Shown here: positions 1-64,000 of the stretch, piece after piece | Layout of the letters: each line of letters opens with the position of its first letter | Position numbering within the stretch: position 1 is the first letter of the stretch | Notes under the pieces: model-generated | The model's database searches: none | What the model was told of the DNA's origin: nothing | Seen by the model: only the letters and a program-made list of their open reading frames with translations | Made by a program: the position numbers and the translations under genes | Source: Microbacterium sp. | GTDB lineage: Bacteria > Actinomycetota > Actinomycetes > Actinomycetales > Microbacteriaceae | Reading direction: 5' to 3' | DNA length: 64,000 nt | Assembly (NCBI GenBank): GCA_017306415.1 | Contig: JAFKIL010000005.1 | Location: 175,500 to 239,499 of the forward strand

Positions 1-440
1 GTGCCGCGCTCGAGGAGATCCTCGTCGCCGCAGAGCCCGACCTGACGATCGTGTCCCCGTTCCTGCGGGCGTCGCGCGCGTTCGTGCCGATGCTCGGCGA
101 GATGGCGCGCACCGACCTGGTGCGCGCCGAGCTGCCGGAGAGCGCACGACCGGCGACCGTCGCGGAGCGGTTCGACCGCGAGGACGTCGTGCACTGCTTC
201 AAGCTGCGCTACGGCGGGATGCTGCTGCGCGCGCTCGAGGCGCAGACCGTCGCGGGACTCGCGTCGGCGGACCTGCGCCGGCGCACCGCGGAGCTCGCCT
301 CGCTCTACCAGGACTGGCTGAACACGCCCTCGATCGCCGATGATGCGGAGGTGATCCCGATCTCCCGCCTCGTGGGCGTGCAGTACGGCGCGATCCTCGC
401 CGCCGCGGCGATCGGTGCGGACGAGCCGGGAGCGTCGTGA
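1..440 (+). CDS. 3' end of an unidentified protein, first gene of the peptide-transporter operon
   Basis: The reading frame is open from base 3 to a TGA at 438-440, so only the last roughly 145 residues are visible and the start lies upstream. The visible part has no signal peptide, membrane segment or motif I recognise. It contains the stretch FKLRYGGMLLRALEAQT followed by a long helix-like region rich in Ala, Leu and Arg. Its stop overlaps the GTG of the next permease by four bases (GTGA), so it is translationally coupled to the peptide ABC transporter and probably acts in the same uptake or processing pathway. A C-terminal piece of a substrate-binding protein or a peptidase is possible, but nothing seen decides this. 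Confidence 0.6.
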   Translation, partial: AALEEILVAAEPDLTIVSPFLRASRAFVPMLGEMARTDLVRAELPESARPATVAERFDREDVVHCFKLRYGGMLLRALEAQTVAGLASADLRRRTAELASLYQDWLNTPSIADDAEVIPISRLVGVQYGAILAAAAIGADEPGAS

Positions 441-1369
441 CCTGGGTCCTCCCCGTCCTCAAGCGCGTCGGCGCCCTCCTGATCGTGTTCGTGGGCGTCA
501 CGTTCCTCATCTACGCGCTCGTGTTCGCTCTCCCGGGCGACCCGATCAAGGCGCTCGGCGGCGACCGCCCGCTGCCGGACTCCGTCGTGGCGGTGCTGCG
601 CGCCAAGTACCACCTCGATCAGCCGCTCATCGTGCAGTACCTGGAATGGGTCGGCGGGCTCTTCCGCGGCGACCTCGGACTCGACTTCCACGGCCGGCCG
701 GTCGCCGACCAGCTCGCCGCCCGCTGGCCGGTGACCTTCACCCTCGCCCTCACCGCGTGGGTGATCGAGCTCGTCCTCGGCCTCGGCCTGGGCCTCATCG
801 CCGCCATCCGCCGGGGCACCGCGGTCGACCAGGGAATCCTGACCGTCACGATCCTGATCGGCGCGATCCCGGTGTTCGTCGTCGGATCGACGGCGCAGCT
901 CGTGTTCGGCGTACGGCTGGGCTGGTTCCCGGTGGCGGGGACGACCCAGGGATGGCCGACGGCCTACATCCTGCCCGCCCTCGTAATCGCCATCTTCGGC
1001 CTGGGCGCGGTCGCGCGGCTCATGCGCAACGCGTCGGTGGATGCGCTGGGCTCCGACTTCGTGCGGCTCGTGCGCGCGAAGGGAGTGGGCGAGGGGCGGG
1101 TGATCGGGGTGCACGTCGTGCGGAACTCGCTCATCCCGGCCGCGACCTACCTCGCCACCGACCTCGGCTACCTGCTCGGCGGCGCCGTCATCATCGAGGG
1201 CATCTTCAACATGCCGGGCATCGGGAACCTGCTGTTCAACGCCATCCGCGCCCACGAGGGACCGACGGTGGTGGGCGTCTCCAGCCTGCTGATCCTGGTG
1301 TTCCTGATCCTGTCCCTGCTCGTCGATCTACTCCATGTCGCTCTGGATCCGAGGTTGCGTCGTGTCTGA
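437..1369 (+). CDS. ABC transporter permease, DppB/OppB type
   Basis: This 310-residue integral membrane protein is the first permease of a dipeptide/oligopeptide (or nickel) importer. It has the family's N-terminal helix, the LPGDP segment that follows it, and the cytoplasmic EAA-type loop near residues 210-235 (VRAKGVGEGRVIGVHVVRNSLIP) that contacts the ATPase. About six membrane segments are visible and the length is normal for the family. The GTG start overlaps the preceding stop, and the 3' end overlaps the start of the second permease, so all are one transcript. The substrate is not shown by the sequence; peptide uptake is inferred from the family and from the neighbouring hydrolase. 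Confidence 0.9.
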   Translation: MTWVLPVLKRVGALLIVFVGVTFLIYALVFALPGDPIKALGGDRPLPDSVVAVLRAKYHLDQPLIVQYLEWVGGLFRGDLGLDFHGRPVADQLAARWPVTFTLALTAWVIELVLGLGLGLIAAIRRGTAVDQGILTVTILIGAIPVFVVGSTAQLVFGVRLGWFPVAGTTQGWPTAYILPALVIAIFGLGAVARLMRNASVDALGSDFVRLVRAKGVGEGRVIGVHVVRNSLIPAATYLATDLGYLLGGAVIIEGIFNMPGIGNLLFNAIRAHEGPTVVGVSSLLILVFLILSLLVDLLHVALDPRLRRV

Positions 1370-2249
1370 ACCCCTGGCCATCGCGGTCGAGGCCCTCCCG
1401 ACCGCCCGCCACTCGTGGCGCTCGGTGATCCGGCGCTGGAACGTCGTGCTGCCCGCCGTGATCATCCTGATCCTGCTGTTGATCGCGCTGCTCCCCGCCC
1501 CGTTCGCCGGCATCTTCGGGCACGGCGACCCGCGGGCGTGCGATGTGGGCCGGAGCCTCGCGCCGCCGTCCGAGGGCCATCCGTTCGGCCTCGACGTGCA
1601 GGGATGCGACGTGTACGCCAACGTCATCTACGGCACGCAGTCGTCCCTGTCGGTGGGCGTGCTGGCGACGGCCGTGGGTCTCGTCATCGCGCTGGTGCTC
1701 GGCACGCTCGGCGGTCTCGCCGGCCGCGCGGTGGACTGGACCGTCTCGCGGGTGACCGACATCTTCCTCGGGTTCCCCTTCCTCCTCGGCGCGATCGTCG
1801 TGCTCACCGCAGTGGGCGAGCGGTCCGTGCTCACGGTGTCTCTCGTGCTCGCGCTGTTCGGCTGGCCGACGATGGCACGTCTGATGCGGTCGTCGGTCCG
1901 CAGCATCCGCTCGGCGGACTACGTCGAGGCGGCGGTGACGATGGGGATCCCGCGCAGCCGCATCATCGCGCGCTACATCATCCCGAACGCGATCTCGCCG
2001 ATGCTCGTGATCGCCACCCTGTCGGTGGGCGGCGTGATCGTCGCCGAGAGCTCGCTCACCTACCTCGGCATCGGCCTGCAGGCGCCAGCGATCTCGTGGG
2101 GGCTGCAGCTGGCATCGGCATCCTCGCGTTTCCAGCTCGCCCCGTGGCTGCTCGTCTTCCCCGGCCTGTTCCTGGCGATCACGGTGCTGGCCATCACCGC
2201 CCTCGGCGACGCGCTGCGCGTCGCCTTCGACCCCCGGAGGCAGCAATGA
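1362..2249 (+). CDS. ABC transporter permease, DppC/OppC type
   Basis: Second permease of the peptide importer, about 295 residues. It carries the DppC-type N-terminal cytoplasmic tail and first helix, then the core permease domain with the EAA loop (VEAAVTMGIPRSRIIARYIIPNAISP) around residues 195-220. I chose the GTG at 1362, preceded by GAGG at a normal distance and overlapping the upstream stop by eight bases. An in-frame ATG at 1335 would add nine residues and overlap the upstream gene further. Its stop overlaps the ATG of the serine hydrolase (ATGA). It should pair with the upstream DppB-type permease and the DppD/F fusion ATPase. Confidence 0.88.
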   Translation: MSEPLAIAVEALPTARHSWRSVIRRWNVVLPAVIILILLLIALLPAPFAGIFGHGDPRACDVGRSLAPPSEGHPFGLDVQGCDVYANVIYGTQSSLSVGVLATAVGLVIALVLGTLGGLAGRAVDWTVSRVTDIFLGFPFLLGAIVVLTAVGERSVLTVSLVLALFGWPTMARLMRSSVRSIRSADYVEAAVTMGIPRSRIIARYIIPNAISPMLVIATLSVGGVIVAESSLTYLGIGLQAPAISWGLQLASASSRFQLAPWLLVFPGLFLAITVLAITALGDALRVAFDPRRQQ

Positions 2250-3676
2250 CATCGCCCACCGCGTTCGACGCGACCGCTCGCGCCGCGCTCGACCATGCGC
2301 TCGACTACGTCCGCGCGTGGGTGGAGTACCGGGCATGGCGGCTGCGGGTCCCCGGCGTGCAGTACGCCGTCTGGTACGACGGCGGCCTCCGCCTCTCGGG
2401 GGCGGTCGGCTTCGCCGACGTGGAGGCGGGCGTCGCGCTGACCCCCGCCCACCGGTTCCGCATCGCCTCGCACTCGAAGACCTTCACCGCGACCGCCGTG
2501 CTGCAGCTGGCGGAGCGCGGCGCGCTGCGGCTCGACGACACGGTGGCGACGTTCGTGCCGGAGCTCGCGGACGCCCCGTCGGGCATCGGCGAGGTGACCG
2601 TGCGGGAGCTGCTGGAGCACGGCGGCGGGGTTCTCCGCGACGGCCTCGACGGCGACTACTGGCAGCACGCGCGCCCGTTCCCCGACGAGGACGAGCTGCT
2701 CGCAATGGTCCGCGCGGACGGCGTCAAGACCGACCGCAACGCAGCGTTCAACTACAGCAACCTCGGGTATTCCCTGCTCGGCATGATCGTGGCGCGCGCA
2801 TCGGGCACCGACTATCGCTCGTACGTGACCGCGCACATCATCCGTCCGCTGGGTCTGGACGGCACCCAGCCCGACCTCGATCCCGACGCCGACTACGCCG
2901 TCGGCTACTCCGGGTTGCACGTCGCCCCGGCCCGCGTGCCGATCCCGCACGTCGACACGCACGCGATGTCGTCCGCGACCGGGTTCGCGAGCACGGCGGA
3001 GGACATCGTCCGCTACCTGGCGGCGCACCGGATCGGCTCCGGCGAGCTGCTCGACGATGGCTCCAAGCGCCTCCAGCAGCGGATGCTGTGGGAGTCCGAG
3101 CCGGGCTCCGGGCGGGGCTACGGACTCGGGATGATCATCGAGAGGGTCGCCGGCCGCCGCGTCATCGGGCACAGCGGAGGCTATCCCGGACACATCACGC
3201 GCACCCTCCTAGACCCGGCCGACGGCATCGCGGTCTCGGTCCTCACGAACGCAATCGACGGTCCGGCGCACGAGCTGTCGAACGGCATCCTGACGATCCT
3301 GGATGCCGCGCTGGAGACCCCCGGGCACCGCACCGCCGCAGCGCCGAATCCGCTCCCCGGCGACACGTCGTCCTTCGAGGGGCGCTTCGCCGCGCCGTGG
3401 GGCGTCCTCGACGTCGTGCGCCTCGGCGACCGCCTCCTGGCCGTGTCGCCGGTCGGCCCCGAGCCGCTCGCCGGCAAGGACGAGCTCGAGGTGGTCGACG
3501 ACGACACGCTGCGCATCGCGTCCGGCGACGGATTCGGGTCGATCGGCGAGCTCGTCCACTACACGCGCGACGCGGCGGGCGAGACCGTCCGCGTGCGGGG
3601 CAGCGGCGGGATGACCATGTGGGCGTTCGATCCCGCGCGGGCGGAAGGAGAGGTGCCGTGGGGCACGTTAGGCTGA
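2246..3676 (+). CDS. Serine hydrolase of the beta-lactamase / penicillin-binding family
   Basis: This 476-residue protein has the class C beta-lactamase/esterase fold signatures: SxxK at residues 75-78 (SHSK), a YSN motif in FNYSNLGYSLLG near residue 170, and an HSGG motif late in the catalytic domain (GHSGGYPGH). There is no signal peptide, so it is probably cytoplasmic. A C-terminal domain of roughly 100 residues follows, as in many D-aminopeptidase-like members. Its ATG overlaps the permease stop by four bases, so it belongs to the peptide-uptake operon, which fits a role as a peptidase or amidase acting on imported D-amino-acid or modified peptides. That role is inferred; the family also includes esterases. 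Confidence 0.85.
   Translation: MTSPTAFDATARAALDHALDYVRAWVEYRAWRLRVPGVQYAVWYDGGLRLSGAVGFADVEAGVALTPAHRFRIASHSKTFTATAVLQLAERGALRLDDTVATFVPELADAPSGIGEVTVRELLEHGGGVLRDGLDGDYWQHARPFPDEDELLAMVRADGVKTDRNAAFNYSNLGYSLLGMIVARASGTDYRSYVTAHIIRPLGLDGTQPDLDPDADYAVGYSGLHVAPARVPIPHVDTHAMSSATGFASTAEDIVRYLAAHRIGSGELLDDGSKRLQQRMLWESEPGSGRGYGLGMIIERVAGRRVIGHSGGYPGHITRTLLDPADGIAVSVLTNAIDGPAHELSNGILTILDAALETPGHRTAAAPNPLPGDTSSFEGRFAAPWGVLDVVRLGDRLLAVSPVGPEPLAGKDELEVVDDDTLRIASGDGFGSIGELVHYTRDAAGETVRVRGSGGMTMWAFDPARAEGEVPWGTLG
3669..3674 (+). promoter_or_regulatory. Probable -10 box upstream of the GbsR-type regulator
   Basis: TAGGCT lies at the end of the hydrolase gene, about 45 bp before the regulator's ATG. It matches the TANNNT boxes seen before many genes of this window. 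It would give the regulator and the downstream fused ATPase their own promoter with a short leader carrying GAGG at 3705-3708. Confidence 0.35.
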
Positions 3677-3718
3677 CCGCGACCGCGCCCGGAGGGATGA
3701 AAGTGAGGTGCGCGTCCG

Positions 3719-4255
3719 ATGGTGGATGTCCACGACGCGTCGGTGTCCGAGCAGGAGCCGGATCCGTTGAGCGAACAGCGGAGGGCGTTCGCCGACGACT
3801 TCGCGACGATGTGGTCGGCGACCGGCGCTCCGATCATGGACGGCCGGGTGCTCGGCTACCTCATGATCATGCGACGGGAGTACATCTCCTCCGCGGATCT
3901 CGCCGCCGCGCTGGAGGCGAGCGCGGGCGCGGTGTCGATGTCGACGCGGCGCCTGGTGGACTCCGGGTTCGCGAAGCGCAGGATCATCCCCGGCGACCGC
4001 AACCACTACTTCTACTCGGACGAGGACGTCTGGGGGACGTGGCTGGCGGGGGAGCGCCGCTACCTGGACCGGCAGCGGGACAACATCGAGCAGGGCATGG
4101 GGGTCGTGGCGGACAGCGACGACCCGGGCGACCGCATGGCGTATCGACGGATGCGCAACGGTCGCGACTACATGCGGTGGCTGCGCGACTACCACTACAA
4201 GATGCTCGAGGCGTGGGAGGCGTACAAGGCCGAGCGCGACGAGTCGGACGAGTGA
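3719..4255 (+). CDS. GbsR/MarR-family transcriptional regulator
   Basis: This 178-residue protein has a winged-helix domain at about residues 30-105, where YISSADLAAALEASAGAVSMSTRRLVDSGFAKRR is the helix-turn-helix and wing. The GAVSMSTRRL recognition helix is typical of GbsR-like repressors that sense choline, glycine betaine or other small ligands. The C-terminal part is helical and probably dimerises. It lies between the hydrolase and the fused ATPase of the peptide transporter, about 30 bp before the latter, so it most likely regulates this operon. The ligand is unknown. Confidence 0.8.
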   Translation: MVDVHDASVSEQEPDPLSEQRRAFADDFATMWSATGAPIMDGRVLGYLMIMRREYISSADLAAALEASAGAVSMSTRRLVDSGFAKRRIIPGDRNHYFYSDEDVWGTWLAGERRYLDRQRDNIEQGMGVVADSDDPGDRMAYRRMRNGRDYMRWLRDYHYKMLEAWEAYKAERDESDE

Positions 4256-4286
4256 CGTCGGCGTCCCCCATGGGGGGAGGCATCCG

Positions 4287-5918
4287 GTGACCGCGGACAG
4301 CCTGCTGCAGGTCCGCCACCTCCACGTCGTGTTCGACGTGGAGGGCCGCGAGGCGGTGGCGGTCGAGCGCCTCGACGCGGACGTCCACGAGGACGAGGTC
4401 GTCGCCCTCGTCGGCGAGTCCGGGTCGGGCAAGAGCGTGAGCTCGATGAGCGTCCTCGGACTCCTGCCGCGCAACGCCCGCGTCTCCGGCTCGATCCGCT
4501 TCGACGGGATCGAGCTCGTCGGGGCGTCGACCGACCAGCTGCGGCGCGTCCGCGGCGGGGGCGTGGCGATGGTCTTCCAGGACCCGTCCCAGGCGCTCGA
4601 CCCGGTCTTCACTGTCGGATCGCAGCTCGTCGAGGCGCTGCGCGCGCACGCCCGGATGTCGCGGGCCGAGGCCCGCCGCCGTGCGATCGAGCTGCTGCGG
4701 GCCGTGGAGATGCCCGACCCCGAGACGCGGATGGGCTTCTACCCGCACCAGCTCTCCGGCGGCCAGGCGCAGCGCGTCGTCATCGCGATCGGGCTGGCCG
4801 GCGAGCCGCGCCTGCTGATCGCCGACGAGCCGACGACCGCGCTCGACGTCACGGTGCAGGCCGAGGTGCTCGATCTGCTGCGCCGCCTGCGCACCCGCAG
4901 CCGGATGGCGATCCTGCTCATCACCCACGACATGGGCGTGGTCGCCGACCTCGCCGACCGGGTCGTCGTGATGCGCAACGGGTCGGTGGTGGAGACCGGC
5001 GCCGTCGAGCAGATCTTCGCCGCCCCGCGCGAGGGCTACACGCGCGACCTGCTGGCATCCGTCCCCCGAATGGGTGCGGGCGTGCGCCGCGACGATGCCG
5101 CCGAGGCGGCGGCATCCGATGCCGTCGTGTCCGTGTCGGACCTCGTGGTCGACTTCCGCGCGCGCCTGCGGGGCACGGTGCGGGCGGTCGACGACGTGTC
5201 GTTCCAGATCGGCCGGGGCGAGGTGCTCGGGCTCGTCGGCGAGTCGGGCAGCGGCAAGACGACGGTCGCCCGCAGCCTGATCGGGCTCTCCCCGGTGACG
5301 AGCGGGACCGTTGTCGTCGACGGGACGGACGTCGCGGCCGCCCGGGGCGCGGAGCGCGCCGAGATGCGCAAGCGCGTCGGCGTGGTGTTCCAGAACCCGC
5401 TCGCCTCGCTGAACCCCCGGTACACCGTGGCCGAGGTGCTCGCGGAGCCGCTGCGCGTCCACGCGAAGCTGCGCGGCAGCGCGCTCGACGACCGCGTGGA
5501 CGAGCTGCTGTCCTCCGTGGCGCTCGGCGGCGGGCGCTGGCGCACGCGGTACCCGCACGAACTGTCCGGCGGTCAGCGACAGCGCGTGGCGATCGCCCGT
5601 GCCGTGAGCCTGGACCCCGTGCTCCTGGTGGCGGACGAGCCGACGAGCGCGCTGGACGTCTCCGTCCAGCGCCAGGTGCTCGACCTGCTGGCCGGGCTGC
5701 AAGAGCGACTCGGGTTCGCGTGCCTGTTCGTGAGCCACGACCTCGCGGTGGTGGATGCTGTGTGCGACCGCGTCGCCGTCATGCGCCGCGGCCGGCTCGT
5801 GGAGATCGACGACTGCCGCACCGTGCTCACCGACCCGAAGGATGAGTACACGCGGCGGCTGATCGCCTCCGCGCCGCTCCCGGACCCCGTCGCGCAGCGC
5901 GCCCGGCACGCCTCCTGA
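4287..5918 (+). CDS. Fused dipeptide ABC transporter ATPase (DppD-DppF type)
   Basis: One 543-residue protein carries two complete ABC ATPase domains. The first half has Walker A GESGSGKS, signature LSGGQ and Walker B LLIADEP. The second half has Walker A GESGSGKT, signature LSGGQ and LLVADEP. Each is followed by the oligopeptide-type C-terminal extension with the EYTRRL / GYTRDL motif. DppD and DppF are normally separate proteins, and such fusions are common in actinobacteria. It powers the two upstream permeases. The GTG start has a strong GGGGGGAGG ribosome site at 4272-4280 six bases upstream. The gene ends the operon. Confidence 0.93.
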   Translation: MTADSLLQVRHLHVVFDVEGREAVAVERLDADVHEDEVVALVGESGSGKSVSSMSVLGLLPRNARVSGSIRFDGIELVGASTDQLRRVRGGGVAMVFQDPSQALDPVFTVGSQLVEALRAHARMSRAEARRRAIELLRAVEMPDPETRMGFYPHQLSGGQAQRVVIAIGLAGEPRLLIADEPTTALDVTVQAEVLDLLRRLRTRSRMAILLITHDMGVVADLADRVVVMRNGSVVETGAVEQIFAAPREGYTRDLLASVPRMGAGVRRDDAAEAAASDAVVSVSDLVVDFRARLRGTVRAVDDVSFQIGRGEVLGLVGESGSGKTTVARSLIGLSPVTSGTVVVDGTDVAAARGAERAEMRKRVGVVFQNPLASLNPRYTVAEVLAEPLRVHAKLRGSALDDRVDELLSSVALGGGRWRTRYPHELSGGQRQRVAIARAVSLDPVLLVADEPTSALDVSVQRQVLDLLAGLQERLGFACLFVSHDLAVVDAVCDRVAVMRRGRLVEIDDCRTVLTDPKDEYTRRLIASAPLPDPVAQRARHAS

Positions 5919-5924
5919 GCCGCG

Positions 5925-5971
5925 GTGCGGCCGGGGCGCCGTGCGGCCGGGGCGCGGTGCGGCCGGGGCGT
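5925..5971. repeat. Three tandem copies of a 16-bp GC-rich unit
   Basis: The unit GTGCGGCCGGGGCGCC/G occurs at 5925-5940, 5941-5956 and 5957-5971, directly after the transporter stop codon and before the palindrome at 5975. It is non-coding by position. Confidence 0.85.
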
Positions 5972-5974
5972 CGT

Positions 5975-6056
5975 GCAGAACTCCACGGATCGGACGTGCG
6001 CCGCGGCTGATCCGGCCCCGCGCGCGCCGCCGGGAGAGGAATCCGTGGAGTTCTGC
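5975..6056. repeat. Intergenic palindrome, family 1 (perfect 16-bp arms)
   Basis: The arm GCAGAACTCCACGGAT at 5975-5990 is repeated inverted at 6041-6056 with no mismatch, around a 50-bp GC-rich centre. It lies between the convergent transporter and galK genes, so it may work as a bidirectional terminator or be a REP-like element. It has no U-tract. A diverged relative of the same arm flanks 15,200-15,295. Confidence 0.85.
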
Positions 6057-6100
6057 CCGCTGCCCTGCGTCGGCTCCGCGCGGCCGGCCCCCGCCCGCCG

Positions 6101-7266
<1,166 letters not shown>

Positions 7267-7270
<4 letters not shown>

Positions 7271-8478
7271 AGCACCACTCCCGCGACCGCGTCGCGCAGC
7301 CGTTCGGCGGCGGACTCCGGCGGGACGTCGCCGATCCACGCGCCCATCGCGGCCTCCGATCCGGCGAGGTACTTCAGCCGGTCGGCGGCCCGGCGGGGGC
7401 TCGTCAGCTCGAGGCGCAGCCGCACCGCATCCCGTCCCACGTGCACCGGCGCCTGGTGCCACGCGGCGATGTAAGGGGTGGGGGTGTCGTACAGCGCGTC
7501 CACGCCGCGCAGGAGGCGCAGGTAGAGGGTCGCGAGCTCATCGCGCTCGGCGTCGTCCGTCTCGGTGATGTCGGGGACGTGGCGGTGCGGCAGGAGATGC
7601 ACCTCGAGCGGCCAGCGCGCGGCGAACGGCACGAAGGCCGTCCAGTGCTCGGCGGTCAGGACGACGCGCTCGGACGCGAGCTCGAAATCGAGGATGCGGG
7701 CGAAGAGGTCGGGGCCGACGCGGTCCACCGCATCCCGCAGCCGTGCCGTGCGCGGAGTGATGTACGGATAGGCGTAGATCTGGCCGTGGGGGTGGCCGAG
7801 GGTCACGCCGATCGCCTCACCGCGGTTCTCGAACGGGAAGACCTGCTCCACGCCGGGGAGTGCCGACAGGGCGGCCGTGCGGTCGGCCCACGCCTCGATC
7901 ACGGTGCGGGCGCGGGTGGGGGTCTGCGTGCCGAACGACCCCTCGCGTTCGGGGCTGAAGCACACCACCTCGCAGCGGCCGACGCTCGAGCGCGTGCGGC
8001 CGAGACCGAGCGCGGAGAGGTCGTCGAGGCCCGTCGGAGGATCGGTCGCCGCCGGCGCGGACCCGCTCGGCCTGGCGAGGGCGGGACCGAAGGACGGCGA
8101 GCGGTTCTCGAACACCGCGACGTCGTACTGCGACGGGATCTCGGAGGGATTGCCCGGCGACTGCGGCGCGAGCGGATCGAGCTCCGCCGGGGGAAGGAAG
8201 GCGCGGTTCTGGCGCGCCGCGGCGACCGAGATCCAGTCGCCGGTGAGGACGTCGAGCCGCATCCTCGCCGTCTCGGGGCGAGGGTCGAGGGTACGGGCGT
8301 CGACGGATCGGGACGGGCCGAGCCGCGTGCCCGGATCGTCGAAGTAGATGAGGTCGCGGCCGTCGGCGAGGGTCGTGGCGCGCTTCACGACGCCCGCGCC
8401 GAGCGCGACGCCCGCCGGGGCCGACGCCGCCGGGGCCGACGCGGCCGGTCGCGGCGTCCCGCGTGCAGGCGTGTTCAC
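7267..8478 (-). CDS. galT: Galactose-1-phosphate uridylyltransferase
   Basis: This 403-residue enzyme exchanges galactose-1-phosphate with UDP-glucose. The active-site motif GHPHGQIYAYPY is present, as is FENRG before it. Most of the first 25 residues are Ala/Pro-rich and not part of the fold; the conserved protein begins at about VKRATTLADGRDLIYF. The GTG at 8478 is preceded on this strand by TACCGT with six bases between, so the mRNA is probably leaderless and this start is preferred. galK follows with a four-base overlap. A palindromic operator covers the start. Confidence 0.95.
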
Positions 8479-8516
8479 GTCAACACGGTAGCAATCGCGC
8501 TATGTTAGCGTCAACA
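8471..8516. promoter_or_regulatory. Divergent galT / lacI-type promoter region with two operators
   Basis: Two pseudo-palindromes with TGTT...AACA cores lie at 8471-8486 (GTGTTCACGTCAACAC, mismatched only at two symmetric positions) and 8503-8516 (TGTTAGCGTCAACA). The first covers the +1 region and GTG start of leaderless galT. The second covers the likely -10 (TATGTT) of the repressor gene. LacI-family proteins bind such even-spaced palindromes, so autorepression and repression of galTK are inferred. Confidence 0.65.
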
Positions 8517-8559
8517 CGCCTGCAAGCGGGACGTGTGGGGGAAGAGAGCGAGGGTCGGG

Positions 8560-9627
8560 ATGGACGCCGACATCCGCTGGCTCGAGCGCCAGGAACGCCA
8601 GGGTCGGCCACAGCGGCCGGAGCGCACGGACGCCGGGTCGCGCCGAGTCTCGATGGCCGACGTGGCGGCGGCGGCGGCCGTCTCGGGACAGACCGTGTCG
8701 CGCGTCGTCAACGGCAGCCCGCGGGTCGATCCCGACACGCGTGCCCGCGTCGAGGCCGCGATGGACCGTCTCGGCTACCGCCCGCACCGCGCGGCGCGGG
8801 CGCTGCGCACCGGTCGGTCGCACACGATCGGGCTCGTGGCCTCGACGCTCGCGACGGTCGGCAACTCGCGCATGCTGCAGGCGGTGGCGGATGCCGCGGC
8901 CCCCCGCGGCTACGCCGTCATGGTCGTGACGCTCGGCCCCGCCGGCGACATCGCCGCCGCGTTCGAGCAGCTGCGCGACCAGGGTGTGGACGGCGCCGTG
9001 GTGCTGAACGAGGCGACCGACCTCGCGCGGGACTCGACCGCGCCGCGCGACGTCCGGCTGGTCGTCGTCGACTCGCCGCCGGACGCCCGGTTCGACATCG
9101 TCGAGGTGGATCACGCCGGGGGAGCCCGCGCGGCGGTCGCGCACCTCCTCTCCCTCGGCCACCCCAGCGTGCATCACCTCGCCGGGCCGCCCGCATCGTT
9201 CGCGGCGGCGGAGCGGGCGCGCGGCTGGCGGGAGGCGCTCGCGACCGCCGGTGTCGCCGCACCGTCGCCTCTGTCCGGGGACTGGTCTGCGGCATCCGGG
9301 TACGCGGCAGGGGAGCGTCTCGCGAGGGACCCGGCGGTGACCGCGGTCTTCGCGGCGAACGACCAGATGGCCCTCGGGGTCCTGCGCGCGCTCGCGGACG
9401 CCGGACGCTCCGTCCCGGGCGACGTGAGCGTCGTCGGCTTCGACGACATCGCGGATGCCGCGGACTACCGCCCCCCGCTCACGACGGTGCGCCAGGACTT
9501 CGACGTCCTCGGCGAGCGCGCCGTGGCTGCGCTGGTGTCGGGGATCGAGGATGCCGTGGAGCCGCGGCTGCAGCAGATCCCGGTGCGCCTCATCCTGCGC
9601 GCCAGCACCGCGCCCGCCCCGCGCTGA
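8560..9627 (+). CDS. LacI-family transcriptional repressor, probable galactose regulator
   Basis: This 355-residue protein has an N-terminal helix-turn-helix and hinge (SMADVAAAAAVSGQTVSRVVNG at residues 31-52, then RARVEAAMDRLGYRPHRAARALRTGRS). A periplasmic-binding-like sensor domain follows to the end, including FAANDQMALG and VVGFDDIADA. I chose the ATG at 8560, which has AGGG five bases upstream; an in-frame GTG at 8533 is possible. It is divergent from galTK, with two palindromic operators between them, so galactose or a related sugar is the probable inducer. An unusually long basic tail of about 28 residues precedes the HTH. Confidence 0.92.
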   Translation: MDADIRWLERQERQGRPQRPERTDAGSRRVSMADVAAAAAVSGQTVSRVVNGSPRVDPDTRARVEAAMDRLGYRPHRAARALRTGRSHTIGLVASTLATVGNSRMLQAVADAAAPRGYAVMVVTLGPAGDIAAAFEQLRDQGVDGAVVLNEATDLARDSTAPRDVRLVVVDSPPDARFDIVEVDHAGGARAAVAHLLSLGHPSVHHLAGPPASFAAAERARGWREALATAGVAAPSPLSGDWSAASGYAAGERLARDPAVTAVFAANDQMALGVLRALADAGRSVPGDVSVVGFDDIADAADYRPPLTTVRQDFDVLGERAVAALVSGIEDAVEPRLQQIPVRLILRASTAPAPR

Positions 9628-9706
9628 CGTACCCGCCGCGCGGACCCGCCGGCCCCGCGCTGACGCGCCCGCCCCGGGCTGACGCGGCGGCCGAGGGCGG
9701 GTCCGG

Positions 9707-10690
9707 TCAGGACGCCGCCGCGGCGGAGCGCGCCTCCCAGCCCGTGCGCACCATCTCGTCCAGCGTGTACCGCATGCGCCAGTCGAGGTCGCGCGCGGCG
9801 AGCTCGCCGGTCGCGACGATGCGGTCGGGGTCGCCGGCGCGCCGCGGGCCGACCTCGGGGGTGAACGGTATGCCGGTCACCCGCGCCACCGCGTCCATGA
9901 TCTCGCGCACCGACAGGCCGTTGCGCGAGCCGAGGTTGTAGGCGGGCTCGATCGGGTCGCCGGCGGCGAGGCGCTGGGCGGCGACGACGTGCGCGGCCGC
10001 GATGTCGGCGACGTGCACGTAGTCGCGGACGTTCGTGCCGTCGGGAGTCGCGTAGTCGTCGCCGTTGATGCGCGGCGTCTTCCCCGCGAGCAGCATCTCG
10101 AAGACGATCGGGAACAGGTTGTGCGGGCTGGTGTCGTACACGACCGGGTCGCCGGAGCCGACGACGTTGAAGTACCGCAGCGACGTGTGGCGGAGCGCGT
10201 GGTCCGTCTCCGCCGTCGCGACGCCCTGGTCGGCGATGAGCCATTCGCCGATCAGCTTCGACTCCCCATAGGGGGATGCCGGGCGCTTCGGGAGGTCCTC
10301 GGTGACGAGCGGCACGTCCGGCGTGCCGTAGACGGCGGCGCTGGAGGAGAAGACGAGGTTGTCCACGCCCCGCGCGGCCATGGCCCCGAGCACGACCCTG
10401 GTGCCCTCGACGTTCTGCGCGTACGTGTGCAGGGGGCGTTGGACGGAGACTCCCGCGTACTTGAAGCCGGCGACGTGGATGACGCCATCGACGCGGTGCT
10501 CGGAAAACGCCCGCTCGAGCAGGTCGCGGTCGAGGATCGAACCGCGGACGAACGGCACGCCCTCGGGCACGAACCCCGCGTGCCCGCTGGAGAGGTCGTC
10601 GAGCACGACGGGCGCGATGCCCGCCGCCGCGAGGGCGCGCACCACGTGCGCACCGATGTAGCCGGCGCCGCCGGTCACGAGCCAAGTCAT
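9707..10690 (-). CDS. galE: UDP-glucose 4-epimerase
   Basis: This 327-residue extended short-chain dehydrogenase interconverts UDP-glucose and UDP-galactose, completing the Leloir pathway with galT and galK nearby. The NAD-binding GGAGYIG motif is at residues 7-13, and the catalytic Ser (SSSAAVYG) and Tyr/Lys (YGESK) are present. The C-terminal GDPDRIVAT motif is also typical of GalE. The ATG at 10,690 has CAGAAT six bases upstream on this strand, suggesting a leaderless transcript independent of galTK. It is convergent with the LacI-type gene. Confidence 0.95.
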   Translation of the reverse strand: MTWLVTGGAGYIGAHVVRALAAAGIAPVVLDDLSSGHAGFVPEGVPFVRGSILDRDLLERAFSEHRVDGVIHVAGFKYAGVSVQRPLHTYAQNVEGTRVVLGAMAARGVDNLVFSSSAAVYGTPDVPLVTEDLPKRPASPYGESKLIGEWLIADQGVATAETDHALRHTSLRYFNVVGSGDPVVYDTSPHNLFPIVFEMLLAGKTPRINGDDYATPDGTNVRDYVHVADIAAAHVVAAQRLAAGDPIEPAYNLGSRNGLSVREIMDAVARVTGIPFTPEVGPRRAGDPDRIVATGELAARDLDWRMRYTLDEMVRTGWEARSAAAAS

Positions 10691-10793
10691 GGGTTCATTC
10701 TGCCGTGCGCTCCCGGATGCCTCGACCGCCGCCGCCCGGGACCGCGCCGGCTCCACCGCCGAGCGGGCCGGCGGGGCGTGCCAGGATGACGGG

Positions 10794-11999
10794 GTGACCC
10801 CCGCCGACCCGCCGACCCGGTCCGTGCTGCTCGCACTCGACAGCTTCAAGGGCTCGGTCGCGGCGGCGCGGGCGTGCGAGGCGCTCGCGGCCGGGTGGCG
10901 CAGCGTCGATCCGCATGCTGCCCTCGTCGCGCGACCGATGGCCGACGGCGGCGAGGGCACGCTCGACGCGTTCGCCACGGCGGTGCCGGTCGCGCGGCGC
11001 ATGCCGGTCGTCGTCACCGGGCCGGACGGCGAGCCGACCGACGCCGCGTGGCTCCTCCTTCCCGCCACCGCAGACGCGCCGCAGGGCACGGCCGTCGTCG
11101 AGCTGGCGTCCACGTCGGGCATCGAGCTCCTGCGGGGCCGGCTTCGCCCGTGGGATGCCGCGACCACCGGCTTCGGGGAGGCGATCGCCGCCGCTCTCGA
11201 CCACGGCGTCTCGCGCCTCGTACTCGGGATCGGTTCGAGCGCCTCGACCGACGGGGGCATCGGGATGCTGTCGGCTCTCGGTGCCCGCTTCACGGATGCC
11301 TCCGGCGCACCCGTGCCGCCGGGCGCGCGCGGCCTCGCCGCGCTCGACGCCGTCGATCTCACCGCTCTCCGCCCGCTGCCCGCCGGGGGCGTCGTCGTCC
11401 TGACGGACGTCACGCACCCGTTGACCGGGCGTCGCGGCGCCGCCGCGGTCTTCGGCCCCCAGAAGGGACTCGCGCCGGAGGACGTGGCGGTGGCGGACGC
11501 GGGCCTCGCGCGCCTCGCGCGCGTGACGTCCGCGGCTCTCGACGTCGCGCGCGGGTCATCGTCCCTGCCGGGCGCCGATGCGGCGTCGCCCGCCGCCGAC
11601 CCGACGGCGCCCGGCACGGGAGCCGCAGGCGGAACGGGGTTCGCGCTCCGCGTGTGGGGCGCGCGCCTCGTGCCGGGCGCCGCCGAGGTCGCCGCCCTCG
11701 TCGGCGTGCGCGAGGCGCTGGCCGACGCGTCCATCGTCGTGACCGGGGAGGGGTCGTACGACGGCCAGTCCGCGGCGGGCAAGGTTCCCGCCCACGTCGC
11801 AGCCCTCGCCGCCGAGGCCGGCGTACCGGTCGCCCTCGTCGCGGGTCGGATCGCCGCGGGCGCCGACGCCGGGATGTTCGCGGCGAGCGTCTCGCTCACG
11901 GATCTCGCCGGGTCCGCGGCCGCCGCGATGGCCGATGCCGAGCACTGGCTGCGGGATGCGGGCGCGGAGCTCGCTCGCGCGCTTCAGCGTCGCGCGTAG
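10794..11999 (+). CDS. Glycerate kinase
   Basis: This 401-residue enzyme of the GlxK/GarK family phosphorylates D-glycerate with ATP. Typical parts are the N-terminal LDSFKGSVAA, the MADGGEGTL motif, the GIGSSASTDGGIGML glycine-rich loop in the middle, and the C-terminal GEGSYDGQSAAGKVP. I chose the GTG at 10,794; the bases before it are open but do not align to the family, and CAGGAT six bases upstream fits a leaderless start. It is divergent from galE. The last 16 bases overlap the end of the small opposite-strand gene at 11,984. Confidence 0.93.
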   Translation: MTPADPPTRSVLLALDSFKGSVAAARACEALAAGWRSVDPHAALVARPMADGGEGTLDAFATAVPVARRMPVVVTGPDGEPTDAAWLLLPATADAPQGTAVVELASTSGIELLRGRLRPWDAATTGFGEAIAAALDHGVSRLVLGIGSSASTDGGIGMLSALGARFTDASGAPVPPGARGLAALDAVDLTALRPLPAGGVVVLTDVTHPLTGRRGAAAVFGPQKGLAPEDVAVADAGLARLARVTSAALDVARGSSSLPGADAASPAADPTAPGTGAAGGTGFALRVWGARLVPGAAEVAALVGVREALADASIVVTGEGSYDGQSAAGKVPAHVAALAAEAGVPVALVAGRIAAGADAGMFAASVSLTDLAGSAAAAMADAEHWLRDAGAELARALQRRA

Positions 12000-12319
12000 A
12001 TCAGACGCGGCGCGGGGCCCTCGAGCCTCGCGACCGAGAGCTTCACGTCCGCGAGTTCGCCGCGGACGCTCGCGATCTCGGCCCGGATGTCGGCGAGTTC
12101 GCCCGCGATCTTCTCGAACCGCACGTCGACCTTCTCGAATCGCACGTCGACCTTCTCGAACTGCGCGTCGACCTTCTCGAACCGCGCGTCGATCTTCTCG
12201 AACCGCGCATCCATGTGCCGTGTCTGCCGGGCGAGAATCGCCGCGACCCCGCCCAGCAGTGTCGCGGCCGCACCGAACGCGGCGATGATGACGCCGATCA
12301 CGTCCGCCGTCACGAGCAT
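11984..12319 (-). CDS. Small membrane-anchored coiled-coil protein with seven-residue repeats
   Basis: This 111-residue protein has one N-terminal membrane segment (about residues 5-30, VIGVIIAAFGAAATLLGGVAAI). A run of near-identical heptads follows (DARFEKI, DARFEKV, DAQFEKV, DVRFEKV, DVRFEKI) and then a second helical stretch to about residue 100. The heptads are encoded by 21-bp DNA repeats. The architecture is that of the small DUF1640/CCDC90-like or response-regulator-free coiled-coil proteins common in bacteria; no function is known. It overlaps the 3' end of glycerate kinase by 16 bp on the opposite strand. Repeat number may vary between strains. Confidence 0.7.
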   Translation of the reverse strand: MLVTADVIGVIIAAFGAAATLLGGVAAILARQTRHMDARFEKIDARFEKVDAQFEKVDVRFEKVDVRFEKIAGELADIRAEIASVRGELADVKLSVARLEGPAPRLIYARR

Positions 12320-12499
12320 GCCCCCATTGTGCCTCCTGTGTCCGCATGCCGCCAGACGTTACGCCTACGCATTCATGCGCGCCGCGCGCTCGGATGCGGC
12401 TGGGGACGGGACGGTCGCACCCTCCGTTGGGGAGGGCGCGCCGCGGTGCGCCGGGGACGACGATCCCGGCCGCCGGTCGCGGGCGCGGGGGCGGCAGCC

Positions 12500-14143
12500 T
12501 CAGGCGTCGCCGAGGGCTTCGGAGACGACGGCGCGGGCCTCCTCCTGCACCTCGTGCAGATGGTCGGCGCCCTTGAGCGACTCGGCGTAGAGCTTGTAGA
12601 CGTCCTCCGTGCCGGACGGCCGGGCCGCGAACCACGCGTGCGCGGTCTGCACCTTGAGGCCGCCGATCGCCGCGCCGTTCCCCGGCGCGTGCGACAGCTT
12701 GGCCGTGATCGGCTCCCCCGCGAGCTCCGTCGCAGTGACGGCATCCGGCGAGAGCTGCGCGAGGGCGGCCTTCTGCGCCGGCGTGGCCGGGGCATCCACC
12801 CGCTGGTACACGGATGCGCCGAACTCCGCCTCCAGCTCCGCGTAGCGCACCGACGGCGTCTTGCCCGTCACCGCGAGGATCTCGGCGGCGAGCAGGCACA
12901 GCAGGATGCCGTCCTTGTCGGTGGTCCAGACGGTGCCGTCCAGGCGCAGGAACGACGCGCCCGCCGACTCCTCGCCGCCGAACGCGACCGAGCCGTCCAG
13001 CAGGCCGGGCACGAACCACTTGAAGCCGACCGGCACCTCGAGGAGCGTCCGTCCGAGCGAGGCGGCGACGCGGTCGATGATCATCGACGACACGAGCGTC
13101 TTCCCCACCGCGGCGTCCGCCGGCCAGTTCGGCCGGTGCGAATACAGATAGTCGATCGCGACCGCGAGGTAGTGGTTGGGGTTCATCAGGCCCGCATCGG
13201 GGGTGACGATGCCGTGGCGGTCGGCATCCGCGTCGTTGCCCGTGAGCAGGTCGTACTCGTGCCGCCGGGCGACGAGAGAGGCCATGGCCGACGGAGACGA
13301 CGGGTCCATCCGGATCTTCTCGTCCCAGTCGAGGGTCATGAACCGCCACGTCGGATCCACGTCGGGGTTCACGACCGTGAGGTCGAGTCCGTAGGTCTCG
13401 GCGATCGCCGACCAGTACTCCACCGAGGCGCCGCCCAGGGGATCCGCCCCGATGCGCACGCCGGCCCGGCGGATCGCGTCGACGTCGATGATGTTCCGCA
13501 GGTCGTCGACGTAGCCCTTCCGGAAGTCGTACTCGCCGAGCGCGTCACCGTCGATGTCGGCGTACCGAGTGCGCTGGACGCCGTCCAGGCCCGCCGCGAT
13601 GAGCTCGTTCGCACGGTCGGCGATCCACCCCGTGGCATCCGTGTCGGCGGGACCGCCGTTCGGCGGGTTGTACTTGAAGCCGCCGTCGCGCGGAGGGTTG
13701 TGGCTCGGGGTCACCACGATGCCGTCGCTGCGGCCGGGGTCGTCGACGGCGCGACCGCGGTTGTACGTCAGGATCGCGTGGCTGAGCGCCGGAGTGGGCA
13801 CCCACGAATCGCGCGCGTCGACGCGGACATCGACGCCGTTGGCGACGAGGACCTCGATCGCACTGCGTTCCGCCGGCAGCGACAGCCCATGGGTGTCGCG
13901 ACCGAGGAACAGCGGACCGGCGATCCCCTGCGCGGTCCGGTAGTCGACGATCGCCTGGGTCGTCGCGAGGATGTGGTCCTCGTTGAAGCTCGTCGTCAGC
14001 GACGAGCCGCGATGGCCGCTCGTGCCGAACACGACGCGCTGCGCGGGCACCGAGGCATCCGGCTTGCGGTCGTAATACGCGGCGATGAGCTCGTCGATGT
14101 CGATGAGGTCGGTTGCTTCGGCGGGCTGTCCTGCGCGACTCAT
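12500..14143 (-). CDS. pgm: Phosphoglucomutase (alpha-D-glucose phosphate-specific)
   Basis: This 547-residue enzyme interconverts glucose-1-phosphate and glucose-6-phosphate, linking the adjacent galactose genes to glycolysis. The catalytic phosphoserine loop is TPSHNPP, the metal-binding loop is NDADADRHG, and FGTSGHRG near residue 46 and the C-terminal [10 protein letters not shown] phosphate-binding loop are all intact. Length matches the family. The ATG at 14,143 has CACACT six bases upstream on this strand, suggesting a leaderless transcript. It is convergent with the small coiled-coil gene after about 180 non-coding bases, in which I see no feature. Confidence 0.95.
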
Positions 14144-14242
14144 GTGTCCAGTGTGCCTGTTCCGGGGCCGGATGGCACGGCCGCGAGGGGAGGTTGACAG
14201 CGGAGGGTGGCGGCCTCGTCGCAGGTGGCTAGGCTGAACCGC

Positions 14243-15193
14243 GTGACCATCGAGGCCGGCATCCGCACGTACAGCTACCTGGGACCCGCCGGAACGTTCA
14301 CCGAGGCCGCGCTCGCGCAGGTCCCGGAGGCACGCGGGCAGGAGTGGCGCACCGTCCGCAACGTGGGCGAGGCGCTCGCCGACGTCGTCGAGGGCCGTTC
14401 GGACGCGGCGATGATCGCCATCGAGAACTCCGTCGACGGCGGGGTGTCGACCGCCCAGGACGCACTGGCGACGATGCCGGGGCTGCGGATCGTCGGTGAA
14501 TACCTCGTTCCCGTCGCGTTCGTGCTGGTCGCACGCCCCGGCACACGCCTCGAGGACGTGTCGCTCGTCGCGGCGCATCCGGTCGCCTACGCGCAATGCC
14601 TGCGGTGGCTCGGCCGGGAGCTCCCCGCGCACGCGCACCTGCCCGCGGCGAGCAACGTCGCCGCCGCGGTCGACCTGCTGGACGGCGCCAGCACCGCCGA
14701 TGCCGCGATCGCCCCGCCCGGCATCCTGGAGCATCACGAGCTCGAGCTGCTGGCCGAGAACATCGGTGACAATCAGAACGCCGTGACGCGGTTCGTCCTC
14801 GTCAGCCGCACCGTCGCGCCGCCGTCGCCCACCGGCGCCGACAAGACGTCGCTCATCGTCGAGCTGCCCGACGACCATCCGGGGGCGCTCCTCGAGATGC
14901 TGGAGCAGTTCGCGACCCGCGGCATCAACCTGTCGCTGCTGGCGTCGCGCCCCATCGGCGACGAACTCGGTCGCTACCGGTTCGTCATCGACGCCGACGG
15001 GCACGTCCACGACGAGCGGATGGCCGACGCCCTCCTGGGGCTCCGGCGTTTCAGCCCCAAGGTGGTGTTCCTCGGCTCCTACCCGCGCGCGGACCGGGCG
15101 ATCGTGCGCTATCCCGATCGGTACTCCGACGACGTCTTCGTCGAGGCGCGGGACTGGCTGCGGGCGCTCGTCTCCGGCGCACCGGAGGAGTGA
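14243..15193 (+). CDS. pheA: Prephenate dehydratase
   Basis: This 316-residue enzyme converts prephenate to phenylpyruvate in phenylalanine biosynthesis. The N-terminal catalytic domain begins with [13 protein letters not shown] and contains the [10 protein letters not shown] and TRFVLVSR motifs. An ACT regulatory domain from about residue 205 contains the [22 protein letters not shown] ligand-binding segment with the ESRP-like Ser-Arg-Pro; feedback inhibition by phenylalanine is expected. The GTG at 14,243 follows a TAGGCT box by seven bases, so the mRNA should be leaderless. It is divergent from pgm. Confidence 0.95.
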
Positions 15194-15199
15194 GCCCCG

Positions 15200-15295
15200 T
15201 GCAGGACTCCACGGATGTCGACGCCGCCGCGGTCGCGGCCCCCGGCATTCCGCGGCGCCCGCACCGCCCAGCCATCGAATCAGTGGAGTTCTGCA
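15200..15295. repeat. Intergenic palindrome, family 1 (second copy, imperfect)
   Basis: The arm TGCAGGACTCCACGGAT at 15,200-15,216 faces ATCAGTGGAGTTCTGCA at 15,279-15,295, 15 of 17 positions complementary. The arms match those at 5975-6056 while the 62-bp centre is unrelated. The right arm ends one base before the ATG of the next gene, so it occupies the whole leader of that gene. Confidence 0.8.
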
Positions 15296-15296
15296 C

Positions 15297-15734
15297 ATGA
15301 CCGATTTCCGACTCGACCCCGCCGACGACGTCCAGGGCCGCGCGCTCGCCGCGCTGAAGTCGGAGGAGATCGGCTGGCTCGGCAGCACCGGCCGCGACGG
15401 CTTCCCGCACGCCGTGCCGGTCTGGTTCCTGTTGCACGACGACGCCGTCGTCGTGTTCAGCCAGCCGCACGCGGCCAAGGCCCGCAACCTCCGTGCCGAC
15501 CCGCGCGCGATGTTCCACCTGGAGGCGGGCGACGACGGCGAGCGGCTGGCGGTGCTGCAGGGCACGGCCGAGCTGTCGGAGGACCCGTCGTCCATCTGGG
15601 CGGAGCGGATCGGAGACGCCTACGCCGCGAAGTACCGCGACGGACTCGCGCGGCTCAACCTGACCATGGACGGGATGGCGGAGGACTACTCCCTGACGAT
15701 CGTGGTCCGGCCGCACAAGCTCATCGCCTGGTAG
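15297..15734 (+). CDS. PPOX/F420-dependent enzyme-like split-barrel protein
   Basis: This 145-residue protein belongs to the pyridoxamine-5'-phosphate-oxidase-like split beta-barrel family, subgroup similar to mycobacterial Rv3369 (TIGR03667 type). Family motifs are [21 protein letters not shown] at the start and the C-terminal [10 protein letters not shown]. Such proteins bind F420 or FMN and reduce varied substrates or bind heme; the substrate here is unknown. The start codon directly follows the palindrome at 15,200-15,295, without a clear ribosome-binding site. Confidence 0.85.
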
Positions 15735-15746
15735 CCGCCAGCCGGG

Positions 15747-15793
15747 GCGGATGCCTCAGGCCAGGGCGGATGCCTCAGGCCAGGGCGGATGCC
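15747..15793. repeat. Tandem 19-bp repeat covering the end of the flavin oxidoreductase gene
   Basis: The unit GCGGATGCCTCAGGCCAGG occurs at 15,747-15,765 and 15,766-15,784, with a 9-bp partial third copy. It duplicates the last codons and stop of the minus-strand gene, so a second, unused stop lies 19 bp beyond the real one. Confidence 0.8.
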
Positions 15794-16830
15794 ACGAGCT
15801 CGAGCGTCTGCGCGCGGCCGGGAGCGGCATCCATCGGCTCGGCGTCGTAGGAGCCCGCGACCGGCGAGATCATGATCTCGTCCACCTCCCAGCGGCGGGC
15901 GAACTCGCGCACCTCGGCGGCGACGCTCTCCCCGGTGCCGACCAGCCACTTCGCGCGGGCGGACGCCATGATCGAGTCGGCCATCGCGTCGAAGTCGGTC
16001 GCCGCCTTCGCCTGCTCCACCGTCTCCAGCGGCACGAGCGGGCGGTTCGTGCGGAGCCGCGCCATCATCCGCAGCTGCGGCAGCGCGCGCTCCTCCGCCT
16101 CCTCCGCCGTCGGCGCGGCGACGGCGTTGACAGTGAGGAACGTCCGCGGCTCGGGGTGCTCGGCCGTCGGGCGGAACTGTCCGCGGTAGAGCGCCAGCGC
16201 GCGCTCGAGGCCTTCGCCCGAGAAGTGGTTGGCGAACACGTAGGGGAGCCCGAGCGCCGCAGCGAGCTGCGCCGAGTAGTCGCTCGATCCGAGGAGCCAC
16301 ACCTCCGGGGCGGCGGTCGCGGCGGGGGTGGCGTGCACGTCGTAGGTCCCGCCGGAGGCGAACTCGATCGTCGCGCCCTCCGGCGAGACGATCGCGCGGA
16401 TGTCGCGGATGTGGTCGGGGAAGCGCTCCACGTCGCTCGTCGTCCCCGACATCCGGAGCAGCTGCGTCACGACGGGGTCGCTTCCGGGCGCCCTGCCGAT
16501 GCCGAGGTCGATGCGCCCGGGGGCGAGCGCCTCGAGCGCGGCGAACTGCTCCGCGACGACGAGAGGCGCGTGGTTGGGCAGCATGACTCCGCCCGAACCG
16601 ACCCGGATGCGGCGGGTGCGGGTCGCGGCCGCCGCGATGAGCACGGGCGGCGTCGTCGAGGCGACCGCGGGCATGTTGTGGTGCTCGGCGAACCAGTAGC
16701 GGCGCAGGCCCAGCTCGTCCGCGCGGGACGCGAGGGCGAGGGATGCGGCGACCGCGTCCGCGCTCGTCTGCCCGGCGCGGACCGGGACGAGGTCGAGGAC
16801 GGAGAGGGCGGGGGAGGTCGCGGTGGTCAC
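15775..16830 (-). CDS. LLM-class flavin-dependent oxidoreductase
   Basis: This 351-residue protein is of the bacterial luciferase-like monooxygenase family (MsnO8 type). It begins LSVLDLVPVRAGQTSADAVAASLALA and carries YWFAEHHNMPAVASTTPPVLI and the substrate/cofactor region GRIDLGIGRAPGSDP. The fold is a TIM barrel that uses FMN or F420; the substrate cannot be read from the sequence. It starts with GTG at 16,830 and ends convergent with the split-barrel gene. The C-terminal codons lie within a tandem DNA repeat. Confidence 0.9.
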   Translation of the reverse strand: MTTATSPALSVLDLVPVRAGQTSADAVAASLALASRADELGLRRYWFAEHHNMPAVASTTPPVLIAAAATRTRRIRVGSGGVMLPNHAPLVVAEQFAALEALAPGRIDLGIGRAPGSDPVVTQLLRMSGTTSDVERFPDHIRDIRAIVSPEGATIEFASGGTYDVHATPAATAAPEVWLLGSSDYSAQLAAALGLPYVFANHFSGEGLERALALYRGQFRPTAEHPEPRTFLTVNAVAAPTAEEAEERALPQLRMMARLRTNRPLVPLETVEQAKAATDFDAMADSIMASARAKWLVGTGESVAAEVREFARRWEVDEIMISPVAGSYDAEPMDAAPGRAQTLELVASALA

Positions 16831-16869
16831 CTGCTCGACAACGTCGCCGAGGGGGCCGTCATTCCCCGC

Positions 16870-17463
16870 TCAGCGGCGGGTGAACGCCACGGTCGCAGGG
16901 TGCCCCTCGGTCACGAGGTCGAGTTCGAGGGCGTCGCCGTCGCAGCGGAACGTCGTCGCCGAGACCGGCCAGTCCACGAGTGTGACCTGGGTCGCGGCCG
17001 CGAACAGGCGGCTCGCGGTCTGGTCGTCGGTGGGCTTCACGGTCAGCGCGTTGTCGCTGGATGCCAGCGTGAGGCTGTCGCCGGAGGCGCGGTAGGTCCC
17101 GGTCATGGTGCCGCCGAGCTGCACCGCCGCGTCGTGGCCCTCCCACGAGAGGGCGGCCGACACGTCCTGGTCGTACGTGAACGTCCCGTCGCGTGTGAAG
17201 TCGACGTCGACGACGGCGCCGTCGCCGAGCGTCGCCGGCGGGTAGTCGAGGGCCGTGGGGATGGCGTTGTACAGCGGCTGGAGCTCGGTCGCCCCGGCCC
17301 GCCAGCTGCCCACGATGCAGGCCGCGGTGCTCGGGCTCGGATGCGGGCTGCGTGTGCGCTTCGCCTCCGCCGTCGGTGCCGCGGTGCATCCCGCCAGCAC
17401 CAGGCACGCCAGTGCCGCGGCCGCGAGGCCGCCCGTCATCGCCCCTGCACGCGTGGTCCCCAT
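16870..17463 (-). CDS. Predicted lipoprotein of unknown function
   Basis: This 197-residue exported protein has a signal peptide ending in a lipobox, LVLAGC, with Cys26 as the lipidated residue. A Thr/Ser/Pro-rich linker follows, then a beta-rich domain of about 140 residues with the pattern GSWRAGATEL...FTRDGTFTYDQD...GTMTGTYRASGDSLTL. That pattern resembles the lipocalin-like META/DUF4488-type domains of actinobacterial lipoproteins. No catalytic motif is visible. It lies 40 bp downstream of the photolyase on the same strand, and may be co-transcribed with it, though its own CATCAT box is six bases before the ATG. Confidence 0.7.
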   Translation of the reverse strand: MGTTRAGAMTGGLAAAALACLVLAGCTAAPTAEAKRTRSPHPSPSTAACIVGSWRAGATELQPLYNAIPTALDYPPATLGDGAVVDVDFTRDGTFTYDQDVSAALSWEGHDAAVQLGGTMTGTYRASGDSLTLASSDNALTVKPTDDQTASRLFAAATQVTLVDWPVSATTFRCDGDALELDLVTEGHPATVAFTRR

Positions 17464-17503
17464 ACATCCATGATGACGCATGCATCCGGGCGATCCGGAC
17501 CGG

Positions 17504-18862
17504 TCATCCCCGCCCGGCGCCCTTGACGTGCGCGTACGCCTCGAGCGCGGCGCCGCGCGACGCCGCGAGGTCGACGATCGGCGCGGGCGCATCCGCGTGG
17601 GGGTCGAGGTGCTCGGGCGCCCAGCGGGCGACGTAGGAGCCGTCGCGATCGAACTTCTTCTGCTGCAGCTCGGGGTTGAAGATGCGGAAGTACGGCGCCG
17701 CGTCGGCACCGGATCCGGCCACCCACTGCCAGTTGAACGGATTGCTGGCGGCATCCGCATCGACGAGCGTGTCCCAGAACCACTCCTCGCCGCGCCGCCA
17801 GTCGATGAGGAGGTTCTTCACGAGGAAGGATGCCACGACCATGCGCACGCGGTTGTGCATGTACCCGGTCTGCCACAGTTCGCGCATCCCTGCGTCGACG
17901 AGGGGGATGCCGGTCGTCCCGCGCTGCCACGCCCTCAGCGCCGCGCGGTCCGTGCGCGGCCAGGGGAACGCGTCGAACTCGGGGCGCCAATTGCGGGTGG
18001 CGAGATCGGGGGAGTGGAAGAGCGTGTGCCAGGCGAACTCGCGCCAGCCGAGCTCGGAGAGGAACCGCCCCGCACCGTCGCCCGACGCCATCACCTCGTG
18101 CCACACGGCGTGCGGGCTCACCTCGCCCCAGCGCAGTCGCGGGGAGAGCAGCGACGTCGATCCTGCACCGGGCTCGTCGCGCGTGCGATCGTAGGCGCCG
18201 ATGTCCTCCGCGACGAACGCGCGCAGGCGTCGGCGCGCGGCGGGCTCACCCGGCTCCCACACCTCGCGGATGCCGCCGGTCCAGTCCGGATGCCGGGGGA
18301 GCAGCCCCCATTCCTCGAGGTCGTCCGACGCGGGGCGCGACGCCGGCGCGCGGAGCTCGCGGGGCTCCGGCAGCGGTGCGCGGGGGGCCGGGAGACGCAG
18401 GCAGGCGCGCCAGAACGGGGTGAACACCGAGTAGGGCCGGTCGTCGCCCGTGCGAACCGTCCACGGCTCGAACAGCACGGAGGCAGCGAACGACGACACT
18501 TCGACGCCGTCATCGCGGAGGGAGGCCTTGAGCCCGGTGTCGACCGCGCGCTCGGCTCCGCCGTACCGCCGGTTCCAGAAGACGGCGGACGCCTCGGCGT
18601 GGGCCACGACCTCGGGGATGACCTCCGCCGCCGGCCCGCGGCGGAGGACGAGGCATCCGCCCCGCTCCTCGATGCGCGCGCGGAGCGAGGCGAGCGAGTG
18701 ATGCAGCCACCACCGTGCCGCGCCGCCGAGGGGACGGATGCCGGGAGACGCCTCGTCGAGAATGTAGAGGCACACGAAGGCCTCGTCGCGGTCGATCGCC
18801 GCGCGCAGGGCCGGGTTGTCGGCGAGACGCAGGTCGTCGCGCAGCCACACGATGCTCGTCAC
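17504..18862 (-). CDS. phr: Deoxyribodipyrimidine photolyase
   Basis: This 452-residue FAD enzyme repairs UV-induced pyrimidine dimers using blue light. The N-terminal alpha/beta antenna domain begins IVWLRDDLRLADNPAL. The C-terminal FAD-binding domain has the family signatures WREFAWHTLF, WQRGTTGIPLVDAGMRELWQTGYMHNRVRMVVASFLVKNLLIDWRRGEEWF (a conserved stretch broken here only for reading) and NWQWVAG. Length is typical for class I CPD photolyases. The GTG at 18,862 has TAGGGT six bases upstream on this strand, so it is probably leaderless. No neighbouring gene is functionally linked. Confidence 0.94.
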   Translation of the reverse strand: MTSIVWLRDDLRLADNPALRAAIDRDEAFVCLYILDEASPGIRPLGGAARWWLHHSLASLRARIEERGGCLVLRRGPAAEVIPEVVAHAEASAVFWNRRYGGAERAVDTGLKASLRDDGVEVSSFAASVLFEPWTVRTGDDRPYSVFTPFWRACLRLPAPRAPLPEPRELRAPASRPASDDLEEWGLLPRHPDWTGGIREVWEPGEPAARRRLRAFVAEDIGAYDRTRDEPGAGSTSLLSPRLRWGEVSPHAVWHEVMASGDGAGRFLSELGWREFAWHTLFHSPDLATRNWRPEFDAFPWPRTDRAALRAWQRGTTGIPLVDAGMRELWQTGYMHNRVRMVVASFLVKNLLIDWRRGEEWFWDTLVDADAASNPFNWQWVAGSGADAAPYFRIFNPELQQKKFDRDGSYVARWAPEHLDPHADAPAPIVDLAASRGAALEAYAHVKGAGRG

Positions 18863-18974
18863 GTCTCGACCCTACGGCGGCAGGCTCGTCGCCCACCCGG
18901 CCTTGACACCGGCCCCGCCCCGGCCCCGTCCTGGCCGGGGGACGAGTGCGGGCGGATCGGCGGCGCTTGCATAG

Positions 18975-18995
18975 ACTTGCGCTGGACGCGCAAGT
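18975..18995. promoter_or_regulatory. Palindromic operator in the LacI-type promoter
   Basis: ACTTGCGC at 18,975-18,982 is repeated inverted as GCGCAAGT at 18,988-18,995 with a 5-bp spacer. A further CTTGCGT half-site lies at 18,998-19,004, just before the TACACT -10 box (19,003-19,008) of the LacI gene. The same CTTGCGT core recurs before the glucosidase gene at 20,223 and 20,244, so this is a good candidate for the regulator's own binding site. Confidence 0.6.
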
Positions 18996-19014
18996 TCTTG
19001 CGTACACTGAGCGC

Positions 19015-20031
19015 ATGTCCAAGCGTCTTGCCGAGGTCGCCCGCAAGGTCGGGGTCAGCGAAGCCACCGTGAGCCGGGTGCTCAACGACAAGCCGGGGGT
19101 GTCGGAGGCCACGCGCAAGGCCGTGCTCACCGCCCTCGACGTGCTCGGCTACGAGCGGCCCACCAAGCTCCGCGGCGAGCGTGCGCGCCTGGTCGGCCTC
19201 GTGCTGCCCGAGCTCACGAACCCGATCTTCCCCGCGCTCGCCGAGATCATCGGCGGCGCGCTCACCCAGAACGGCTACACGCCGCTCCTGTGCACGCAGA
19301 ACGCGGGTGGGATCACGGAGGCCGATTACGTCGAGCTGCTCCTGCAGCAGCAGGTGTCGGGTGTCATCTTCCTCGGCGGCCTGTACAGCCAGGCCGACGC
19401 GATGCACGAGCACTACGACCGGCTGCGGCAGGTCAACCTCCCCACCGTGCTCGTCAACGCCCGCATCCCGCGCCTCGACTTCGCGACCGTCTCCACGGAC
19501 GACGCGGCGGCCGCCGAGCAGGCGGTGCTGCACCTGCACCAGCTCGGACACCGCAGGATCGGGATGCTGCTGGGCCCGGTCGATCACATCCCGTCCCAGC
19601 GCAAGCTGGAGGCGGCCACGCGCCTGCTCGCGCGGCTCGGCGAACCGCTGCCGGACGCGATGGTCGTGCGGGGGCTGTACTCCCTCGAGTCCGGGCAGGC
19701 CGGGGCGTCGCGGCTGTTCGCCGAGGGCGCCACCGCCATCGTGTGCGCGAGCGATCTGCTGGCGCTGGGAGCGATCCGCGCCGCCCGCCGCGCCGGCCGT
19801 GCCGTCCCCGCCGACGTGAGCGTCGTGGGCTTCGACGACTCGGCGCTGATGAGCTGCACGGAGCCGCCGCTCACCACGGTCCGTCAGCCCATCGAGTCGA
19901 TGGGCCGCACCGTGATCGATCTCCTGCTGTCCCAGATCGCGGGGACGGTCGAGGCTGGGGACGAGCTGCTGTTCGAACCCGAGCTGGTGCTGCGGGGGTC
20001 GACGGGTCCGGCCCCGCGCCCCTCAGCCTGA
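19015..20031 (+). CDS. LacI-family regulator of the adjacent alpha-glucoside uptake operon
   Basis: This 338-residue repressor has an N-terminal HTH and hinge (KRLAEVARKVGVSEATVSRVLNDKPGVS, then VLGYERPTKLRGERA). A ligand-binding domain follows, containing LVLPELTNPIFPALAEIIGG, IVCASDLLALGAIRAARRAGR and VVGFDDSALMSC. The last is the usual effector-pocket and dimerisation signature. The ATG follows TACACT by six bases, so the mRNA is likely leaderless. It lies just upstream of a GH13 glucosidase and a sugar ABC importer in the same direction, and shared CTTGCGT motifs precede both, so it probably represses that operon in the absence of a maltose/isomaltose-type sugar. Confidence 0.92.
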   Translation: MSKRLAEVARKVGVSEATVSRVLNDKPGVSEATRKAVLTALDVLGYERPTKLRGERARLVGLVLPELTNPIFPALAEIIGGALTQNGYTPLLCTQNAGGITEADYVELLLQQQVSGVIFLGGLYSQADAMHEHYDRLRQVNLPTVLVNARIPRLDFATVSTDDAAAAEQAVLHLHQLGHRRIGMLLGPVDHIPSQRKLEAATRLLARLGEPLPDAMVVRGLYSLESGQAGASRLFAEGATAIVCASDLLALGAIRAARRAGRAVPADVSVVGFDDSALMSCTEPPLTTVRQPIESMGRTVIDLLLSQIAGTVEAGDELLFEPELVLRGSTGPAPRPSA

Positions 20032-20059
20032 CCGCCGCCGCCCCCAGCCCGCGGCCGCC

Positions 20060-20125
20060 CATCGGTCGCAGAATGCCGCAAAGCGCGACCGCGGCCGCCC
20101 CCAGAGCGGTGGTTTGCGACCGATG
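20060..20125. repeat. Intergenic palindrome, family 3
   Basis: CATCGGTCGCA at 20,060-20,070 is repeated inverted as TGCGACCGATG at 20,115-20,125, an 11-bp perfect outer stem, with weaker complementarity inside (GCCGC against GCGGT). A GCGGCCGCCC direct repeat also occurs at 20,051 and 20,091. It follows the LacI gene and could end its transcript. Confidence 0.75.
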
Positions 20126-20220
20126 AACATCGGAGAGGGCGGAGGGAGAGGGGGAGGGGGGCGGGAGGAAGGGCGGGAAGCGGGATGACCGGGGGGCGCA
20201 GCGGGAGTGATGTGATCGTG

Positions 20221-20259
20221 ATCTTGCGTGAAGCAGTTCACATCTTGCGTTGTATGGTG
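20221..20259 (+). promoter_or_regulatory. Operator/promoter region of the glucosidase-transporter operon
   Basis: ATCTTGCGT occurs twice, at 20,221-20,229 and 20,242-20,250, around the small palindrome GTGAAGCAGTTCAC (20,228-20,241). A probable -10 (TTGTATGGT region) overlaps the right half. The CTTGCGT cores match those in the LacI gene's promoter. Cooperative repression by the upstream regulator is inferred. Confidence 0.55.
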
Positions 20260-20309
20260 GACAAAGCTACATTTCATATGAGCTTGATCCATCGACGACG
20301 AGGAGCCCC

Positions 20310-22085
20310 GTGGACAGTGACGTCCTCATCCGTGACGACGGCCGAGCCGAGACGCCCGGGAGCCGCCCGGCGTCGCCGTCGGCCGCGGATCCGCTGTGGT
20401 GGCGCTCGGCGGTCATCTACCAGGTGTACGTGCGCAGCTTCGCCGACGGGAACGGCGACGGCACGGGCGACCTCGCCGGCGTCCGTGCGCACCTCGGGTA
20501 CCTGAGGGATCTCGGCGTCGACGCGATCTGGTTCACCCCCTGGTACCCCAGCCCACTGGCCGACGGCGGCTACGACGTCCAGGACTACCGCGACATCGAT
20601 CCGCGGTTCGGCACGCTCGCCGAGGCGGAGGCGCTCATCCAGGAGGCGCTGGCGCTCGGCATCCGCACGATCGTGGACGTCGTGCCCAACCACGTGTCGG
20701 ACCGGCATCCGTGGTTCCAGGCGGCGCTCGCCGCGGGGCCGGGGAGTCCGGAGCGGGAGCGGTTCTGGTTCCATCCCGGGAAGGGCGCGGACGGCGGCGA
20801 GATCCCCACGCACTGGGTGTCGAGCTTCCAGGGCGAGACGTGGACGCGGACGACGAACCCGGATGGGACGCCGGGGGAGTGGTATTTGCACATGTTCACG
20901 CCGGAGCAGCCGGACCTGAACTGGAACCACCCGGACGTGCGCCGCGAGCACGAGGACATCCTGAGGTTCTGGTTCGACCGCGGCGTCGCGGGGGTGCGCA
21001 TCGACTCCGCCGCCCTCCTCATCAAGGACGCCGACCTTCCCGAGGTGGGCGAGAAGACCGGGCCCGGTCAGCACCCCACCGAGGATCGCGACGAGCTGCA
21101 CGACGTGTACCGCGGATGGCGGGCCGTCGCGGATTCGTACCCGGGCACGCGGGTGCTGGTGGGCGAGGTGTGGGTGCCGGACATCGAGCGGTTCACCGCC
21201 TACCTGCGTCCCGACGAGATGCACACCGCCTTCAACTTCGACTTCCTCACCCGGCCGTGGAGTGCGGATGCGTTCCGCACGTCGATCGCGGCGACCCTGG
21301 CCGCGCACGCCCCGGTCGGCGCGCCGAGCACATGGGTGCTGTCCAACCACGACGTGACGCGACCGGTGACGCGGTACGGGCGGGAGGACAGCGCCTTCGC
21401 GTTCCTGAAGAAGCGGTTCGGTGTGCCCACCGACCCCGATCTCGGCCTGCGCAGGGCGCGAGCCGCCGCCCTGCTGGTCGCCGCTCTGCCGGGCAGCCTG
21501 TACATCTACCAGGGTGACGAGCTGGGCCTCCCCGAGGTCGAGGACCTCCCGCTCGAGCTCATCCAGGATCCGATGCACCACCGCTCCGGGGGCATCGATC
21601 CGGGGCGCGACGGATGCCGCATCCCGCTGCCGTGGTCGGGGAGCGAGCCGCCGTTCGGCTTCAGTCCCGCCGGCACCCGCACCTGGCTGCCCCAGCCGGA
21701 TGCGTGGGGGCATCTCACCGTCGCCGCGCAGGAGGCGGACCCGGCGTCGACGCTGAACCTGTACCGTCGCGCTCTGCGACTCCGCCGCGCCCTGCCGGAG
21801 CTCGGCGACGGGCCGCTCGGCTGGATCGACGGCCTCGGCGCCGACGCGGTCGCCTTCCGTCGCGGCCCCGCCTTCGCCTGCGTCGTGAACGCCGGCGACG
21901 CCCCCCTCCTCCTCCCCGAGCACGAGGAGGTGCTGCTCGCCAGCTCGCCTCTGCCCGAGGTCGACGCACCCGGCGGCGTGATGCTGCCGGGGAACACCAC
22001 GGCGTGGCTGCGCACGAAGACGGATGCCGCGGCATCCGCCGACGGTGCGGCCGCCGCCACCCGCCCCACCCCATCCGAGGGATGA
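20310..22085 (+). CDS. GH13 alpha-glucosidase / oligo-1,6-glucosidase-type enzyme
   Basis: This 591-residue enzyme hydrolyses terminal alpha-glucosidic bonds of imported oligosaccharides. The four GH13 regions are visible: DVVPNHVSDRH, GVRIDSAALL with the nucleophile Asp, VLVGEVWVP with the acid/base Glu, and LSNHDVTRP with the third Asp. It opens with WWRSAVIYQVYVRSFADGNGDGTGDL, typical of the AglA/oligo-1,6-glucosidase/trehalose synthase subgroup. I chose the GTG at 20,310 because GAGGAG lies just upstream; an in-frame ATG at 20,250 would overlap the operator. No signal peptide is present. The binding protein follows after 45 bp. Confidence 0.9.
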   Translation: MDSDVLIRDDGRAETPGSRPASPSAADPLWWRSAVIYQVYVRSFADGNGDGTGDLAGVRAHLGYLRDLGVDAIWFTPWYPSPLADGGYDVQDYRDIDPRFGTLAEAEALIQEALALGIRTIVDVVPNHVSDRHPWFQAALAAGPGSPERERFWFHPGKGADGGEIPTHWVSSFQGETWTRTTNPDGTPGEWYLHMFTPEQPDLNWNHPDVRREHEDILRFWFDRGVAGVRIDSAALLIKDADLPEVGEKTGPGQHPTEDRDELHDVYRGWRAVADSYPGTRVLVGEVWVPDIERFTAYLRPDEMHTAFNFDFLTRPWSADAFRTSIAATLAAHAPVGAPSTWVLSNHDVTRPVTRYGREDSAFAFLKKRFGVPTDPDLGLRRARAAALLVAALPGSLYIYQGDELGLPEVEDLPLELIQDPMHHRSGGIDPGRDGCRIPLPWSGSEPPFGFSPAGTRTWLPQPDAWGHLTVAAQEADPASTLNLYRRALRLRRALPELGDGPLGWIDGLGADAVAFRRGPAFACVVNAGDAPLLLPEHEEVLLASSPLPEVDAPGGVMLPGNTTAWLRTKTDAAASADGAAAATRPTPSEG

Positions 22086-22130
22086 ACCGGCGCCCCGAGG
22101 CGACGCCGCCCTCACACGAAAGGAAAGACG

Positions 22131-23513
22131 ATGAAGTCACCAGGTAAGGTCCTGCTCGCGGGGGCGGTCGCCGTCGCGACGGTCGGCGCCCTCGCGGGCT
22201 GCTCGTCCGCCGGAGGCGGCACCTCCGACGGAAAGGTCCACATCGTCGTGGCCCCGGTGCTGCCGGGGGCGACGGCCGACGCGCTGAAGGCGCTCGCGGA
22301 CCGCGTCAAGGAGTTCGAGAAGGCGAACCCCGACATCGACGTGAAGGCCATCGAGTACCAGTGGACGGGCACCACGTTCGCCGCCGAGCTCGCCGGCGGG
22401 ACGCTGCCGGACGTGTTCAACGTGCCGTTCACCGACTCGAAGACGCTCGCCAACAACGGTCAGCTCGCCGACATCACGGCGGACTTCAAGAAGACGTCGA
22501 CCGCCGACAAGTGGAACAAGAACGTGCTCGACGTCGCGACCGGCGACGACGGCAAGATCTACGGCATCCCGTGGGGTCCGTACGCGATGGCGCTGTCGTA
22601 CAACCGCGAGATCTTCACCAAGGCCGGTCTCGACCCGGACAAGCCGCCCACCACGCTCGATGAGATCAAGGCGGCCGCGAAGACCATCTCGGAGAAGGTC
22701 CCCGGTGTCGCCGGCTACATGCAGATGACGCAGGGCAACACCGGCGGATGGGAGCTCACCACCCTCACGCAGTCGCTCGGCGGCCGCATGGAGGAGGTCG
22801 GCTCGGACGGGAAGGTCACCGTCACCACCGACAACGACCAGACCAAGGCCGGACTCGAGTGGCTCAAGAGCATGCGCTGGGGCGACGACTCGATGGGGAA
22901 GAACTTCCTCTTCGACTGGTCGGGCATCAATGAGGCCTTCGCCGCGGGCAAGATCGCGATGTACATGAGCGGTTCGGATGTCGTCGGCTCGCTCATGCAG
23001 GCGAACGGGTTCGACCAGACGAAGTACGGCGTGACGACCTTCCCGCTGGCGGACGACGCCAAGGCCGGCATCCTCTCCGGGGGCAACGTCGACGTCGTCA
23101 ACGTCAAGGACACCGCCGCGCAGAAGGCCGCCGCCGTGAAGTGGATCGACTTCTACCGCACACAGCCGAACGTCGACAAGGCCGCCGCGATCAAGAACGC
23201 CGAGACGCTGAAGGCCGGCAACCAGGCGGTCAACGCCCCGACGCTGCCGCTGTTCGACAAGGCGACGTGGGAGCAGAACCAGGCGTGGATCAAGCCCTAC
23301 GACAACATCCCGGTCGAGAACCTGAAGCCGTTCACCGACGGCATCTTCGACCAGACGATCGTGCCGGAGCCCTCGCGGCATACGCAGGATCTGTACGGCG
23401 CGCTCGACGCCGTCGTGCAGGCGGTCCTCACGGACAAGAATGCGGATGTGGACTCCCTGCTGAAGGGTGTCGACGAGAAGATCCAGGCGCTGATCGACGC
23501 CGACGCGAAGTAG
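22131..23513 (+). CDS. Sugar ABC transporter substrate-binding lipoprotein
   Basis: This 460-residue extracellular solute-binding protein of family 1 captures the oligosaccharide for import. A signal peptide ends with the lipobox ALAGC (Cys24). The mature protein has the cluster-1 features VKEFEKANPDIDVKAIEYQW, ADVFN-like LPDVFNVPF, and the central GIPWGPYAMALSYNREIFTKAGLDPDKPPTT. The ribosome-binding site is AAAGGAAAG, about five bases before the ATG. It lies between the glucosidase and two permeases, so the four make one uptake-and-cleavage operon. No ATPase is present, as is usual for these operons, which share a common MsiK-like ATPase encoded elsewhere. Confidence 0.94.
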   Translation: MKSPGKVLLAGAVAVATVGALAGCSSAGGGTSDGKVHIVVAPVLPGATADALKALADRVKEFEKANPDIDVKAIEYQWTGTTFAAELAGGTLPDVFNVPFTDSKTLANNGQLADITADFKKTSTADKWNKNVLDVATGDDGKIYGIPWGPYAMALSYNREIFTKAGLDPDKPPTTLDEIKAAAKTISEKVPGVAGYMQMTQGNTGGWELTTLTQSLGGRMEEVGSDGKVTVTTDNDQTKAGLEWLKSMRWGDDSMGKNFLFDWSGINEAFAAGKIAMYMSGSDVVGSLMQANGFDQTKYGVTTFPLADDAKAGILSGGNVDVVNVKDTAAQKAAAVKWIDFYRTQPNVDKAAAIKNAETLKAGNQAVNAPTLPLFDKATWEQNQAWIKPYDNIPVENLKPFTDGIFDQTIVPEPSRHTQDLYGALDAVVQAVLTDKNADVDSLLKGVDEKIQALIDADAK

Positions 23514-23620
23514 CCGTCCCCGCGGCGAGCGGCCGGGGCGCCCTCCCACCCGGGGCACCCGGCCGCCCGCCGCATCCAGAGCCCGCTCGCCGAGAGCGCG
23601 CCCGACCGAGAGCACACCCC

Positions 23621-24577
23621 ATGACCGTGACCATGACCCGGCCCGAGGCGGCGGCCCGTCCACCCGCTGTCGCGCGGCGGCGCCGCACACCGAGGACGTG
23701 GGTGCAGCGCGGCGGGCTCACCACCCTGCTGTTCCTCCTGCCGATGCTGCTCATCTTCGGGGTGTTCTCGTGGACGCCGATCGTCGAGTCGGTCGTGATG
23801 AGCTTCCAGCAGACGAACCTCGTCACCGACCCGGTGTTCGTCGGGTGGGACAACTTCGCGGCGGTGTTCCGCGACCCGACCTTCTACATCGCCATCCGCA
23901 ACACGGCGTACTTCGCCGTCCTTGCGCTGCTGTTCGGCTACCCGCTGCCGCTCGTCGCGGCCGTGCTGATGAGCGAGTTCCGGCGGATGAAGGGGCTCTA
24001 CAGCGTCCTCGCCTACCTGCCGGTGATCATCCCGCCGGTGGTCTCGGTGCTGCTGTGGAAGATCTTCTACGACGCCGGTCCGAACGGCGTGTTCAACACC
24101 ATCCTCGGCTGGGTCGGCATCCCCCCGCAGCCGTGGATCCAGGATGCGGCGACCGCGATGCCCTCCCTCGTGCTCGAGGCGACGTGGGCGGCCGCCGGCA
24201 GCACCGTCATCATCTACCTCGCCGCGCTGACCTCGGTGGCGCCCGAGCTCTACGACGCGGCCGAGGTCGACGGTGCTTCGATCTGGGGCAAGATCTGGCA
24301 CGTCACGCTGCCGCAGCTGCGCGGCATCCTGTTCATCACCCTGATCCTGCAGATCATCGCCACCGCGCAGGTCTTCCTGCAGCCGTTCCTGTTCACGGGC
24401 GGGGGGCCGGCGAACTCGACGACCACGATCCTGCTCCTCATCTACCAGTACGCCTTCACGAACAGCCTCGGCGGCGCGTACGGCAAGGCGACGGCGCTCA
24501 GCCTCATGCTCGCCGTGTTCCTGGCGGTGCTGTCGATCGTGTACTTCCGCGTCACCCGGAGATGGAGCGACAATTGA
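23621..24577 (+). CDS. Sugar ABC transporter permease, MalF/UgpA type
   Basis: This 318-residue membrane protein has about six helices and the EAA loop YDAAEVDGASIWGKIWHVTLPQLRG near residue 215. A positively charged tail of about 30 residues precedes the first helix (LTTLLFLLPMLLIFGVFSW). It pairs with the next permease to form the channel for the sugar bound by the upstream lipoprotein. The ATG at 23,621 is about 107 bp after the binding protein's stop, a gap with no other gene; a second ATG at 23,633 is possible. The stop overlaps the start of the second permease. Confidence 0.92.
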   Translation: MTVTMTRPEAAARPPAVARRRRTPRTWVQRGGLTTLLFLLPMLLIFGVFSWTPIVESVVMSFQQTNLVTDPVFVGWDNFAAVFRDPTFYIAIRNTAYFAVLALLFGYPLPLVAAVLMSEFRRMKGLYSVLAYLPVIIPPVVSVLLWKIFYDAGPNGVFNTILGWVGIPPQPWIQDAATAMPSLVLEATWAAAGSTVIIYLAALTSVAPELYDAAEVDGASIWGKIWHVTLPQLRGILFITLILQIIATAQVFLQPFLFTGGGPANSTTTILLLIYQYAFTNSLGGAYGKATALSLMLAVFLAVLSIVYFRVTRRWSDN

Positions 24578-25539
24578 CGACCTCGGTCCAGACACAGGTG
24601 GCGCGGCAGGACGTCGTCGCGCCGCGCCGTCGGCGGCGACGACGCGCGTCCGACGCGGAGGCGCCGGACCGCGGCATCCTCTCCCGCGCCGACTGGCGGC
24701 GCCCCCACGTCCGCATCCTCGGAGCGGTGCTCAACGTCCTGCTGGGGATCGCGCTGGTGGCCGCGGGGCTGCTGCCGCTGCTGTGGCTGCTGAAGTCCGC
24801 GGTGACGCCGACGCAGGAGACGCTCACCCAGCCGCTCGCGTTCTTCCCGACCGACTGGGCGTGGTCGAACATCGAGCGCGCGTGGAACGACGTGCATATC
24901 GGCAGCTTCTTCTTCAACACGATCGCGATGGCCGCCGGGTCGTGGGCGGTGCAGCTGCTGGTCGCCACCACCGGCGGGTTCGCGCTCGCGGTGCTGCGGC
25001 CGAAGTACGGGAAGATCATCAGCGGCCTCGTGCTGGCCACGCTGTTCATCCCCGCCGTCGTGCTGCTCGTGCCGCTGTACCTGACGATCCTGCATCCGCC
25101 CCTGATCGGGCACTCCCTCATCAACACCTTCTGGGCGGTGTGGCTGCCCGCGGGAGCGAGCGCGTTCAACGTGCTGCTGGTGATGCGCTTCTTCGAGAGC
25201 CTGCCGCGCGAGATCTTCGAAGCGGCGCGGACCGACGGGGCCGGGACGTTCCGGCTCTTCTGGTCGATCGTGCTGCCGATGTCGCGCCCGATCCTCGGGG
25301 TCGTGTCGATCCTCGCGATCAACGCGGCGTGGGCGGACTTCCTGTGGCCGAACCTCGTGCTCACCGACATCTCGATCCAGCCGCTGTCGGTGCGGCTGCC
25401 GCAGATCGCGTCCTCGACCGACCTCGGCGTCTACCTGGCGGCGCTGACGATCGCGACCCTCATCCCCGTGGTGATCTTCCTGGTGTTCCAGCGCGCGTTC
25501 CTCAACAGCGGAGGCATCGGCGGCGCCGTGAAGGGCTGA
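24574..25539 (+). CDS. Sugar ABC transporter permease, MalG/UgpE type
   Basis: This protein of about 321 residues is the second permease. It has a long basic N-terminal tail (PRRRRRRRAS), six helices and the EAA loop FEAARTDGAGTFRLFWSIVLPMSRP. I chose the TTG at 24,574, which overlaps the upstream stop by four bases (TTGA) and has GGAG six bases upstream. An in-frame ATG at 24,562 has no usable ribosome site. The operon ends here, followed by the strong palindrome at 25,561, which probably stops transcription. Confidence 0.9.
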   Translation: MTTSVQTQVARQDVVAPRRRRRRRASDAEAPDRGILSRADWRRPHVRILGAVLNVLLGIALVAAGLLPLLWLLKSAVTPTQETLTQPLAFFPTDWAWSNIERAWNDVHIGSFFFNTIAMAAGSWAVQLLVATTGGFALAVLRPKYGKIISGLVLATLFIPAVVLLVPLYLTILHPPLIGHSLINTFWAVWLPAGASAFNVLLVMRFFESLPREIFEAARTDGAGTFRLFWSIVLPMSRPILGVVSILAINAAWADFLWPNLVLTDISIQPLSVRLPQIASSTDLGVYLAALTIATLIPVVIFLVFQRAFLNSGGIGGAVKG

Positions 25540-25560
25540 CCTGGCGCCCGGGAACCGTGA

Positions 25561-25626
25561 GCCGTTTACGGACGGAACACGCCGCGCCCGGGCTCGCTGA
25601 CACGGCGTGTTCCGTCCGTAAACGGC
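25561..25626. repeat. Intergenic palindrome, family 2 (perfect 24-bp arms)
   Basis: The arms at 25,561-25,584 and 25,603-25,626 are perfectly complementary over 24 bp (core TTTACGGACGGAACACGCC) around an 18-bp centre. It lies between convergent genes and could be a strong two-way terminator. A near-identical copy is at 26,700-26,765 on the other side of the next gene. Confidence 0.9.
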
Positions 25627-25644
25627 GTGGAGCGCGAGGGGAGG

Positions 25645-26586
25645 TCACGCGCGACGGTGGAGGGCGGATCGCACGCGACGCACGATCGCCCGCTCGTCGC
25701 GGTCGAGCCTGCCGACCCGGATGACGGCCCAGCCCGCGGCCACGGCGCGCTCGAGGTCCCGAGTGTCCTTGTGGTACTGCATCGAGTCGGTGCGATGTTG
25801 CTCGCCGTCGTATTCGACCAGCACGCGTTCCCGCTCATAGACGAGGTCGCCGAGCTTGATGTGCCTTCCCTCGGCATCGCGCACCGACACGTTGATCTCG
25901 GGCTCGGGCAGGCCCGCTCGGTGGAGGACGAGTCTGAGCCAGGTCTCACGCCGCGAGTCCGTGCGAGCTCTCACCAGTTCGGCCGCCTGCCGCAGTCGCT
26001 TGGCGCCATGCCGCCCGGCGTATCGCCGGACGGCCTCGTGGAGCTGATCGAGGGTCGCGTCCGGCGACTGTCGACGCATCAGATGGTCGCCGATCTCGAC
26101 GAGTTCGTCGACCGTGAGCACGGCGGACAGAGCGCACCAGGTGTCGACAGGAGGCGTCACGTGCAATCGGTCGACGATGACGCGCCGTTCGTCCCGAGGA
26201 AGGGGATGCACAGTCACGCCCACGCGTCGCCTGCGTGCGGAATCCGCGTACGTGGTGACGTCGAGAGGGCGATCCGCCGGGATGCGCGCCGTCCGCAACG
26301 GAAATGCATGGATCACGGCCGCGGTGAGATGGCTGAACGCCGCACCTTCGGGCATCCGAGCGTGCTCGATCCGCACCGCTGTCCAGACTTGCTCAACCCG
26401 GGTTGCCCACGGCGCCGCGCCCTCGACCGGAATCGGTGGTATCCGGGAGGCGATGCGGATGCCGCGAACCGGGGTGGTCAGATCGCGACGTCGCAGGCGC
26501 GCGCGTGGCACGCCCAGTCGGTCGGCCTCCGCGATCGAGAACGGTCGGTCGCAGAGCTCCGGGGGCAGAGAGATTCGTGACTTCAT
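25645..26586 (-). CDS. AbiEi-like N-terminal domain plus DUF559/VSR-like endonuclease-fold protein
   Basis: This 313-residue protein has an N-terminal winged-helix segment like that of AbiEi-type proteins (PFSIAEADRLGVPRARLRRRDLTTPVRGIRI). Its C-terminal domain resembles the restriction-endonuclease-like DUF559 fold, with INVSVRDAEGRHIKLGDLVYERERVLVEYDGEQH: the Asp before Leu-Val-Tyr and the VEYDGEQH motif are the presumed metal-binding site. Homologous proteins are common, of unknown role, in Microbacteriaceae. Two identical palindromes flank it. I chose the ATG at 26,586; an in-frame start 33 bases upstream exists. Whether it cuts DNA is not known. Confidence 0.75.
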   Translation of the reverse strand: MKSRISLPPELCDRPFSIAEADRLGVPRARLRRRDLTTPVRGIRIASRIPPIPVEGAAPWATRVEQVWTAVRIEHARMPEGAAFSHLTAAVIHAFPLRTARIPADRPLDVTTYADSARRRRVGVTVHPLPRDERRVIVDRLHVTPPVDTWCALSAVLTVDELVEIGDHLMRRQSPDATLDQLHEAVRRYAGRHGAKRLRQAAELVRARTDSRRETWLRLVLHRAGLPEPEINVSVRDAEGRHIKLGDLVYERERVLVEYDGEQHRTDSMQYHKDTRDLERAVAAGWAVIRVGRLDRDERAIVRRVRSALHRRA

Positions 26587-26699
26587 CCTTCGAGGCTCGC
26601 GATCGCGTCCTCGAGTCACGCTCCACCGCGGTCAACCCGTGCATCCGTCGTCCCGTCCCTCCCCTGTGCAGGGCCCCGTCCCCGCCCACCCCCCAGCCG

Positions 26700-26765
26700 A
26701 CCGTTTACGGACGAAACACGCCGCCCGACGCGTCCTAGACACGGCGTGTTCCGTCCGTAAACGGT
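26700..26765. repeat. Intergenic palindrome, family 2 (second copy)
   Basis: Arms at 26,700-26,723 and 26,742-26,765 match each other with one mismatch and match the arms of the copy at 25,561 almost base for base. The 18-bp centre differs except for its last bases (GACA). It separates two genes transcribed in the same direction. Confidence 0.9.
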
Positions 26766-26811
26766 CAGTTGCGGGGCGGGGCGCGGGCGGGGACGGGCGG
26801 GCGGGCGGGAG

Positions 26812-27807
26812 TCAGAGCCGAGACGTGTCGTGGCCCGGGGGGAGCGCGACGAGCAGAGCGCCGGGGAGGATGCGGCAGCGGATGCGCACCGCCTCGCCGA
26901 ACTCGTCGCCGTCGAGCTCGACGGGTTGCGCCGACTCGGTGGCCGTGTCGATGGTCGTCCCCCGGAGGTAGCGGATCGACGTGTCGCGGCGCCGCTCCAC
27001 GATGCGGCGGCCCGCGCGCGTGCGGCGCAGGACGCTGTTGTCCCACCAGACCTTGCGCCACACTCCGACCCATCCGAACCATCCGGACGGCTGGATGACG
27101 GCCACGTCGAGCAGCCCGTCCGAGATCGACGCCCCGGGGATGAGCGAGATGCCCGCGGGCAGCGTCCCGCAGTTGGCGAAGAGCACGCTCTGCACCTTGG
27201 CGGAGTGCAGTCGTCGCTCGTCGAGCTCGTACATGACCCGGAACGGCTTCGCGCCGGGGAGCGCCCGCGCCGCCCCGTCCACGTAGGCGACCCATCCGAC
27301 GGTCTTCTTCAGCTGCGCGTTCGTGTTCGCGATCATCGCCGCGTCGAGGCCGATGCCGGCCATCACGACGAAAGCATGCTCCTCCGACGTGTGGTCGTCG
27401 CGCACGATCCGGGCCATGCCGATGTCGGTGGCGTGCATGTTCCCGGAGAACGTCGCCTGGATCATCGCGTCCGGGTCGACGAGGGGCAGGTTGAGGTTGC
27501 GGGCGAGGAGGTTCCCGGTGCCGCTCGGGACGATCGTCAGGGGGATGCGGCTCTCCGCGAGCGCCTCCGCCACGGCCCGGACCGTCCCGTCGCCGCCCGC
27601 GACGAGCACGGCGTCGACGCCCTCGTGCAGGGCGCGGGCCGTGGCATCCTGCCCGAGATCCTCCGGGGTGGTCTCGTAGAAGAGGGGGCGGAGCCAGCCG
27701 GCGCGCTTCGAGAAGTGCTCGACGCGCTGGCGCAGGGAGGCCTTGTCGACCTTGATCGGGTTGTAGACGAGGGCGGCCCGCTTCGCCGTCGACGACTCGT
27801 CTGCCAT
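26812..27807 (-). CDS. Diacylglycerol/lipid kinase family protein
   Basis: This 331-residue protein has the lipid-kinase catalytic domain. The nucleotide-binding motif is VLVAGGDGTVRAVAEAL, with PSGTGNLLARNLNLP after it, and the second domain contains MAGIGLDAAMI and SDGLLDVAVIQP. Members phosphorylate diacylglycerol, sphingosine or related lipids on the cytoplasmic side of the membrane. In actinobacteria they act in phospholipid recycling or signalling. The ATG follows TACTGT by six bases on this strand, so a leaderless mRNA is likely. It is divergent from serS. Confidence 0.9.
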   Translation of the reverse strand: MADESSTAKRAALVYNPIKVDKASLRQRVEHFSKRAGWLRPLFYETTPEDLGQDATARALHEGVDAVLVAGGDGTVRAVAEALAESRIPLTIVPSGTGNLLARNLNLPLVDPDAMIQATFSGNMHATDIGMARIVRDDHTSEEHAFVVMAGIGLDAAMIANTNAQLKKTVGWVAYVDGAARALPGAKPFRVMYELDERRLHSAKVQSVLFANCGTLPAGISLIPGASISDGLLDVAVIQPSGWFGWVGVWRKVWWDNSVLRRTRAGRRIVERRRDTSIRYLRGTTIDTATESAQPVELDGDEFGEAVRIRCRILPGALLVALPPGHDTSRL

Positions 27808-27889
27808 GGATTCACAGTAGCGGCGGCCGCGCGTCGGCGCCCCGCCCACGGACCGGCGCCGCGCGGAGGGCGCTGGCTAGACTTGGGTG

Positions 27890-29155
27890 GTGATCGATCC
27901 CGTGCTCCTCCGCGACAATCCCGAGCTGGTCAAGCGCTCTCAGATCAAGCGCGGCGAGTCTCCGGAGTCGGTGGATGCCGCGCTCGCCGCCGATCGCGAC
28001 CGCAGGGCGGCGATCACCCGGTTCGAGGAGCTCCGCGCGGAGCAGAACGCCCACGGCAAGCGCGTCGCGGCCGCACCCAAGGACGAGAAGGCGGCGCTCG
28101 TCGCACAGGCGAAGGACCTCAGCGACCGCGTCAAGCGCGCGCAGCAGGAGGTCGCGGCCGCCGAGCAGGCCGCCGACGAGGTGCTGTCGCGCATCGAGAA
28201 CATCGTCATCGACGACGTGCCCGCCGGTGGCGAGGAGGACTTCGTCACGCTCCGCACCCACGGCACGCCGCCGGAGTTCGACTTCACTCCGCGCGACCAC
28301 CTCGAGCTCGGCGAGCTGCTGGACGCGATCGACATGGAGCGCGGCACGAAGGTCTCGGGAAGCCGCTTCTACTTCCTCAAGGGCATCGGGGCGCGGCTCG
28401 AGTACGCGCTGATGTCGCTGGGTCTGCAGCGGGCGCTGGATGCCGGGTTCGTCCCGATGATCCCGCCCACGCTCGTGCGGCCCGAGGTCATGCGGGGCAC
28501 CGGCTTCCTCGGCCAGCACTCCGCCGAGGTGTACCGGCTGGAGGAGGACGACCTCTACCTCGTCGGCACGAGCGAGGTACCGCTCGCCGGCTACCACATG
28601 GACGAGATCATCGACCTGGGCGCCGGTGCCAAGCGCTACGCGGGCTGGTCGACGTGCTACCGGCGCGAGGCCGGCTCGTACGGCAAGGACACCCGCGGCA
28701 TCATCCGCGTGCACCAGTTCAACAAGCTCGAGATGTTCGTCTACACGACTCCCGAGGATGCGGAGGCCGAGCATCTGCGCCTGGTCGAGATGCAGGAGCG
28801 GATGCTGCAGGACCTGGGCCTTGCGTATCGCGTGATCGACGTCGCCGCGGGCGACCTCGGCTCGTCGGCCGCGCGCAAGTACGACGTCGAGGCGTGGGTC
28901 CCGACGCAGGGCACCTACCGCGAGCTGACGTCGACGTCGAACTGCACCACGTTCCAGGCGCGCCGGCTCGACACGCGCTACCGCCCGGACGGGAAGAAGA
29001 CGCAGTACGTCGCGACGCTCAACGGCACGCTCGCCACCACCCGGTGGATCGTGGCGCTGCTCGAGACGCATCAGCGCGCCGACGGCTCGGTCGTCGTCCC
29101 CGAGGTCCTGCGCCCGTATCTGGGCGGCCTCGAGGTGCTGGAGCCCACCGCGTGA
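27890..29155 (+). CDS. serS: Seryl-tRNA synthetase
   Basis: This 421-residue class II synthetase charges tRNA-Ser. The N-terminal two-helix coiled-coil arm that holds the tRNA covers about residues 30-100. The catalytic core has motif 2 ([23 protein letters not shown]) and motif 3 ([14 protein letters not shown]), and motif 1 lies near [19 protein letters not shown]. The second of two GTGs (27,890) is chosen because it gives the usual [11 protein letters not shown] start and lies six bases after TAGACT, a leaderless arrangement. It overlaps the HAD gene by four bases. Two tRNA-Ser genes lie within 2.6 kb. Confidence 0.96.
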
Positions 29156-30060
29156 CGGAGCCGCACCTGCCGCCGACGGGCAGCGTCGAGGTCGTCCGGC
29201 CCAGGAAGGCCGCGAAGATCGTCGAGCGGGTGGCGCGCGAGACGGAGGATCCGGGCGTCCGCACCGAGCGCCTCCTCATCGCGCTCGACATCGACGGCAC
29301 CATCCTCCTCGAAGACGAGTCGCTGAGCCCCGGCGTGGTCGAGGCCGTCGAGCACGCGCACCGGGCCGGGCACGAGGTGATGCTCGCGACGGGCCGCAGC
29401 TGGGACGGCACCCGCGGCATCCTGCATACCCTCAACATCGCGCCGGAGTACGTCGTGTGCTCCAACGGCGCCGTGATCCTGAAGCGCGAGAAGGGCGACG
29501 AGGCGCGCTACACGCGGTTCCACACCGAGACGTTCGACGCGACCGAGGTGCTCCGGCTCCTGCACCGGAACCTCCCGGACGGGCGCTACATGGCCGAGCT
29601 CGCCGACGGGGTGCGCCTGTACACCGAGCCGATCGAGGACTGGAACCTGCTGCATGCGCGCCGGGTGCCGTTCGACGAGCTCGCGGCGCAGCCCGTGTGC
29701 CGCATCGTCGTGGTCTCGCCCGGGAAGACCGAGCAGGACTTCGTCGACCTCGTCCACCGCATCGGGCTCCACCACGTGACCTATGCGGTCGGCTGGACGG
29801 CGTGGCTCGACATCGCGCCGATGGGCGTCGACAAGGCGAGCGCGCTGGAGCTCGTTCGCGGGTGGCTCGGGGTCGACCCGGCGCACGTCCTCGTGATGGG
29901 TGACGGGCGCAACGACCTCGGGATGTTCCGCTGGGCTCAGGAGAACGGTGGCAGGGCCGTCGCGATGGCGCAGGGTCCGCAGGAGGTCCGGGATGCCGCC
30001 GGCGAGATCACCGCGTCGGTCGAGGCGGGGGGCGTCGCCGCCGTCCTCCGTGCGCTCTGA
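29152..30060 (+). CDS. HAD-superfamily phosphatase, Cof type
   Basis: This 302-residue protein has the HAD motifs: [14 protein letters not shown] (nucleophile Asp and acid Asp), LATGRSW (motif II), Lys of KASALELV (motif III) and [12 protein letters not shown] (motif IV). The cap is of the Cof/C2B type used on sugar phosphates and nucleotides. An N-terminal extension of about 40 residues is basic and not part of the fold. It is translationally coupled to serS (GTGA overlap); the serS-HAD pair is a conserved actinobacterial arrangement, but no specific substrate is established. Confidence 0.9.
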
Positions 30061-30131
30061 CCGGTCTCCGATCCCGCACACAGGGCGCGTCCAGACGGCC
30101 TTGCGAGAATCGGACGGTTCCATGGGTCGAC

Positions 30132-30137
30132 TAGACT
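30132..30137 (+). promoter_or_regulatory. Probable -10 box of tRNA-Ser(UGA)
   Basis: TAGACT lies 42 bp before the mature tRNA end and matches the strong -10 form used elsewhere in the window. No confident -35 box is visible at the usual distance. Confidence 0.4.
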
Positions 30138-30179
30138 CGTGCCCTGTTCGACGGATGCCGCGGCTCGCCGCGGTCGTCG

Positions 30180-30264
30180 GGAGGGTTGTCCGAGCGGCCG
30201 ATGGACCTGGTCTTGAAAACCAGTGGGCAGTGATGTCCCGTGGGTTCGAATCCCACACCCTCCG
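30180..30264 (+). tRNA. tRNA-Ser (anticodon UGA)
   Basis: The acceptor stem pairs GGAGGGT (30,180-30,186) with ACCCTCC (30,257-30,263). The anticodon stem CTGGT/ACCAG encloses CTTGAAA with anticodon TGA. The T arm has GTGGGTTCGAATCCCAC. The long variable arm makes it class II, as serine tRNAs are. The 3' CCA is not encoded. The discriminator base is G. Confidence 0.96.
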
Positions 30265-30343
30265 CTCGAGCGGTGCGGTGGCGGGCTGAGCCCGCCCCCT
30301 CCGCTCAGCCCGTGACGGAGGCTGCGATCCCGAGAGGCCCTGA

Positions 30344-31627
30344 GTGAGCCAGCCGACCAAGCCCGCCCCCGGTGGCCGTCGCACCATCGCCCGGCACGGC
30401 CGGCTGCGGTCGCCGCATCCGGTCTCGCAGCTCGTGAAGCTCCTCGCGGTCGGCCTCGCGGTCGTGCTCGCGTCGGGCGTGGGCGTCGCCGCCTACGCCG
30501 CCATCGACCTGAGCTCCACGTTCTCCGCGAACGCGGTCGAGCTCGAGGGCCAGTCGGCCGCGCCGCCGGACCTCGGTGCGATCGAGGGCGGCGTGAACCT
30601 CTTCCTGGCCGGGACGGATGCCTGCGAGCCGCAGTATGCGGCGCTGTTCGGGGCCCGCTGCACGGGGGCGGATGCCGGTGACGAGCTCAACGACGTCAAC
30701 ATGCTCATCCACATCTCGGACAATCCGCGGCGCGTGACGGTCATCTCCTTCCCCCGCGACCTCATCATCCCGACGCCGGAGTGCACGAAGGCGAACGGAT
30801 CGGTCGCCTCGGCGACGAGCGCGTCGATGCTGAACGCGACCTACTCGTACGGCGGACTGTCCTGCGTCGTGAAGACGGTCTCCGAGCTGACCGGGCTGAA
30901 CATCCCGTTCGCCGCCAAGGTCACGTGGGGCGGCGTCATCCAGGTCACCAACGCGATCGGCGGCGTGACCGTCTGCATCGCGAACGGCATCAAGGACCGC
31001 TACACCGGGCTCAACCTCCCGGCCGGCAACGTCACGATCTCGGGGCTGGAGGCGCTGCAGTTCCTCCGCACCCGCCACGGCGTGGGCGACGGCGGCGACC
31101 TCGGACGCATCTCGAACCAGCAGCAGTACATGTCGCGGCTGGCGCAGAAGCTCGTCGGCGAGGGCGTGCTGTCCAACCCGACGACGCTCTACAAGCTCGC
31201 GACGACCGCGGTGAAGAACGTGACCCCGAGCGAGAGCCTGACGAATCCGCTGACGCTCGTGCAGATCGCGCTCGCGGTGAAGAGCGTGCCGTTCGATCAG
31301 ATCGTGTTCGTGCAGTATCCGACCGTGCCCGACCCCTCCAACCCGAACCGGGTCATCCCGAATCAGTACGCCGCGAGTGCGCTGCTCGACGTGCTGGCGA
31401 AGAACGAGAAGATCCAGCTGACCGGCCAGGCGAGCCAGGGCAACGGCGTGGTCGTGGTGACGCCGTCGCCGACGCCGTCCGCCACGTCGACGCCGGGGTC
31501 CACCGCCGGCTCGACCGCGACACCGACGCCCACGCCGACCGACACCGCCGTAGCGCTGCCGTCGTCGATCGCCGGCCAGACCGCGGCCGAGCAGACCTGC
31601 TCGAACGGCAACGTCGGGCGCAAGTAG
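30344..31627 (+). CDS. LytR-CpsA-Psr (LCP) family cell-wall protein
   Basis: This 427-residue membrane-anchored protein attaches polyprenyl-linked glycopolymers to peptidoglycan or cell-wall glycan. One membrane helix lies at about residues 29-51, followed by the extracellular LCP domain. The domain contains the conserved Asp/Arg residues in NDVNMLIHIS, VISFPRDLIIP, IGGVTVC and LRTRHGVGDGGDLGRISNQQQYM. A low-complexity Pro/Ser/Thr tail (TPSPTPSATSTPGSTAGST) ends the protein. The GTG at 30,344 is used. It lies between the two serine tRNA genes with no operon partner. Confidence 0.93.
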   Translation: MSQPTKPAPGGRRTIARHGRLRSPHPVSQLVKLLAVGLAVVLASGVGVAAYAAIDLSSTFSANAVELEGQSAAPPDLGAIEGGVNLFLAGTDACEPQYAALFGARCTGADAGDELNDVNMLIHISDNPRRVTVISFPRDLIIPTPECTKANGSVASATSASMLNATYSYGGLSCVVKTVSELTGLNIPFAAKVTWGGVIQVTNAIGGVTVCIANGIKDRYTGLNLPAGNVTISGLEALQFLRTRHGVGDGGDLGRISNQQQYMSRLAQKLVGEGVLSNPTTLYKLATTAVKNVTPSESLTNPLTLVQIALAVKSVPFDQIVFVQYPTVPDPSNPNRVIPNQYAASALLDVLAKNEKIQLTGQASQGNGVVVVTPSPTPSATSTPGSTAGSTATPTPTPTDTAVALPSSIAGQTAAEQTCSNGNVGRK

Positions 31628-31707
31628 CCGGTTTCACCCGTTCGGCGCGCCGCGGGGGAGCGGTTATCATGGACAGGCGCATCCGCCCGTTCCGACGCCG
31701 GATGCCT

Positions 31708-31796
31708 GGAGACGTCGCATAGTCAGGCCTAGTGCACCACCCTGCTAAGGTGGAGACCCCTCACGGGGTCCGAGGGTTCAAATCCCTCCGTCTCCG
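31708..31796 (+). tRNA. tRNA-Ser (anticodon GCU), integration site of the island
   Basis: The acceptor stem pairs GGAGACG (31,708-31,714) with CGTCTCC (31,789-31,795). The anticodon stem CACC/GGTG encloses a loop with GCT. The T arm is GAGGGTTCAAATCCCTC, and a long variable arm is present. An integrase gene of the tyrosine family ends 40 bp beyond its 3' end, so the tRNA 3' segment is the probable attL. I found no second copy of that segment in the window. Confidence 0.95.
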
Positions 31797-31836
31797 CATC
31801 AAGTCCCCAGGTAGATCGAGTTTTTTTCGCATCGAC

Positions 31837-32967
31837 CTACGAGGAGACAGGGCTCGATTTCGGGCCTGGAATCGCGCCAGGTGTCCCCCAAGTGTCCCCC
31901 GCCTCTTCGCAGGCCTCTGCGGCCGCGAGTCGCTCGGCGTGTGCTCGACGTTGGCCTTCGCCCAAGATGTGGGCGTAGACGGTCAATACGGTCCGCGGGT
32001 CATCACCGAGATACTCGGCGACTTCGTTGACCGGTGTGCCGAGTCGCAGCCAGGTCGACGCGGCGTAATGACGCAGCGCGTGACGCTCGAATCCGAGCGG
32101 GAACTTGTTCACTACGGCGGCCGAGAGCTGATCGCCGAAGTGGTTTGTGAAGAGGTAATCGCCAGGGGACTTGCCGAGGGAGTGCCGCCTGAACAGTTCG
32201 AGCGCGCGTGGCGACAGGGGGAGTGTTCTCGTGCCGCGCCACGTCTTTGTTTCCTTCTCGAGATAGCGATCGGAATGTGATCGGGTCACGACGAGCTGGG
32301 CGAACGGCACCTCGGCGAGAGCATCGACCCGAAGCGCGCGAGCCTCGCCCCAGCGGATGCCCGTGAGGGACATGAACTCGAACACGTCGGCGATGTCTGA
32401 TCGTCGCTCTCGAACGCTCGCCAACGCGCTGACCACGCGCGCGGCTGAGGGAACGTCCTTGGGGCTGATCGCTCGTTGGGCGGCCGCTCCGAGTTCGGGG
32501 ATCTTCTTCATCGTTCGAACGGGATGAGCCTGATGCAGAAGCCCTTGCTCGGCCGCGAAGGTGAACAGAGCGCTGAGGGTCGTCTTCTCGCGAGCGACGG
32601 TGGAGGGCTTCTTCACTTGTAGTTGGCGGAGCAGATGTGTGCGGATGTCGCCAGAGTGTATGGACGCGAGCGGACGGCGGAGCAGCGTTGTCGGTAGAGC
32701 GGCAATGTTGTGGCGATCAGTGTCAATGGTGTGGGGATTGCCGCTCGCACGGGCGGCGAGAAACTCGTCCACCAGTTCTTGGAGTGAGTAGGTGCGCTTC
32801 GGTGGAGGTGGAAGTCCCGTTTCTGAGCGGTGCTTCTGGTCGCGTTCCCATGCCTCTGCGTCTCGCTTGGTGTCGAACGCCTTTGTGGCGATGAGCTCGC
32901 GACCCGACTTGACCCGCACGAAGTAGTACGTCTTGCCGGCCTTCGTTCGCCTCGCCGTGATGCTCAT
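31837..32967 (-). CDS. Tyrosine-type site-specific integrase
   Basis: This 376-residue recombinase has an AP2/Arm-type N-terminal domain (TKAGKTYYFVRVKSGRELIATKAF), a SAM-like core-binding domain, and a catalytic domain. The catalytic residues are Arg205 (TGIRWGEAR), Lys241, His296-x-x-Arg299 (RHALRHY) and Tyr331 (TVYAH). The usual second His/Trp before the Tyr is Asp in GDDPRT. The ATG at 32,967 overlaps the upstream HTH gene's stop. It points toward tRNA-Ser(GCU), whose 3' end it presumably uses as attB, and defines the left boundary of the accessory region. Confidence 0.93.
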   Translation of the reverse strand: MSITARRTKAGKTYYFVRVKSGRELIATKAFDTKRDAEAWERDQKHRSETGLPPPPKRTYSLQELVDEFLAARASGNPHTIDTDRHNIAALPTTLLRRPLASIHSGDIRTHLLRQLQVKKPSTVAREKTTLSALFTFAAEQGLLHQAHPVRTMKKIPELGAAAQRAISPKDVPSAARVVSALASVRERRSDIADVFEFMSLTGIRWGEARALRVDALAEVPFAQLVVTRSHSDRYLEKETKTWRGTRTLPLSPRALELFRRHSLGKSPGDYLFTNHFGDQLSAAVVNKFPLGFERHALRHYAASTWLRLGTPVNEVAEYLGDDPRTVLTVYAHILGEGQRRAHAERLAAAEACEEAGDTWGTPGAIPGPKSSPVSS

Positions 32968-33218
32968 GTTGCGATGCCCGCGAGACGCTCGATGTCGATG
33001 CGGCGGTAAACACGTCGATGTTCGGTGAGCGCGATCGGCTCGATCGGCGCATGGCCTGCGAGAGCAAGGGTGCGAAGGGTAGTTCGATGGATGCCGAGGA
33101 GAGCGGCGGCTTCGGCTTCGGAGTAGAAGAGGCAGTCGAGCGTGACGTGATCGGACGGCCACTCATGCGGCGTTCGATGCGCTGGTTCCCACGTCGAGGA
33201 GTATTCTTGCGCGACCAT
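32964..33218 (-). CDS. Small helix-turn-helix protein, excisionase-like
   Basis: This 84-residue protein contains a MerR/AlpA-type helix-turn-helix: FYSEAEAAALLGIHRTTLRTLALAGHAPIEPIALTEHRRVYRRIDIERLAG. This is the form of excisionases and small regulators of integrative elements. It lies immediately upstream of the integrase with a four-base overlap (ATGA), so the two are co-translated. It likely directs excision or represses the integrase. The ATG at 33,218 was chosen because the conserved domain begins just after it; the frame extends upstream without further support. Confidence 0.75.
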   Translation of the reverse strand: MVAQEYSSTWEPAHRTPHEWPSDHVTLDCLFYSEAEAAALLGIHRTTLRTLALAGHAPIEPIALTEHRRVYRRIDIERLAGIAT

Positions 33219-33238
33219 CGTCCTATCCCGTCTGTCAT

Positions 33239-33901
33239 CTAGCTCATGCGAGCCGTACTTCCCACATCCGATGCGGGTCGAGCGGCGTTGAAATTCATTC
33301 CTTTGAGACGACCAGCCTGGCGAGCGGCAATGATCCACGCGGACGCAGTGCGGTGGGGAATTCCCAGCTCCGCTTGGATGAGCTTCGCCGGTGCGAGCCC
33401 GCCGAGGGCCGCGCTGCCGTAGAGGATCTCGATGGCATCCATGCGAGCCTCCGACGATCCGCGCCGCACGACCTCTGCGGCGATCGCCGAAGGAAGGATC
33501 CGCCCATGCGCGGTCGTGAGCTCAGCCACGCTCAGCCACGCCGCCGTCGGCTCCGATTCAGCACCCAGCGTCAGGAAGATGCAGTGCGGCGCCGCGGCTT
33601 GGACCATCGGCTGGATACCGACTTTCGCGGCCGTCTTGTAGTTCAGTTCAACGGAGTCACTCAGTGCGGCATGACTGAGGCGCCGCACGACGTATCGCCC
33701 AGCATCTGAGCTGTAGGACACCGAGATCTCGGTTCGGATGCTCTCAGATTCGTCCATCGTCGTGGCGATGAAATCGGGAGCGATGCGCAGCGCGGAGCCG
33801 ACGAACGTCGTCGCAGCGGAGGCAGTCATCTCGCTGCCATTGGGTGTCTTCACTTCGACCTTCACCGCCTCATTCTGTCTAACCGCACAGTGGTTTGGCA
33901 T
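33239..33901 (-). CDS. Hypothetical protein with C-terminal HTH-like segment
   Basis: This 220-residue protein has no assigned function. The C-terminal 45 residues (GGLAPAKLIQAELGIPHRTASAWIIAARQAGRLKGMN) look like an AsnC-like helix-turn-helix seen in small actinobacterial proteins of phage and integrative elements. The N-terminal part is beta-rich with SYSSDAGRYVVRRLSHAALSDSVELNYKTA. It follows the excisionase gene on the same strand after 20 bp upstream and probably forms the regulatory module of the element. No defined ribosome site lies before the ATG. Confidence 0.55.
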   Translation of the reverse strand: MPNHCAVRQNEAVKVEVKTPNGSEMTASAATTFVGSALRIAPDFIATTMDESESIRTEISVSYSSDAGRYVVRRLSHAALSDSVELNYKTAAKVGIQPMVQAAAPHCIFLTLGAESEPTAAWLSVAELTTAHGRILPSAIAAEVVRRGSSEARMDAIEILYGSAALGGLAPAKLIQAELGIPHRTASAWIIAARQAGRLKGMNFNAARPASDVGSTARMS

Positions 33902-33985
33902 TTACTATTGCCGAGCGTAGCAGAAAGTGCTTCACTCATGTCGAAGCATCTGATGGAAAGACGGCAAGACGGGCGGTGATGACGG

Positions 33986-34243
33986 ATGAGGAGCTCGATA
34001 GTGACGGTCTACTCGGCCGGGCCCGACTGTCAGCTATGTCGACTGACGTGCGAATGTCTCGAGCGCGCCGGCATCGACTTCGTGCTCATCGACCTGAGCG
34101 ATGAACATCGTGAGTCAGACCGAGCTTTCCTCAGGGACGAGCTCGGCTATCTCTCGGCACCAGTCGTCATTGTCGACGGCGACTCGCACCTCGAATGGTC
34201 CGGCTTTCGTCCCGACCTCATCAAGAGCTTGATCCTCGCGTGA
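33986..34243 (+). CDS. Glutaredoxin/NrdH-like redoxin
   Basis: This 85-residue thioredoxin-fold protein has the active site CQLC within VTVYSAGPDCQLCRLTCECLERAGIDFVLIDLS. The C-terminal APVVIVDGDSHLEWSGFRPDLIKSL has the cis-Pro and the typical GFRPD end of actinobacterial NrdH/glutaredoxins. It reduces disulfides, for example of ribonucleotide reductase. It is divergent from the regulatory module and adjacent to a charged protein of unknown function. Presence in the element suggests a metabolic support gene. Confidence 0.85.
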   Translation: MRSSIVTVYSAGPDCQLCRLTCECLERAGIDFVLIDLSDEHRESDRAFLRDELGYLSAPVVIVDGDSHLEWSGFRPDLIKSLILA

Positions 34244-34247
34244 TGCC

Positions 34248-35270
34248 ATGTCGAGCTCAGACGAGGATGATGAGCGGCGCGAGCGACGCCGCGAGACTCG
34301 GAGGAAGTGGGACGCGGCCAATCCCGACCGCGTCCTGGCCCACCGGGCGAGATACCGCGAGAAGAACCGGGAGCGCATAAACGCACTGGAACGAGAGTCC
34401 GCGCGGAAGCGTCGCGCGCGAGCCAGTGACGCGCGAGAAGCGGCCGCGCGTGCGGAGGACCGCCGGGCGAAGGATCGCGAGCGCACCCGGAACTACAAGG
34501 CGGCCAACCGAGAGCGCCTCGCCGAGCAGGACTACATCAGGAAGAGGCGATGGATCGCAAAGCAGCGTGAGACGGACCTCGTGGCGTATCGGGCCAAGGT
34601 CAACGAGTATGCGAAGGGGTACCAAGCCCGACATCGGGACGAGGTGGCTCATAAGGCAAAGGATCGTCGCCGCTCAAATCCTTACGTGCGACTCGCGTAT
34701 CAGGCTGCTTACCGCGAGGCGCACGCCGATGAACTCGCTCGCAAGCGACGCGAGGACTACGCAAAGAACCCAGAGAAGTACCTCGCACGCAATCGCGAGT
34801 GGAAGCGTCGTGAGCGTCGTCGCGTCAGGGCCGGCCTGCCTCCACGACGCGTGACCCACACCACGTTGCCCGAGATGCGGCGCAACGACTCCGAGGCCGA
34901 CACGTTTTTCAGTCGAGGTCGCAGCGTCGAGGAGATGGATGCGATCCAAGCCGAGCGGATAAGCGACAGGGAGGTGAAGTCGCATCTTGAGCGGGAGTTC
35001 GCTCGTGCGCGGGCGGAGGCCGGTTTTGATCGTCTTGCCGCCCAGCTCGTCGATCGCCGCTCAGTCAAGGACGCACGTCGGCTGGCTCGATCTGTTCGGG
35101 AGGCCGAGAGCCAGCAAGCGGAGGAAGCAGAAGCTGCTCGACTCGATGCGATCGCTCGGGTAATCAACGATCGCTTCCGCGCGGCCCGAAGCAAGCACGC
35201 GATGAACGAGTCCGCCCCATACCAAGTCCCGGGAACGCTCTCCACAGGTGGCCCCGGTCTGTACCGATAG
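34248..35270 (+). CDS. Highly charged coiled-coil protein of unknown function
   Basis: This 340-residue protein is rich in Arg, Lys, Glu and Asp. It contains irregular repeats of about 25 residues, for example NPDRVLAHRARYREKNRERI, NPYVRLAYQAAYREAHADEL and NPEKYLARNREWKRRERR. Their N-P/aromatic spacing resembles repeat proteins found in actinobacterial phages and integrative elements. There is no membrane segment or enzymatic motif. It begins five bases after the redoxin stop and is probably co-transcribed. A nucleic-acid-binding role is possible from the charge pattern but not shown. Confidence 0.6.
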   Translation: MSSSDEDDERRERRRETRRKWDAANPDRVLAHRARYREKNRERINALERESARKRRARASDAREAAARAEDRRAKDRERTRNYKAANRERLAEQDYIRKRRWIAKQRETDLVAYRAKVNEYAKGYQARHRDEVAHKAKDRRRSNPYVRLAYQAAYREAHADELARKRREDYAKNPEKYLARNREWKRRERRRVRAGLPPRRVTHTTLPEMRRNDSEADTFFSRGRSVEEMDAIQAERISDREVKSHLEREFARARAEAGFDRLAAQLVDRRSVKDARRLARSVREAESQQAEEAEAARLDAIARVINDRFRAARSKHAMNESAPYQVPGTLSTGGPGLYR

Positions 35271-35309
35271 AGCGCCGTGCCGCCACACTGTCAGTGAGAG
35301 GGAGTCAAC

Positions 35310-35561
35310 ATGCTGGATGCAGAAGTCGCCGATGCGCTCCTCTGGAGGGTCGCGGTCTCGAGCCTGAGTTATCACCCAGGCAAGATGGTCGAGGAGCCCG
35401 GCTACGCGATTGATGAGGACGTCCGCTGGTGTGTTGCGACGGTTGCAGGCACGCCAATCGATACGGCTTCATTCCGGATCCGGGTTGCCGAGGTGATCGA
35501 GGACCCGACGGCCCATCGAAAGGCGTTCAGCGATGACGTACTTGCACTTGTTCTTCGCTGA
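35310..35561 (+). CDS. Small hypothetical protein
   Basis: This 83-residue protein has a good ribosome-binding site (GAGGGAG) before its ATG. It contains no recognised domain. It is soluble and acidic, with an apparent alpha/beta pattern ending in KAFSDDVLALVLR. Its 3' end overlaps the small membrane protein by 29 bases, suggesting a two-gene unit. I cannot assign a function. Confidence 0.5.
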   Translation: MLDAEVADALLWRVAVSSLSYHPGKMVEEPGYAIDEDVRWCVATVAGTPIDTASFRIRVAEVIEDPTAHRKAFSDDVLALVLR

Positions 35562-35763
35562 CACGGGAGCCGTTCCGGAAGAGGTGTCGCCGCTCTTCGT
35601 CGTTGGCTCTCTTCTCGCACTCCTCTTCGTGGTGGCAGTTGGTGCGGCGATCGTGTCGACCGTGCGGGGGCGCTGGCGGCTCGCCGGCACCCTTGCTCTC
35701 GGAGCGGTCGTCCTTGGTGTTCTCGGCTTCGTCGCGTTCCTCATCGGCGGTGCCTCGAACTAG
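35533..35763 (+). CDS. Small membrane protein
   Basis: This 76-residue protein has two predicted membrane helices: LFVVGSLLALLFVVAVGAAIV at about residues 20-42 and a second around LALGAVVLGVLGFVAFLIGG. A positively charged loop (STVRGRWRLAG) lies between. It overlaps the preceding small gene. The function is unknown; it could be a regulatory or effector partner. Confidence 0.55.
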   Translation: MTYLHLFFADTGAVPEEVSPLFVVGSLLALLFVVAVGAAIVSTVRGRWRLAGTLALGAVVLGVLGFVAFLIGGASN

Positions 35764-35782
35764 CGCCTGGCTGAGCCTTTTG

Positions 35783-36778
35783 TCATCGTCCGAGTTCGCG
35801 TTGCTGCGATGGAACGTCGATTGTTGGGGCCGCCACATCCGGACGAGCGCGTTCGGCTTCCACGCGTCGGAGCGCGAGCATCTGGCGCGCCAAACGATCT
35901 TCCAGTAGGGGTCTGGCCTTCGAATCAAAAGGAAGTGTCAGCGTTGGAACTACCGATTGAAGAGCTAGCTCGTGGAGCGTCACGAGCAGGTTCTTCAGGT
36001 TGGGCGTCACTCCGGAGGAAATTGCGTAGTCGGTCGTCGAGCGAAGCTCCGAGAGCCACTGCATCGCCGTAGAGGAGGACATCGCTTCCGATCGCGACCG
36101 GTCGAGGGACGTCGTCGAACCCTGCAGTGTCCCGGTCTCCAGCGAATCGAAAACGTGTCGACCTTCATGGTCGACGACTGTCAGTCGGCTACCCTTCGAG
36201 TCGGTCTCGAGTCGCTCGACGATCGCACGGGTGCCCTCCCACCCTGCGTCGTGCCGCGCAAGTGATGGAGGAACAGATGGGCGGCGACTCGAAACTCGGA
36301 GTAGATGTTGAGAGGCGATTGATAGGAGGCTTGCCGGCCTCGGCGTGGCAGCGACGAAAACGTGAGTCGAGAAGCCTGCCCGTCGAAAGACGTCCAATAT
36401 AGGTAAGACGATCTGGGGGGAGTCAAGATTGCCCTCGAGAAGGACGGATCGCTTCGACGATCGCGCGTGGGTGATCGCTCTCTGAAGCCAATGGGCTGCC
36501 GCCTCGGCGAGGATCTCATCCGCTTGCTCTGGACGTGACCTCGAAAGCTCTGGGTAGCTCGGGTGGAACGGCCGTAGATCGTCCGCGCGGAGGGTCACTG
36601 CATCTGCGTGAGCAGTGAGCGCGAGTCCGGTTGCCCTCGCCTGGTCGGCACCGGACTGACCAATCATCAGTGCAAGCGTGGGATCATCGGTCGATTGATC
36701 GGCGCCGAAGATTATCGGGTGGATCTCGTCTTGGAAGATCTCGGCTAGCCGCTCAGTCGACACCCGCGGGTCGCTCAC
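35783..36778 (-). CDS. Zeta-toxin-family protein with degenerate P-loop
   Basis: This 331-residue protein aligns by pattern to zeta toxins (UDP-GlcNAc kinase family). It has ALMIGQSGADQARATG at residues 37-51 in the Walker A position, then the ADDLRPFHPSYPEL segment that in zeta toxins follows the catalytic Asp, and LLEGNLDSPQIVLP. In canonical zeta the loop is GQPGAGKT, whereas here the Lys and preceding Gly are Gln46 and Asp45. Binding of ATP is therefore doubtful or altered. The upstream gene on the same strand overlaps by four bases (GTGA) and is the probable antitoxin. Cell-wall precursor poisoning is the known role of active members. Confidence 0.7.
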   Translation of the reverse strand: MSDPRVSTERLAEIFQDEIHPIIFGADQSTDDPTLALMIGQSGADQARATGLALTAHADAVTLRADDLRPFHPSYPELSRSRPEQADEILAEAAAHWLQRAITHARSSKRSVLLEGNLDSPQIVLPILDVFRRAGFSTHVFVAATPRPASLLSIASQHLLRVSSRRPSVPPSLARHDAGWEGTRAIVERLETDSKGSRLTVVDHEGRHVFDSLETGTLQGSTTSLDRSRSEAMSSSTAMQWLSELRSTTDYAISSGVTPNLKNLLVTLHELALQSVVPTLTLPFDSKARPLLEDRLARQMLALRRVEAERARPDVAAPTIDVPSQQRELGR

Positions 36779-37029
36779 TTGCTTGCCCTACTCAGGTCGG
36801 CCGCCCGCCGCTCGAACTCTTGTCGCAGGGCGTCCACAGACGCGCGATCGAAACCATCGACGTCGACTGCCCGCCGGCGAACGGCGTCGATCTCGGCGCG
36901 CGAAGCGACTCCCTCCGACGCACCCGTCCTGATACGGCGCAAAAGTATCGCGACCAGCCGATTGGCCGAGTCGCGCATCTCGTCGTACGCGACGATGTCG
37001 TTCGGACGCCACGAGAAACGTGAGGTCAT
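36775..37029 (-). CDS. Probable antitoxin of the zeta-like toxin (epsilon-like position)
   Basis: This 84-residue helical protein has no clear DNA-binding motif but has the size, strand and coupling of an epsilon-type antitoxin. It starts with ATG after GGGAGG, and its TGA overlaps the toxin GTG. The segment IVAYDEMRDSANRLVAILLRRIRTG...SVDALRQEFERRAADLS is entirely helical. Epsilon proteins neutralise zeta by blocking the ATP site. The sequence itself is not a recognisable epsilon; the assignment rests on position. Confidence 0.6.
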   Translation of the reverse strand: MTSRFSWRPNDIVAYDEMRDSANRLVAILLRRIRTGASEGVASRAEIDAVRRRAVDVDGFDRASVDALRQEFERRAADLSRASK

Positions 37030-37311
37030 CGCGCCTCCCTGAGCCGATTCTACCTGGCAGCAAATCATCGATCCGAAGGGACGGAGGTGCGGGCTCAACG
37101 AGGATTGGGAGGTGGATCGAAAACGGATGCAGTGATCGATACACGGATGTCCGACTACGCGTCGCTCGGCGAGTTCGGGATTCCCTGACCGGGCGATCCA
37201 CGCGGGTGGGGCCTTCGCGAGCGGTGCCGATGCGAAATGCCCGTACTCCATGGTGCTCTGGAGCAACGTGAATGTCGGAAGTCCGATGCAGGATTCGCGC
37301 GGGAGGTCACG

Positions 37312-37881
37312 ATGACAGACGTCGTATCCGCAGCGGGATCCCTCTCGGCTGCGCTCGTTTCAGGAAAGGTGACGCAGTCGCAGCTTCGATGGAGCTGCCG
37401 CCATGCTAGCGGGACGGCACTAATCCATTCGCTGCTACCAATCAGTCGGCTGCTGCAGCAGTGGGAGATCGCAACAGACACCGCGACGTGGGCGACGGCC
37501 GTCATCAATTGCATGACGACCGTGCAGACTGAGCGCTCCGCGATGCCGCGGCAGTGGGCGCACCTAGAGAGCAGCTTGCGGGCTGCGCTGGGCGAAGCTA
37601 ATGGTCTCGGCCAAGCTGACAGAATCTGGCTCGACGACTGTCGCGAGTTCTTCAATCCCGACCGCCTTTGGATTGACTTCGCCGCCGACTATCTCAGCCT
37701 CGTACTTGCCGGTGTCGGCTATTGGCGCGAAGAGTCGTCTACGCGAGGCGCGGGACGAATTCGGATACCCAGTTTTGATCGGTGGCTGCAGGAGACCGGA
37801 CGATACTTCCCGGGGCTAGGAACGTGGCCATCCCCTGAGACGCTGAGGAAGCACCGCGTGGGGCGATCTATCCTCCCCTAA
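37312..37881 (+). CDS. Hypothetical protein
   Basis: This 189-residue soluble protein has no recognised domain. A strong ribosome site GGGAGG lies before the ATG at 37,312, so the gene is probably real, and I prefer this start over an upstream in-frame ATG. It has aromatic-rich helices (FFNPDRLWIDFAADYLSLVLAGVGYWREE) in the second half. It is divergent from the toxin pair, with about 280 non-coding bases between. Codon use is less GC-rich at the third position than the backbone, as in the rest of the island. Confidence 0.5.
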   Translation: MTDVVSAAGSLSAALVSGKVTQSQLRWSCRHASGTALIHSLLPISRLLQQWEIATDTATWATAVINCMTTVQTERSAMPRQWAHLESSLRAALGEANGLGQADRIWLDDCREFFNPDRLWIDFAADYLSLVLAGVGYWREESSTRGAGRIRIPSFDRWLQETGRYFPGLGTWPSPETLRKHRVGRSILP

Positions 37882-38111
37882 CCAACCGCTGCTCGCGGGC
37901 TGGCCCGGCGGCGTCCCCATGCGCGCGGTGCCGACAGGTGAACTGTCAGTGCGCATCTTTGAGACGCGCGACGTGCATGCGGATTTGCGTCGGCGCCCGG
38001 GCGTGATCCCTCCCCGGATCTGTGTCAGTGTGGCGCGGAAGCGTGCCTTTCGCACACTTCGTGGCGGCAATCGTGCGGCAAGGGCAGTCGCCCCCAAGTA
38101 CGATGCGACTT

Positions 38112-38315
38112 ATGGCCGCCGGCGACGTAACTATCGATTACACGAATCATCGCGGCGAGCGATCGAACCGCGCTATCCGCCCCGACCGCATCTGGTTCGG
38201 GACCACGCAGTGGCATGCCGACTCGCAATGGCTGCTCGAGGCGTTCGACTACGAGCGCTCCGCTCATAGAAACTTCGCGCTCGCGAACATTCACTCTTGG
38301 ACGGAAGCCTCCTGA
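38112..38315 (+). CDS. Small protein resembling the WYL-like / phage-related DUF family
   Basis: This 67-residue protein has the compact pattern VTIDYTNHRGERSNRAIRPDRIWFGTTQWHADSQWLLEAFDYERSAHRNFALANIHSW. That is the form of a small family widespread in phages and islands with a YxNxxGE and WH...QWLL...A..FA core, related to the WYL fold. TACGAT ends seven bases before the ATG at 38,112, so it may be leaderless; an in-frame ATG at 38,103 is an alternative. The next gene (DUF1653) follows after three bases, so they form one unit. Confidence 0.6.
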   Translation: MAAGDVTIDYTNHRGERSNRAIRPDRIWFGTTQWHADSQWLLEAFDYERSAHRNFALANIHSWTEAS

Positions 38316-38318
38316 GAG

Positions 38319-38528
38319 ATGGCCGTCGAACCGGGAATCTATGAGCACTTCAAGGGCGAACGCTACGAAGTGTTCGCGGTTGGCAAGCACAGCGAGACAG
38401 AAGAGCCTCTCGTGCTCTATCGCACACTTTACGGCGACTACGGGTTCTGGGCGCGACCGCTTGCGATGTTCGAGGAGCGCGTGGAGAGCGACGGATATTC
38501 GGGCCCGCACTTCGTCCGAATCGCCTAG
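38319..38528 (+). CDS. DUF1653 protein
   Basis: This 69-residue protein has the complete DUF1653 pattern: GIYEHFKGERYEVFAVGKHSETEEPLVLYRTLYGDYGFWARPLAMFEERV. The YxH/FKGxxYxV and YxxLYGD..W.RPL motifs are all present. The family is widespread and usually a single small beta-barrel domain of unknown role. The final four bases overlap the opposite-strand Cap15-like gene. It is linked to the upstream WYL-like small gene. Confidence 0.8.
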   Translation: MAVEPGIYEHFKGERYEVFAVGKHSETEEPLVLYRTLYGDYGFWARPLAMFEERVESDGYSGPHFVRIA

Positions 38529-39106
38529 CGCTCTTCGATCTTCTCGACGTTGAGGCGTCGCCACTCGTCTGGAAAGGTTCCCTCGAGGAGGGCCCGTGCC
38601 GACTGACCGGGCTTGGGGATGTCTCTGTCGTTCACCTTCAGCATGGTGTGGTCGCGTTGGAGGCTCGCGTTGACACCGACCGAATACATGTAAAACCCGC
38701 CGGCCGGGACGAGGCGCTTACCGTCCGGTGCGAGATTCACGACGCCGTAGCCGTACGAAGTCGTCTGGAACGACTTCACGTCCTTCGTTGCGAAGACGTA
38801 GATATACTCCGACTTGTCGTGACCGAAGTGGCTAGCGACGGTCCGCCAGTAGCAGAACGGGCGACCGTCATTGCGGTAATTCGTGCCATCAAAGACATAT
38901 CGACCGCTGAACCAGCGGTACTTGAGCGTTCCGACGCTGAAGCATCGATCCTCGCCACTCTCGATCCATTCAGCCCAGGCGCCGGCCATGTCGACCTCGC
39001 CAAAACGGATTCGGTCCGCCAGCCATACGCCCGCCAGCCACAAGTAAGTAGCAATCAGCGCAACGGGGATGCCGAGCATGACTGTCAACCAAGTCTCGGG
39101 GGTCAT
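38525..39106 (-). CDS. Membrane-anchored beta-rich protein, possibly Cap15-like (S-2TM-beta) effector
   Basis: This 193-residue protein has one N-terminal membrane helix (about residues 5-30, LTVMLGIPVALIATYLWLAGVWLADR). A beta-rich domain follows with the pattern GAWAEWI...VGTLKYRWFSGRYVFDGTNY...CYWRTVASHF...EYIYVF...YGYGVVNLA...GFYMY. This resembles the Cap15 cyclic-nucleotide-receptor barrel of CBASS effectors, which carry one or two membrane helices. No CD-NTase or other signalling partner is adjacent. It could act in a second-messenger-triggered membrane disruption pathway, but the match is by eye only, and a lipocalin-like protein is an alternative. Confidence 0.4.
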   Translation of the reverse strand: MTPETWLTVMLGIPVALIATYLWLAGVWLADRIRFGEVDMAGAWAEWIESGEDRCFSVGTLKYRWFSGRYVFDGTNYRNDGRPFCYWRTVASHFGHDKSEYIYVFATKDVKSFQTTSYGYGVVNLAPDGKRLVPAGGFYMYSVGVNASLQRDHTMLKVNDRDIPKPGQSARALLEGTFPDEWRRLNVEKIEER

Positions 39107-39141
39107 AGGTACATCATCGGGGATTTGGCGAAAAGCTGGGG

Positions 39142-39288
39142 ATGACTACGTGGTTTCTCACGCTCATCCGGGAGCGCCTCATGCAGGCGCGCGACCGGTC
39201 ACTCCACAAGACAAACCTCATGTCGATGCTCTCCGGGGAGTGGGCTCTCGCGAACCGCATCCGTTCATCGCCGGTTAGGGATCTTTAA
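39142..39288 (+). CDS. Possible small protein of 48 residues
   Basis: An open frame encodes MTTWFLTLIRERLMQARD... with an amphipathic N-terminal half ending in RSSPVRDL. It lies in the 374-bp gap between the Cap15-like gene and the ApeA-like gene. Ribosome-site support is weak (GCTGGGG). The rest of the gap holds an inverted GGGC-rich stretch and the probable promoter of the ApeA-like gene (GATAGCT near 39,457). Confidence 0.25.
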   Translation: MTTWFLTLIRERLMQARDRSLHKTNLMSMLSGEWALANRIRSSPVRDL

Positions 39289-39480
39289 GCGGGCGATGCC
39301 CGGATGAGGTGGGCCCTTCGGGGCGGGGGGTCCCGAGAACTCGAGGGCCGACCCGGATTTACATAGAAGAGTCCGGGATATTCCGATCGGGATCTTGTAG
39401 TCACAGACTCGAGTTGGGGACGCGGGTGAAGTTGCGCAACTGGTGCACGCCGGCTGATAGCTTGACGCTCGGAGGAATGG

Positions 39481-40806
39481 ATGCCGAACGAGCTACAGCC
39501 TGGGGTGCGGCGAACTGGCGACTTCTTCGATTCCTACCCTGACACGCCTGAGGTGAAGGTCACGCTGGAGAGGTCCGATTCGGGCATTGGCGTGACTGTG
39601 GGTTGGTCGAGCCCAGATGTTCCTTACGCGCATTGGTTTCTGCGCGGCGGCGGATTCATCACCGGCACCGAACCGAAGGACCCGAAGCCAGTTCCACGTC
39701 GCGTCGTGTTTCACGACTCTCACGGTGCAGTGCTCCTGATTCGCTGCTGGGCGCGCGGGTACCACGCCAACGCTCTTGGCCCGGGAAGTGGGACGCTTTG
39801 GGCCAAGGCGGCGATCATGGGGGTCCAAGCGGACATCGAATTCGACCGTCCTCAGGGATTGCAGTCGGAGGTGTCCGGCCTACGTGAATGGCTAGGCGTC
39901 ACCTCGTGGGACGAGGACTATGACCGCCGCGGCCCGCTTGGAGTGACTCTGCGGTCTGTGGTCGTGACGCAGATCGAGGTCGGCACGTTCAGTGGGATGG
40001 AGCTCACACTCTGGCCAACCTGGCAGGTTGTTCCCGAGGAGGGCCGAGATCGACGCGTGCTACACGATCTTGTGCGTTGTATCACCAGGAGTGCGGATCC
40101 GCTGGACTGGGACGCTCACATGAACCTTCACCGCGCAATTCGGGATCTGCTCGTCCTGTCGAGGTGGCGCGAGGAGTCGTGCGTGCCCGTATACGCCTTG
40201 CGCGCCGACGATCCTCTCACAACGATGGACGGCAAGGTTCACGGCGACCAGTGGCGCGAAGTGGTCGTCCAGGACGACGAGCGCACACCGCCTCCGACCG
40301 GCTGGCACGGTCACCTCATCGCCTACCCAGATCTGGGAGTTGGTGGCCTCGGCCGCTGGATTGCGCTTCGCGAGAAGTTCGCGCGCGCTCTTGATCCCGT
40401 TATCTCGAGCATCGGCCTACGTAACACCACGCCCCACACTCGCCTTGCCCACACCGGGCCGGGATTGGAGGGCCTGGGTTTCCTTCTGCTGCTCCGAGAT
40501 GGCCTTCCCGAGAAGGCTGCCGGGAATGCAACCCTGAAGGCCCGGTTCGCCCGGATCCTGGCCGACGTCGGCGACTGTCTTCCGTTCGACGGTGAAGAGT
40601 GGGCTGCACGCACGATCGAAACCTACAACGGACTCAAGCACGCGAATCGAGCCAAGCCCGACGACATCGACGTCATGCATGCCTGGGCCGAGAGTGTGAT
40701 GGTGACGCGAGCGTGGGTCGCTCTCGAACTCGGCGTCAGCCCAGATCTCGTCAAGTCGCGTCTCGCGGATGATCGCCAGCCGCGACGCTTTCAGCGCATC
40801 GTTTAG
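39481..40806 (+). CDS. ApeA-like HEPN-domain defence protein
   Basis: This 441-residue protein has a long N-terminal beta-rich domain that matches the ApeA N-terminal type (TGDFFDSYPDTPEVKVTLER...GGFITG...RVVFHDSHGAVLLIRC...). A C-terminal HEPN domain carries ETYNGLKHANR, where Asn383 and His387 take the place of the RNase active site (usually R-N-x-x-x-H). LEGLGFLLLLRDGLPE lies upstream as the helix that pairs with it. ApeA proteins abort phage infection by tRNA cleavage. Start: ATG after GGAGG with five-base spacing. It heads a run of HEPN genes. Confidence 0.7.
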   Translation: MPNELQPGVRRTGDFFDSYPDTPEVKVTLERSDSGIGVTVGWSSPDVPYAHWFLRGGGFITGTEPKDPKPVPRRVVFHDSHGAVLLIRCWARGYHANALGPGSGTLWAKAAIMGVQADIEFDRPQGLQSEVSGLREWLGVTSWDEDYDRRGPLGVTLRSVVVTQIEVGTFSGMELTLWPTWQVVPEEGRDRRVLHDLVRCITRSADPLDWDAHMNLHRAIRDLLVLSRWREESCVPVYALRADDPLTTMDGKVHGDQWREVVVQDDERTPPPTGWHGHLIAYPDLGVGGLGRWIALREKFARALDPVISSIGLRNTTPHTRLAHTGPGLEGLGFLLLLRDGLPEKAAGNATLKARFARILADVGDCLPFDGEEWAARTIETYNGLKHANRAKPDDIDVMHAWAESVMVTRAWVALELGVSPDLVKSRLADDRQPRRFQRIV

Positions 40807-41232
40807 CTCGACGAGCTGCGGCGGTGAGGACGCGATTTCCGGCGCCATGTCACCGGCCTCCGGCTCGCCGGGCCGCGACGACCCCTGTCTGGGCCTCCAC
40901 CGAGTCGATCCCTAATCGCGCAAAGAGCGTTCGGCCATCCCTATACGGGCAGTGCGCGCGGCAGGGCCCCCGCTGGTCGCCAAGTCGATTCGTCGAGAGT
41001 AGGAGGCTTGACCGACTGCGCGCCGCGCCGAGTGCTGTACGGAGGCATCCGCGATCATCGACTCCGTGACCGAGTCGAACCAGACGTTGTTCACCGCCCA
41101 TCCCTCCGGAGGGGAGTCCACCCTCATCCAGTACAACCAACACATGATGAGCGAGCGCCTTGTCGCGATCGTCCACTGGACGGTCGACAGGGGCCGGCGA
41201 TCTCCGCCGGTCCCACCGAGTACGGTAGCGCC
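40807..41232. other. 426-bp gap with no confident gene
   Basis: Between the ApeA-like gene and the next HEPN gene I see only short, low-quality open frames on both strands. A -10-like TACGGT at 41,221-41,226 serves the gene at 41,233. An apparent 66-residue frame at 41,066-41,266 overlaps that start and is not supported. No repeat or palindrome stands out. Confidence 0.5.
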
Positions 41233-41970
41233 ATGGCTGAGATTGGCAGGCCCTGCGACTTTGTAGAAGGTGCCGCTTGTCCTTTGCCTGCCGCAGAAGA
41301 CCGCATTGACGAGGCCTCCCATTTCGTCTTGCAGCTCCAGACGAACTATCACGATCCCCGTGCATTCAGGTTCAATCTCAACGCGCTGCTCGCCGCCGTG
41401 GCGTCAACACGAGCTCTGCTGCAGATGGAGATGCAGAAGCACGGTCTCGTCAAAGAATGGAAGGTTGCGCGCGAGCCATTCTGGGGCGACCCAGTCCTGA
41501 CAGCCTTCCATCGGAGCAGAAACGTCACTCTTCATCAGGAAGCGATCTACGACGGAAGTCGGATCGATGTTGGCCTGTATCGCGGGCGCCGCATGAAGCT
41601 GTCCCTCCAACAAGAACTGCGAGCGGATCGCACGAGCGCTGAGATCTTGGCTCACTCAATCCCTCAACTCGAGAAGGTCTTTCTGGACCCGACTCATTCG
41701 GCTCTAGGAGAGCAAGGAGGACTGGAGCGACGCTACTTCATACGTGAGCTCAGTGCCGACGAGGACGCTCTCACCGTGAGTCGCAAGGGTCTAATCCGTT
41801 TGATCCACATGATCGCCACCGCGCACGTCGTCGTGGGCGTGTTGCCGGCAGAGTTCCTCGGCGACCACGCTGAGGACGATCAAGAGTTCGCTGTCCCGCC
41901 GAAGGCAATCACCGTTCTCTTGGAGTCTGACGTGGACCCCTCGCTGCCCGGCCAGTGGGGTTGGGAGTAG
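41233..41970 (+). CDS. HEPN-domain protein with intact RNase motif
   Basis: This 245-residue protein has an N-terminal four-helix HEPN domain. The FRFNLNALLAAVASTRALLQMEMQKHG helix leads to FHRSRNVTLHQEA at 93-104, which gives the catalytic R-x4-H motif (Arg96-Asn97-Val-Thr-Leu-His101). A C-terminal region of about 120 residues is mixed alpha/beta and unassigned. HEPN proteins of this form are metal-independent RNases of toxin or abortive-infection systems. The ATG is six bases after TACGGT, so it is probably leaderless. It belongs to the cluster of HEPN genes here. Confidence 0.7.
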   Translation: MAEIGRPCDFVEGAACPLPAAEDRIDEASHFVLQLQTNYHDPRAFRFNLNALLAAVASTRALLQMEMQKHGLVKEWKVAREPFWGDPVLTAFHRSRNVTLHQEAIYDGSRIDVGLYRGRRMKLSLQQELRADRTSAEILAHSIPQLEKVFLDPTHSALGEQGGLERRYFIRELSADEDALTVSRKGLIRLIHMIATAHVVVGVLPAEFLGDHAEDDQEFAVPPKAITVLLESDVDPSLPGQWGWE

Positions 41971-42057
41971 GCCTGCCGATCCCTCAACGTGCCATGGCCC
42001 AGTGGCCGTGTCCGGTTCTCGAAATAGTGTGGAACGCGAAGAGCGGAGGCAATCTTG

Positions 42058-44022
42058 GTGCAGCCGGAAGGGTCCGGCGAGCGACGGCTCAAGTTTTACG
42101 GCCCAAATGACTACGCAACCTTTTGGCAGGCAGAGAACGCCGTCCGGATCTTGCGAGATCACGACAATGCTGAGGCTCTGTCCGACGCGACCCATGCCAT
42201 CGAACTTCACAACGCCCGCCAGTTCGTCTCGGCTCGATTCATCCCAGCGTCCCTATCCGAGGATGAAATCGCCGATCTGGACGTGACAGGTGATCTAGTT
42301 CGAAGCGTGGTCGCTCGATTCTTCACCACGATTGACGAAACCAACATCGAGGAGCGCCTGCGGGAAGTCCCATTCGAATACCACGCGGACCTCCTCTCGC
42401 TTCTCGGCAACAACCGAGCGTTCGAGCGCATCAACGCCCCGGCCATGTTCGCGGCGCTGGAAGCGAATGGCGTCACGCTTGGCGAGATGCTAGCCAACAA
42501 AAAGCTCGTCACCGCATACGACCGAGAGGTTCGGGACGCCATCCTCATCGATGTCCGGGCGGCAGAGCACGTCATCCGCCATCATTTTTCGCGCGACACC
42601 AAAGGATCCATCTACCTGCCAAAGTCATTCAGCGCCGCTGATTCACGAGACGCTCTCCGTCGCTACGTGGAGGATCCGAGCGCCAACTTCAACTATGTCG
42701 CGCTCATCGCAACGGCCAACTCTGATAGTTCCACCGGTGTCGACGCGCGGCTGAAGCTCGCTGCGCAGCGGCGCAGCACGAAGGAAACCAAGGAGTTCTT
42801 CGCCAACAACGCCGGCATGAAATCCGGGTGCGAAGTAGCCATCGCGGATGAACAGGAGGAGCCGGTTGTCGAGACGCTCGACGGGATGGTGGTCAGCTAC
42901 ACGTATGGTCGACAGTGGCTGGACGCGACTACAGACGAGCCCAGCGTCCTCAACAACTTTCAATTCCTCTTTGAGTTCGCGAACCGCAGCGGCCTCCTGA
43001 CTCTGCCCTCGTTCACCTCGGATCTTTCCGTGTTTGAGCGATTCCTCACCACAAAGGGCCGCACCGACTATCACGTCGGCGTGGCCCATCGCGTTCGAGA
43101 GATGAGTTCCACGCTCCAGACACAACTGATGCGTTTCTTCTTGTCTCAGAAGGGGATCGAGCTAGAGGACGTGATCGCCTGGTTCTTCGACAAGTACCTG
43201 GCCACAGAGTTCGGCGCAGCGGGCTTTTCCTTCACGCCGACCGCGAACGGATCAAGCTACCTCGAAAAGATCCGGCATCTATTCGCGGAGATGGAAAGCA
43301 TCCTCCGCCAGTTCACCTTCTTTGCGGACGACGGCGAGATCGACCGCGACCTGCTCGCTTTGTCCTCGGACTCGATGCGCTTCAACCAAATCCCGAGCCG
43401 CCTCAGAGGGAAGTATCTGTACCCCACCGACAGTCCCGAGATCGTCGGCATCATGCACCATCTCCTGTCTGACCAGTCCTCGCTGAACTACATCAGCGAA
43501 GAGCTGCGCGGAGACAACGCCGTCGAGCTTCTTGCTCGCAACGAAGTCCGTTACGAGGACTTCGAAGACTTGCAGCGTCCGCTCGTCGACCAACTCATCG
43601 AACTCGGCGTGCTGACGAACGACAAGGGGCAGATCAGGTTGACCAGCATCGCCCACCTGAGGATCCTGGTCTCACTCCATGCCTCAGAGGTGGTGAGCTA
43701 CTTCCACCTCACTGCGTCGGAGAGGACCCTCGCCGACGAGATGGTGACCCGGGGTTGGCTGCGGCGAGGATCGACGCTTCTCACTGAGTCTGAAGCAAGC
43801 TACTTCAACTATCTACTCAACAACGTCGAGTTCAGCAACGGCCCCGCGCTGCGGAACAAGTACCAGCATGGTTCGCAAGCCGACGTAGAAGACAACGATG
43901 CCCACTTCGCGGTGTACTTGGTCGTGTTGAAGCTCATCATCGCGCTTGTCATCAAGATCAATGACGACTTCTGCTTGCGGGACCTGGAGGATCGAGACGG
44001 TGGTTCTGCTGCGCGTCGCTAG
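42058..44022 (+). CDS. Large protein with C-terminal HEPN-like motif
   Basis: This 654-residue protein is unassigned over most of its length. It is a mixed helical/beta protein, with LRDHDNAEALSDATHAIELHNARQFVSARFI at the start and helical repeats through the middle. The C-terminal segment FSNGPALRNKYQHGSQADVEDNDAHFAVYLVVLKLIIALVIK carries R599-N-K-Y-Q-H604, an R-x4-H HEPN pattern of the DUF4209 kind. It starts at the GTG at 42,058 (GCGGAGG eight bases upstream) or the TTG at 42,055. The gene is lower in GC than the backbone. It follows the HEPN gene after 87 bases and may be in the same unit. It probably is an abortive-infection protein; no other family is recognised. Confidence 0.5.
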   Translation: MQPEGSGERRLKFYGPNDYATFWQAENAVRILRDHDNAEALSDATHAIELHNARQFVSARFIPASLSEDEIADLDVTGDLVRSVVARFFTTIDETNIEERLREVPFEYHADLLSLLGNNRAFERINAPAMFAALEANGVTLGEMLANKKLVTAYDREVRDAILIDVRAAEHVIRHHFSRDTKGSIYLPKSFSAADSRDALRRYVEDPSANFNYVALIATANSDSSTGVDARLKLAAQRRSTKETKEFFANNAGMKSGCEVAIADEQEEPVVETLDGMVVSYTYGRQWLDATTDEPSVLNNFQFLFEFANRSGLLTLPSFTSDLSVFERFLTTKGRTDYHVGVAHRVREMSSTLQTQLMRFFLSQKGIELEDVIAWFFDKYLATEFGAAGFSFTPTANGSSYLEKIRHLFAEMESILRQFTFFADDGEIDRDLLALSSDSMRFNQIPSRLRGKYLYPTDSPEIVGIMHHLLSDQSSLNYISEELRGDNAVELLARNEVRYEDFEDLQRPLVDQLIELGVLTNDKGQIRLTSIAHLRILVSLHASEVVSYFHLTASERTLADEMVTRGWLRRGSTLLTESEASYFNYLLNNVEFSNGPALRNKYQHGSQADVEDNDAHFAVYLVVLKLIIALVIKINDDFCLRDLEDRDGGSAARR

Positions 44023-44574
44023 CCTTGCCTTGCACGCCTCCCCATCCGTGCGGTGCACGTGCGAACAGTTGTGCGAGCGGCTGCCGTTGACGAGACTCTG
44101 TAGAAGACACCTAGCGCGCTCACGACGCCGCGTCCCATAGTCACTGCTGAATGCATGACGGGCATGCGAATCGAGGGCAATCGTGCATGGACCGAGCGAG
44201 GACCTTCGCCAGTTCGTCGCAGCGGAGGCCTCGGCCTTCGCGGTCGCGACCGAAGACGCGCTGCAGACGAAACGCCTGAAGATTTCGCGCTTGAGCTTCC
44301 AGCGGTTCGCCTTGCCCTCCCTGACCAGGACGGAATACGAGTTGGCGCGCCTGCCATTGCCGCTACTCACACGTTCGCGCCGGGCCTCGTGTAAGAACCG
44401 GCGGACGATAACTCGTCACAAGCACAAGCACAAGCACAAGCACAAGCACAAGCACAAGCACAAGCACAAGCACCAGCGCCTTCGGTGTCTCGAGCGTATT
44501 CCCCGACGATCTGCTCCACGCAGCCCGGTTCCTTCGGTGAGCGAAAGCCGGTCCACACCGGGCGATTTCGCGAG
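44023..44574. other. 552-bp gap with tandem repeat and decayed coding-like sequence
   Basis: There is no confident gene. The segment 44,180-44,385 has a coding-like third-base pattern on the plus strand, encoding about 68 residues ending in LTRSRRAS, but it runs into a hexanucleotide repeat. On the minus strand a frame through 44,367-44,609 turns the same repeat into an Ala-Cys run. It could be a decayed gene or a transcribed non-coding stretch. Confidence 0.4.
44417..44470. repeat. Microsatellite (CACAAG)9
   Basis: Nine perfect tandem copies of CACAAG occupy 44,417-44,470, followed by a degenerate tenth copy. Read on the plus strand they encode His-Lys repeats, and on the minus strand Ala-Cys repeats. 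Hexamer repeats of this length tend to change in copy number. Confidence 0.97.
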
Positions 44575-44892
44575 TCAGGCCACCTGGGTCCAGTGGCGGA
44601 CTTTGTCATCCCGCTCGACGAGGAACAGTTCGTCCTCGGGGTAATACACGGCGGTGTCGATGTCCGTGCCCGCGAAGCCCTCGATCGCCTCGAAGCTCTG
44701 CCAGCGCGACACTGTCAGGATCTCGGTCCTGCCGTCGCCGAGGTCGCGTGCCAGCATCCACGCGTCGAGGTTCCCGGGCGTCTCCCGATACTCTTTCATT
44801 CCGGTGCGTTCGATGTAGGCGATGTACTCGTCTGCGTCGTCGCTCCGTACGACGCCCCGCCACATCCGGACGATGCTCTTCTGCGCTGTCAT
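44575..44892 (-). CDS. Antibiotic biosynthesis monooxygenase-like (ABM fold) protein
   Basis: This 105-residue protein has the dimeric alpha/beta ABM fold pattern: SIVRMWRGVVRSDDADEYIAYIERTGMKEYRETPGNLDAWMLARDLGDGRTEILTVSRWQSFEAIEGFAG. It includes WQSFEAIEGF and TVSRW, typical of such proteins. Members act in small-molecule oxidation or heme degradation, but many lack a known substrate. It starts at ATG 44,892 with CACAAT six bases upstream on this strand, suggesting a leaderless mRNA. It lies alone between the repeat and the recombinase. Confidence 0.7.
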   Translation of the reverse strand: MTAQKSIVRMWRGVVRSDDADEYIAYIERTGMKEYRETPGNLDAWMLARDLGDGRTEILTVSRWQSFEAIEGFAGTDIDTAVYYPEDELFLVERDDKVRHWTQVA

Positions 44893-45107
44893 GCCGTCAT
44901 TGTGCGCGGAAGAAGGACGCCAGCGCACCAAGATGCCCTGACACTTGTCGTAGACATTCCGCCAATGACACGCCCCCCGGACCGCCACGACGTTCACCGC
45001 GCACGCCAGCCGGTCCTTAAGCGGTCGCGGCGCGGCGCGCACCCGATAGCACCGCGGCCACTGGCCGCCGCGAGGGTCGCAGCGGGTGGCCGAGGCATTG
45101 CTCGGGG

Positions 45108-45716
45108 TCAGAAGATGTGGGCCTCGCAGGTGGCGAGGAACTCCACGCGGCGGCGCTGAAGTTCTCGGTACACGGTGGCGCGGGACACGCTGAACAACTC
45201 GGCGATCTCCGTCTGGGTGTACTCGCCGCGATCCTGGACGTCGAACAGGAGCTTCCGCTGCGTGGTGGACAGCTTGGGCTGTTTGCCTTTCAGGTGTCCT
45301 TTCGCGCGGGCGACCGCCATCCCCTCCTTCGTGCGCATGCTTATCAAGTCCCGCTCGAACTCGGCCACCATCGCGAGCACGTTGAACAGCAGCCGCCCCA
45401 CCGGGTCAGTAGGGTCGTACCTGCTGCCGCCCAGACTCAGCGCGACGCCTTTCGTCGTCAGCTCATCGGCGATGTCACGTGCATCCCGCGCCGAACGGGC
45501 GAGTCGATCAAGCTTCGTCACGACGAGAGTGTCGCCTTGTCGAACCGCCGCAAGTGCCTCGCGCAGTCCGGGCCTCGAACGGTTCGTACCGGTCAGCCCG
45601 TGATCTACATAGATGTTCGAATCGAGGACCGCGAGCCGCAACAACGCATCCCGCTGTGCTGTGAGGTCCTGATCGGCAGTGGAGACTCTGGCATAGCCAA
45701 TCTGTATTCCATTCAT
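45108..45716 (-). CDS. Serine recombinase (resolvase/invertase family)
   Basis: This 202-residue recombinase has Ser12 in IGYARVSTADQDLTAQRDAL as the nucleophile. VVTKLDRLARSARDARDI (the Arg-rich motif) and EFERDLISMRTKEGM follow, and a C-terminal helix-turn-helix is formed by YTQTEIAELFSVSRATVYRELQRR. It is the size of Tn3/Hin-type resolvases. The start ATG 45,716 is preferred over an upstream frame extension because the conserved domain begins there. It could resolve transposon dimers or invert a segment; no res or inverted-repeat sites were confidently found next to it. Confidence 0.88.
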   Translation of the reverse strand: MNGIQIGYARVSTADQDLTAQRDALLRLAVLDSNIYVDHGLTGTNRSRPGLREALAAVRQGDTLVVTKLDRLARSARDARDIADELTTKGVALSLGGSRYDPTDPVGRLLFNVLAMVAEFERDLISMRTKEGMAVARAKGHLKGKQPKLSTTQRKLLFDVQDRGEYTQTEIAELFSVSRATVYRELQRRRVEFLATCEAHIF

Positions 45717-45880
45717 GCCGCCGAGCGTGCCCTTCCCAGCCCGAAGATGCACCGGGGCAGATCGGTGATCGAACGAGGTGCGCACCACGCGCTGTCACGC
45801 TCGAAGTCGGCCAACACCTGCCATCCACACTTCCTGACGCCTCCTGACGGCAGGCTTCAGCTTGATGACGTAGCAACAGT

Positions 45881-45910
45881 TGTTGTCAAAGCCCGCGTTG
45901 CTGACTAGAT
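45881..45910 (+). promoter_or_regulatory. Candidate promoter of a short transcript
   Basis: TTGTTG (45,881-45,886) and TAGATT (45,905-45,910) are spaced by 18 bp, close to a sigma-70 pattern. The resulting RNA would start near 45,917 and run to the hairpin at 45,969. Confidence 0.35.
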
Positions 45911-45938
45911 TCGCTATCCCGAGGGAAGGACACAGACT

Positions 45939-45956
45939 ATGAGCCGCGATTACTGA
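45939..45956 (+). CDS. Five-codon open frame with strong ribosome site (possible leader peptide)
   Basis: ATG AGC CGC GAT TAC TGA (MSRDY) follows GAGGGAAGGA and ends 12 bases before the hairpin at 45,969. Such an arrangement is seen in attenuator leaders and translated small RNAs. The next gene starts 233 bases beyond the hairpin. The evidence is position only. Confidence 0.2.
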   Translation: MSRDY

Positions 45957-45968
45957 GATACCAAAGCG

Positions 45969-46004
45969 AGCCCCCGCGTGACTTTGTCGCACGGGGGCTT
46001 CGTT
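45969..46004 (+). terminator. Intrinsic terminator-like hairpin
   Basis: AGCCCCCGCGTG (45,969-45,980) pairs with CGCACGGGGGCT (45,988-45,999), a 12-bp near-perfect GC-rich stem with a short loop, followed by TCGTTATT. It can end the short transcript on the plus strand, and the resolvase-side DNA on the other. Confidence 0.7.
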
Positions 46005-46236
46005 ATTCTCTGGCCCAACAGTCCGGCGATCCTGATCGTGCGCTGGCCCGCACGCCACCACCCAAATCCGGGGAACGCCCGTTTGAGGATCCCCTTGCGG
46101 GCGGAGCGGATGCGGGTAAGTTGCGGGCGATTTGATGGCTTGCGATTGAGGCGAGTGGTGCGCACCGTCGTGCGGTTCGAGGGGCGGGACGAATCGAGCG
46201 GGAGCAGTCCGGCCGTGCACATGCAACAGTGACCTG

Positions 46237-47190
46237 ATGACGAACGAGCCCACACCCACATCGAACGTCTCTGCTGACCGGCCTCCGGTCAGCAGGTCGC
46301 GGCCAGAGGGCGCCACGGCCAACCGACGTGAGTCGGTCCAGCAACAAGCGGAAGCCGAGGCAGCGCTGCCGGATCTGTTGCGTCGGATCGACGATCTGTC
46401 CAACCTCGATGGACAGGGCTACTTCGAGCGCGAGCCGCTATCGACTCTCGCGATCGATGATGCGGCGATCTATCCGTTGCAGGTGTCGACAGCTCCTCAC
46501 TTCGCCATCCTGTCGTCTATCGACCACCTGAGGACTATCGCCGACATCGTTCGCAGCGGAACTCTGCCGATGACTGCTGTCGGCACGCTCTTGCGATCCG
46601 CTCTCGAGACCTCGTGTAGCGCAATCTACTTTCTCGCTCCGCAGAGCCGCGCAGACCGTGTACTGCGGGCCTTGCGGGACGAGTACTTTCAGATTGCTGA
46701 TGCGGAGAGGATGACCGCCGATTTCGATCCCGACCTGACCGTGAACCGAGAAGGCAAAGAGGAGATGCTCGGGCGTGCCTTGCAGGGGTTCTCCGCCGCT
46801 GGCAGCTGGGCAAATGTTACGGGGGGCCGGCCGGCAAGTATCACCACGAAGATTCAGTTCGCATGTCCAGTCGTCGAAGCCCACTCCCTCCGCGGGCGCG
46901 CAGAGTTCGCCGTTCGCGGTCTGTGGCGTGGGTTGAGCGGAATAACGCATGGAAGGCAGTACGCAGCCCTGGCGATCCTGGATCGCGAAGAACTCGGTTA
47001 TGACGAGTCGACCGGAGTCGTGCAGACACACATGACTTTCGGTGTCCGCAGCCTCGTGAGTTGCCTAGCTATCGTCCTTGATGTTGTGGAGACCGCGCAG
47101 AAGCTGTGGGGGCAACGGAGTCGGAGATTCACCAACTTGCCCGAGGACGCCGAGCTTGTGGCAGTCCTACGAGTCGATGGAAGGCTGTAG
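46237..47190 (+). CDS. DUF5677-like protein with HEPN-type helix pair
   Basis: This 317-residue protein has TAVGTLLRSALETSCSAIYFLAPQSRADRVLRALRDEYFQIA, the helix with conserved ALE that DUF5677 and related HEPN proteins share. Later LWRGLSGITHGRQYAALAIL holds an R-x6-H pattern (Arg231 to His238) in the active-site position. The C-terminal half is helical. Members are seen near phage-defence genes; biochemical roles are not established for this form. It is a plus-strand gene with AACAGT six bases before ATG, so leaderless, and converges with the next HEPN gene. Confidence 0.55.
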   Translation: MTNEPTPTSNVSADRPPVSRSRPEGATANRRESVQQQAEAEAALPDLLRRIDDLSNLDGQGYFEREPLSTLAIDDAAIYPLQVSTAPHFAILSSIDHLRTIADIVRSGTLPMTAVGTLLRSALETSCSAIYFLAPQSRADRVLRALRDEYFQIADAERMTADFDPDLTVNREGKEEMLGRALQGFSAAGSWANVTGGRPASITTKIQFACPVVEAHSLRGRAEFAVRGLWRGLSGITHGRQYAALAILDREELGYDESTGVVQTHMTFGVRSLVSCLAIVLDVVETAQKLWGQRSRRFTNLPEDAELVAVLRVDGRL

Positions 47191-47280
47191 CGATCCCGAT
47201 ACGTGCACTGCCCGCTGAACGGACTCGTGACCCCCCCCATGTCTGCGGCGGGTCGCGGGCGCTGCGGTCGGTTCCGGGGG

Positions 47281-48672
47281 TTAGTCGAACGTCGGCGTAT
47301 CCGTCACCGCGCAGGCGAGCACCGATGACGCGAGCATGATCGCGATGACCGCGTTGATGCGGTTGTACTGCCGGCGGGTCGCGGCGTGAGCCGTGACGTT
47401 GCGATGGAATGCGGTGCCGCGATGATCAACCCCGTACTTGCCGGTCATCGTCGCGTGAGCCGGCAGGAGCGAGAACGCGAAACGCCACCCGTGAGCGGCC
47501 AGCTTCTTCTTCTGATCCGCGTTCAGGATCGCGCCCTTGTCGAGGTTTAGCGTGGGCACCCGGAACTGCGAGATCACGGTGTCGAGGACGTTCGTAGCCA
47601 ACGCCTGCGCCGCCTCGGTGTGCCGATCGCGCACTGCTGCGATCGCGCGGCGGATCATGTCAGCGAGGAACAGTGCTCGACGTGACCCGAGTGCGCCGGC
47701 AACGGTCTCGCAGTCGTTGAGGATGCCACGCCAGTTGTTGCCGATCACACGGCGGCGGGCCGAACCGTCCGCAGCTTGCAGCAGCTTATCGATGACGGTC
47801 GCGCCGGGCACCCAGCCCAACGGAATGCCATCCGCGAGCACGGCATGGATCTGAGCTTGGATCGTATCGGGATCGGCAGCGACATCCAACCAGTTGGGGG
47901 TGACGCGCCGAAGCTTCAGTGAGTTAGCGAACCCGCTGAAGTCGAAGTCGAAGATGAACGGCGGCAGCTGGATAAGGGACCCCAGGTCCGGCAGTTTGAA
48001 CGCCGGCATCATCGACTCGATCTGGGCGTCCGTGAACAGGCCACGCATGGGCGAACCCACGCCGGTCAATCCAGGGAGGTTCGTGAAAAGTCCACGTATG
48101 GCGGAACCCGCGCCTGTGAGTCCGGGGACGTCTTTCATCCACGCCGTCGCGTTCATCGCCGACGTGAGCATTCGCGTGCTGGCCTCGTTCAGTCCGGGGG
48201 GGATGAGCGACTGCTGCGCAAGGCTTGTTGCCTTCATCCACTCCGCGTTGAACAGGCCTGTAGAGTAGGCCTGGCCGATGAGCTTGGACGCCGACTCGCC
48301 CAGCCGTAGCCCCTCAAAGTGCGGGGCGATCGCAGAGCTGATTGTCCCCATGAAGACGTCGGAGAAGATCCGGCCAGTGCGCAACGGCGGGAACACGCCC
48401 CTCAGGCCCGTCAGCTCCTTCGACCCAAGCGGCTGGCCGTCGGCGTCGAGGATCCTCACCACGGTCCGCGTCCTCTGCGGAGGATCGTCCGACTCGTCGT
48501 CGGCCGCCACATCACTCAGTTCGTCGGAGAAATCCCTTTGGGCGTCGTCCGCGGACTCGCCGGTCGGCTCGTCGAGGCTCGTCTCCGACTGGTCCGAGTC
48601 GCTCGAAGGGCGCGGTTCAGCAGGCACCTGACCAGCGAACCATACCCTTCCGATCCTGCCGCGTCGCGCCAC
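47281..48672 (-). CDS. Protein with C-terminal HEPN motif and internal duplication
   Basis: This 463-residue protein has an acidic disordered first 70 residues, a middle with two copies of a 15-residue unit (PGLTGAGSAIRGLFT / PGLTGVGSPMRGLFT) and a helical C-terminus. The C-terminus contains FHRNVTAHAATRRQYNRINAVIAIMLASSVL. The R424-N-V-T-A-H429 motif and the following QYNxINA helix match the abortive-infection HEPN families in which RN..H is followed by N-A...ML. The start codon is GTG at 48,672 or later; an internal GTG near residue 16 is possible. It converges with the DUF5677-like gene. Confidence 0.6.
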   Translation of the reverse strand: MARRGRIGRVWFAGQVPAEPRPSSDSDQSETSLDEPTGESADDAQRDFSDELSDVAADDESDDPPQRTRTVVRILDADGQPLGSKELTGLRGVFPPLRTGRIFSDVFMGTISSAIAPHFEGLRLGESASKLIGQAYSTGLFNAEWMKATSLAQQSLIPPGLNEASTRMLTSAMNATAWMKDVPGLTGAGSAIRGLFTNLPGLTGVGSPMRGLFTDAQIESMMPAFKLPDLGSLIQLPPFIFDFDFSGFANSLKLRRVTPNWLDVAADPDTIQAQIHAVLADGIPLGWVPGATVIDKLLQAADGSARRRVIGNNWRGILNDCETVAGALGSRRALFLADMIRRAIAAVRDRHTEAAQALATNVLDTVISQFRVPTLNLDKGAILNADQKKKLAAHGWRFAFSLLPAHATMTGKYGVDHRGTAFHRNVTAHAATRRQYNRINAVIAIMLASSVLACAVTDTPTFD

Positions 48673-48810
48673 GGCACACCTCGGCTGAGGGGTACCGTCG
48701 GCGGCAACGATGAGCTCGCATCTTCAGTCGACTCGAAGACGTCTCCGACCTACTTCTGACCGGTTGTTCGAGGGCACTGCAGTTGCCCGCTCCTCGACGT
48801 CGTCGTCGGC

Positions 48811-48921
48811 TCAGGCCTGCGGAGGCATCGGGGAAAAAGGCAAGCCGTCGGCCAGCGTCGGGTCGGCCTCGAGCTTCGCCGGCCACGGGTCGTCCGCTTT
48901 GGCGGATCCCCATGCGGGCAT
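48811..48921 (-). CDS. Possible 36-residue protein in the 330-bp gap before the AlbA gene
   Basis: An open frame encodes MPAWGSAKADDPWPAKLEAD... ending in PMPPQA. Codon use is GC-rich at third positions, unlike random sequence here. Ribosome-site support is weak. Nothing else is seen between 48,673 and 49,001. It could be the tail of a decayed gene. Confidence 0.22.
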   Translation of the reverse strand: MPAWGSAKADDPWPAKLEADPTLADGLPFSPMPPQA

Positions 48922-49001
48922 CCGCTTAATCCGCACCCTCTGCGTTCAGACGTCTTGCTGGTCCTCCCGTACCCATTCAACAGAAGGACGGGGGCTCTGG
49001 C

Positions 49002-50798
49002 TCAAAACAAGGTCTGATCTTCGTCCGGGTCAACGGCGCGGACTTCGCTCGGCTTGCTCAGCTTCTTCGCGCGCACCCTCGGCTTCGGGAACTTCGGCCC
49101 TGGCCCGTACTCCACGTTCCGTCCGCGTGCAGCATCCGACGTTCGGGTGAGCAGCTCGCGCGCCTGCAAGTCTGCGAGGAGGTCGCGTGCGCGCCAAACA
49201 TCGATATCGAACATGTTCTGCAGGGTCCGATTCGTCACTCGCCCGTACTCCGTGATGTGCGCCAGGACCTTCCGATCGATCTCATCAACGGTTCGTCGGT
49301 TGTAGCGAACCGCAGCGCCGAGCAGTCGCATCGCATCGCTTCGCAGCCTGTACTGTCGCCTGCGAGCGCGGCGGCTCTCTCGCGTTGGCTCGAGAATGCC
49401 GGGCGTATCTTGCGAGAGTCGCCTCAAGATCAGCTCTGTCTCGGGTTCTCCCTTTTGGAGCACCGGCGCCAGCTCGGCCGAGTTTATGGTTCGACGTTGG
49501 CACAGCGTGTAAAGGACAAGCATCGTGTCCGTGTCTTCGCGTTCCTCGACAGGGAGCTGAGCCACAAAGCGGGCGATCGAGGTTCTAGGCGCCCCGCCAG
49601 CGAGCACTACGCGCACGAAGTCTGGGCCGTCCTCGATGACGGGCACTTCCTGCCCTGACCGAATCATCTCCCTAAACATGCGGTCGACGCCTCGTCCGGT
49701 CTCCTCGGCAAGCCTGAGCATGCGAGCAGCTTTCGCGAGAGCTGGGTTCCGGGGTGTGGACGCGTGAGTGAGGATGTTCTGACTCGTCACGCTCCCGACC
49801 AGGCTTCCGGGGGAGATCGCAACGAACGCTGCTGGCGAGTGCTCGATGTTCACCCGCTGGTCGAGCCGGTAGTCGCGATGGATTAGCGCATTCGATAGCG
49901 CCTCGCGAACGGCTGCTTCGGGGAAGTCGGCTATCTCGATCTGTTGGCCGTTCGGAAGTGTGAGTGGTGTGACGTTGCGCCGCGCCCATATGAACGCCAT
50001 CGCCTGCTCGAAGGCGAGGATGAGTGGATATGGCAGGCGCTCGACCGCCACCGCTTCCCCGCCTGGAGTTTGCCTGTACTGGTAGATGATCTGAGAGTCG
50101 TGGTCGGGAGACTCGCAGAACAGCAACTCGCCCGCGCGGCTCAGCGCACCATCATCACCCAGGACTCCGAGCGCTCGCAGCAAGTCAGAGTCCGACAGAT
50201 CTGCAAGAAGCGATCGGTCATCGGGGATTCTTCGGAGCGCATCGCGAGCCGCCGCAATCGCGCGGGCGGAGACGTCCGACGCGGCTCGAGTGCTTGGCTG
50301 CGCCGACCAATCGATCGGGAGACGCTCCTCTCGCAGCCTTTGATGCGCGTGAGGAGTCAGGGGGACGCAGTCGGTTCCTACGCGGTGTGTCGCCCTGCCC
50401 TGACGGTCGGCGTGGATGTCAAAACTTTGGAAGACGTCGACGACGAGTAGCTGTACTGATTGGAAGGATCGAGTTCTGACTCCGACCATGAGCGGGGGTT
50501 CCGTGAGTTCGTGCACTCGTCGTTGCACGGTGGATGGGTCTAGATCGCAGCCGACGAAGGCATCATTGCCCGCTTTTGAGTTTGCGACGCCCATGACGAC
50601 CGTGCCGCCGGCTGAGTTGGCGAAGCACACCGCAGCTTCCACGATCGCGCGAATTGCATCGGGCTTGCTGTCTGGTTGCTGTTTGAAGTCCAGGAGGTCC
50701 GTTTCGAGTTCGTGCGCCGTCATGCCATTTCGTATGGACACGAGGGTCTCTTCTAGTTCCGCGTCGCTTACAGGCACGTCTGACATCATTGCTGACAT
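49002..50798 (-). CDS. ATP-binding protein with AlbA/Schlafen N-domain and HATPase_c_4-type C-domain
   Basis: This protein of about 598 residues has an N-terminal AlbA_2 (Schlafen) domain: LLDFKQQPDSKPDAIRAIVEAAVCFANSAGGTVVMGVANS, with the GTVVMGV strand. A C-terminal histidine-kinase-like ATPase domain contains FPEAAVREALSNALIHRDYRLDQRVNIEH and ISPGSLVGSVTSQNILTHASTPRNPALAKAARML...ETGRGVDRM, then a winged helix. Proteins of this form are linked to phage defence or transcriptional control and bind tRNA or DNA. I chose the ATG at 50,798; ATGs at 50,789, 50,786 and 50,858 are alternatives. It is divergent from the TIR gene. Confidence 0.8.
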   Translation of the reverse strand: MSAMMSDVPVSDAELEETLVSIRNGMTAHELETDLLDFKQQPDSKPDAIRAIVEAAVCFANSAGGTVVMGVANSKAGNDAFVGCDLDPSTVQRRVHELTEPPLMVGVRTRSFQSVQLLVVDVFQSFDIHADRQGRATHRVGTDCVPLTPHAHQRLREERLPIDWSAQPSTRAASDVSARAIAAARDALRRIPDDRSLLADLSDSDLLRALGVLGDDGALSRAGELLFCESPDHDSQIIYQYRQTPGGEAVAVERLPYPLILAFEQAMAFIWARRNVTPLTLPNGQQIEIADFPEAAVREALSNALIHRDYRLDQRVNIEHSPAAFVAISPGSLVGSVTSQNILTHASTPRNPALAKAARMLRLAEETGRGVDRMFREMIRSGQEVPVIEDGPDFVRVVLAGGAPRTSIARFVAQLPVEEREDTDTMLVLYTLCQRRTINSAELAPVLQKGEPETELILRRLSQDTPGILEPTRESRRARRRQYRLRSDAMRLLGAAVRYNRRTVDEIDRKVLAHITEYGRVTNRTLQNMFDIDVWRARDLLADLQARELLTRTSDAARGRNVEYGPGPKFPKPRVRAKKLSKPSEVRAVDPDEDQTLF

Positions 50799-51113
50799 TT
50801 GGCGTGAACTGCAAGTGACAGGGTTTCGCCAAATCTGATCAAACTCATCCGCAAGCAAGCTTCAAGGGGTACGCATCGCTCGCGTCGTTGCGCTTCTTGG
50901 AGTGGACCGGCCTTAAACAGCGCCTGGTGGTGGAGCCGGGATTCCGGTTACTGGTGCCAGCGATGCCGCTCGCGAGCCGGTCGTTGAGCGGACTCGATTC
51001 GGCCGTCTCGCGGAGCGGCCAACATGGGAACCTCAAACGGGATCGCTAGCGGGAAGGGATGTCGGAGGGTGCGCCTATTCTGAGTGTCCGTACGAGGGGA
51101 GGGCAAGTTCAAG

Positions 51114-51911
51114 ATGGCCGGACTGAGTAGATCTCAGATTGAGGCGAGGATTCGCGCTGCGCAGCGCGAGGCGGAGCGAAAGATCAAAGCTGAACTCGAC
51201 CGAGTCAATCGCGAGAACAAGCGACGCGTGGACGATTACAACCGTAAGGTCGACCAGCACAACCGCCAAGTCCTTCAAGCTCAGCAGCGCCGCGTCGATG
51301 CATACAACGCCGAAGTCGCGCGCGTGAATGCACACAACCAGCGCGTGAACACCCACAACGAACAGACGAACGCGCGCAATCGGGCCACGATCTCCGAACT
51401 GAATCGCCACCTGCGATCGGCGGCTTCCGGACCGCGATACACCCCTGCCGAGCAAGATCTAGCCGACCGCGTTCAGCAGCGGGCAGCGCAACACCCCGAA
51501 CGCGATCACGATGCGTTCCTGAGCTATGCGCGAATCGACGGCAGCGAGGTTGGGGTCGCGCTTCGCGCTGAGCTGGAACTCCTGGGTGCTTCCGTGTGGT
51601 TCGACGAGGTGGCGATTATCCCGGGCAAGAGTCAGGCCCTCCAGATGGACAAGGGACTGCGGTCGGCCCGATGCGGGATTGCTCTGCTCACGCCGGCATA
51701 CCTGACGGGTCGTTTCTGGACCGAGCGCGAGCTCGGAGCTCTCCTGCACAAGGAGACCCTGATCCCCGTACTCCACAACGTCACCTTCGAGCAGGTCGCC
51801 GAGTACAGCGGCATCCTCCCGGATCTCGCCGGCTTCGAGACTGCCCGCGACAGTGTGCAGGACATCGCCGCCAAGATCGCAGCAGCAATTCTCCCGACAA
51901 GCACCACCTGA
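51114..51911 (+). CDS. TIR-domain protein with N-terminal coiled coil
   Basis: This 265-residue protein has a long coiled coil (residues 5-100) with Asn-rich heptads such as DYNRKVDQHNRQVLQAQQRRVDAYNAEVARVNAHNQRVN. A TIR domain follows from about residue 131: DHDAFLSYARIDGSEVG, VWFDE (residues 161-165), and WTERELGALL with Glu206 in the position of the catalytic Glu of NAD-cleaving TIRs. Enzymatic TIR effectors deplete NAD+ and stop phage growth. The coiled coil may oligomerise or sense the phage. GGGAGGG lies ten bases before the ATG. A TATTCT box lies upstream. Confidence 0.82.
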   Translation: MAGLSRSQIEARIRAAQREAERKIKAELDRVNRENKRRVDDYNRKVDQHNRQVLQAQQRRVDAYNAEVARVNAHNQRVNTHNEQTNARNRATISELNRHLRSAASGPRYTPAEQDLADRVQQRAAQHPERDHDAFLSYARIDGSEVGVALRAELELLGASVWFDEVAIIPGKSQALQMDKGLRSARCGIALLTPAYLTGRFWTERELGALLHKETLIPVLHNVTFEQVAEYSGILPDLAGFETARDSVQDIAAKIAAAILPTSTT

Positions 51912-52148
51912 CCGGCGTAGGTCGTGGGCGACCGCATGCGGGTCGCTCCGCGGGCAGCCTTCAAAGCGACGCGAGTGCGATCCTCATCACCTCCGCTCAT
52001 GCGCGAATATCCAGCCCGCACCACTGCTCGACCGGCGCCCGTCAACTGCGACGCGATCGGCATCCCAACGACGCGAAAACTGCAATGCACGCAGGCACTT
52101 TATGTGGAACTGCTCGCGAGTTAGACATGATTGGCGTACTCTGGGGGT

Positions 52149-55100
52149 GTGCGCGGGGGCCTTGAGCGGTGGAAGCGGGGTGTCGAATCGCAGGGGGTTC
52201 GGCAAGCGATCGCGTACGCGCTCAAGGGGACGTGCGACTCGCACCTGAGGTCCGTGACCGGAGTTGACGCCCTCGCCGATTACAGCGATATCGCGGGCCA
52301 GGAGGTCGCCCGCTTCATGGTGACCGATGGTGAGATCACGACCGACGTTCTGAACGAGGCGCAACTTCGGCGGTGGGTCGACGGCCACGAGCCCGAATCG
52401 GATGCCGCCCGTGGGCGGGAGCTGCGCTCGCCGCAGGCGGATCTGATCCTGGATGGCACAATCAACGCGCCGAAGTCGTTCAGCGTCGCTGCCTTGATCA
52501 ACGACGATCTGGCCGTCGAGTTCGAGGCGCTGCAAGACCGCCTTCGTGATCGCATCATGGTGACGTGGCAGCGGGAGCTGAACGCCCGTCGCGGTGCCGG
52601 CGGCAAGATCCGTGAAGCTCTCTCGCGGGTCGAGGTCGTGGAGTTGCAGCATCGCCGCTCACGTGCGCTCGATCCGCACATCCACCGTCACCTGTGGCTG
52701 AACGTGAATGTGCTCGGGTGGGACGGTCGGTGGTCGAACATCGACTCCCGGGTGGCGATGAAGCTCCACACGGTCGTGAACGCGGAGGGCGAGCTCGCCG
52801 CCCGCACCGACCCTGCATGGGTCGCAGCGCTCGCCCGCAACGGGTTCACCATCGGGGATGACGGCGAGATCGCAGAGCTCGCATGCGCGGTTCGTCCGTT
52901 GTCGCGTCGGTCGAACCAGATCGAGGCGAACAGGGCGCGTCTGATCGCGCAGTGGCAGGAGGATCATTCCGGGCAACACCCAGACCGTGACGTACTGACT
53001 CACATCGACCGGCAGGCGTGGGCCCTCCAACGCCCAAACAAACCGGGAACGCTTGACGAAGGCGAGTGGCAAGCGCTCGTGCGTGGAGAACTCGAGGCGA
53101 TCGATCCCTCCCTCCTGTGTGCGCGGGGGGCGGTTGTGCCCCGCAGCCAGAGCGTCGATTCCCTTGATCGCGATCTGCTCGCGGCGATGGCGATCGTTGA
53201 CGCGGACCACCGGTCGGCCGCGTGCGGGGGTCGGTTCAGCATGTTCGACGTCCGCGCCGGGGCGATGCGCGCGATCGCCGCATCGGGCGTGACCGCCGAC
53301 CGCGCAGAGCTGGACGAGCCGATCCGGGATGTCGTCGACCGTGCTCTCGCGTTCACCGTTGACCTTCTGGAGGGTGAGGGGAGTCGTCCCGATCACATCA
53401 AGGGGTTCATGGCTGCGGATACCGCGAAGTTGAAAGCGGAGCTCGCCGTGCGCTTCGACGCTCTCACCATCGCCGGCGCACCGGCCAGCGAAGAGGCGAT
53501 CGCGCTGGCGGCGGCGGTCCTGCCTGAGGGAATCGCGATGGACACGGCGCAGCGGGATGCCGCGGCGGCGATCGCGGGCACGGACCGTCTGGTGTCGGTG
53601 ACCGGGCCGGCGGGCACCGGGAAGACGACGATGCTGAAGACCGCGCGCGCTGCGCTGCAGGCGGCCGGGCGGCGGATGGTCATCGTCGCTCCGACGAAGA
53701 AGGGGGCATCCGTCGCGGGACGCGAGACCGGAGCGGCAGCATCCAGCCTGCACGCGCTGCTCGCCGACCACGGATGGCGCTGGGGACACGACGCGGCTGG
53801 CGATGAGGTCTGGACTCGTCTCGCGATCGGCGAAGCCGACCCGGCGACGGGAGTCGTCTATGAGGGCCCGCGCAGGTTTGCGCTTGGGGCGGGGGATCGG
53901 ATCGTGGTGGATGAGGCGGGCATGGTCGATCTGCACACCGCGAACGCTCTCGCCGTACTTGCTGGGGAGACCGGTGTCGGCCTCGCGATGGTCGGCGACC
54001 ATCTGCAGGCGATGCCGGTGGGGCATTCCGGTGCGATGGCGTGCCTGACGCGCCGGGCAACGGCTGTGGTGGAACTGACCTCCGTCCACCGGTTCCGCGA
54101 TCCCGAATACGCGGCCCTGTCGCTCCGGCTTCGCGAACCAGGCTCCCGCGCGGACGCCCTCGACGTCGCCGCCGAGCTCGACCAGCGAGGCCTGGTGCGC
54201 AGGGTCGCGGACGCGACGGACGCCCGCGACGCCATGGTGGACGCGTTCTTCGAGTGGAGCGCGCGGCACAAGAGGGTGGCGCTGGTGACGGGAACCAACG
54301 AGGAAGCCGACGCCATCAACGAGGCCATCCAGCAACGCCGGGTCGAGGCGGGGCAGCTGTCCCTGCATCGGATCGCGGTCGGTCAGGGAGAGCAGCGGCT
54401 TTTGGAAGGCGACGTCGTGCAGACCCGCCGCAACGACCGACACACAGGCGTAGAGAACCGAGCCCTATGGATCATCCGCCACATCACCGGCGACGAGATC
54501 GAACTCGAAAGCGTCACCGCCGAGCGGGACGTGCGACGGGTCTCGCATGACTACGCCGGCGAGCACATGCACCTCGCCTACGCGTCGACGGTGCACGGAA
54601 TCCAAGGTGAGACCACTGACGCATCCGTCGTCGGCCCAGGCGTCGACGCGTCCGGACTCTACGTCGGCATGACCCGCGGCCGCGTACACAACGAGGTCAT
54701 CACTATCGCCCGCACCAGTGCCGCAGCGCGCGAGCAGATCGCCGACGCGATGGCGCGCGGCATCCCCGAAGTGTCCATCGATGAAAGCATCCGCGCCGCC
54801 CGCACCGAACTCGGACGCGCCGCCCGCGATCCTGATGCGAGCGCACCGAACGTGACGCCTCGGTGGAACGACCGCATGCGGCGTCCGTTCGGAGCTGAGC
54901 TCCGCCTCGACCGGATCCTGGCCGACACGATGAACGAACTGGATCGAGCACGACACGCGAACACGTCTGACCGTGCGTTTATCTCGAGAGCCGGTGCGGC
55001 GCTACTCCTGCTCGCGACGACGATCGCTTCCCACGACGCCCGCGCACACGCGCGCCACGGCGCGAGCGACGCGGACACCGCTCCGGTCTCGCAGCAGCAG

Positions 55101-55328
55101 CGACTTGCGCGAGAGCTCGAGCAGGCTAACAAGCGACAGCCAGCGCTGGCGCACAACATCGTCGCGCTCGAGGACCGTGTCGAGGCACTGGAGCACGAGC
55201 GTCGAATGCGGGACGGCCTTCCCGCGCCATTGCAGGCTGCGGAAGAGCGAGTTCGCTCCCGGGCTGCATCCATTGGTTCGACCGACGCGGAGAGTAGTGT
55301 GCCGACATGTGCGCACGGTTCGCGATGA
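52149..55328 (+). CDS. MobF-type relaxase with RecD-like helicase domain
   Basis: This 1,059-residue TrwC/TraI-like protein nicks and unwinds DNA for transfer. The relaxase part (residues 1-300) has the metal-binding HIHRH triad at 177-181 (DPHIHRHLWLN). The helicase part has Walker A GPAGTGKTT near residue 486, IVVDEAGMVDL (Walker B) and VHGIQGETTDASVVG. The N-terminal Tyr pair of typical MobF proteins is absent: only Tyr23 and Tyr45 occur in the first 100 residues. The GTG at 52,149 is six bases after TACTCT and gives MRGG, the typical start. The C-terminus is helical and may be shortened. No type IV secretion genes are nearby. Confidence 0.85.
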   Translation: MRGGLERWKRGVESQGVRQAIAYALKGTCDSHLRSVTGVDALADYSDIAGQEVARFMVTDGEITTDVLNEAQLRRWVDGHEPESDAARGRELRSPQADLILDGTINAPKSFSVAALINDDLAVEFEALQDRLRDRIMVTWQRELNARRGAGGKIREALSRVEVVELQHRRSRALDPHIHRHLWLNVNVLGWDGRWSNIDSRVAMKLHTVVNAEGELAARTDPAWVAALARNGFTIGDDGEIAELACAVRPLSRRSNQIEANRARLIAQWQEDHSGQHPDRDVLTHIDRQAWALQRPNKPGTLDEGEWQALVRGELEAIDPSLLCARGAVVPRSQSVDSLDRDLLAAMAIVDADHRSAACGGRFSMFDVRAGAMRAIAASGVTADRAELDEPIRDVVDRALAFTVDLLEGEGSRPDHIKGFMAADTAKLKAELAVRFDALTIAGAPASEEAIALAAAVLPEGIAMDTAQRDAAAAIAGTDRLVSVTGPAGTGKTTMLKTARAALQAAGRRMVIVAPTKKGASVAGRETGAAASSLHALLADHGWRWGHDAAGDEVWTRLAIGEADPATGVVYEGPRRFALGAGDRIVVDEAGMVDLHTANALAVLAGETGVGLAMVGDHLQAMPVGHSGAMACLTRRATAVVELTSVHRFRDPEYAALSLRLREPGSRADALDVAAELDQRGLVRRVADATDARDAMVDAFFEWSARHKRVALVTGTNEEADAINEAIQQRRVEAGQLSLHRIAVGQGEQRLLEGDVVQTRRNDRHTGVENRALWIIRHITGDEIELESVTAERDVRRVSHDYAGEHMHLAYASTVHGIQGETTDASVVGPGVDASGLYVGMTRGRVHNEVITIARTSAAAREQIADAMARGIPEVSIDESIRAARTELGRAARDPDASAPNVTPRWNDRMRRPFGAELRLDRILADTMNELDRARHANTSDRAFISRAGAALLLLATTIASHDARAHARHGASDADTAPVSQQQRLARELEQANKRQPALAHNIVALEDRVEALEHERRMRDGLPAPLQAAEERVRSRAASIGSTDAESSVPTCAHGSR

Positions 55329-55503
55329 ACAAGGATCTGAGAATCGTTCATCCGATGCAACCAACCGGCGGTCAAGGGGTATCGGGCTGGGGGCTTGATG
55401 GTGCTCGGCACTCTGTGTGTTGAGGCTAATGTCAGCGCGGAACCAAGCAAGCTTGGAACTCATCGACCTGGTCGGAGGTGGGCTGGCCGCCGTGTGATCT
55501 CTT

Positions 55504-56118
55504 TTAGGCCGACAGCGCGCGGCGCATCATGTCGATGAGCGCATGAACTTCGGCGGCGAGCTCAGGCTCTGTGAGGGGTCGGACGATGAGCCAGGTGTCC
55601 ATTGCCTGTCCCATGCCGAGGGCAACGGCGATGAGGAAGTCTGAGGGAAGGTCGGTGCGGATCGCGCCGATCCGCTGCCCGGCGGTGATCGTTTGTGTGA
55701 GCCAGGGGAGGGTGGCTTGCTCGGCGTCGTGTTGCGCTTCGCGTAAGGCTGGGGAGGCGGCACTGGTCAGCCAGTCGCGCAGGAGCGCAGCGGTCTGGGG
55801 TGTCGCGATGAGGAGTCGCATCAGCCGGAGGTAGTGTCCTTCGATGGTGTTCCAGAACGCGTCGGCGTCAGTGGCCTCAGGAACGGGGAGCGGCCCGTCC
55901 TGGAAGAGACGTTCGACCTGTCTGCGGAGGACGTCAGCGTAGAGGTCTTCTTTGCTGTCGAAGTAGTAATACATCGAGCCTTTGGAAACGCCCGTCTCGG
56001 CGATGATCCGGTTCAGCGACGCCCTGGCGAACCCGTGCGCGGAGAACTCGTCGAGGGCCGCGTTGAGGATGGCTTCCTGTCGTTCGCTGGGGAGTGCGTG
56101 GAATCGGGGGCGCGGCAC
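55504..56118 (-). CDS. TetR-family transcriptional regulator
   Basis: This 204-residue protein has an N-terminal TetR helix-turn-helix (ILNAALDEFSAHGFARASLNRIIAETGVSKGSMYYYFDSKEDLYADVL) and a helical ligand-binding domain. It lies five bases after the monooxygenase stop on the same strand, and so is probably co-transcribed and regulates it, a common arrangement. I chose GTG 56,118; a TTG at 56,127 overlaps the upstream stop (TTGA) and is equally possible. The ligand is unknown. Confidence 0.9.
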   Translation of the reverse strand: MPRPRFHALPSERQEAILNAALDEFSAHGFARASLNRIIAETGVSKGSMYYYFDSKEDLYADVLRRQVERLFQDGPLPVPEATDADAFWNTIEGHYLRLMRLLIATPQTAALLRDWLTSAASPALREAQHDAEQATLPWLTQTITAGQRIGAIRTDLPSDFLIAVALGMGQAMDTWLIVRPLTEPELAAEVHALIDMMRRALSA

Positions 56119-56123
56119 AGGCG

Positions 56124-57305
56124 TCAACCGACCGGGACCGGAGGGAGGCGAATAGGGTCGACCAGGCTCCGCCCCATGGCCGCGTTTGCGATCGGCGGGA
56201 TCACCATGAGGCCGACGATGGCGTTTCGCAGCAGCAGTTGCATGCGGTTGCGGGGGGCGAACGCGGCACCCATCCGGGTCGCGGCGTCCTGCTTGCCGCG
56301 CACGAGCTGCGCCAGTCGCCGCTCGTATCCGGCGAACGCCGCCCGGTGATCGCCGTGCGCTTCGTGCAACTCGCAGGCCAGGATGTACGCCTCGATCATC
56401 GCCAGCGCGGAACCTTGCCCGGCCAGCAGCGAGGGCGCCGCCGCAGCGTCGCCGATCAGCGCGATGCGGCCACTCGACCACGACGGCATCCGGATCTGGC
56501 TCGCCCGGTCCAGATAGAAGGTACGCGCCTGCGGCATCTGCTCAAGGATCGTCGGGACCTCCCAGCCGACGTCGCACATCCGCCGCCGCAAGAGCTCCTG
56601 CTGGGCGACCCCGTCGTCCACGGGCACCTCGCCGTCGTAGCGGAACATGAAGCAGAACATCGTCGCGTCATCGTGCAGCGCGAGACGCAGCACCTGATCA
56701 CCCACCTCGGTGTGCATGACCGCGACCAACTCGTCGCGCGGGCGATATCCCACCACGTCGAAGGCGGCGACGGTGATGCCCAGATACCGTTCGAACTCCT
56801 CGTCCGGACCGAACGCCAGCTTCCGCACCCGCGAATGCAACCCATCCGCGCCGACGACGAGGTCGAACTCGCGCGGCGCCGCATGCTCGAACTCGACATG
56901 AACCCGGTCGCGGTCCTCGTGCAGTGCGGTCACCGTATCGCCGAAAACTACCTCCACGTTGCCGTCTGCGGCGTCGTAGGCGGCACGGGACAGATCGGAA
57001 CGTCCGATCGTGACGAACCGACCGCCGCTGATACCGATCACGTGCCGCGGGTCGAAGTGGGCGATCCGTCGGCCAGCGCTGGAAACTTCACGAGCTTCGC
57101 GGACCACGTAGCCCTCGTCCATCAACCGCGGCACGATCCCCATCCGGTCCGCGACATCGAACCCCGCGCCCCAGAAGTCCACGACATAGCCGCCCTCCCG
57201 CAGGTGTGGAGCGTGCTCGACGAGCGTGACCTCGTGCCCGAACCTCTGCAACCAGTACGCGAGCGTGGGACCCGCAATCCCTGCACCAACGATCAAGACA
57301 CGCAT
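56124..57305 (-). CDS. FAD-dependent monooxygenase (TetX/UbiH-like)
   Basis: This 393-residue flavoprotein has the N-terminal FAD site MRVLIVGAGIAGPTLAYWLQRFGHEVTLVE, the DG motif DLVVGADGLHSRVR, and the GD motif GRIALIGDAAAAPSLLAGQGSALAMIEAY. It has the length of TetX, rifampicin or aromatic-compound hydroxylases; the particular substrate is unclear. GAAGG lies six bases before the ATG. The adjacent TetR-type regulator suggests induction by the substrate. It could give resistance to a drug such as a tetracycline, but no specific residue proves it. Confidence 0.88.
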   Translation of the reverse strand: MRVLIVGAGIAGPTLAYWLQRFGHEVTLVEHAPHLREGGYVVDFWGAGFDVADRMGIVPRLMDEGYVVREAREVSSAGRRIAHFDPRHVIGISGGRFVTIGRSDLSRAAYDAADGNVEVVFGDTVTALHEDRDRVHVEFEHAAPREFDLVVGADGLHSRVRKLAFGPDEEFERYLGITVAAFDVVGYRPRDELVAVMHTEVGDQVLRLALHDDATMFCFMFRYDGEVPVDDGVAQQELLRRRMCDVGWEVPTILEQMPQARTFYLDRASQIRMPSWSSGRIALIGDAAAAPSLLAGQGSALAMIEAYILACELHEAHGDHRAAFAGYERRLAQLVRGKQDAATRMGAAFAPRNRMQLLLRNAIVGLMVIPPIANAAMGRSLVDPIRLPPVPVG

Positions 57306-57409
57306 GAGCACCTTCTTAGACTGACAGTTCGACCGGTGGTCCAATTTTCTCACTCGGATGACGCTTGCACAATGGCCGATCTGCGTGGGGGCGTGCCCAC
57401 TGACACGTG

Positions 57410-58807
57410 TCAGGCAGCGGAGGGGTCGTTGCCTCCGCCGAGGAGGTGTCGGTACTGCCGGTCTTGGAGCTTTTCGATATCTTGGCCCCGGCGGAGGAGC
57501 TTGGTGGTGTAGATGGTGCCGTAGGCCACGGACCGGGACACGACGGTCGCGAGTGCACTGGTGAGCATGATCGGTAGGACGAGGGACATGTCACCCGTCA
57601 TCTCCACGACGGAGGCGAACGCGGTGAGAGGCGCACGGGTGCCGGACGCGAACACGCCGCCCATGCCGATCGCGGCGTACACGGCGGGGTCGCCGGCGGC
57701 ATTTCCGAAGAGCTGGTGGACGACGAGGCCGTAGGCGGTGCCCAGCATGAGCCCAATGAACAGGGACGGTGCGAACACGCCGCCGGATCCGCCGATGCCG
57801 AGGGTGAGGGAGGTGGCGACGATCTTTGCGAGGGCGAAGAACAGCAGCAGCCAGAATCCGTAGTCGCCGTGCAGGGCCTGGAACATGACGGGGTAGCCGA
57901 CGCCGTACATTTGCGGCACTGCGAGGAGGAGGAGTCCGAGGAGGATGCCGCCGACGGCAGGTCGCGCCCATTCCGGGCGTCCCGCCCAAACCTTGTCGCA
58001 GAGGTCCTCGATGGCGTAGAGGACGTACCGGAACAGTTGTCCCACGAGGGCGGCGATGACGGCGAGCAGGGCGACGAGGGCGAAGTCGGCAGTGTGACCG
58101 AGTGTCGCGTTGTGGGGAAACCCGGTGAGGAACGCGTCGGTGCCGAGTATCGGCCGCACGACGGCGTCGGCGACCATCGCGGAAAGCATGATGGCGAACA
58201 GCGACCCGGCCGAGATCTCACGGAGGATGATCTCCGCGCCGAAGAACACCCCGGTGATCGGGGCGTTGAACGTCGCAGCGATGCCGCCAGCAGCCCCGCA
58301 TGCGACCAGGATCCGCAGCCGGCCTGCGGGTTGCCGGGTGCCCTGTCCGATCGTTGAGGCGAGGGCGGCGCCGATCTGCACGATGGGGCCCTCGCGGCCG
58401 ACGGAGCCGCCGGTGCCGATGGTGAGGGCGGAGGCGAGAGCCTTCACGATCGCGACCCGCGGCCGGATCCTTCCGCCGCCTTCGGCGACGGCGACCATGA
58501 CCTCGGGCACGCCGTGGCCACGGGCTTCCCGCGCCCACCGGTACACCATCGGGCCATAGATGAGGCCGCCGATCACGGGGATGACGACGTAGAACCCGAG
58601 ACCGAGCCATGGTAGGTGATCGCTGGGTACGCGCCCATCTTGGCCGAACTCTACGTGCCCGGTGACGAGCCAGGTGATCCCATAGACGAGCCCTCGGAAC
58701 AGCAGCGCTCCCACGCCGGCACCGAGGCCGACGATGAGGGCGAGGGAGAACAGGCCGTACCGGTTCTTCCGCAACCACCGGGACGAGTGGCCTATCATTG
58801 CTGTCAC
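57410..58807 (-). CDS. ClC-family chloride channel/transporter
   Basis: This 465-residue membrane protein moves Cl- (probably in exchange for H+). It has the ClC core: GHGVPEV in the first selectivity segment, GTGGSVGREGPIVQIGAAL with the gating Glu, and GIGGSGGVFAPSL in the third segment. About twelve membrane helices are present and there is no C-terminal CBS domain. The GTG at 58,807 lies six bases after TACAAT on this strand, so I prefer it to the upstream ATG at 58,828, which lies in the operator. It is divergent from the MarR gene. Confidence 0.92.
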   Translation of the reverse strand: MTAMIGHSSRWLRKNRYGLFSLALIVGLGAGVGALLFRGLVYGITWLVTGHVEFGQDGRVPSDHLPWLGLGFYVVIPVIGGLIYGPMVYRWAREARGHGVPEVMVAVAEGGGRIRPRVAIVKALASALTIGTGGSVGREGPIVQIGAALASTIGQGTRQPAGRLRILVACGAAGGIAATFNAPITGVFFGAEIILREISAGSLFAIMLSAMVADAVVRPILGTDAFLTGFPHNATLGHTADFALVALLAVIAALVGQLFRYVLYAIEDLCDKVWAGRPEWARPAVGGILLGLLLLAVPQMYGVGYPVMFQALHGDYGFWLLLFFALAKIVATSLTLGIGGSGGVFAPSLFIGLMLGTAYGLVVHQLFGNAAGDPAVYAAIGMGGVFASGTRAPLTAFASVVEMTGDMSLVLPIMLTSALATVVSRSVAYGTIYTTKLLRRGQDIEKLQDRQYRHLLGGGNDPSAA

Positions 58808-58814
58808 GCAAGCA

Positions 58815-58846
58815 TTGTATTCATGCAACCGTTGGTTTCATACAAT
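58815..58846. promoter_or_regulatory. Divergent leaderless promoters with paired MarR-type operators
   Basis: Two 14-bp pseudo-palindromes TTGTATTCATGCAA (58,815-58,828) and TTGGTTTCATACAA (58,832-58,845) lie between clc and marR, centred 17 bp apart. The TACAAT -10 of each gene lies inside one operator: 58,841-58,846 on the plus strand for marR, and 58,820-58,815 on the minus strand for clc. One bound dimer per site would block both genes. The TTGYAT...ATRCAA form is typical of MarR boxes. Confidence 0.7.
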
Positions 58847-58852
58847 CAACGC

Positions 58853-59341
58853 GTGGGAGCGAGGAGTGACGTGAGCAAGGGTGACGAGATGCGGCCGGCG
58901 ACCGATGCGACCGTGACGGCCTCTCGTGCCCTGCTGGGGATCATCGCCCGGTCGATGCTGCCCGCACTCGAGGACGTTTCGCTGCCGCAGTTCCGGGTGC
59001 TCGTACTGCTGTCCTCAGCCGGCCCACTGCGGATGGGCGCACTGGCCGAGCGCCTCGGCGTGACGGTGTCGACGTTCAGTCGCACCGCGGACCGGCTGGT
59101 CACGGGAGGCTGGGCGGTTCGCGAAGACAACCCGGGCAATCGGCGCGAAGTCATCCTCGCCCCCAGCGATAAGGGGCTGGGGCTGGTGGCGTCCGTGACC
59201 GATCACCGACGTCAGCTCATCGAAGGCGTGCTCAAGAGCATGACGCCCGCACAGCGGGATCAGCTCGTCGATTCCTTGCGTGCGTTCACGGATGCGGCGG
59301 ATGAGCCCTCCGTGGCCGAACTGTTGATCCTCGGGCTGTGA
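58853..59341 (+). CDS. MarR-family transcriptional regulator
   Basis: This 162-residue winged-helix repressor has SLPQFRVLVLLSSAGPLRMGALAERLGVTVSTFSRTADRLVTGGWAVREDNPGNRREVILAPSDKGLGLV, with HTH and wing at residues 50-105. The GTG start is six bases after TACAAT (leaderless); a second GTG at 58,871 is possible. It probably controls itself, clc, and the following CtaG-CcdA-SCO operon, whose first gene overlaps its stop by one base. The ligand is unknown; a copper- or redox-related signal is an inference from the operon. Confidence 0.9.
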   Translation: MGARSDVSKGDEMRPATDATVTASRALLGIIARSMLPALEDVSLPQFRVLVLLSSAGPLRMGALAERLGVTVSTFSRTADRLVTGGWAVREDNPGNRREVILAPSDKGLGLVASVTDHRRQLIEGVLKSMTPAQRDQLVDSLRAFTDAADEPSVAELLILGL

Positions 59342-60372
59342 TGCTCGCGCTGCTGTCGAACATGCCGATGCCGCCGACTGCGGGCGCGGCACACATGACG
59401 GGCGTGATGTGGATGCCCACCCGCCCGCTGACGGTCTCGCGGCTGTTCGTCGTGCACCCGCAGCCGGTCCCGATCCTGCCCGCCCTCGGTCTCGCCCTCC
59501 TGGCCGCATATCTCGTCGGGGTCGTCGTGCTGATGCGACGCGGGGATGCCTGGCCGCCGTTGCGGAGCGTGTGCTGGCTGCTCGGTGTCGCGACGCTCGA
59601 GCTGATGACCGCGACCGGGTTCGACGGGTACGGCATGGAGCTGTTCAGCATCCACATGATTCAGCACATGACCCTCTCGATGCTCACTCCGATCCTGCTG
59701 TGCCTGGGCGCCCCGGTGACTCTGCTGCTGCGGGCGCTGTCCGGCCGCGGGACGGCACGGCGACGGGTGCGGGGCGGCATCCTGCGGGTGCTGCACTCCA
59801 CGCCTGCGGCCGTGATCGCGAACCCGATCGTGACGGGGATCCTGTTCCTGTTCAGCCTGTACGCGCTCTACTTCACTCCGCTGTTCGACGTGCTGATGAG
59901 CACGATGTGGGGCCACAACCTGATGCTCATCCACTTCCTCATGATCGGGTCGCTGTACTTCTGGGGCATCGTCGGGGTGGATCCGTCGCCACGTCGCGGC
60001 AACGGGCTGATGGGACGGGCCGGCGGGCCGGTCGGCCGGATCGCGGAGATGGCGGTCCCGGTCCCGTTCCACGCGTTCTTCGGTGTCGTGCTCATGATGG
60101 CGAGCACGGTGATGGTGTCCTACTACGCGGCGCCGATGCCGGCGATGGATGCGGCGGCGCTGAGCGATCAGCAGACAGCAGGCGGCATCGCCTGGGGGTT
60201 CACGGAGCTTCCCAGGCTGCTGGTGCTGCTGGTGCTGTTCCTGCAGTGGCAGCGCAGCGACGCGCGGCGCACTGCTGCGGCCGAACGGCACGCCGCCCGG
60301 TTCGGGGACGTGGAGCTCGACGAGTACAACGCGAGACTCCAGGATCTGGCACGCCGGGACGCCGCACGATGA
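59341..60372 (+). CDS. Cytochrome c oxidase assembly protein of the CtaG/Caa3 family
   Basis: This 343-residue membrane protein has about seven helices and the conserved His residues of CtaG_Caa3: SIHMIQHMTLSMLTPILLCLGAP, LMSTMWGHNLMLIHFLMIGSLYFWGIVGVDP and VPVPFHAFFGVVLM. These are likely copper or heme ligands. It supports caa3/aa3 oxidase assembly or copper transport. It starts at ATG 59,341, sharing one base with the MarR stop. It overlaps CcdA by four bases (ATGA). Confidence 0.88.
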   Translation: MLALLSNMPMPPTAGAAHMTGVMWMPTRPLTVSRLFVVHPQPVPILPALGLALLAAYLVGVVVLMRRGDAWPPLRSVCWLLGVATLELMTATGFDGYGMELFSIHMIQHMTLSMLTPILLCLGAPVTLLLRALSGRGTARRRVRGGILRVLHSTPAAVIANPIVTGILFLFSLYALYFTPLFDVLMSTMWGHNLMLIHFLMIGSLYFWGIVGVDPSPRRGNGLMGRAGGPVGRIAEMAVPVPFHAFFGVVLMMASTVMVSYYAAPMPAMDAAALSDQQTAGGIAWGFTELPRLLVLLVLFLQWQRSDARRTAAAERHAARFGDVELDEYNARLQDLARRDAAR

Positions 60373-61235
60373 CCACAGGGTCCGTTGTGGGATACGCGTT
60401 CATGCTCGGCATGATCGGCCTGCTCAACCCGTGCGGATTCCCCCTGCTTCCCATCTACCTCACCGCGTTCGTCGGCGACCGCGATCGACACCGCGTGACG
60501 CGAGCCCTGTCCGGCATCCGCGCCGGCGGAGCGGTCACGCTCGGATTCCTCGCCGTGTTCGCGACAGCGGGACTGCTCGCCGGGTCCGTGCACGCGATCC
60601 TGCTGAGCATCGCGCCGTGGGCGATGATCGGCGTCGGTGTCATCATCATGGCCCTCGGCGTCCTGGGTGCGCTCGGTAAGGCGCTGCCCATGCACGTGAC
60701 GACCCGGTTCCGGACGGGGCGGGGATTCGTCGCGATGACGGGCTTCGGGGTGGCGTACGCCGTCGGATCGCTCAGCTGCTCCCTGCCGGTGTTCATCGCC
60801 GCGATCGGCGGGGCGCTCGGCTCCGGCTCCGCTGTGCTCGTCGCGGCCGTGGTGGTCGCGTACGGCCTCGGGTTGGGACTGTTCGCGACCGTTCTCGCGG
60901 TCGCCGCGTCGCTGGCCGACGCCACGGTGTTCCACTCGCTGCGCCCGGTCATGGCCGCGCTTCCGCGCGCCGCCGGCGCGCTGTGCGTCCTGGTCGGCTT
61001 CTACCTGGTCGGCTATTGGACCGCACAGCTTGGGGGCCCGGACCTCGTCGGCCCGGTCACCGTCGTCCTCGACGGGGCGCAGGGACTGCTGGCCTCCATG
61101 GTCGAGAGCGCGTGGCTGCCACTCGGGGCGGTCCTCGTCGTGATCGTGCTCGTCGCCCTCGTCATCGGCGCCCGACGCAGGAATCCGGGAGAAACGATGT
61201 CGGCAGCGCCCCGCCGCCGGAAGGGATCTTTGTGA
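60369..61235 (+). CDS. Cytochrome c biogenesis protein of the CcdA/DsbD family
   Basis: This 288-residue six-helix thiol-electron carrier has the two membrane cysteines of CcdA: Cys22 in LLNPCGFPLLP and a second Cys near residue 137 in GSLSCSLPVF. It moves electrons from cytoplasmic thioredoxin to periplasmic (outer-face) thioredoxin-like proteins such as the next gene's product. ATG overlaps the CtaG-family stop by four bases; its own stop overlaps the SCO-TlpA start by four. Confidence 0.9.
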   Translation: MTTGSVVGYAFMLGMIGLLNPCGFPLLPIYLTAFVGDRDRHRVTRALSGIRAGGAVTLGFLAVFATAGLLAGSVHAILLSIAPWAMIGVGVIIMALGVLGALGKALPMHVTTRFRTGRGFVAMTGFGVAYAVGSLSCSLPVFIAAIGGALGSGSAVLVAAVVVAYGLGLGLFATVLAVAASLADATVFHSLRPVMAALPRAAGALCVLVGFYLVGYWTAQLGGPDLVGPVTVVLDGAQGLLASMVESAWLPLGAVLVVIVLVALVIGARRRNPGETMSAAPRRRKGSL

Positions 61236-62446
61236 GTTCAGCTGACAACCGTGACCGCGGCAATGCCGGAGTCCCCGGCTGGGTGCTGTGGGTGTCGTCC
61301 GCCGCACTGCTCGTCGTGGTCGCCCTGCTGGTCGTGATCGGAGTCGCGGACGCCCGCCCCACCGTCGCGCCCGCCGCGACGGGTGCGGTACCGGCGGGAC
61401 TCAACCAGGCCACCGCCGACCTGCTCGGGGTCTCGCCCACCGCCACCGACCCCGTGACCGCGCCCAGCTACCGGTTCACCGACCAGTATGGGCGGGTCGT
61501 CGACGGCCGTGCACTGCGCGGCCGTGTCGTCGTTCTGACGTTCAACGACGACCGGTGCCTGGACCAGTGCGCGATGCTGGCGGACGACATCATCGCCGCC
61601 GACCACGACCTGACCGACGCCGCTCGAGCGCGCATCGCGTTCGTGTCGATCAACGCGAACCCGTACTACCCGGGCGTCGCAGACGTGAAGACCTGGTCCG
61701 ACCAGCACGGCCTCGATGCCCTGCCGAACTGGTACTTTCTCAACGGCACCCCCACCCAGCTGGCCGCCGCCGCCCACGCCTACGAAGTCCCCATCCAACT
61801 CGACCCGGGCAGCCGATCCGTGTCGCACGGCAGCCAGATCTTCGTCATCGACCCCGCCGGCCGCATCGTGGAGCAGGCGGCCTTCGGTGCCGAATCCGCG
61901 GACACTATCCCGTTCGGGCACGGCCTGGCAGCCCTCGCCAACGACGCACTCCCCGCCGGTCAGCGGGGTCCTGTCGGCGGCACCAACCTGACGGATGTCA
62001 TCGCCGGCGGAACCGACATCGGCGACACCCCGGCCCCAGTGACCGGGCCTGCACTCACCGGCGCAGGCACGACGAGCGCCGCCACACGAGGGCAGTACAC
62101 GGTCATCGACTTCTGGTCATCTACGTGTACGGCCTGCAACCTCCAGCTGCCCGACGACCAAGCCGAAGCGAACGCCCTCGGCAAGACTGTCGCGTTCCTC
62201 GGCGTCGACGTCGCCGACGACCAAGCCAACGGCAGCGCGGCACTGGCACGCGACCGCGTCACACTTCCGACCCTGCGGGACCCCGACGGCACCGAAGCTG
62301 CCCGCTTCCAGGTCAGCGAACTGCCGTACACCGTCATCCTGTCTCCGACCGGAACCGTATTGGTCCGGCACCCTGGTCTATTCACGACCGAGGAGCTCGA
62401 CTATGTCCTGCACAGCCTCGACACCGCGCTACCCCCGGCAGCGTGA
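61232..62446 (+). CDS. Fusion of SCO1/SenC-like and TlpA/ResA-like thioredoxin domains
   Basis: This 404-residue membrane-anchored protein has an N-terminal helix (residues 17-38) and two thioredoxin-fold domains. The first is SCO1-like: C109-x3-C113 in DDRCLDQC with a His in SVSHGSQIFVIDP, the copper-binding triad of cytochrome oxidase assembly factors. The second is TlpA-like with the C299-x-x-C302 redox motif (STCTAC). CcdA upstream would reduce both, and CtaG-like protein acts on the same oxidase. GTG overlaps the CcdA stop; GGAAGGG lies upstream. Such SCO-TlpA fusions are unusual. Confidence 0.88.
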   Translation: MSSADNRDRGNAGVPGWVLWVSSAALLVVVALLVVIGVADARPTVAPAATGAVPAGLNQATADLLGVSPTATDPVTAPSYRFTDQYGRVVDGRALRGRVVVLTFNDDRCLDQCAMLADDIIAADHDLTDAARARIAFVSINANPYYPGVADVKTWSDQHGLDALPNWYFLNGTPTQLAAAAHAYEVPIQLDPGSRSVSHGSQIFVIDPAGRIVEQAAFGAESADTIPFGHGLAALANDALPAGQRGPVGGTNLTDVIAGGTDIGDTPAPVTGPALTGAGTTSAATRGQYTVIDFWSSTCTACNLQLPDDQAEANALGKTVAFLGVDVADDQANGSAALARDRVTLPTLRDPDGTEAARFQVSELPYTVILSPTGTVLVRHPGLFTTEELDYVLHSLDTALPPAA

Positions 62447-62515
62447 CTCAAGCCGCCGCGGACAAGAGATAGGCAGCGCCCACGCATGATCGTCGTCAGA
62501 GAGGAAGGACCCACG

Positions 62516-62980
62516 ATGCCGGGATGGCTCAAGCGCCTGCTCAGCGCACCCAACGCCTTCTACGCGTGGGGGCTCGGGCGCATCTTCGGACACCGATTCC
62601 TGCAACTCACCCACACCGGGCGTAAGACCGGCAAGGAGTATCGCGTCGTCGTCGAGGTCGTGAAGTACGACCGGACAACCGGTGAGGCGATCGTCATGTC
62701 CGGCTTCGGACGGCGCAGCGGGTGGTTCCGCAACGTCAGCGCCGGCACGCCCACGTGGGTCGACTTCGGCCACGGACGTGTGCGCGCCGACCACCGCGTC
62801 CTGGACACCGAAGAAGCCGCCCAAACACTCCACGACTACGAACACCGCATGCGGATTGCGATGCCCCTCGTCCGATCCGCGCTCGGGCGGCTGGCCGGCT
62901 TCACCTACCGCGACGCCGACGCCGACCGGCGACGCCTCGTCCAAATCCTCCCTCTCACCGCCTTCACCCCCCATCACTGA
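62516..62980 (+). CDS. Deazaflavin-dependent nitroreductase family protein (DUF385)
   Basis: This 154-residue split beta-barrel protein has FLQLTHTGRKTGKEYRVVVEVVKYDRTTGEAIVMSGFGRRSGWFRNVSAGT, the signature of the F420-binding Ddn/DUF385 family. The TGRKTG and W-RN motifs contact the cofactor. It could reduce quinones or nitro compounds. GGAAGGA precedes the ATG at 62,516; an in-frame ATG at 62,486 is less likely. It follows the copper/cytochrome operon after about 70 bases. Confidence 0.88.
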   Translation: MPGWLKRLLSAPNAFYAWGLGRIFGHRFLQLTHTGRKTGKEYRVVVEVVKYDRTTGEAIVMSGFGRRSGWFRNVSAGTPTWVDFGHGRVRADHRVLDTEEAAQTLHDYEHRMRIAMPLVRSALGRLAGFTYRDADADRRRLVQILPLTAFTPHH

Positions 62981-63004
62981 GACGCGATCTCCAGGAATGG
63001 CGCG

Positions 63005-63441
63005 TCACCTTGACACCGGCTCGACGCTCGGAGCGATCGCGAATACGGCGTAGTCGTGTGCGTCCGACAACGCTCTGTAATAGTCGCGAAGCGCTTCATC
63101 TCCCGACGTTCGGCTCAGCGCCCAGTCGGTCGGGGCAACCTGTAGAGCGAACATCTGCACCCTGGCTGTGTGGGTGCGTCTCCGCCGCGTCGCAAGTGGG
63201 GTCGAGACGTCGAACAAAATCACAAGGGACGGACGCTCGTGCGTCTTCTGCCTCCAATACGAGATTGGATGCCGCTCGTGATCGTGCTTCGAAGGCGACG
63301 ATGTTCGCCGCCTTCACTCCGCTTACGCCAGCGATCGCCAGCTGCGCGTCGAATCCCAAGCGATTCGCGAAGCCAAGGGATAAGAGAAGAACCAGCGAGC
63401 GCGATGAGCGCTCGCAAGGCCACTGGCCAGCCGCTATCCAT
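63005..63441 (-). pseudogene. Possible decayed gene, minus strand
   Basis: The 62,981-63,590 stretch has no intact gene. On the minus strand, three partly overlapping frames can be joined with two one-base shifts. They run from a start at 63,441 (MDSGWPVALRALIALAGSSLIP) through FDAQLAIAGVSGVKAANIVAF to LFDVSTPLATRRRR...PTDWALSRTSGDEALRDYYRAL. This would be a decayed membrane or exported protein. The joins are only suggestive, so a non-coding stretch is also possible. Confidence 0.25.
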
Positions 63442-63590
63442 GCGCCGAACTCTACTCACACGTGGGCGTCTCCCGAGTCGGGTTCGACTGAGCCACCGCC
63501 GGCCTGTCTGACCCGAGTCCGAGCCACCCGATCTCGTCCGGATGACGGCCGACCACGCCGGCCAACCTTTCTCCAGCACCGGCTTACGCG

Positions 63591-63752
63591 TTCTTGGCCG
63601 TGAAGCCTGCGGCAGCGTACGGGTGCCGCGCCTGCGTGCAAGGGGCGTTTCGCGGCATATCCTCCCCCGCTGCGCTCAGTCCGGTATTCCACGGTCCCCT
63701 TGCGCTCCGCCCCGCCACCCTCCTCGGCACTTCGTGCCTTCACGGCAAAGAA
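63591..63752 (+). ncRNA. Candidate structured RNA with nested stems and pseudoknot
   Basis: A 15-nt arm at 63,591-63,605 pairs with 63,738-63,752 with one mismatch. Inside are the nested stems 63,612-63,617/63,669-63,674, 63,621-63,623/63,666-63,668 and TGCCGCG 63,624-63,630/CGCGGCA 63,651-63,657. The loop of the last (GCAAGGGG, 63,638-63,645) pairs with CCCCTTGC at 63,697-63,704, a pseudoknot. A tight hairpin GGCAC-TTC-GTGCC is at 63,726-63,738. No open frame fits it. It lies just before the ribosome site of a ParB-like gene. It may be a cis-acting leader or an independent RNA. The strand is inferred from the downstream gene. Confidence 0.5.
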
Positions 63753-63775
63753 CGTAGAGGGAAAGGAATGAAGCA

Positions 63776-63916
63776 ATGAGCAACGCAACCGCACAGATCA
63801 CGGGCACGATCGTCCAGGTCGACCCGACCGACCTAGTGATCGACGACAACGTGTTGCGCCCCGGGTCTGGTGGAGGCGCTGACATCCCGAAAGGATGGGG
63901 AGCTTGTCGAAGTTGA
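63776..63916 (+). pseudogene. ParB-like gene, truncated by an IS3-type insertion
   Basis: The reading frame begins MSNATAQITGTIVQVDPTDLVIDDNV with GAAAGGA eight bases before the ATG. The phrase VDPTDLVIDDNV is the start of the ParB/RepB nuclease domain (usually followed by R and more of the domain). After about residue 26 the sequence stops resembling ParB and ends at a TGA at 63,916 within foreign DNA. The element start lies near 63,857-63,875. It indicates a plasmid- or ICE-type partition/regulatory gene interrupted by insertion. Confidence 0.55.
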
Positions 63917-64000
63917 GGAAGTGTCCGCCCGAGTTGAAGGGACCGGGCGGTGCGGCTGGTTCTGGCCGCGCGTGGTGAGGATGGCGGCCGGCGCGGCGCG
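63904..64000 (+). pseudogene. IS3-family transposase OrfA start, with a frameshift, window edge
   Basis: TTG at 63,904 begins MSKLRKCPPELK, typical of IS3-family OrfA. After base 63,939 one extra G shifts the frame: without it the sequence reads DRAVRLVLAARGEDGGRRGA, the expected continuation. The element runs out of the window. The frameshift could be a real inactivating mutation or a sequencing error in GGG. Confidence 0.65.

Follow-up and report, generated by a model that had tools for sequence, protein, structure and literature searches.

Several described systems can be set beside the locus reported here. ApeA has the ApeA_NTD1 and HEPN_Apea domains in common with P1, the first of five proteins considered below. 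Tha, the tail-activated HEPN protein of S. aureus prophages, is restrained by Ith, a small partner protein, and its authors consider Abi-like immunity possible (PMC11087260); its likeness to P2, P3 and P5 lies in the proposed logic of a phage-triggered HEPN effector. Human Roquin (RC3H1/RC3H2) has the arrangement HEPN-ROQ-HEPN, and the HEPN-MNT toxin 7ae6 belongs to a small two-gene toxin-antitoxin system. PDCs, finally, are candidates of a guilt-by-embedding screen, for most of which validation is pending (PMC12988326); a paper naming PDC-S56 was not found in the literature searched. We analysed a window of 64,000 nucleotides from Microbacterium sp., for which an earlier note had proposed five HEPN-motif proteins, P1 to P5, packed in one defence-type cluster (Table 1).

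All five ORFs were indeed present and open at the places given, with the start of P3 in the note lying 3 bases later than the TTG start used here. We compared their motifs with a background of 283 ORFs of at least 150 aa, chosen greedily from the window outside 39-49 kb (32 ORFs) and from 24 fetched loci, a set that includes some HEPN relatives and surely some spurious frames. RNx3H was found in 14/283 background ORFs and in 0/32 of the window part, while Rx6H occurred in 183/283 (26 of the 32), Rx4-6H in 241/283, and Nx3H, the basis on which P1 had been listed, in 54/283. When P4 was shuffled 2000 times, 41% of the shuffles contained Rx6H. Judged by these counts, R-x4-6-H alone says little here. 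Since RNx3H is rare and Rx6H common in the background ORFs, P2, P3 and P5 stand out from chance by their motifs, whereas P4 is at chance level. The original list of five was thus narrowed to three proteins with conserved signatures (P3, P5 and, judged from few sequences, P2), which have no detectable similarity to one another, whereas the Arg is unconserved in P4 and absent from P1.

P3, held to be mostly unassigned in the earlier note, matched the PADLOC profile of PDC-S56 (PDLC05039, PADLOC-DB 2.0.0) with 756 bits over residues 9-644, nearly its entire length. In an alignment of 45 rows, 44 of which have a residue at the motif, R600 and N601 were each retained in 43/44 and H605 in 44/44; the one row that departs is an ORF piece from L036 that is out of register. 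In the domain alignment all three residues were invariant (35/35 rows). The homologs thus keep an R-x4-6-H motif with a polar residue after the Arg. When genome contigs were scanned, P3 relatives turned up at 40 loci, from actinobacteria, Bacteroidota, Shewanella, Alteromonas, a Campylobacterota MAG and Leuconostoc, and further relatives lie on plasmids of Pseudoalteromonas and Enterococcus (5 records); within the order P3 is rare, with 2/198 genomes including its own. The neighbourhood scan covered 85 neighbouring proteins (of 126 called) at 21 P3 loci, with no control set; a Hachiman HamB-type helicase (1020 bits) was among the 85, at the Humibacillus locus, and the first 25 of 230 families included the restriction, methylation and specificity subunits of type I systems, with two members each. 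A serine resolvase was present in only 4/42 P3 loci; it was rejected as a fixed partner and taken as a sign of mobility.

In the AlphaFold2 model of P3 (pLDDT 89.6), a winged helix is predicted between what may be the two halves of a split HEPN fold. MarR/ArsR/methyltransferase winged helices superposed on residues 105-217 of the P3 domain model, and the top row in the structural comparison of the C-terminal model was the HEPN-MNT toxin 7ae6, from whose two-gene system P3 differs as a large, single protein with an insert. The structural matches of whole P3 came mostly from the N-terminal helices, and a Foldseek search with the P3 domain returned nothing significant. The matches listed for P3 included no HEPN family beyond those named here, though others may be related. 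What is added to PDC-S56 here is an invariant HEPN-type site and, as predicted from the model, a split HEPN fold that encloses a winged helix. The likeness of P3 to Roquin is one of predicted topology only, a nucleic-acid-binding-type domain within HEPN; P3 retains R-N-x3-H and begins with a long helical region, whereas Roquin has RING and zinc-finger parts. We offer only tentatively, as a doubtful extension, the idea that P3/PDC-S56 may be a bacterial immune RNase of Roquin topology, in which the split HEPN domain would be catalytically intact and the winged helix within it would recognise RNA or DNA of defined structure (from phage), so activating the surrounding nuclease directly.

Table 1. 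Features of the island in window coordinates, with the basis of each assignment.
Feature	Position	Strand	Basis or remark
tRNA-Ser(GCT), left attachment site of island	31708..31797	+	ARAGORN; 60-base copy
Integrase-like ORF adjoining tRNA	31837..33162	-	tyrosine-recombinase-like ending RHALRHYAAS..., read by eye
Zeta/PezT-like ORF	35783..36778	-	weak NCBIfam PezT match, 19 bits (cut-off 470)
P1	39481-40806	+	ORF list; ApeA-like protein
P1 motif Y382-N-G-L-K-H387	40624..40641	+	alignment
P2	41233-41970	+	245 aa; ATG within longer TTG ORF from 41008
P2 motif R96-N-V-T-L-H101	41518..41535	+	motif scan, alignment
P3	42055-44022	+	655 aa; TTG start
P3 proposed N-terminal half of split HEPN fold, helices 343-436	43081..43362	+	model
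P3 winged-helix insert (predicted), ~residues 437-545	43363..43689	+	model, structural alignment
P3 proposed C-terminal HEPN half, terminal helix 614-650	43690..44004	+	model
P3 motif R600-N-K-Y-Q-H605	43852..43869	+	conservation; helix 599-604, then loop, in AlphaFold2 model
Serine resolvase	45108..45788	-	Pfam Resolvase, 142.7 bits
P4	46237-47190	+	317 aa
P4 conserved W230 ... S234-G-x-x-H238	46924..46950	+	alignment
P5	47281-48672	-	463 aa
P5 motif R424-N-V-T-A-H429	47386..47403	-	conserved R and H
Schlafen/AlbA_2 + HATPase_c_4 protein	49002..50858	-	Pfam
TIR protein, PDC-S66 / ThsB-like	51084..51911	+	Pfam, PADLOC
TraA-like relaxase-helicase ORF	52131..55328	+	similar to annotated 'putative TraA-like protein', plasmid pTC1

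P1 had been regarded as an ApeA-like HEPN RNase, and the first part of this description was supported by ApeA_NTD1 (Pfam, 40.5 bits; cut-off 25.5) and by the retained Asn and His of N383-x3-H387, whereas Tyr fills the Arg column both in P1 itself and in its close relatives, so that the R-x4-6-H of HEPN_Apea is lacking. HEPN_Apea itself scored 23.5 bits with the protein, just under the cut-off of 24.4, and 26 bits, over it, in the genomic search; as a control, none was found in 14 well-known genomes. In a 15-row alignment, RNxxxH is found in eight ApeA-type proteins; the string is TYNxxKH in P1, L122, L124, L028 and L029 and VYVGNKH in L126, and for L121 no judgement was possible. P1 is thus an ApeA relative whose clade has Tyr where the catalytic Arg would be, and it differs from ApeA in this replacement and in having no PADLOC match. 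A second string in P1, RNTTPH at 314, was rejected, since only L124 shares it, and L122 and the two plasmid relatives, L028 and L029, lack it.

P4 was likewise rejected as a HEPN RNase by motif, since the Arg of its string, R231-x6-H238, is present in only 6/14 rows of the alignment and Rx6H is at chance level. W230, S234 and H238 are each retained in 14/14 rows, and P4 thus represents a conserved family, though not through R-x6-H, with the HEPN motif unsupported. A known family was not found for it in Pfam, PADLOC or NCBIfam; its relatives occur in 13/198 genomes of the order, its own counted, and on 12 plasmids. Looking for P2, P3 and P4 in viral contigs gave no useful result, PDB sequence searches with alignments A3-A6 nothing meaningful, profile-profile comparisons no matches, and PHROGs no match apart from a sub-threshold one for P2.

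The G+C content changes from 0.69 to 0.62 directly past tRNA-Ser(GCT), and the 3' part of this tRNA (window 31739-31798) has an exact 60-base copy at G000:C12:131866-131925, where ARAGORN found no whole tRNA. This copy is a candidate for the right attachment site of the island; the contig of the window stops at the window end, and the flank right of the copy gave no match within the short flanks compared. In three congeners the 58-base tail of their own tRNA-Ser(GCT) recurs ~48 kb (G083, 54/58), ~26 kb (G797, 58/58) and ~24 kb (G766, 56/58) away; in each case the 5' part is missing from the copy, and no whole tRNA lies at that place. Because these tail copies recur, the site appears to be in repeated use.

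We consider it probable that the locus is an integrative element at tRNA-Ser(GCT) with independent, self-contained defence genes, among which P2, P3 and P5 would be single-protein abortive-infection effectors. It is unlikely, in our judgement, that they are instead toxin-antitoxin modules serving the stability of the element, not defence: HEPN toxins are common in such pairs (PMC3710099), and a weak zeta/PezT-like ORF lies inside the island, but no nucleotidyltransferase-like gene was seen beside P2, P3 or P5 among ORFs of at least 150 aa inspected by eye, a size limit below which a small antitoxin may lie, and both P3 and P5 are large and built of several parts.

For P5, an alignment of 20 rows has R424 in 19/19 and H429 in 16/17 rows with a residue there; the row that differs at the His comes from a short ORF piece of L085, and the His position is gapped in L090 and in the weak relatives L008 and L009. 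In the 15-row alignment A5, from which these three and two pieces of L085 were left out, Arg and His are invariant (15/15), so that the P5 homologs also keep the R-x4-6-H motif. The C-terminal ~200 residues, with R[NH]x3H, are conserved, and the N-terminal half is variable. Pfam and NCBIfam gave sub-threshold matches only, and PADLOC and PHROGs none. Relatives were found in 7/198 genomes of the order and 8/296 of the class (own genome in both), on 11 plasmids of Streptomyces, Nocardia and Dietzia, and once in the IMG/VR viral contigs when a three-row alignment was the query, the P5 sequence alone finding none there. For P2, few sequences could be aligned, with R96 in 5/5 and H101 in 4/5; its two distant relatives are open frames 486 and 489 aa long, one with Lys replacing His. 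P2 relatives occur in 2/198 genomes of the order and 4/299 of the family (own genome in both) and on one Paenarthrobacter plasmid. Among 48 neighbours (of 67 called) of P2 and P5 relatives at 7 loci, with no control set, single-member PADLOC matches to SoFic, a type II methyltransferase, PD-Lambda-3_B and a DRT-type reverse transcriptase were among the first 25 of 36 families. That P2 and P5 carry an RNxxxH string without a HEPN fold seems to us quite improbable: searches gave P5 no family, solved-structure or profile-profile link and P2 no family (Pfam, PADLOC, NCBIfam) or profile-profile link, but the Arg and His of P5 are invariant in 14 relatives with 17-39% identity to it, and a polar residue (N or H) follows the Arg, as in HEPN motifs.

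We then compared the island proteins by blastp (1e-5) with 89 other loci, of which 81 had at least one match and about ten were one place fetched twice. The island neighbours that recurred were the serine resolvase, the TraA-like relaxase and, once, the TIR protein (Enterococcus, L026), whereas relatives of two of P1-P5 together were found in 0/89 loci, with flanks of mostly 1.5-10 kb, beyond which partners would be missed. Since no pair recurs, P1-P5 behave as independent modules. One multi-effector system, with the HEPN proteins acting jointly, for example as heterodimeric RNases, was rejected on this ground as very improbable, since, although P1, P2 and P3 lie on one strand with a P2-P3 gap of 84 bases, P5 is on the opposite strand, no P3 adjoins the P2 relatives of G083 and Paenarthrobacter, and the P4 and P5 relatives of G029 are ~150 kb apart. 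The single large multi-effector locus of the earlier note was thus not borne out, and the evidence fits the alternative given there, that genes were inserted successively into a hotspot. The defence-type cluster also holds: it is carried by a mobile island and, besides the three HEPN-motif genes, encodes an ApeA relative, a TIR protein and an AlbA/Schlafen protein; the zeta-like neighbour named earlier came down to a weak match.

The preferred reading, that of an integrative element with independent defence genes, builds on the observed motifs, conservation, families, defence neighbours, separate occurrence and island edge, and on the fold prediction for P3. The element at tRNA-Ser(GCT) would have collected self-contained defence genes, and in each of P2, P3 and P5 a sensing part would keep the HEPN RNase inactive. 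We infer that a phage trigger would free this RNase, whose Arg/His site would then cleave RNA metal-independently, and that cell growth would stop. In P3, sensing would most likely be through nucleic acid that binds to the winged helix between the HEPN halves, and the long N-terminal helical region may provide a second input. P1 would be an ApeA-type protein with an altered active site, and P4 an unrelated protein.

A loose list of 'five HEPN toxins' thereby becomes a set of testable parts, and dense defence genes at a tRNA hotspot are not to be taken as one system. The Tyr-bearing ApeA clade offers a natural test for the role of the HEPN arginine, and P5 represents a newly described HEPN-motif family. 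For PDC-S56, an unvalidated defence candidate, an active site can now be predicted, a domain plan drawn up and a trigger hypothesised; if the tentative Roquin-like reading is true, P3 would be a one-protein nucleic-acid-sensing abortive-infection enzyme, present across several phyla.

We aligned the relatives of P4, in which W230, S234 and H238 were kept in all 14 rows, and R120, R141 and R144 in 13–14 of the 14. These relatives form a real, uncharacterised family, which is perhaps HEPN-like with a different basic residue in use. In a clade of ApeA proteins, comprising P1 and its relatives in loci L122, L124, L028 and L029, Tyr replaces the HEPN Arg, while the Asn and His of the motif are retained and the Lys preceding that His is likewise fixed.

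A small serine resolvase was present in only 4 of the 42 P3 loci. In the Enterococcus and Robiginitalea loci it ends within ~35 bases of the start of the P3 relative, an operon-like arrangement. Between P3 and the resolvase of the window lie nine perfect tandem copies of the hexamer CACAAG, with one open frame reading HKHKHK; the array is probably non-coding.

The TIR protein, whose N-terminal part is long, charged and coiled-coil-like, was matched by PADLOC to PDC-S66 (116.7 bits) and ThsB-like (80.5 bits).

Finally, elements of ~24–48 kb sit at tRNA-Ser(GCT) in three congeners (G083, G797 and G766); this tRNA gene is an integration hotspot of the genus.

Coordinates of the features discussed
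Feature	Locus	Position	Strand	Remark
tRNA-Ser(GCT)	window	31708-31797	+	
P1	window	39481-40806	+	ApeA-like
CACAAG array	window	44417-44470		between P3 and the resolvase
P4	window	46237-47190	+	
TIR protein	window	51084-51911		
P3 relative, Enterococcus	L026	5632-7620		small serine resolvase within ~35 bases before
P3 relative, Robiginitalea	L041	7983-9944		small serine resolvase within ~35 bases before
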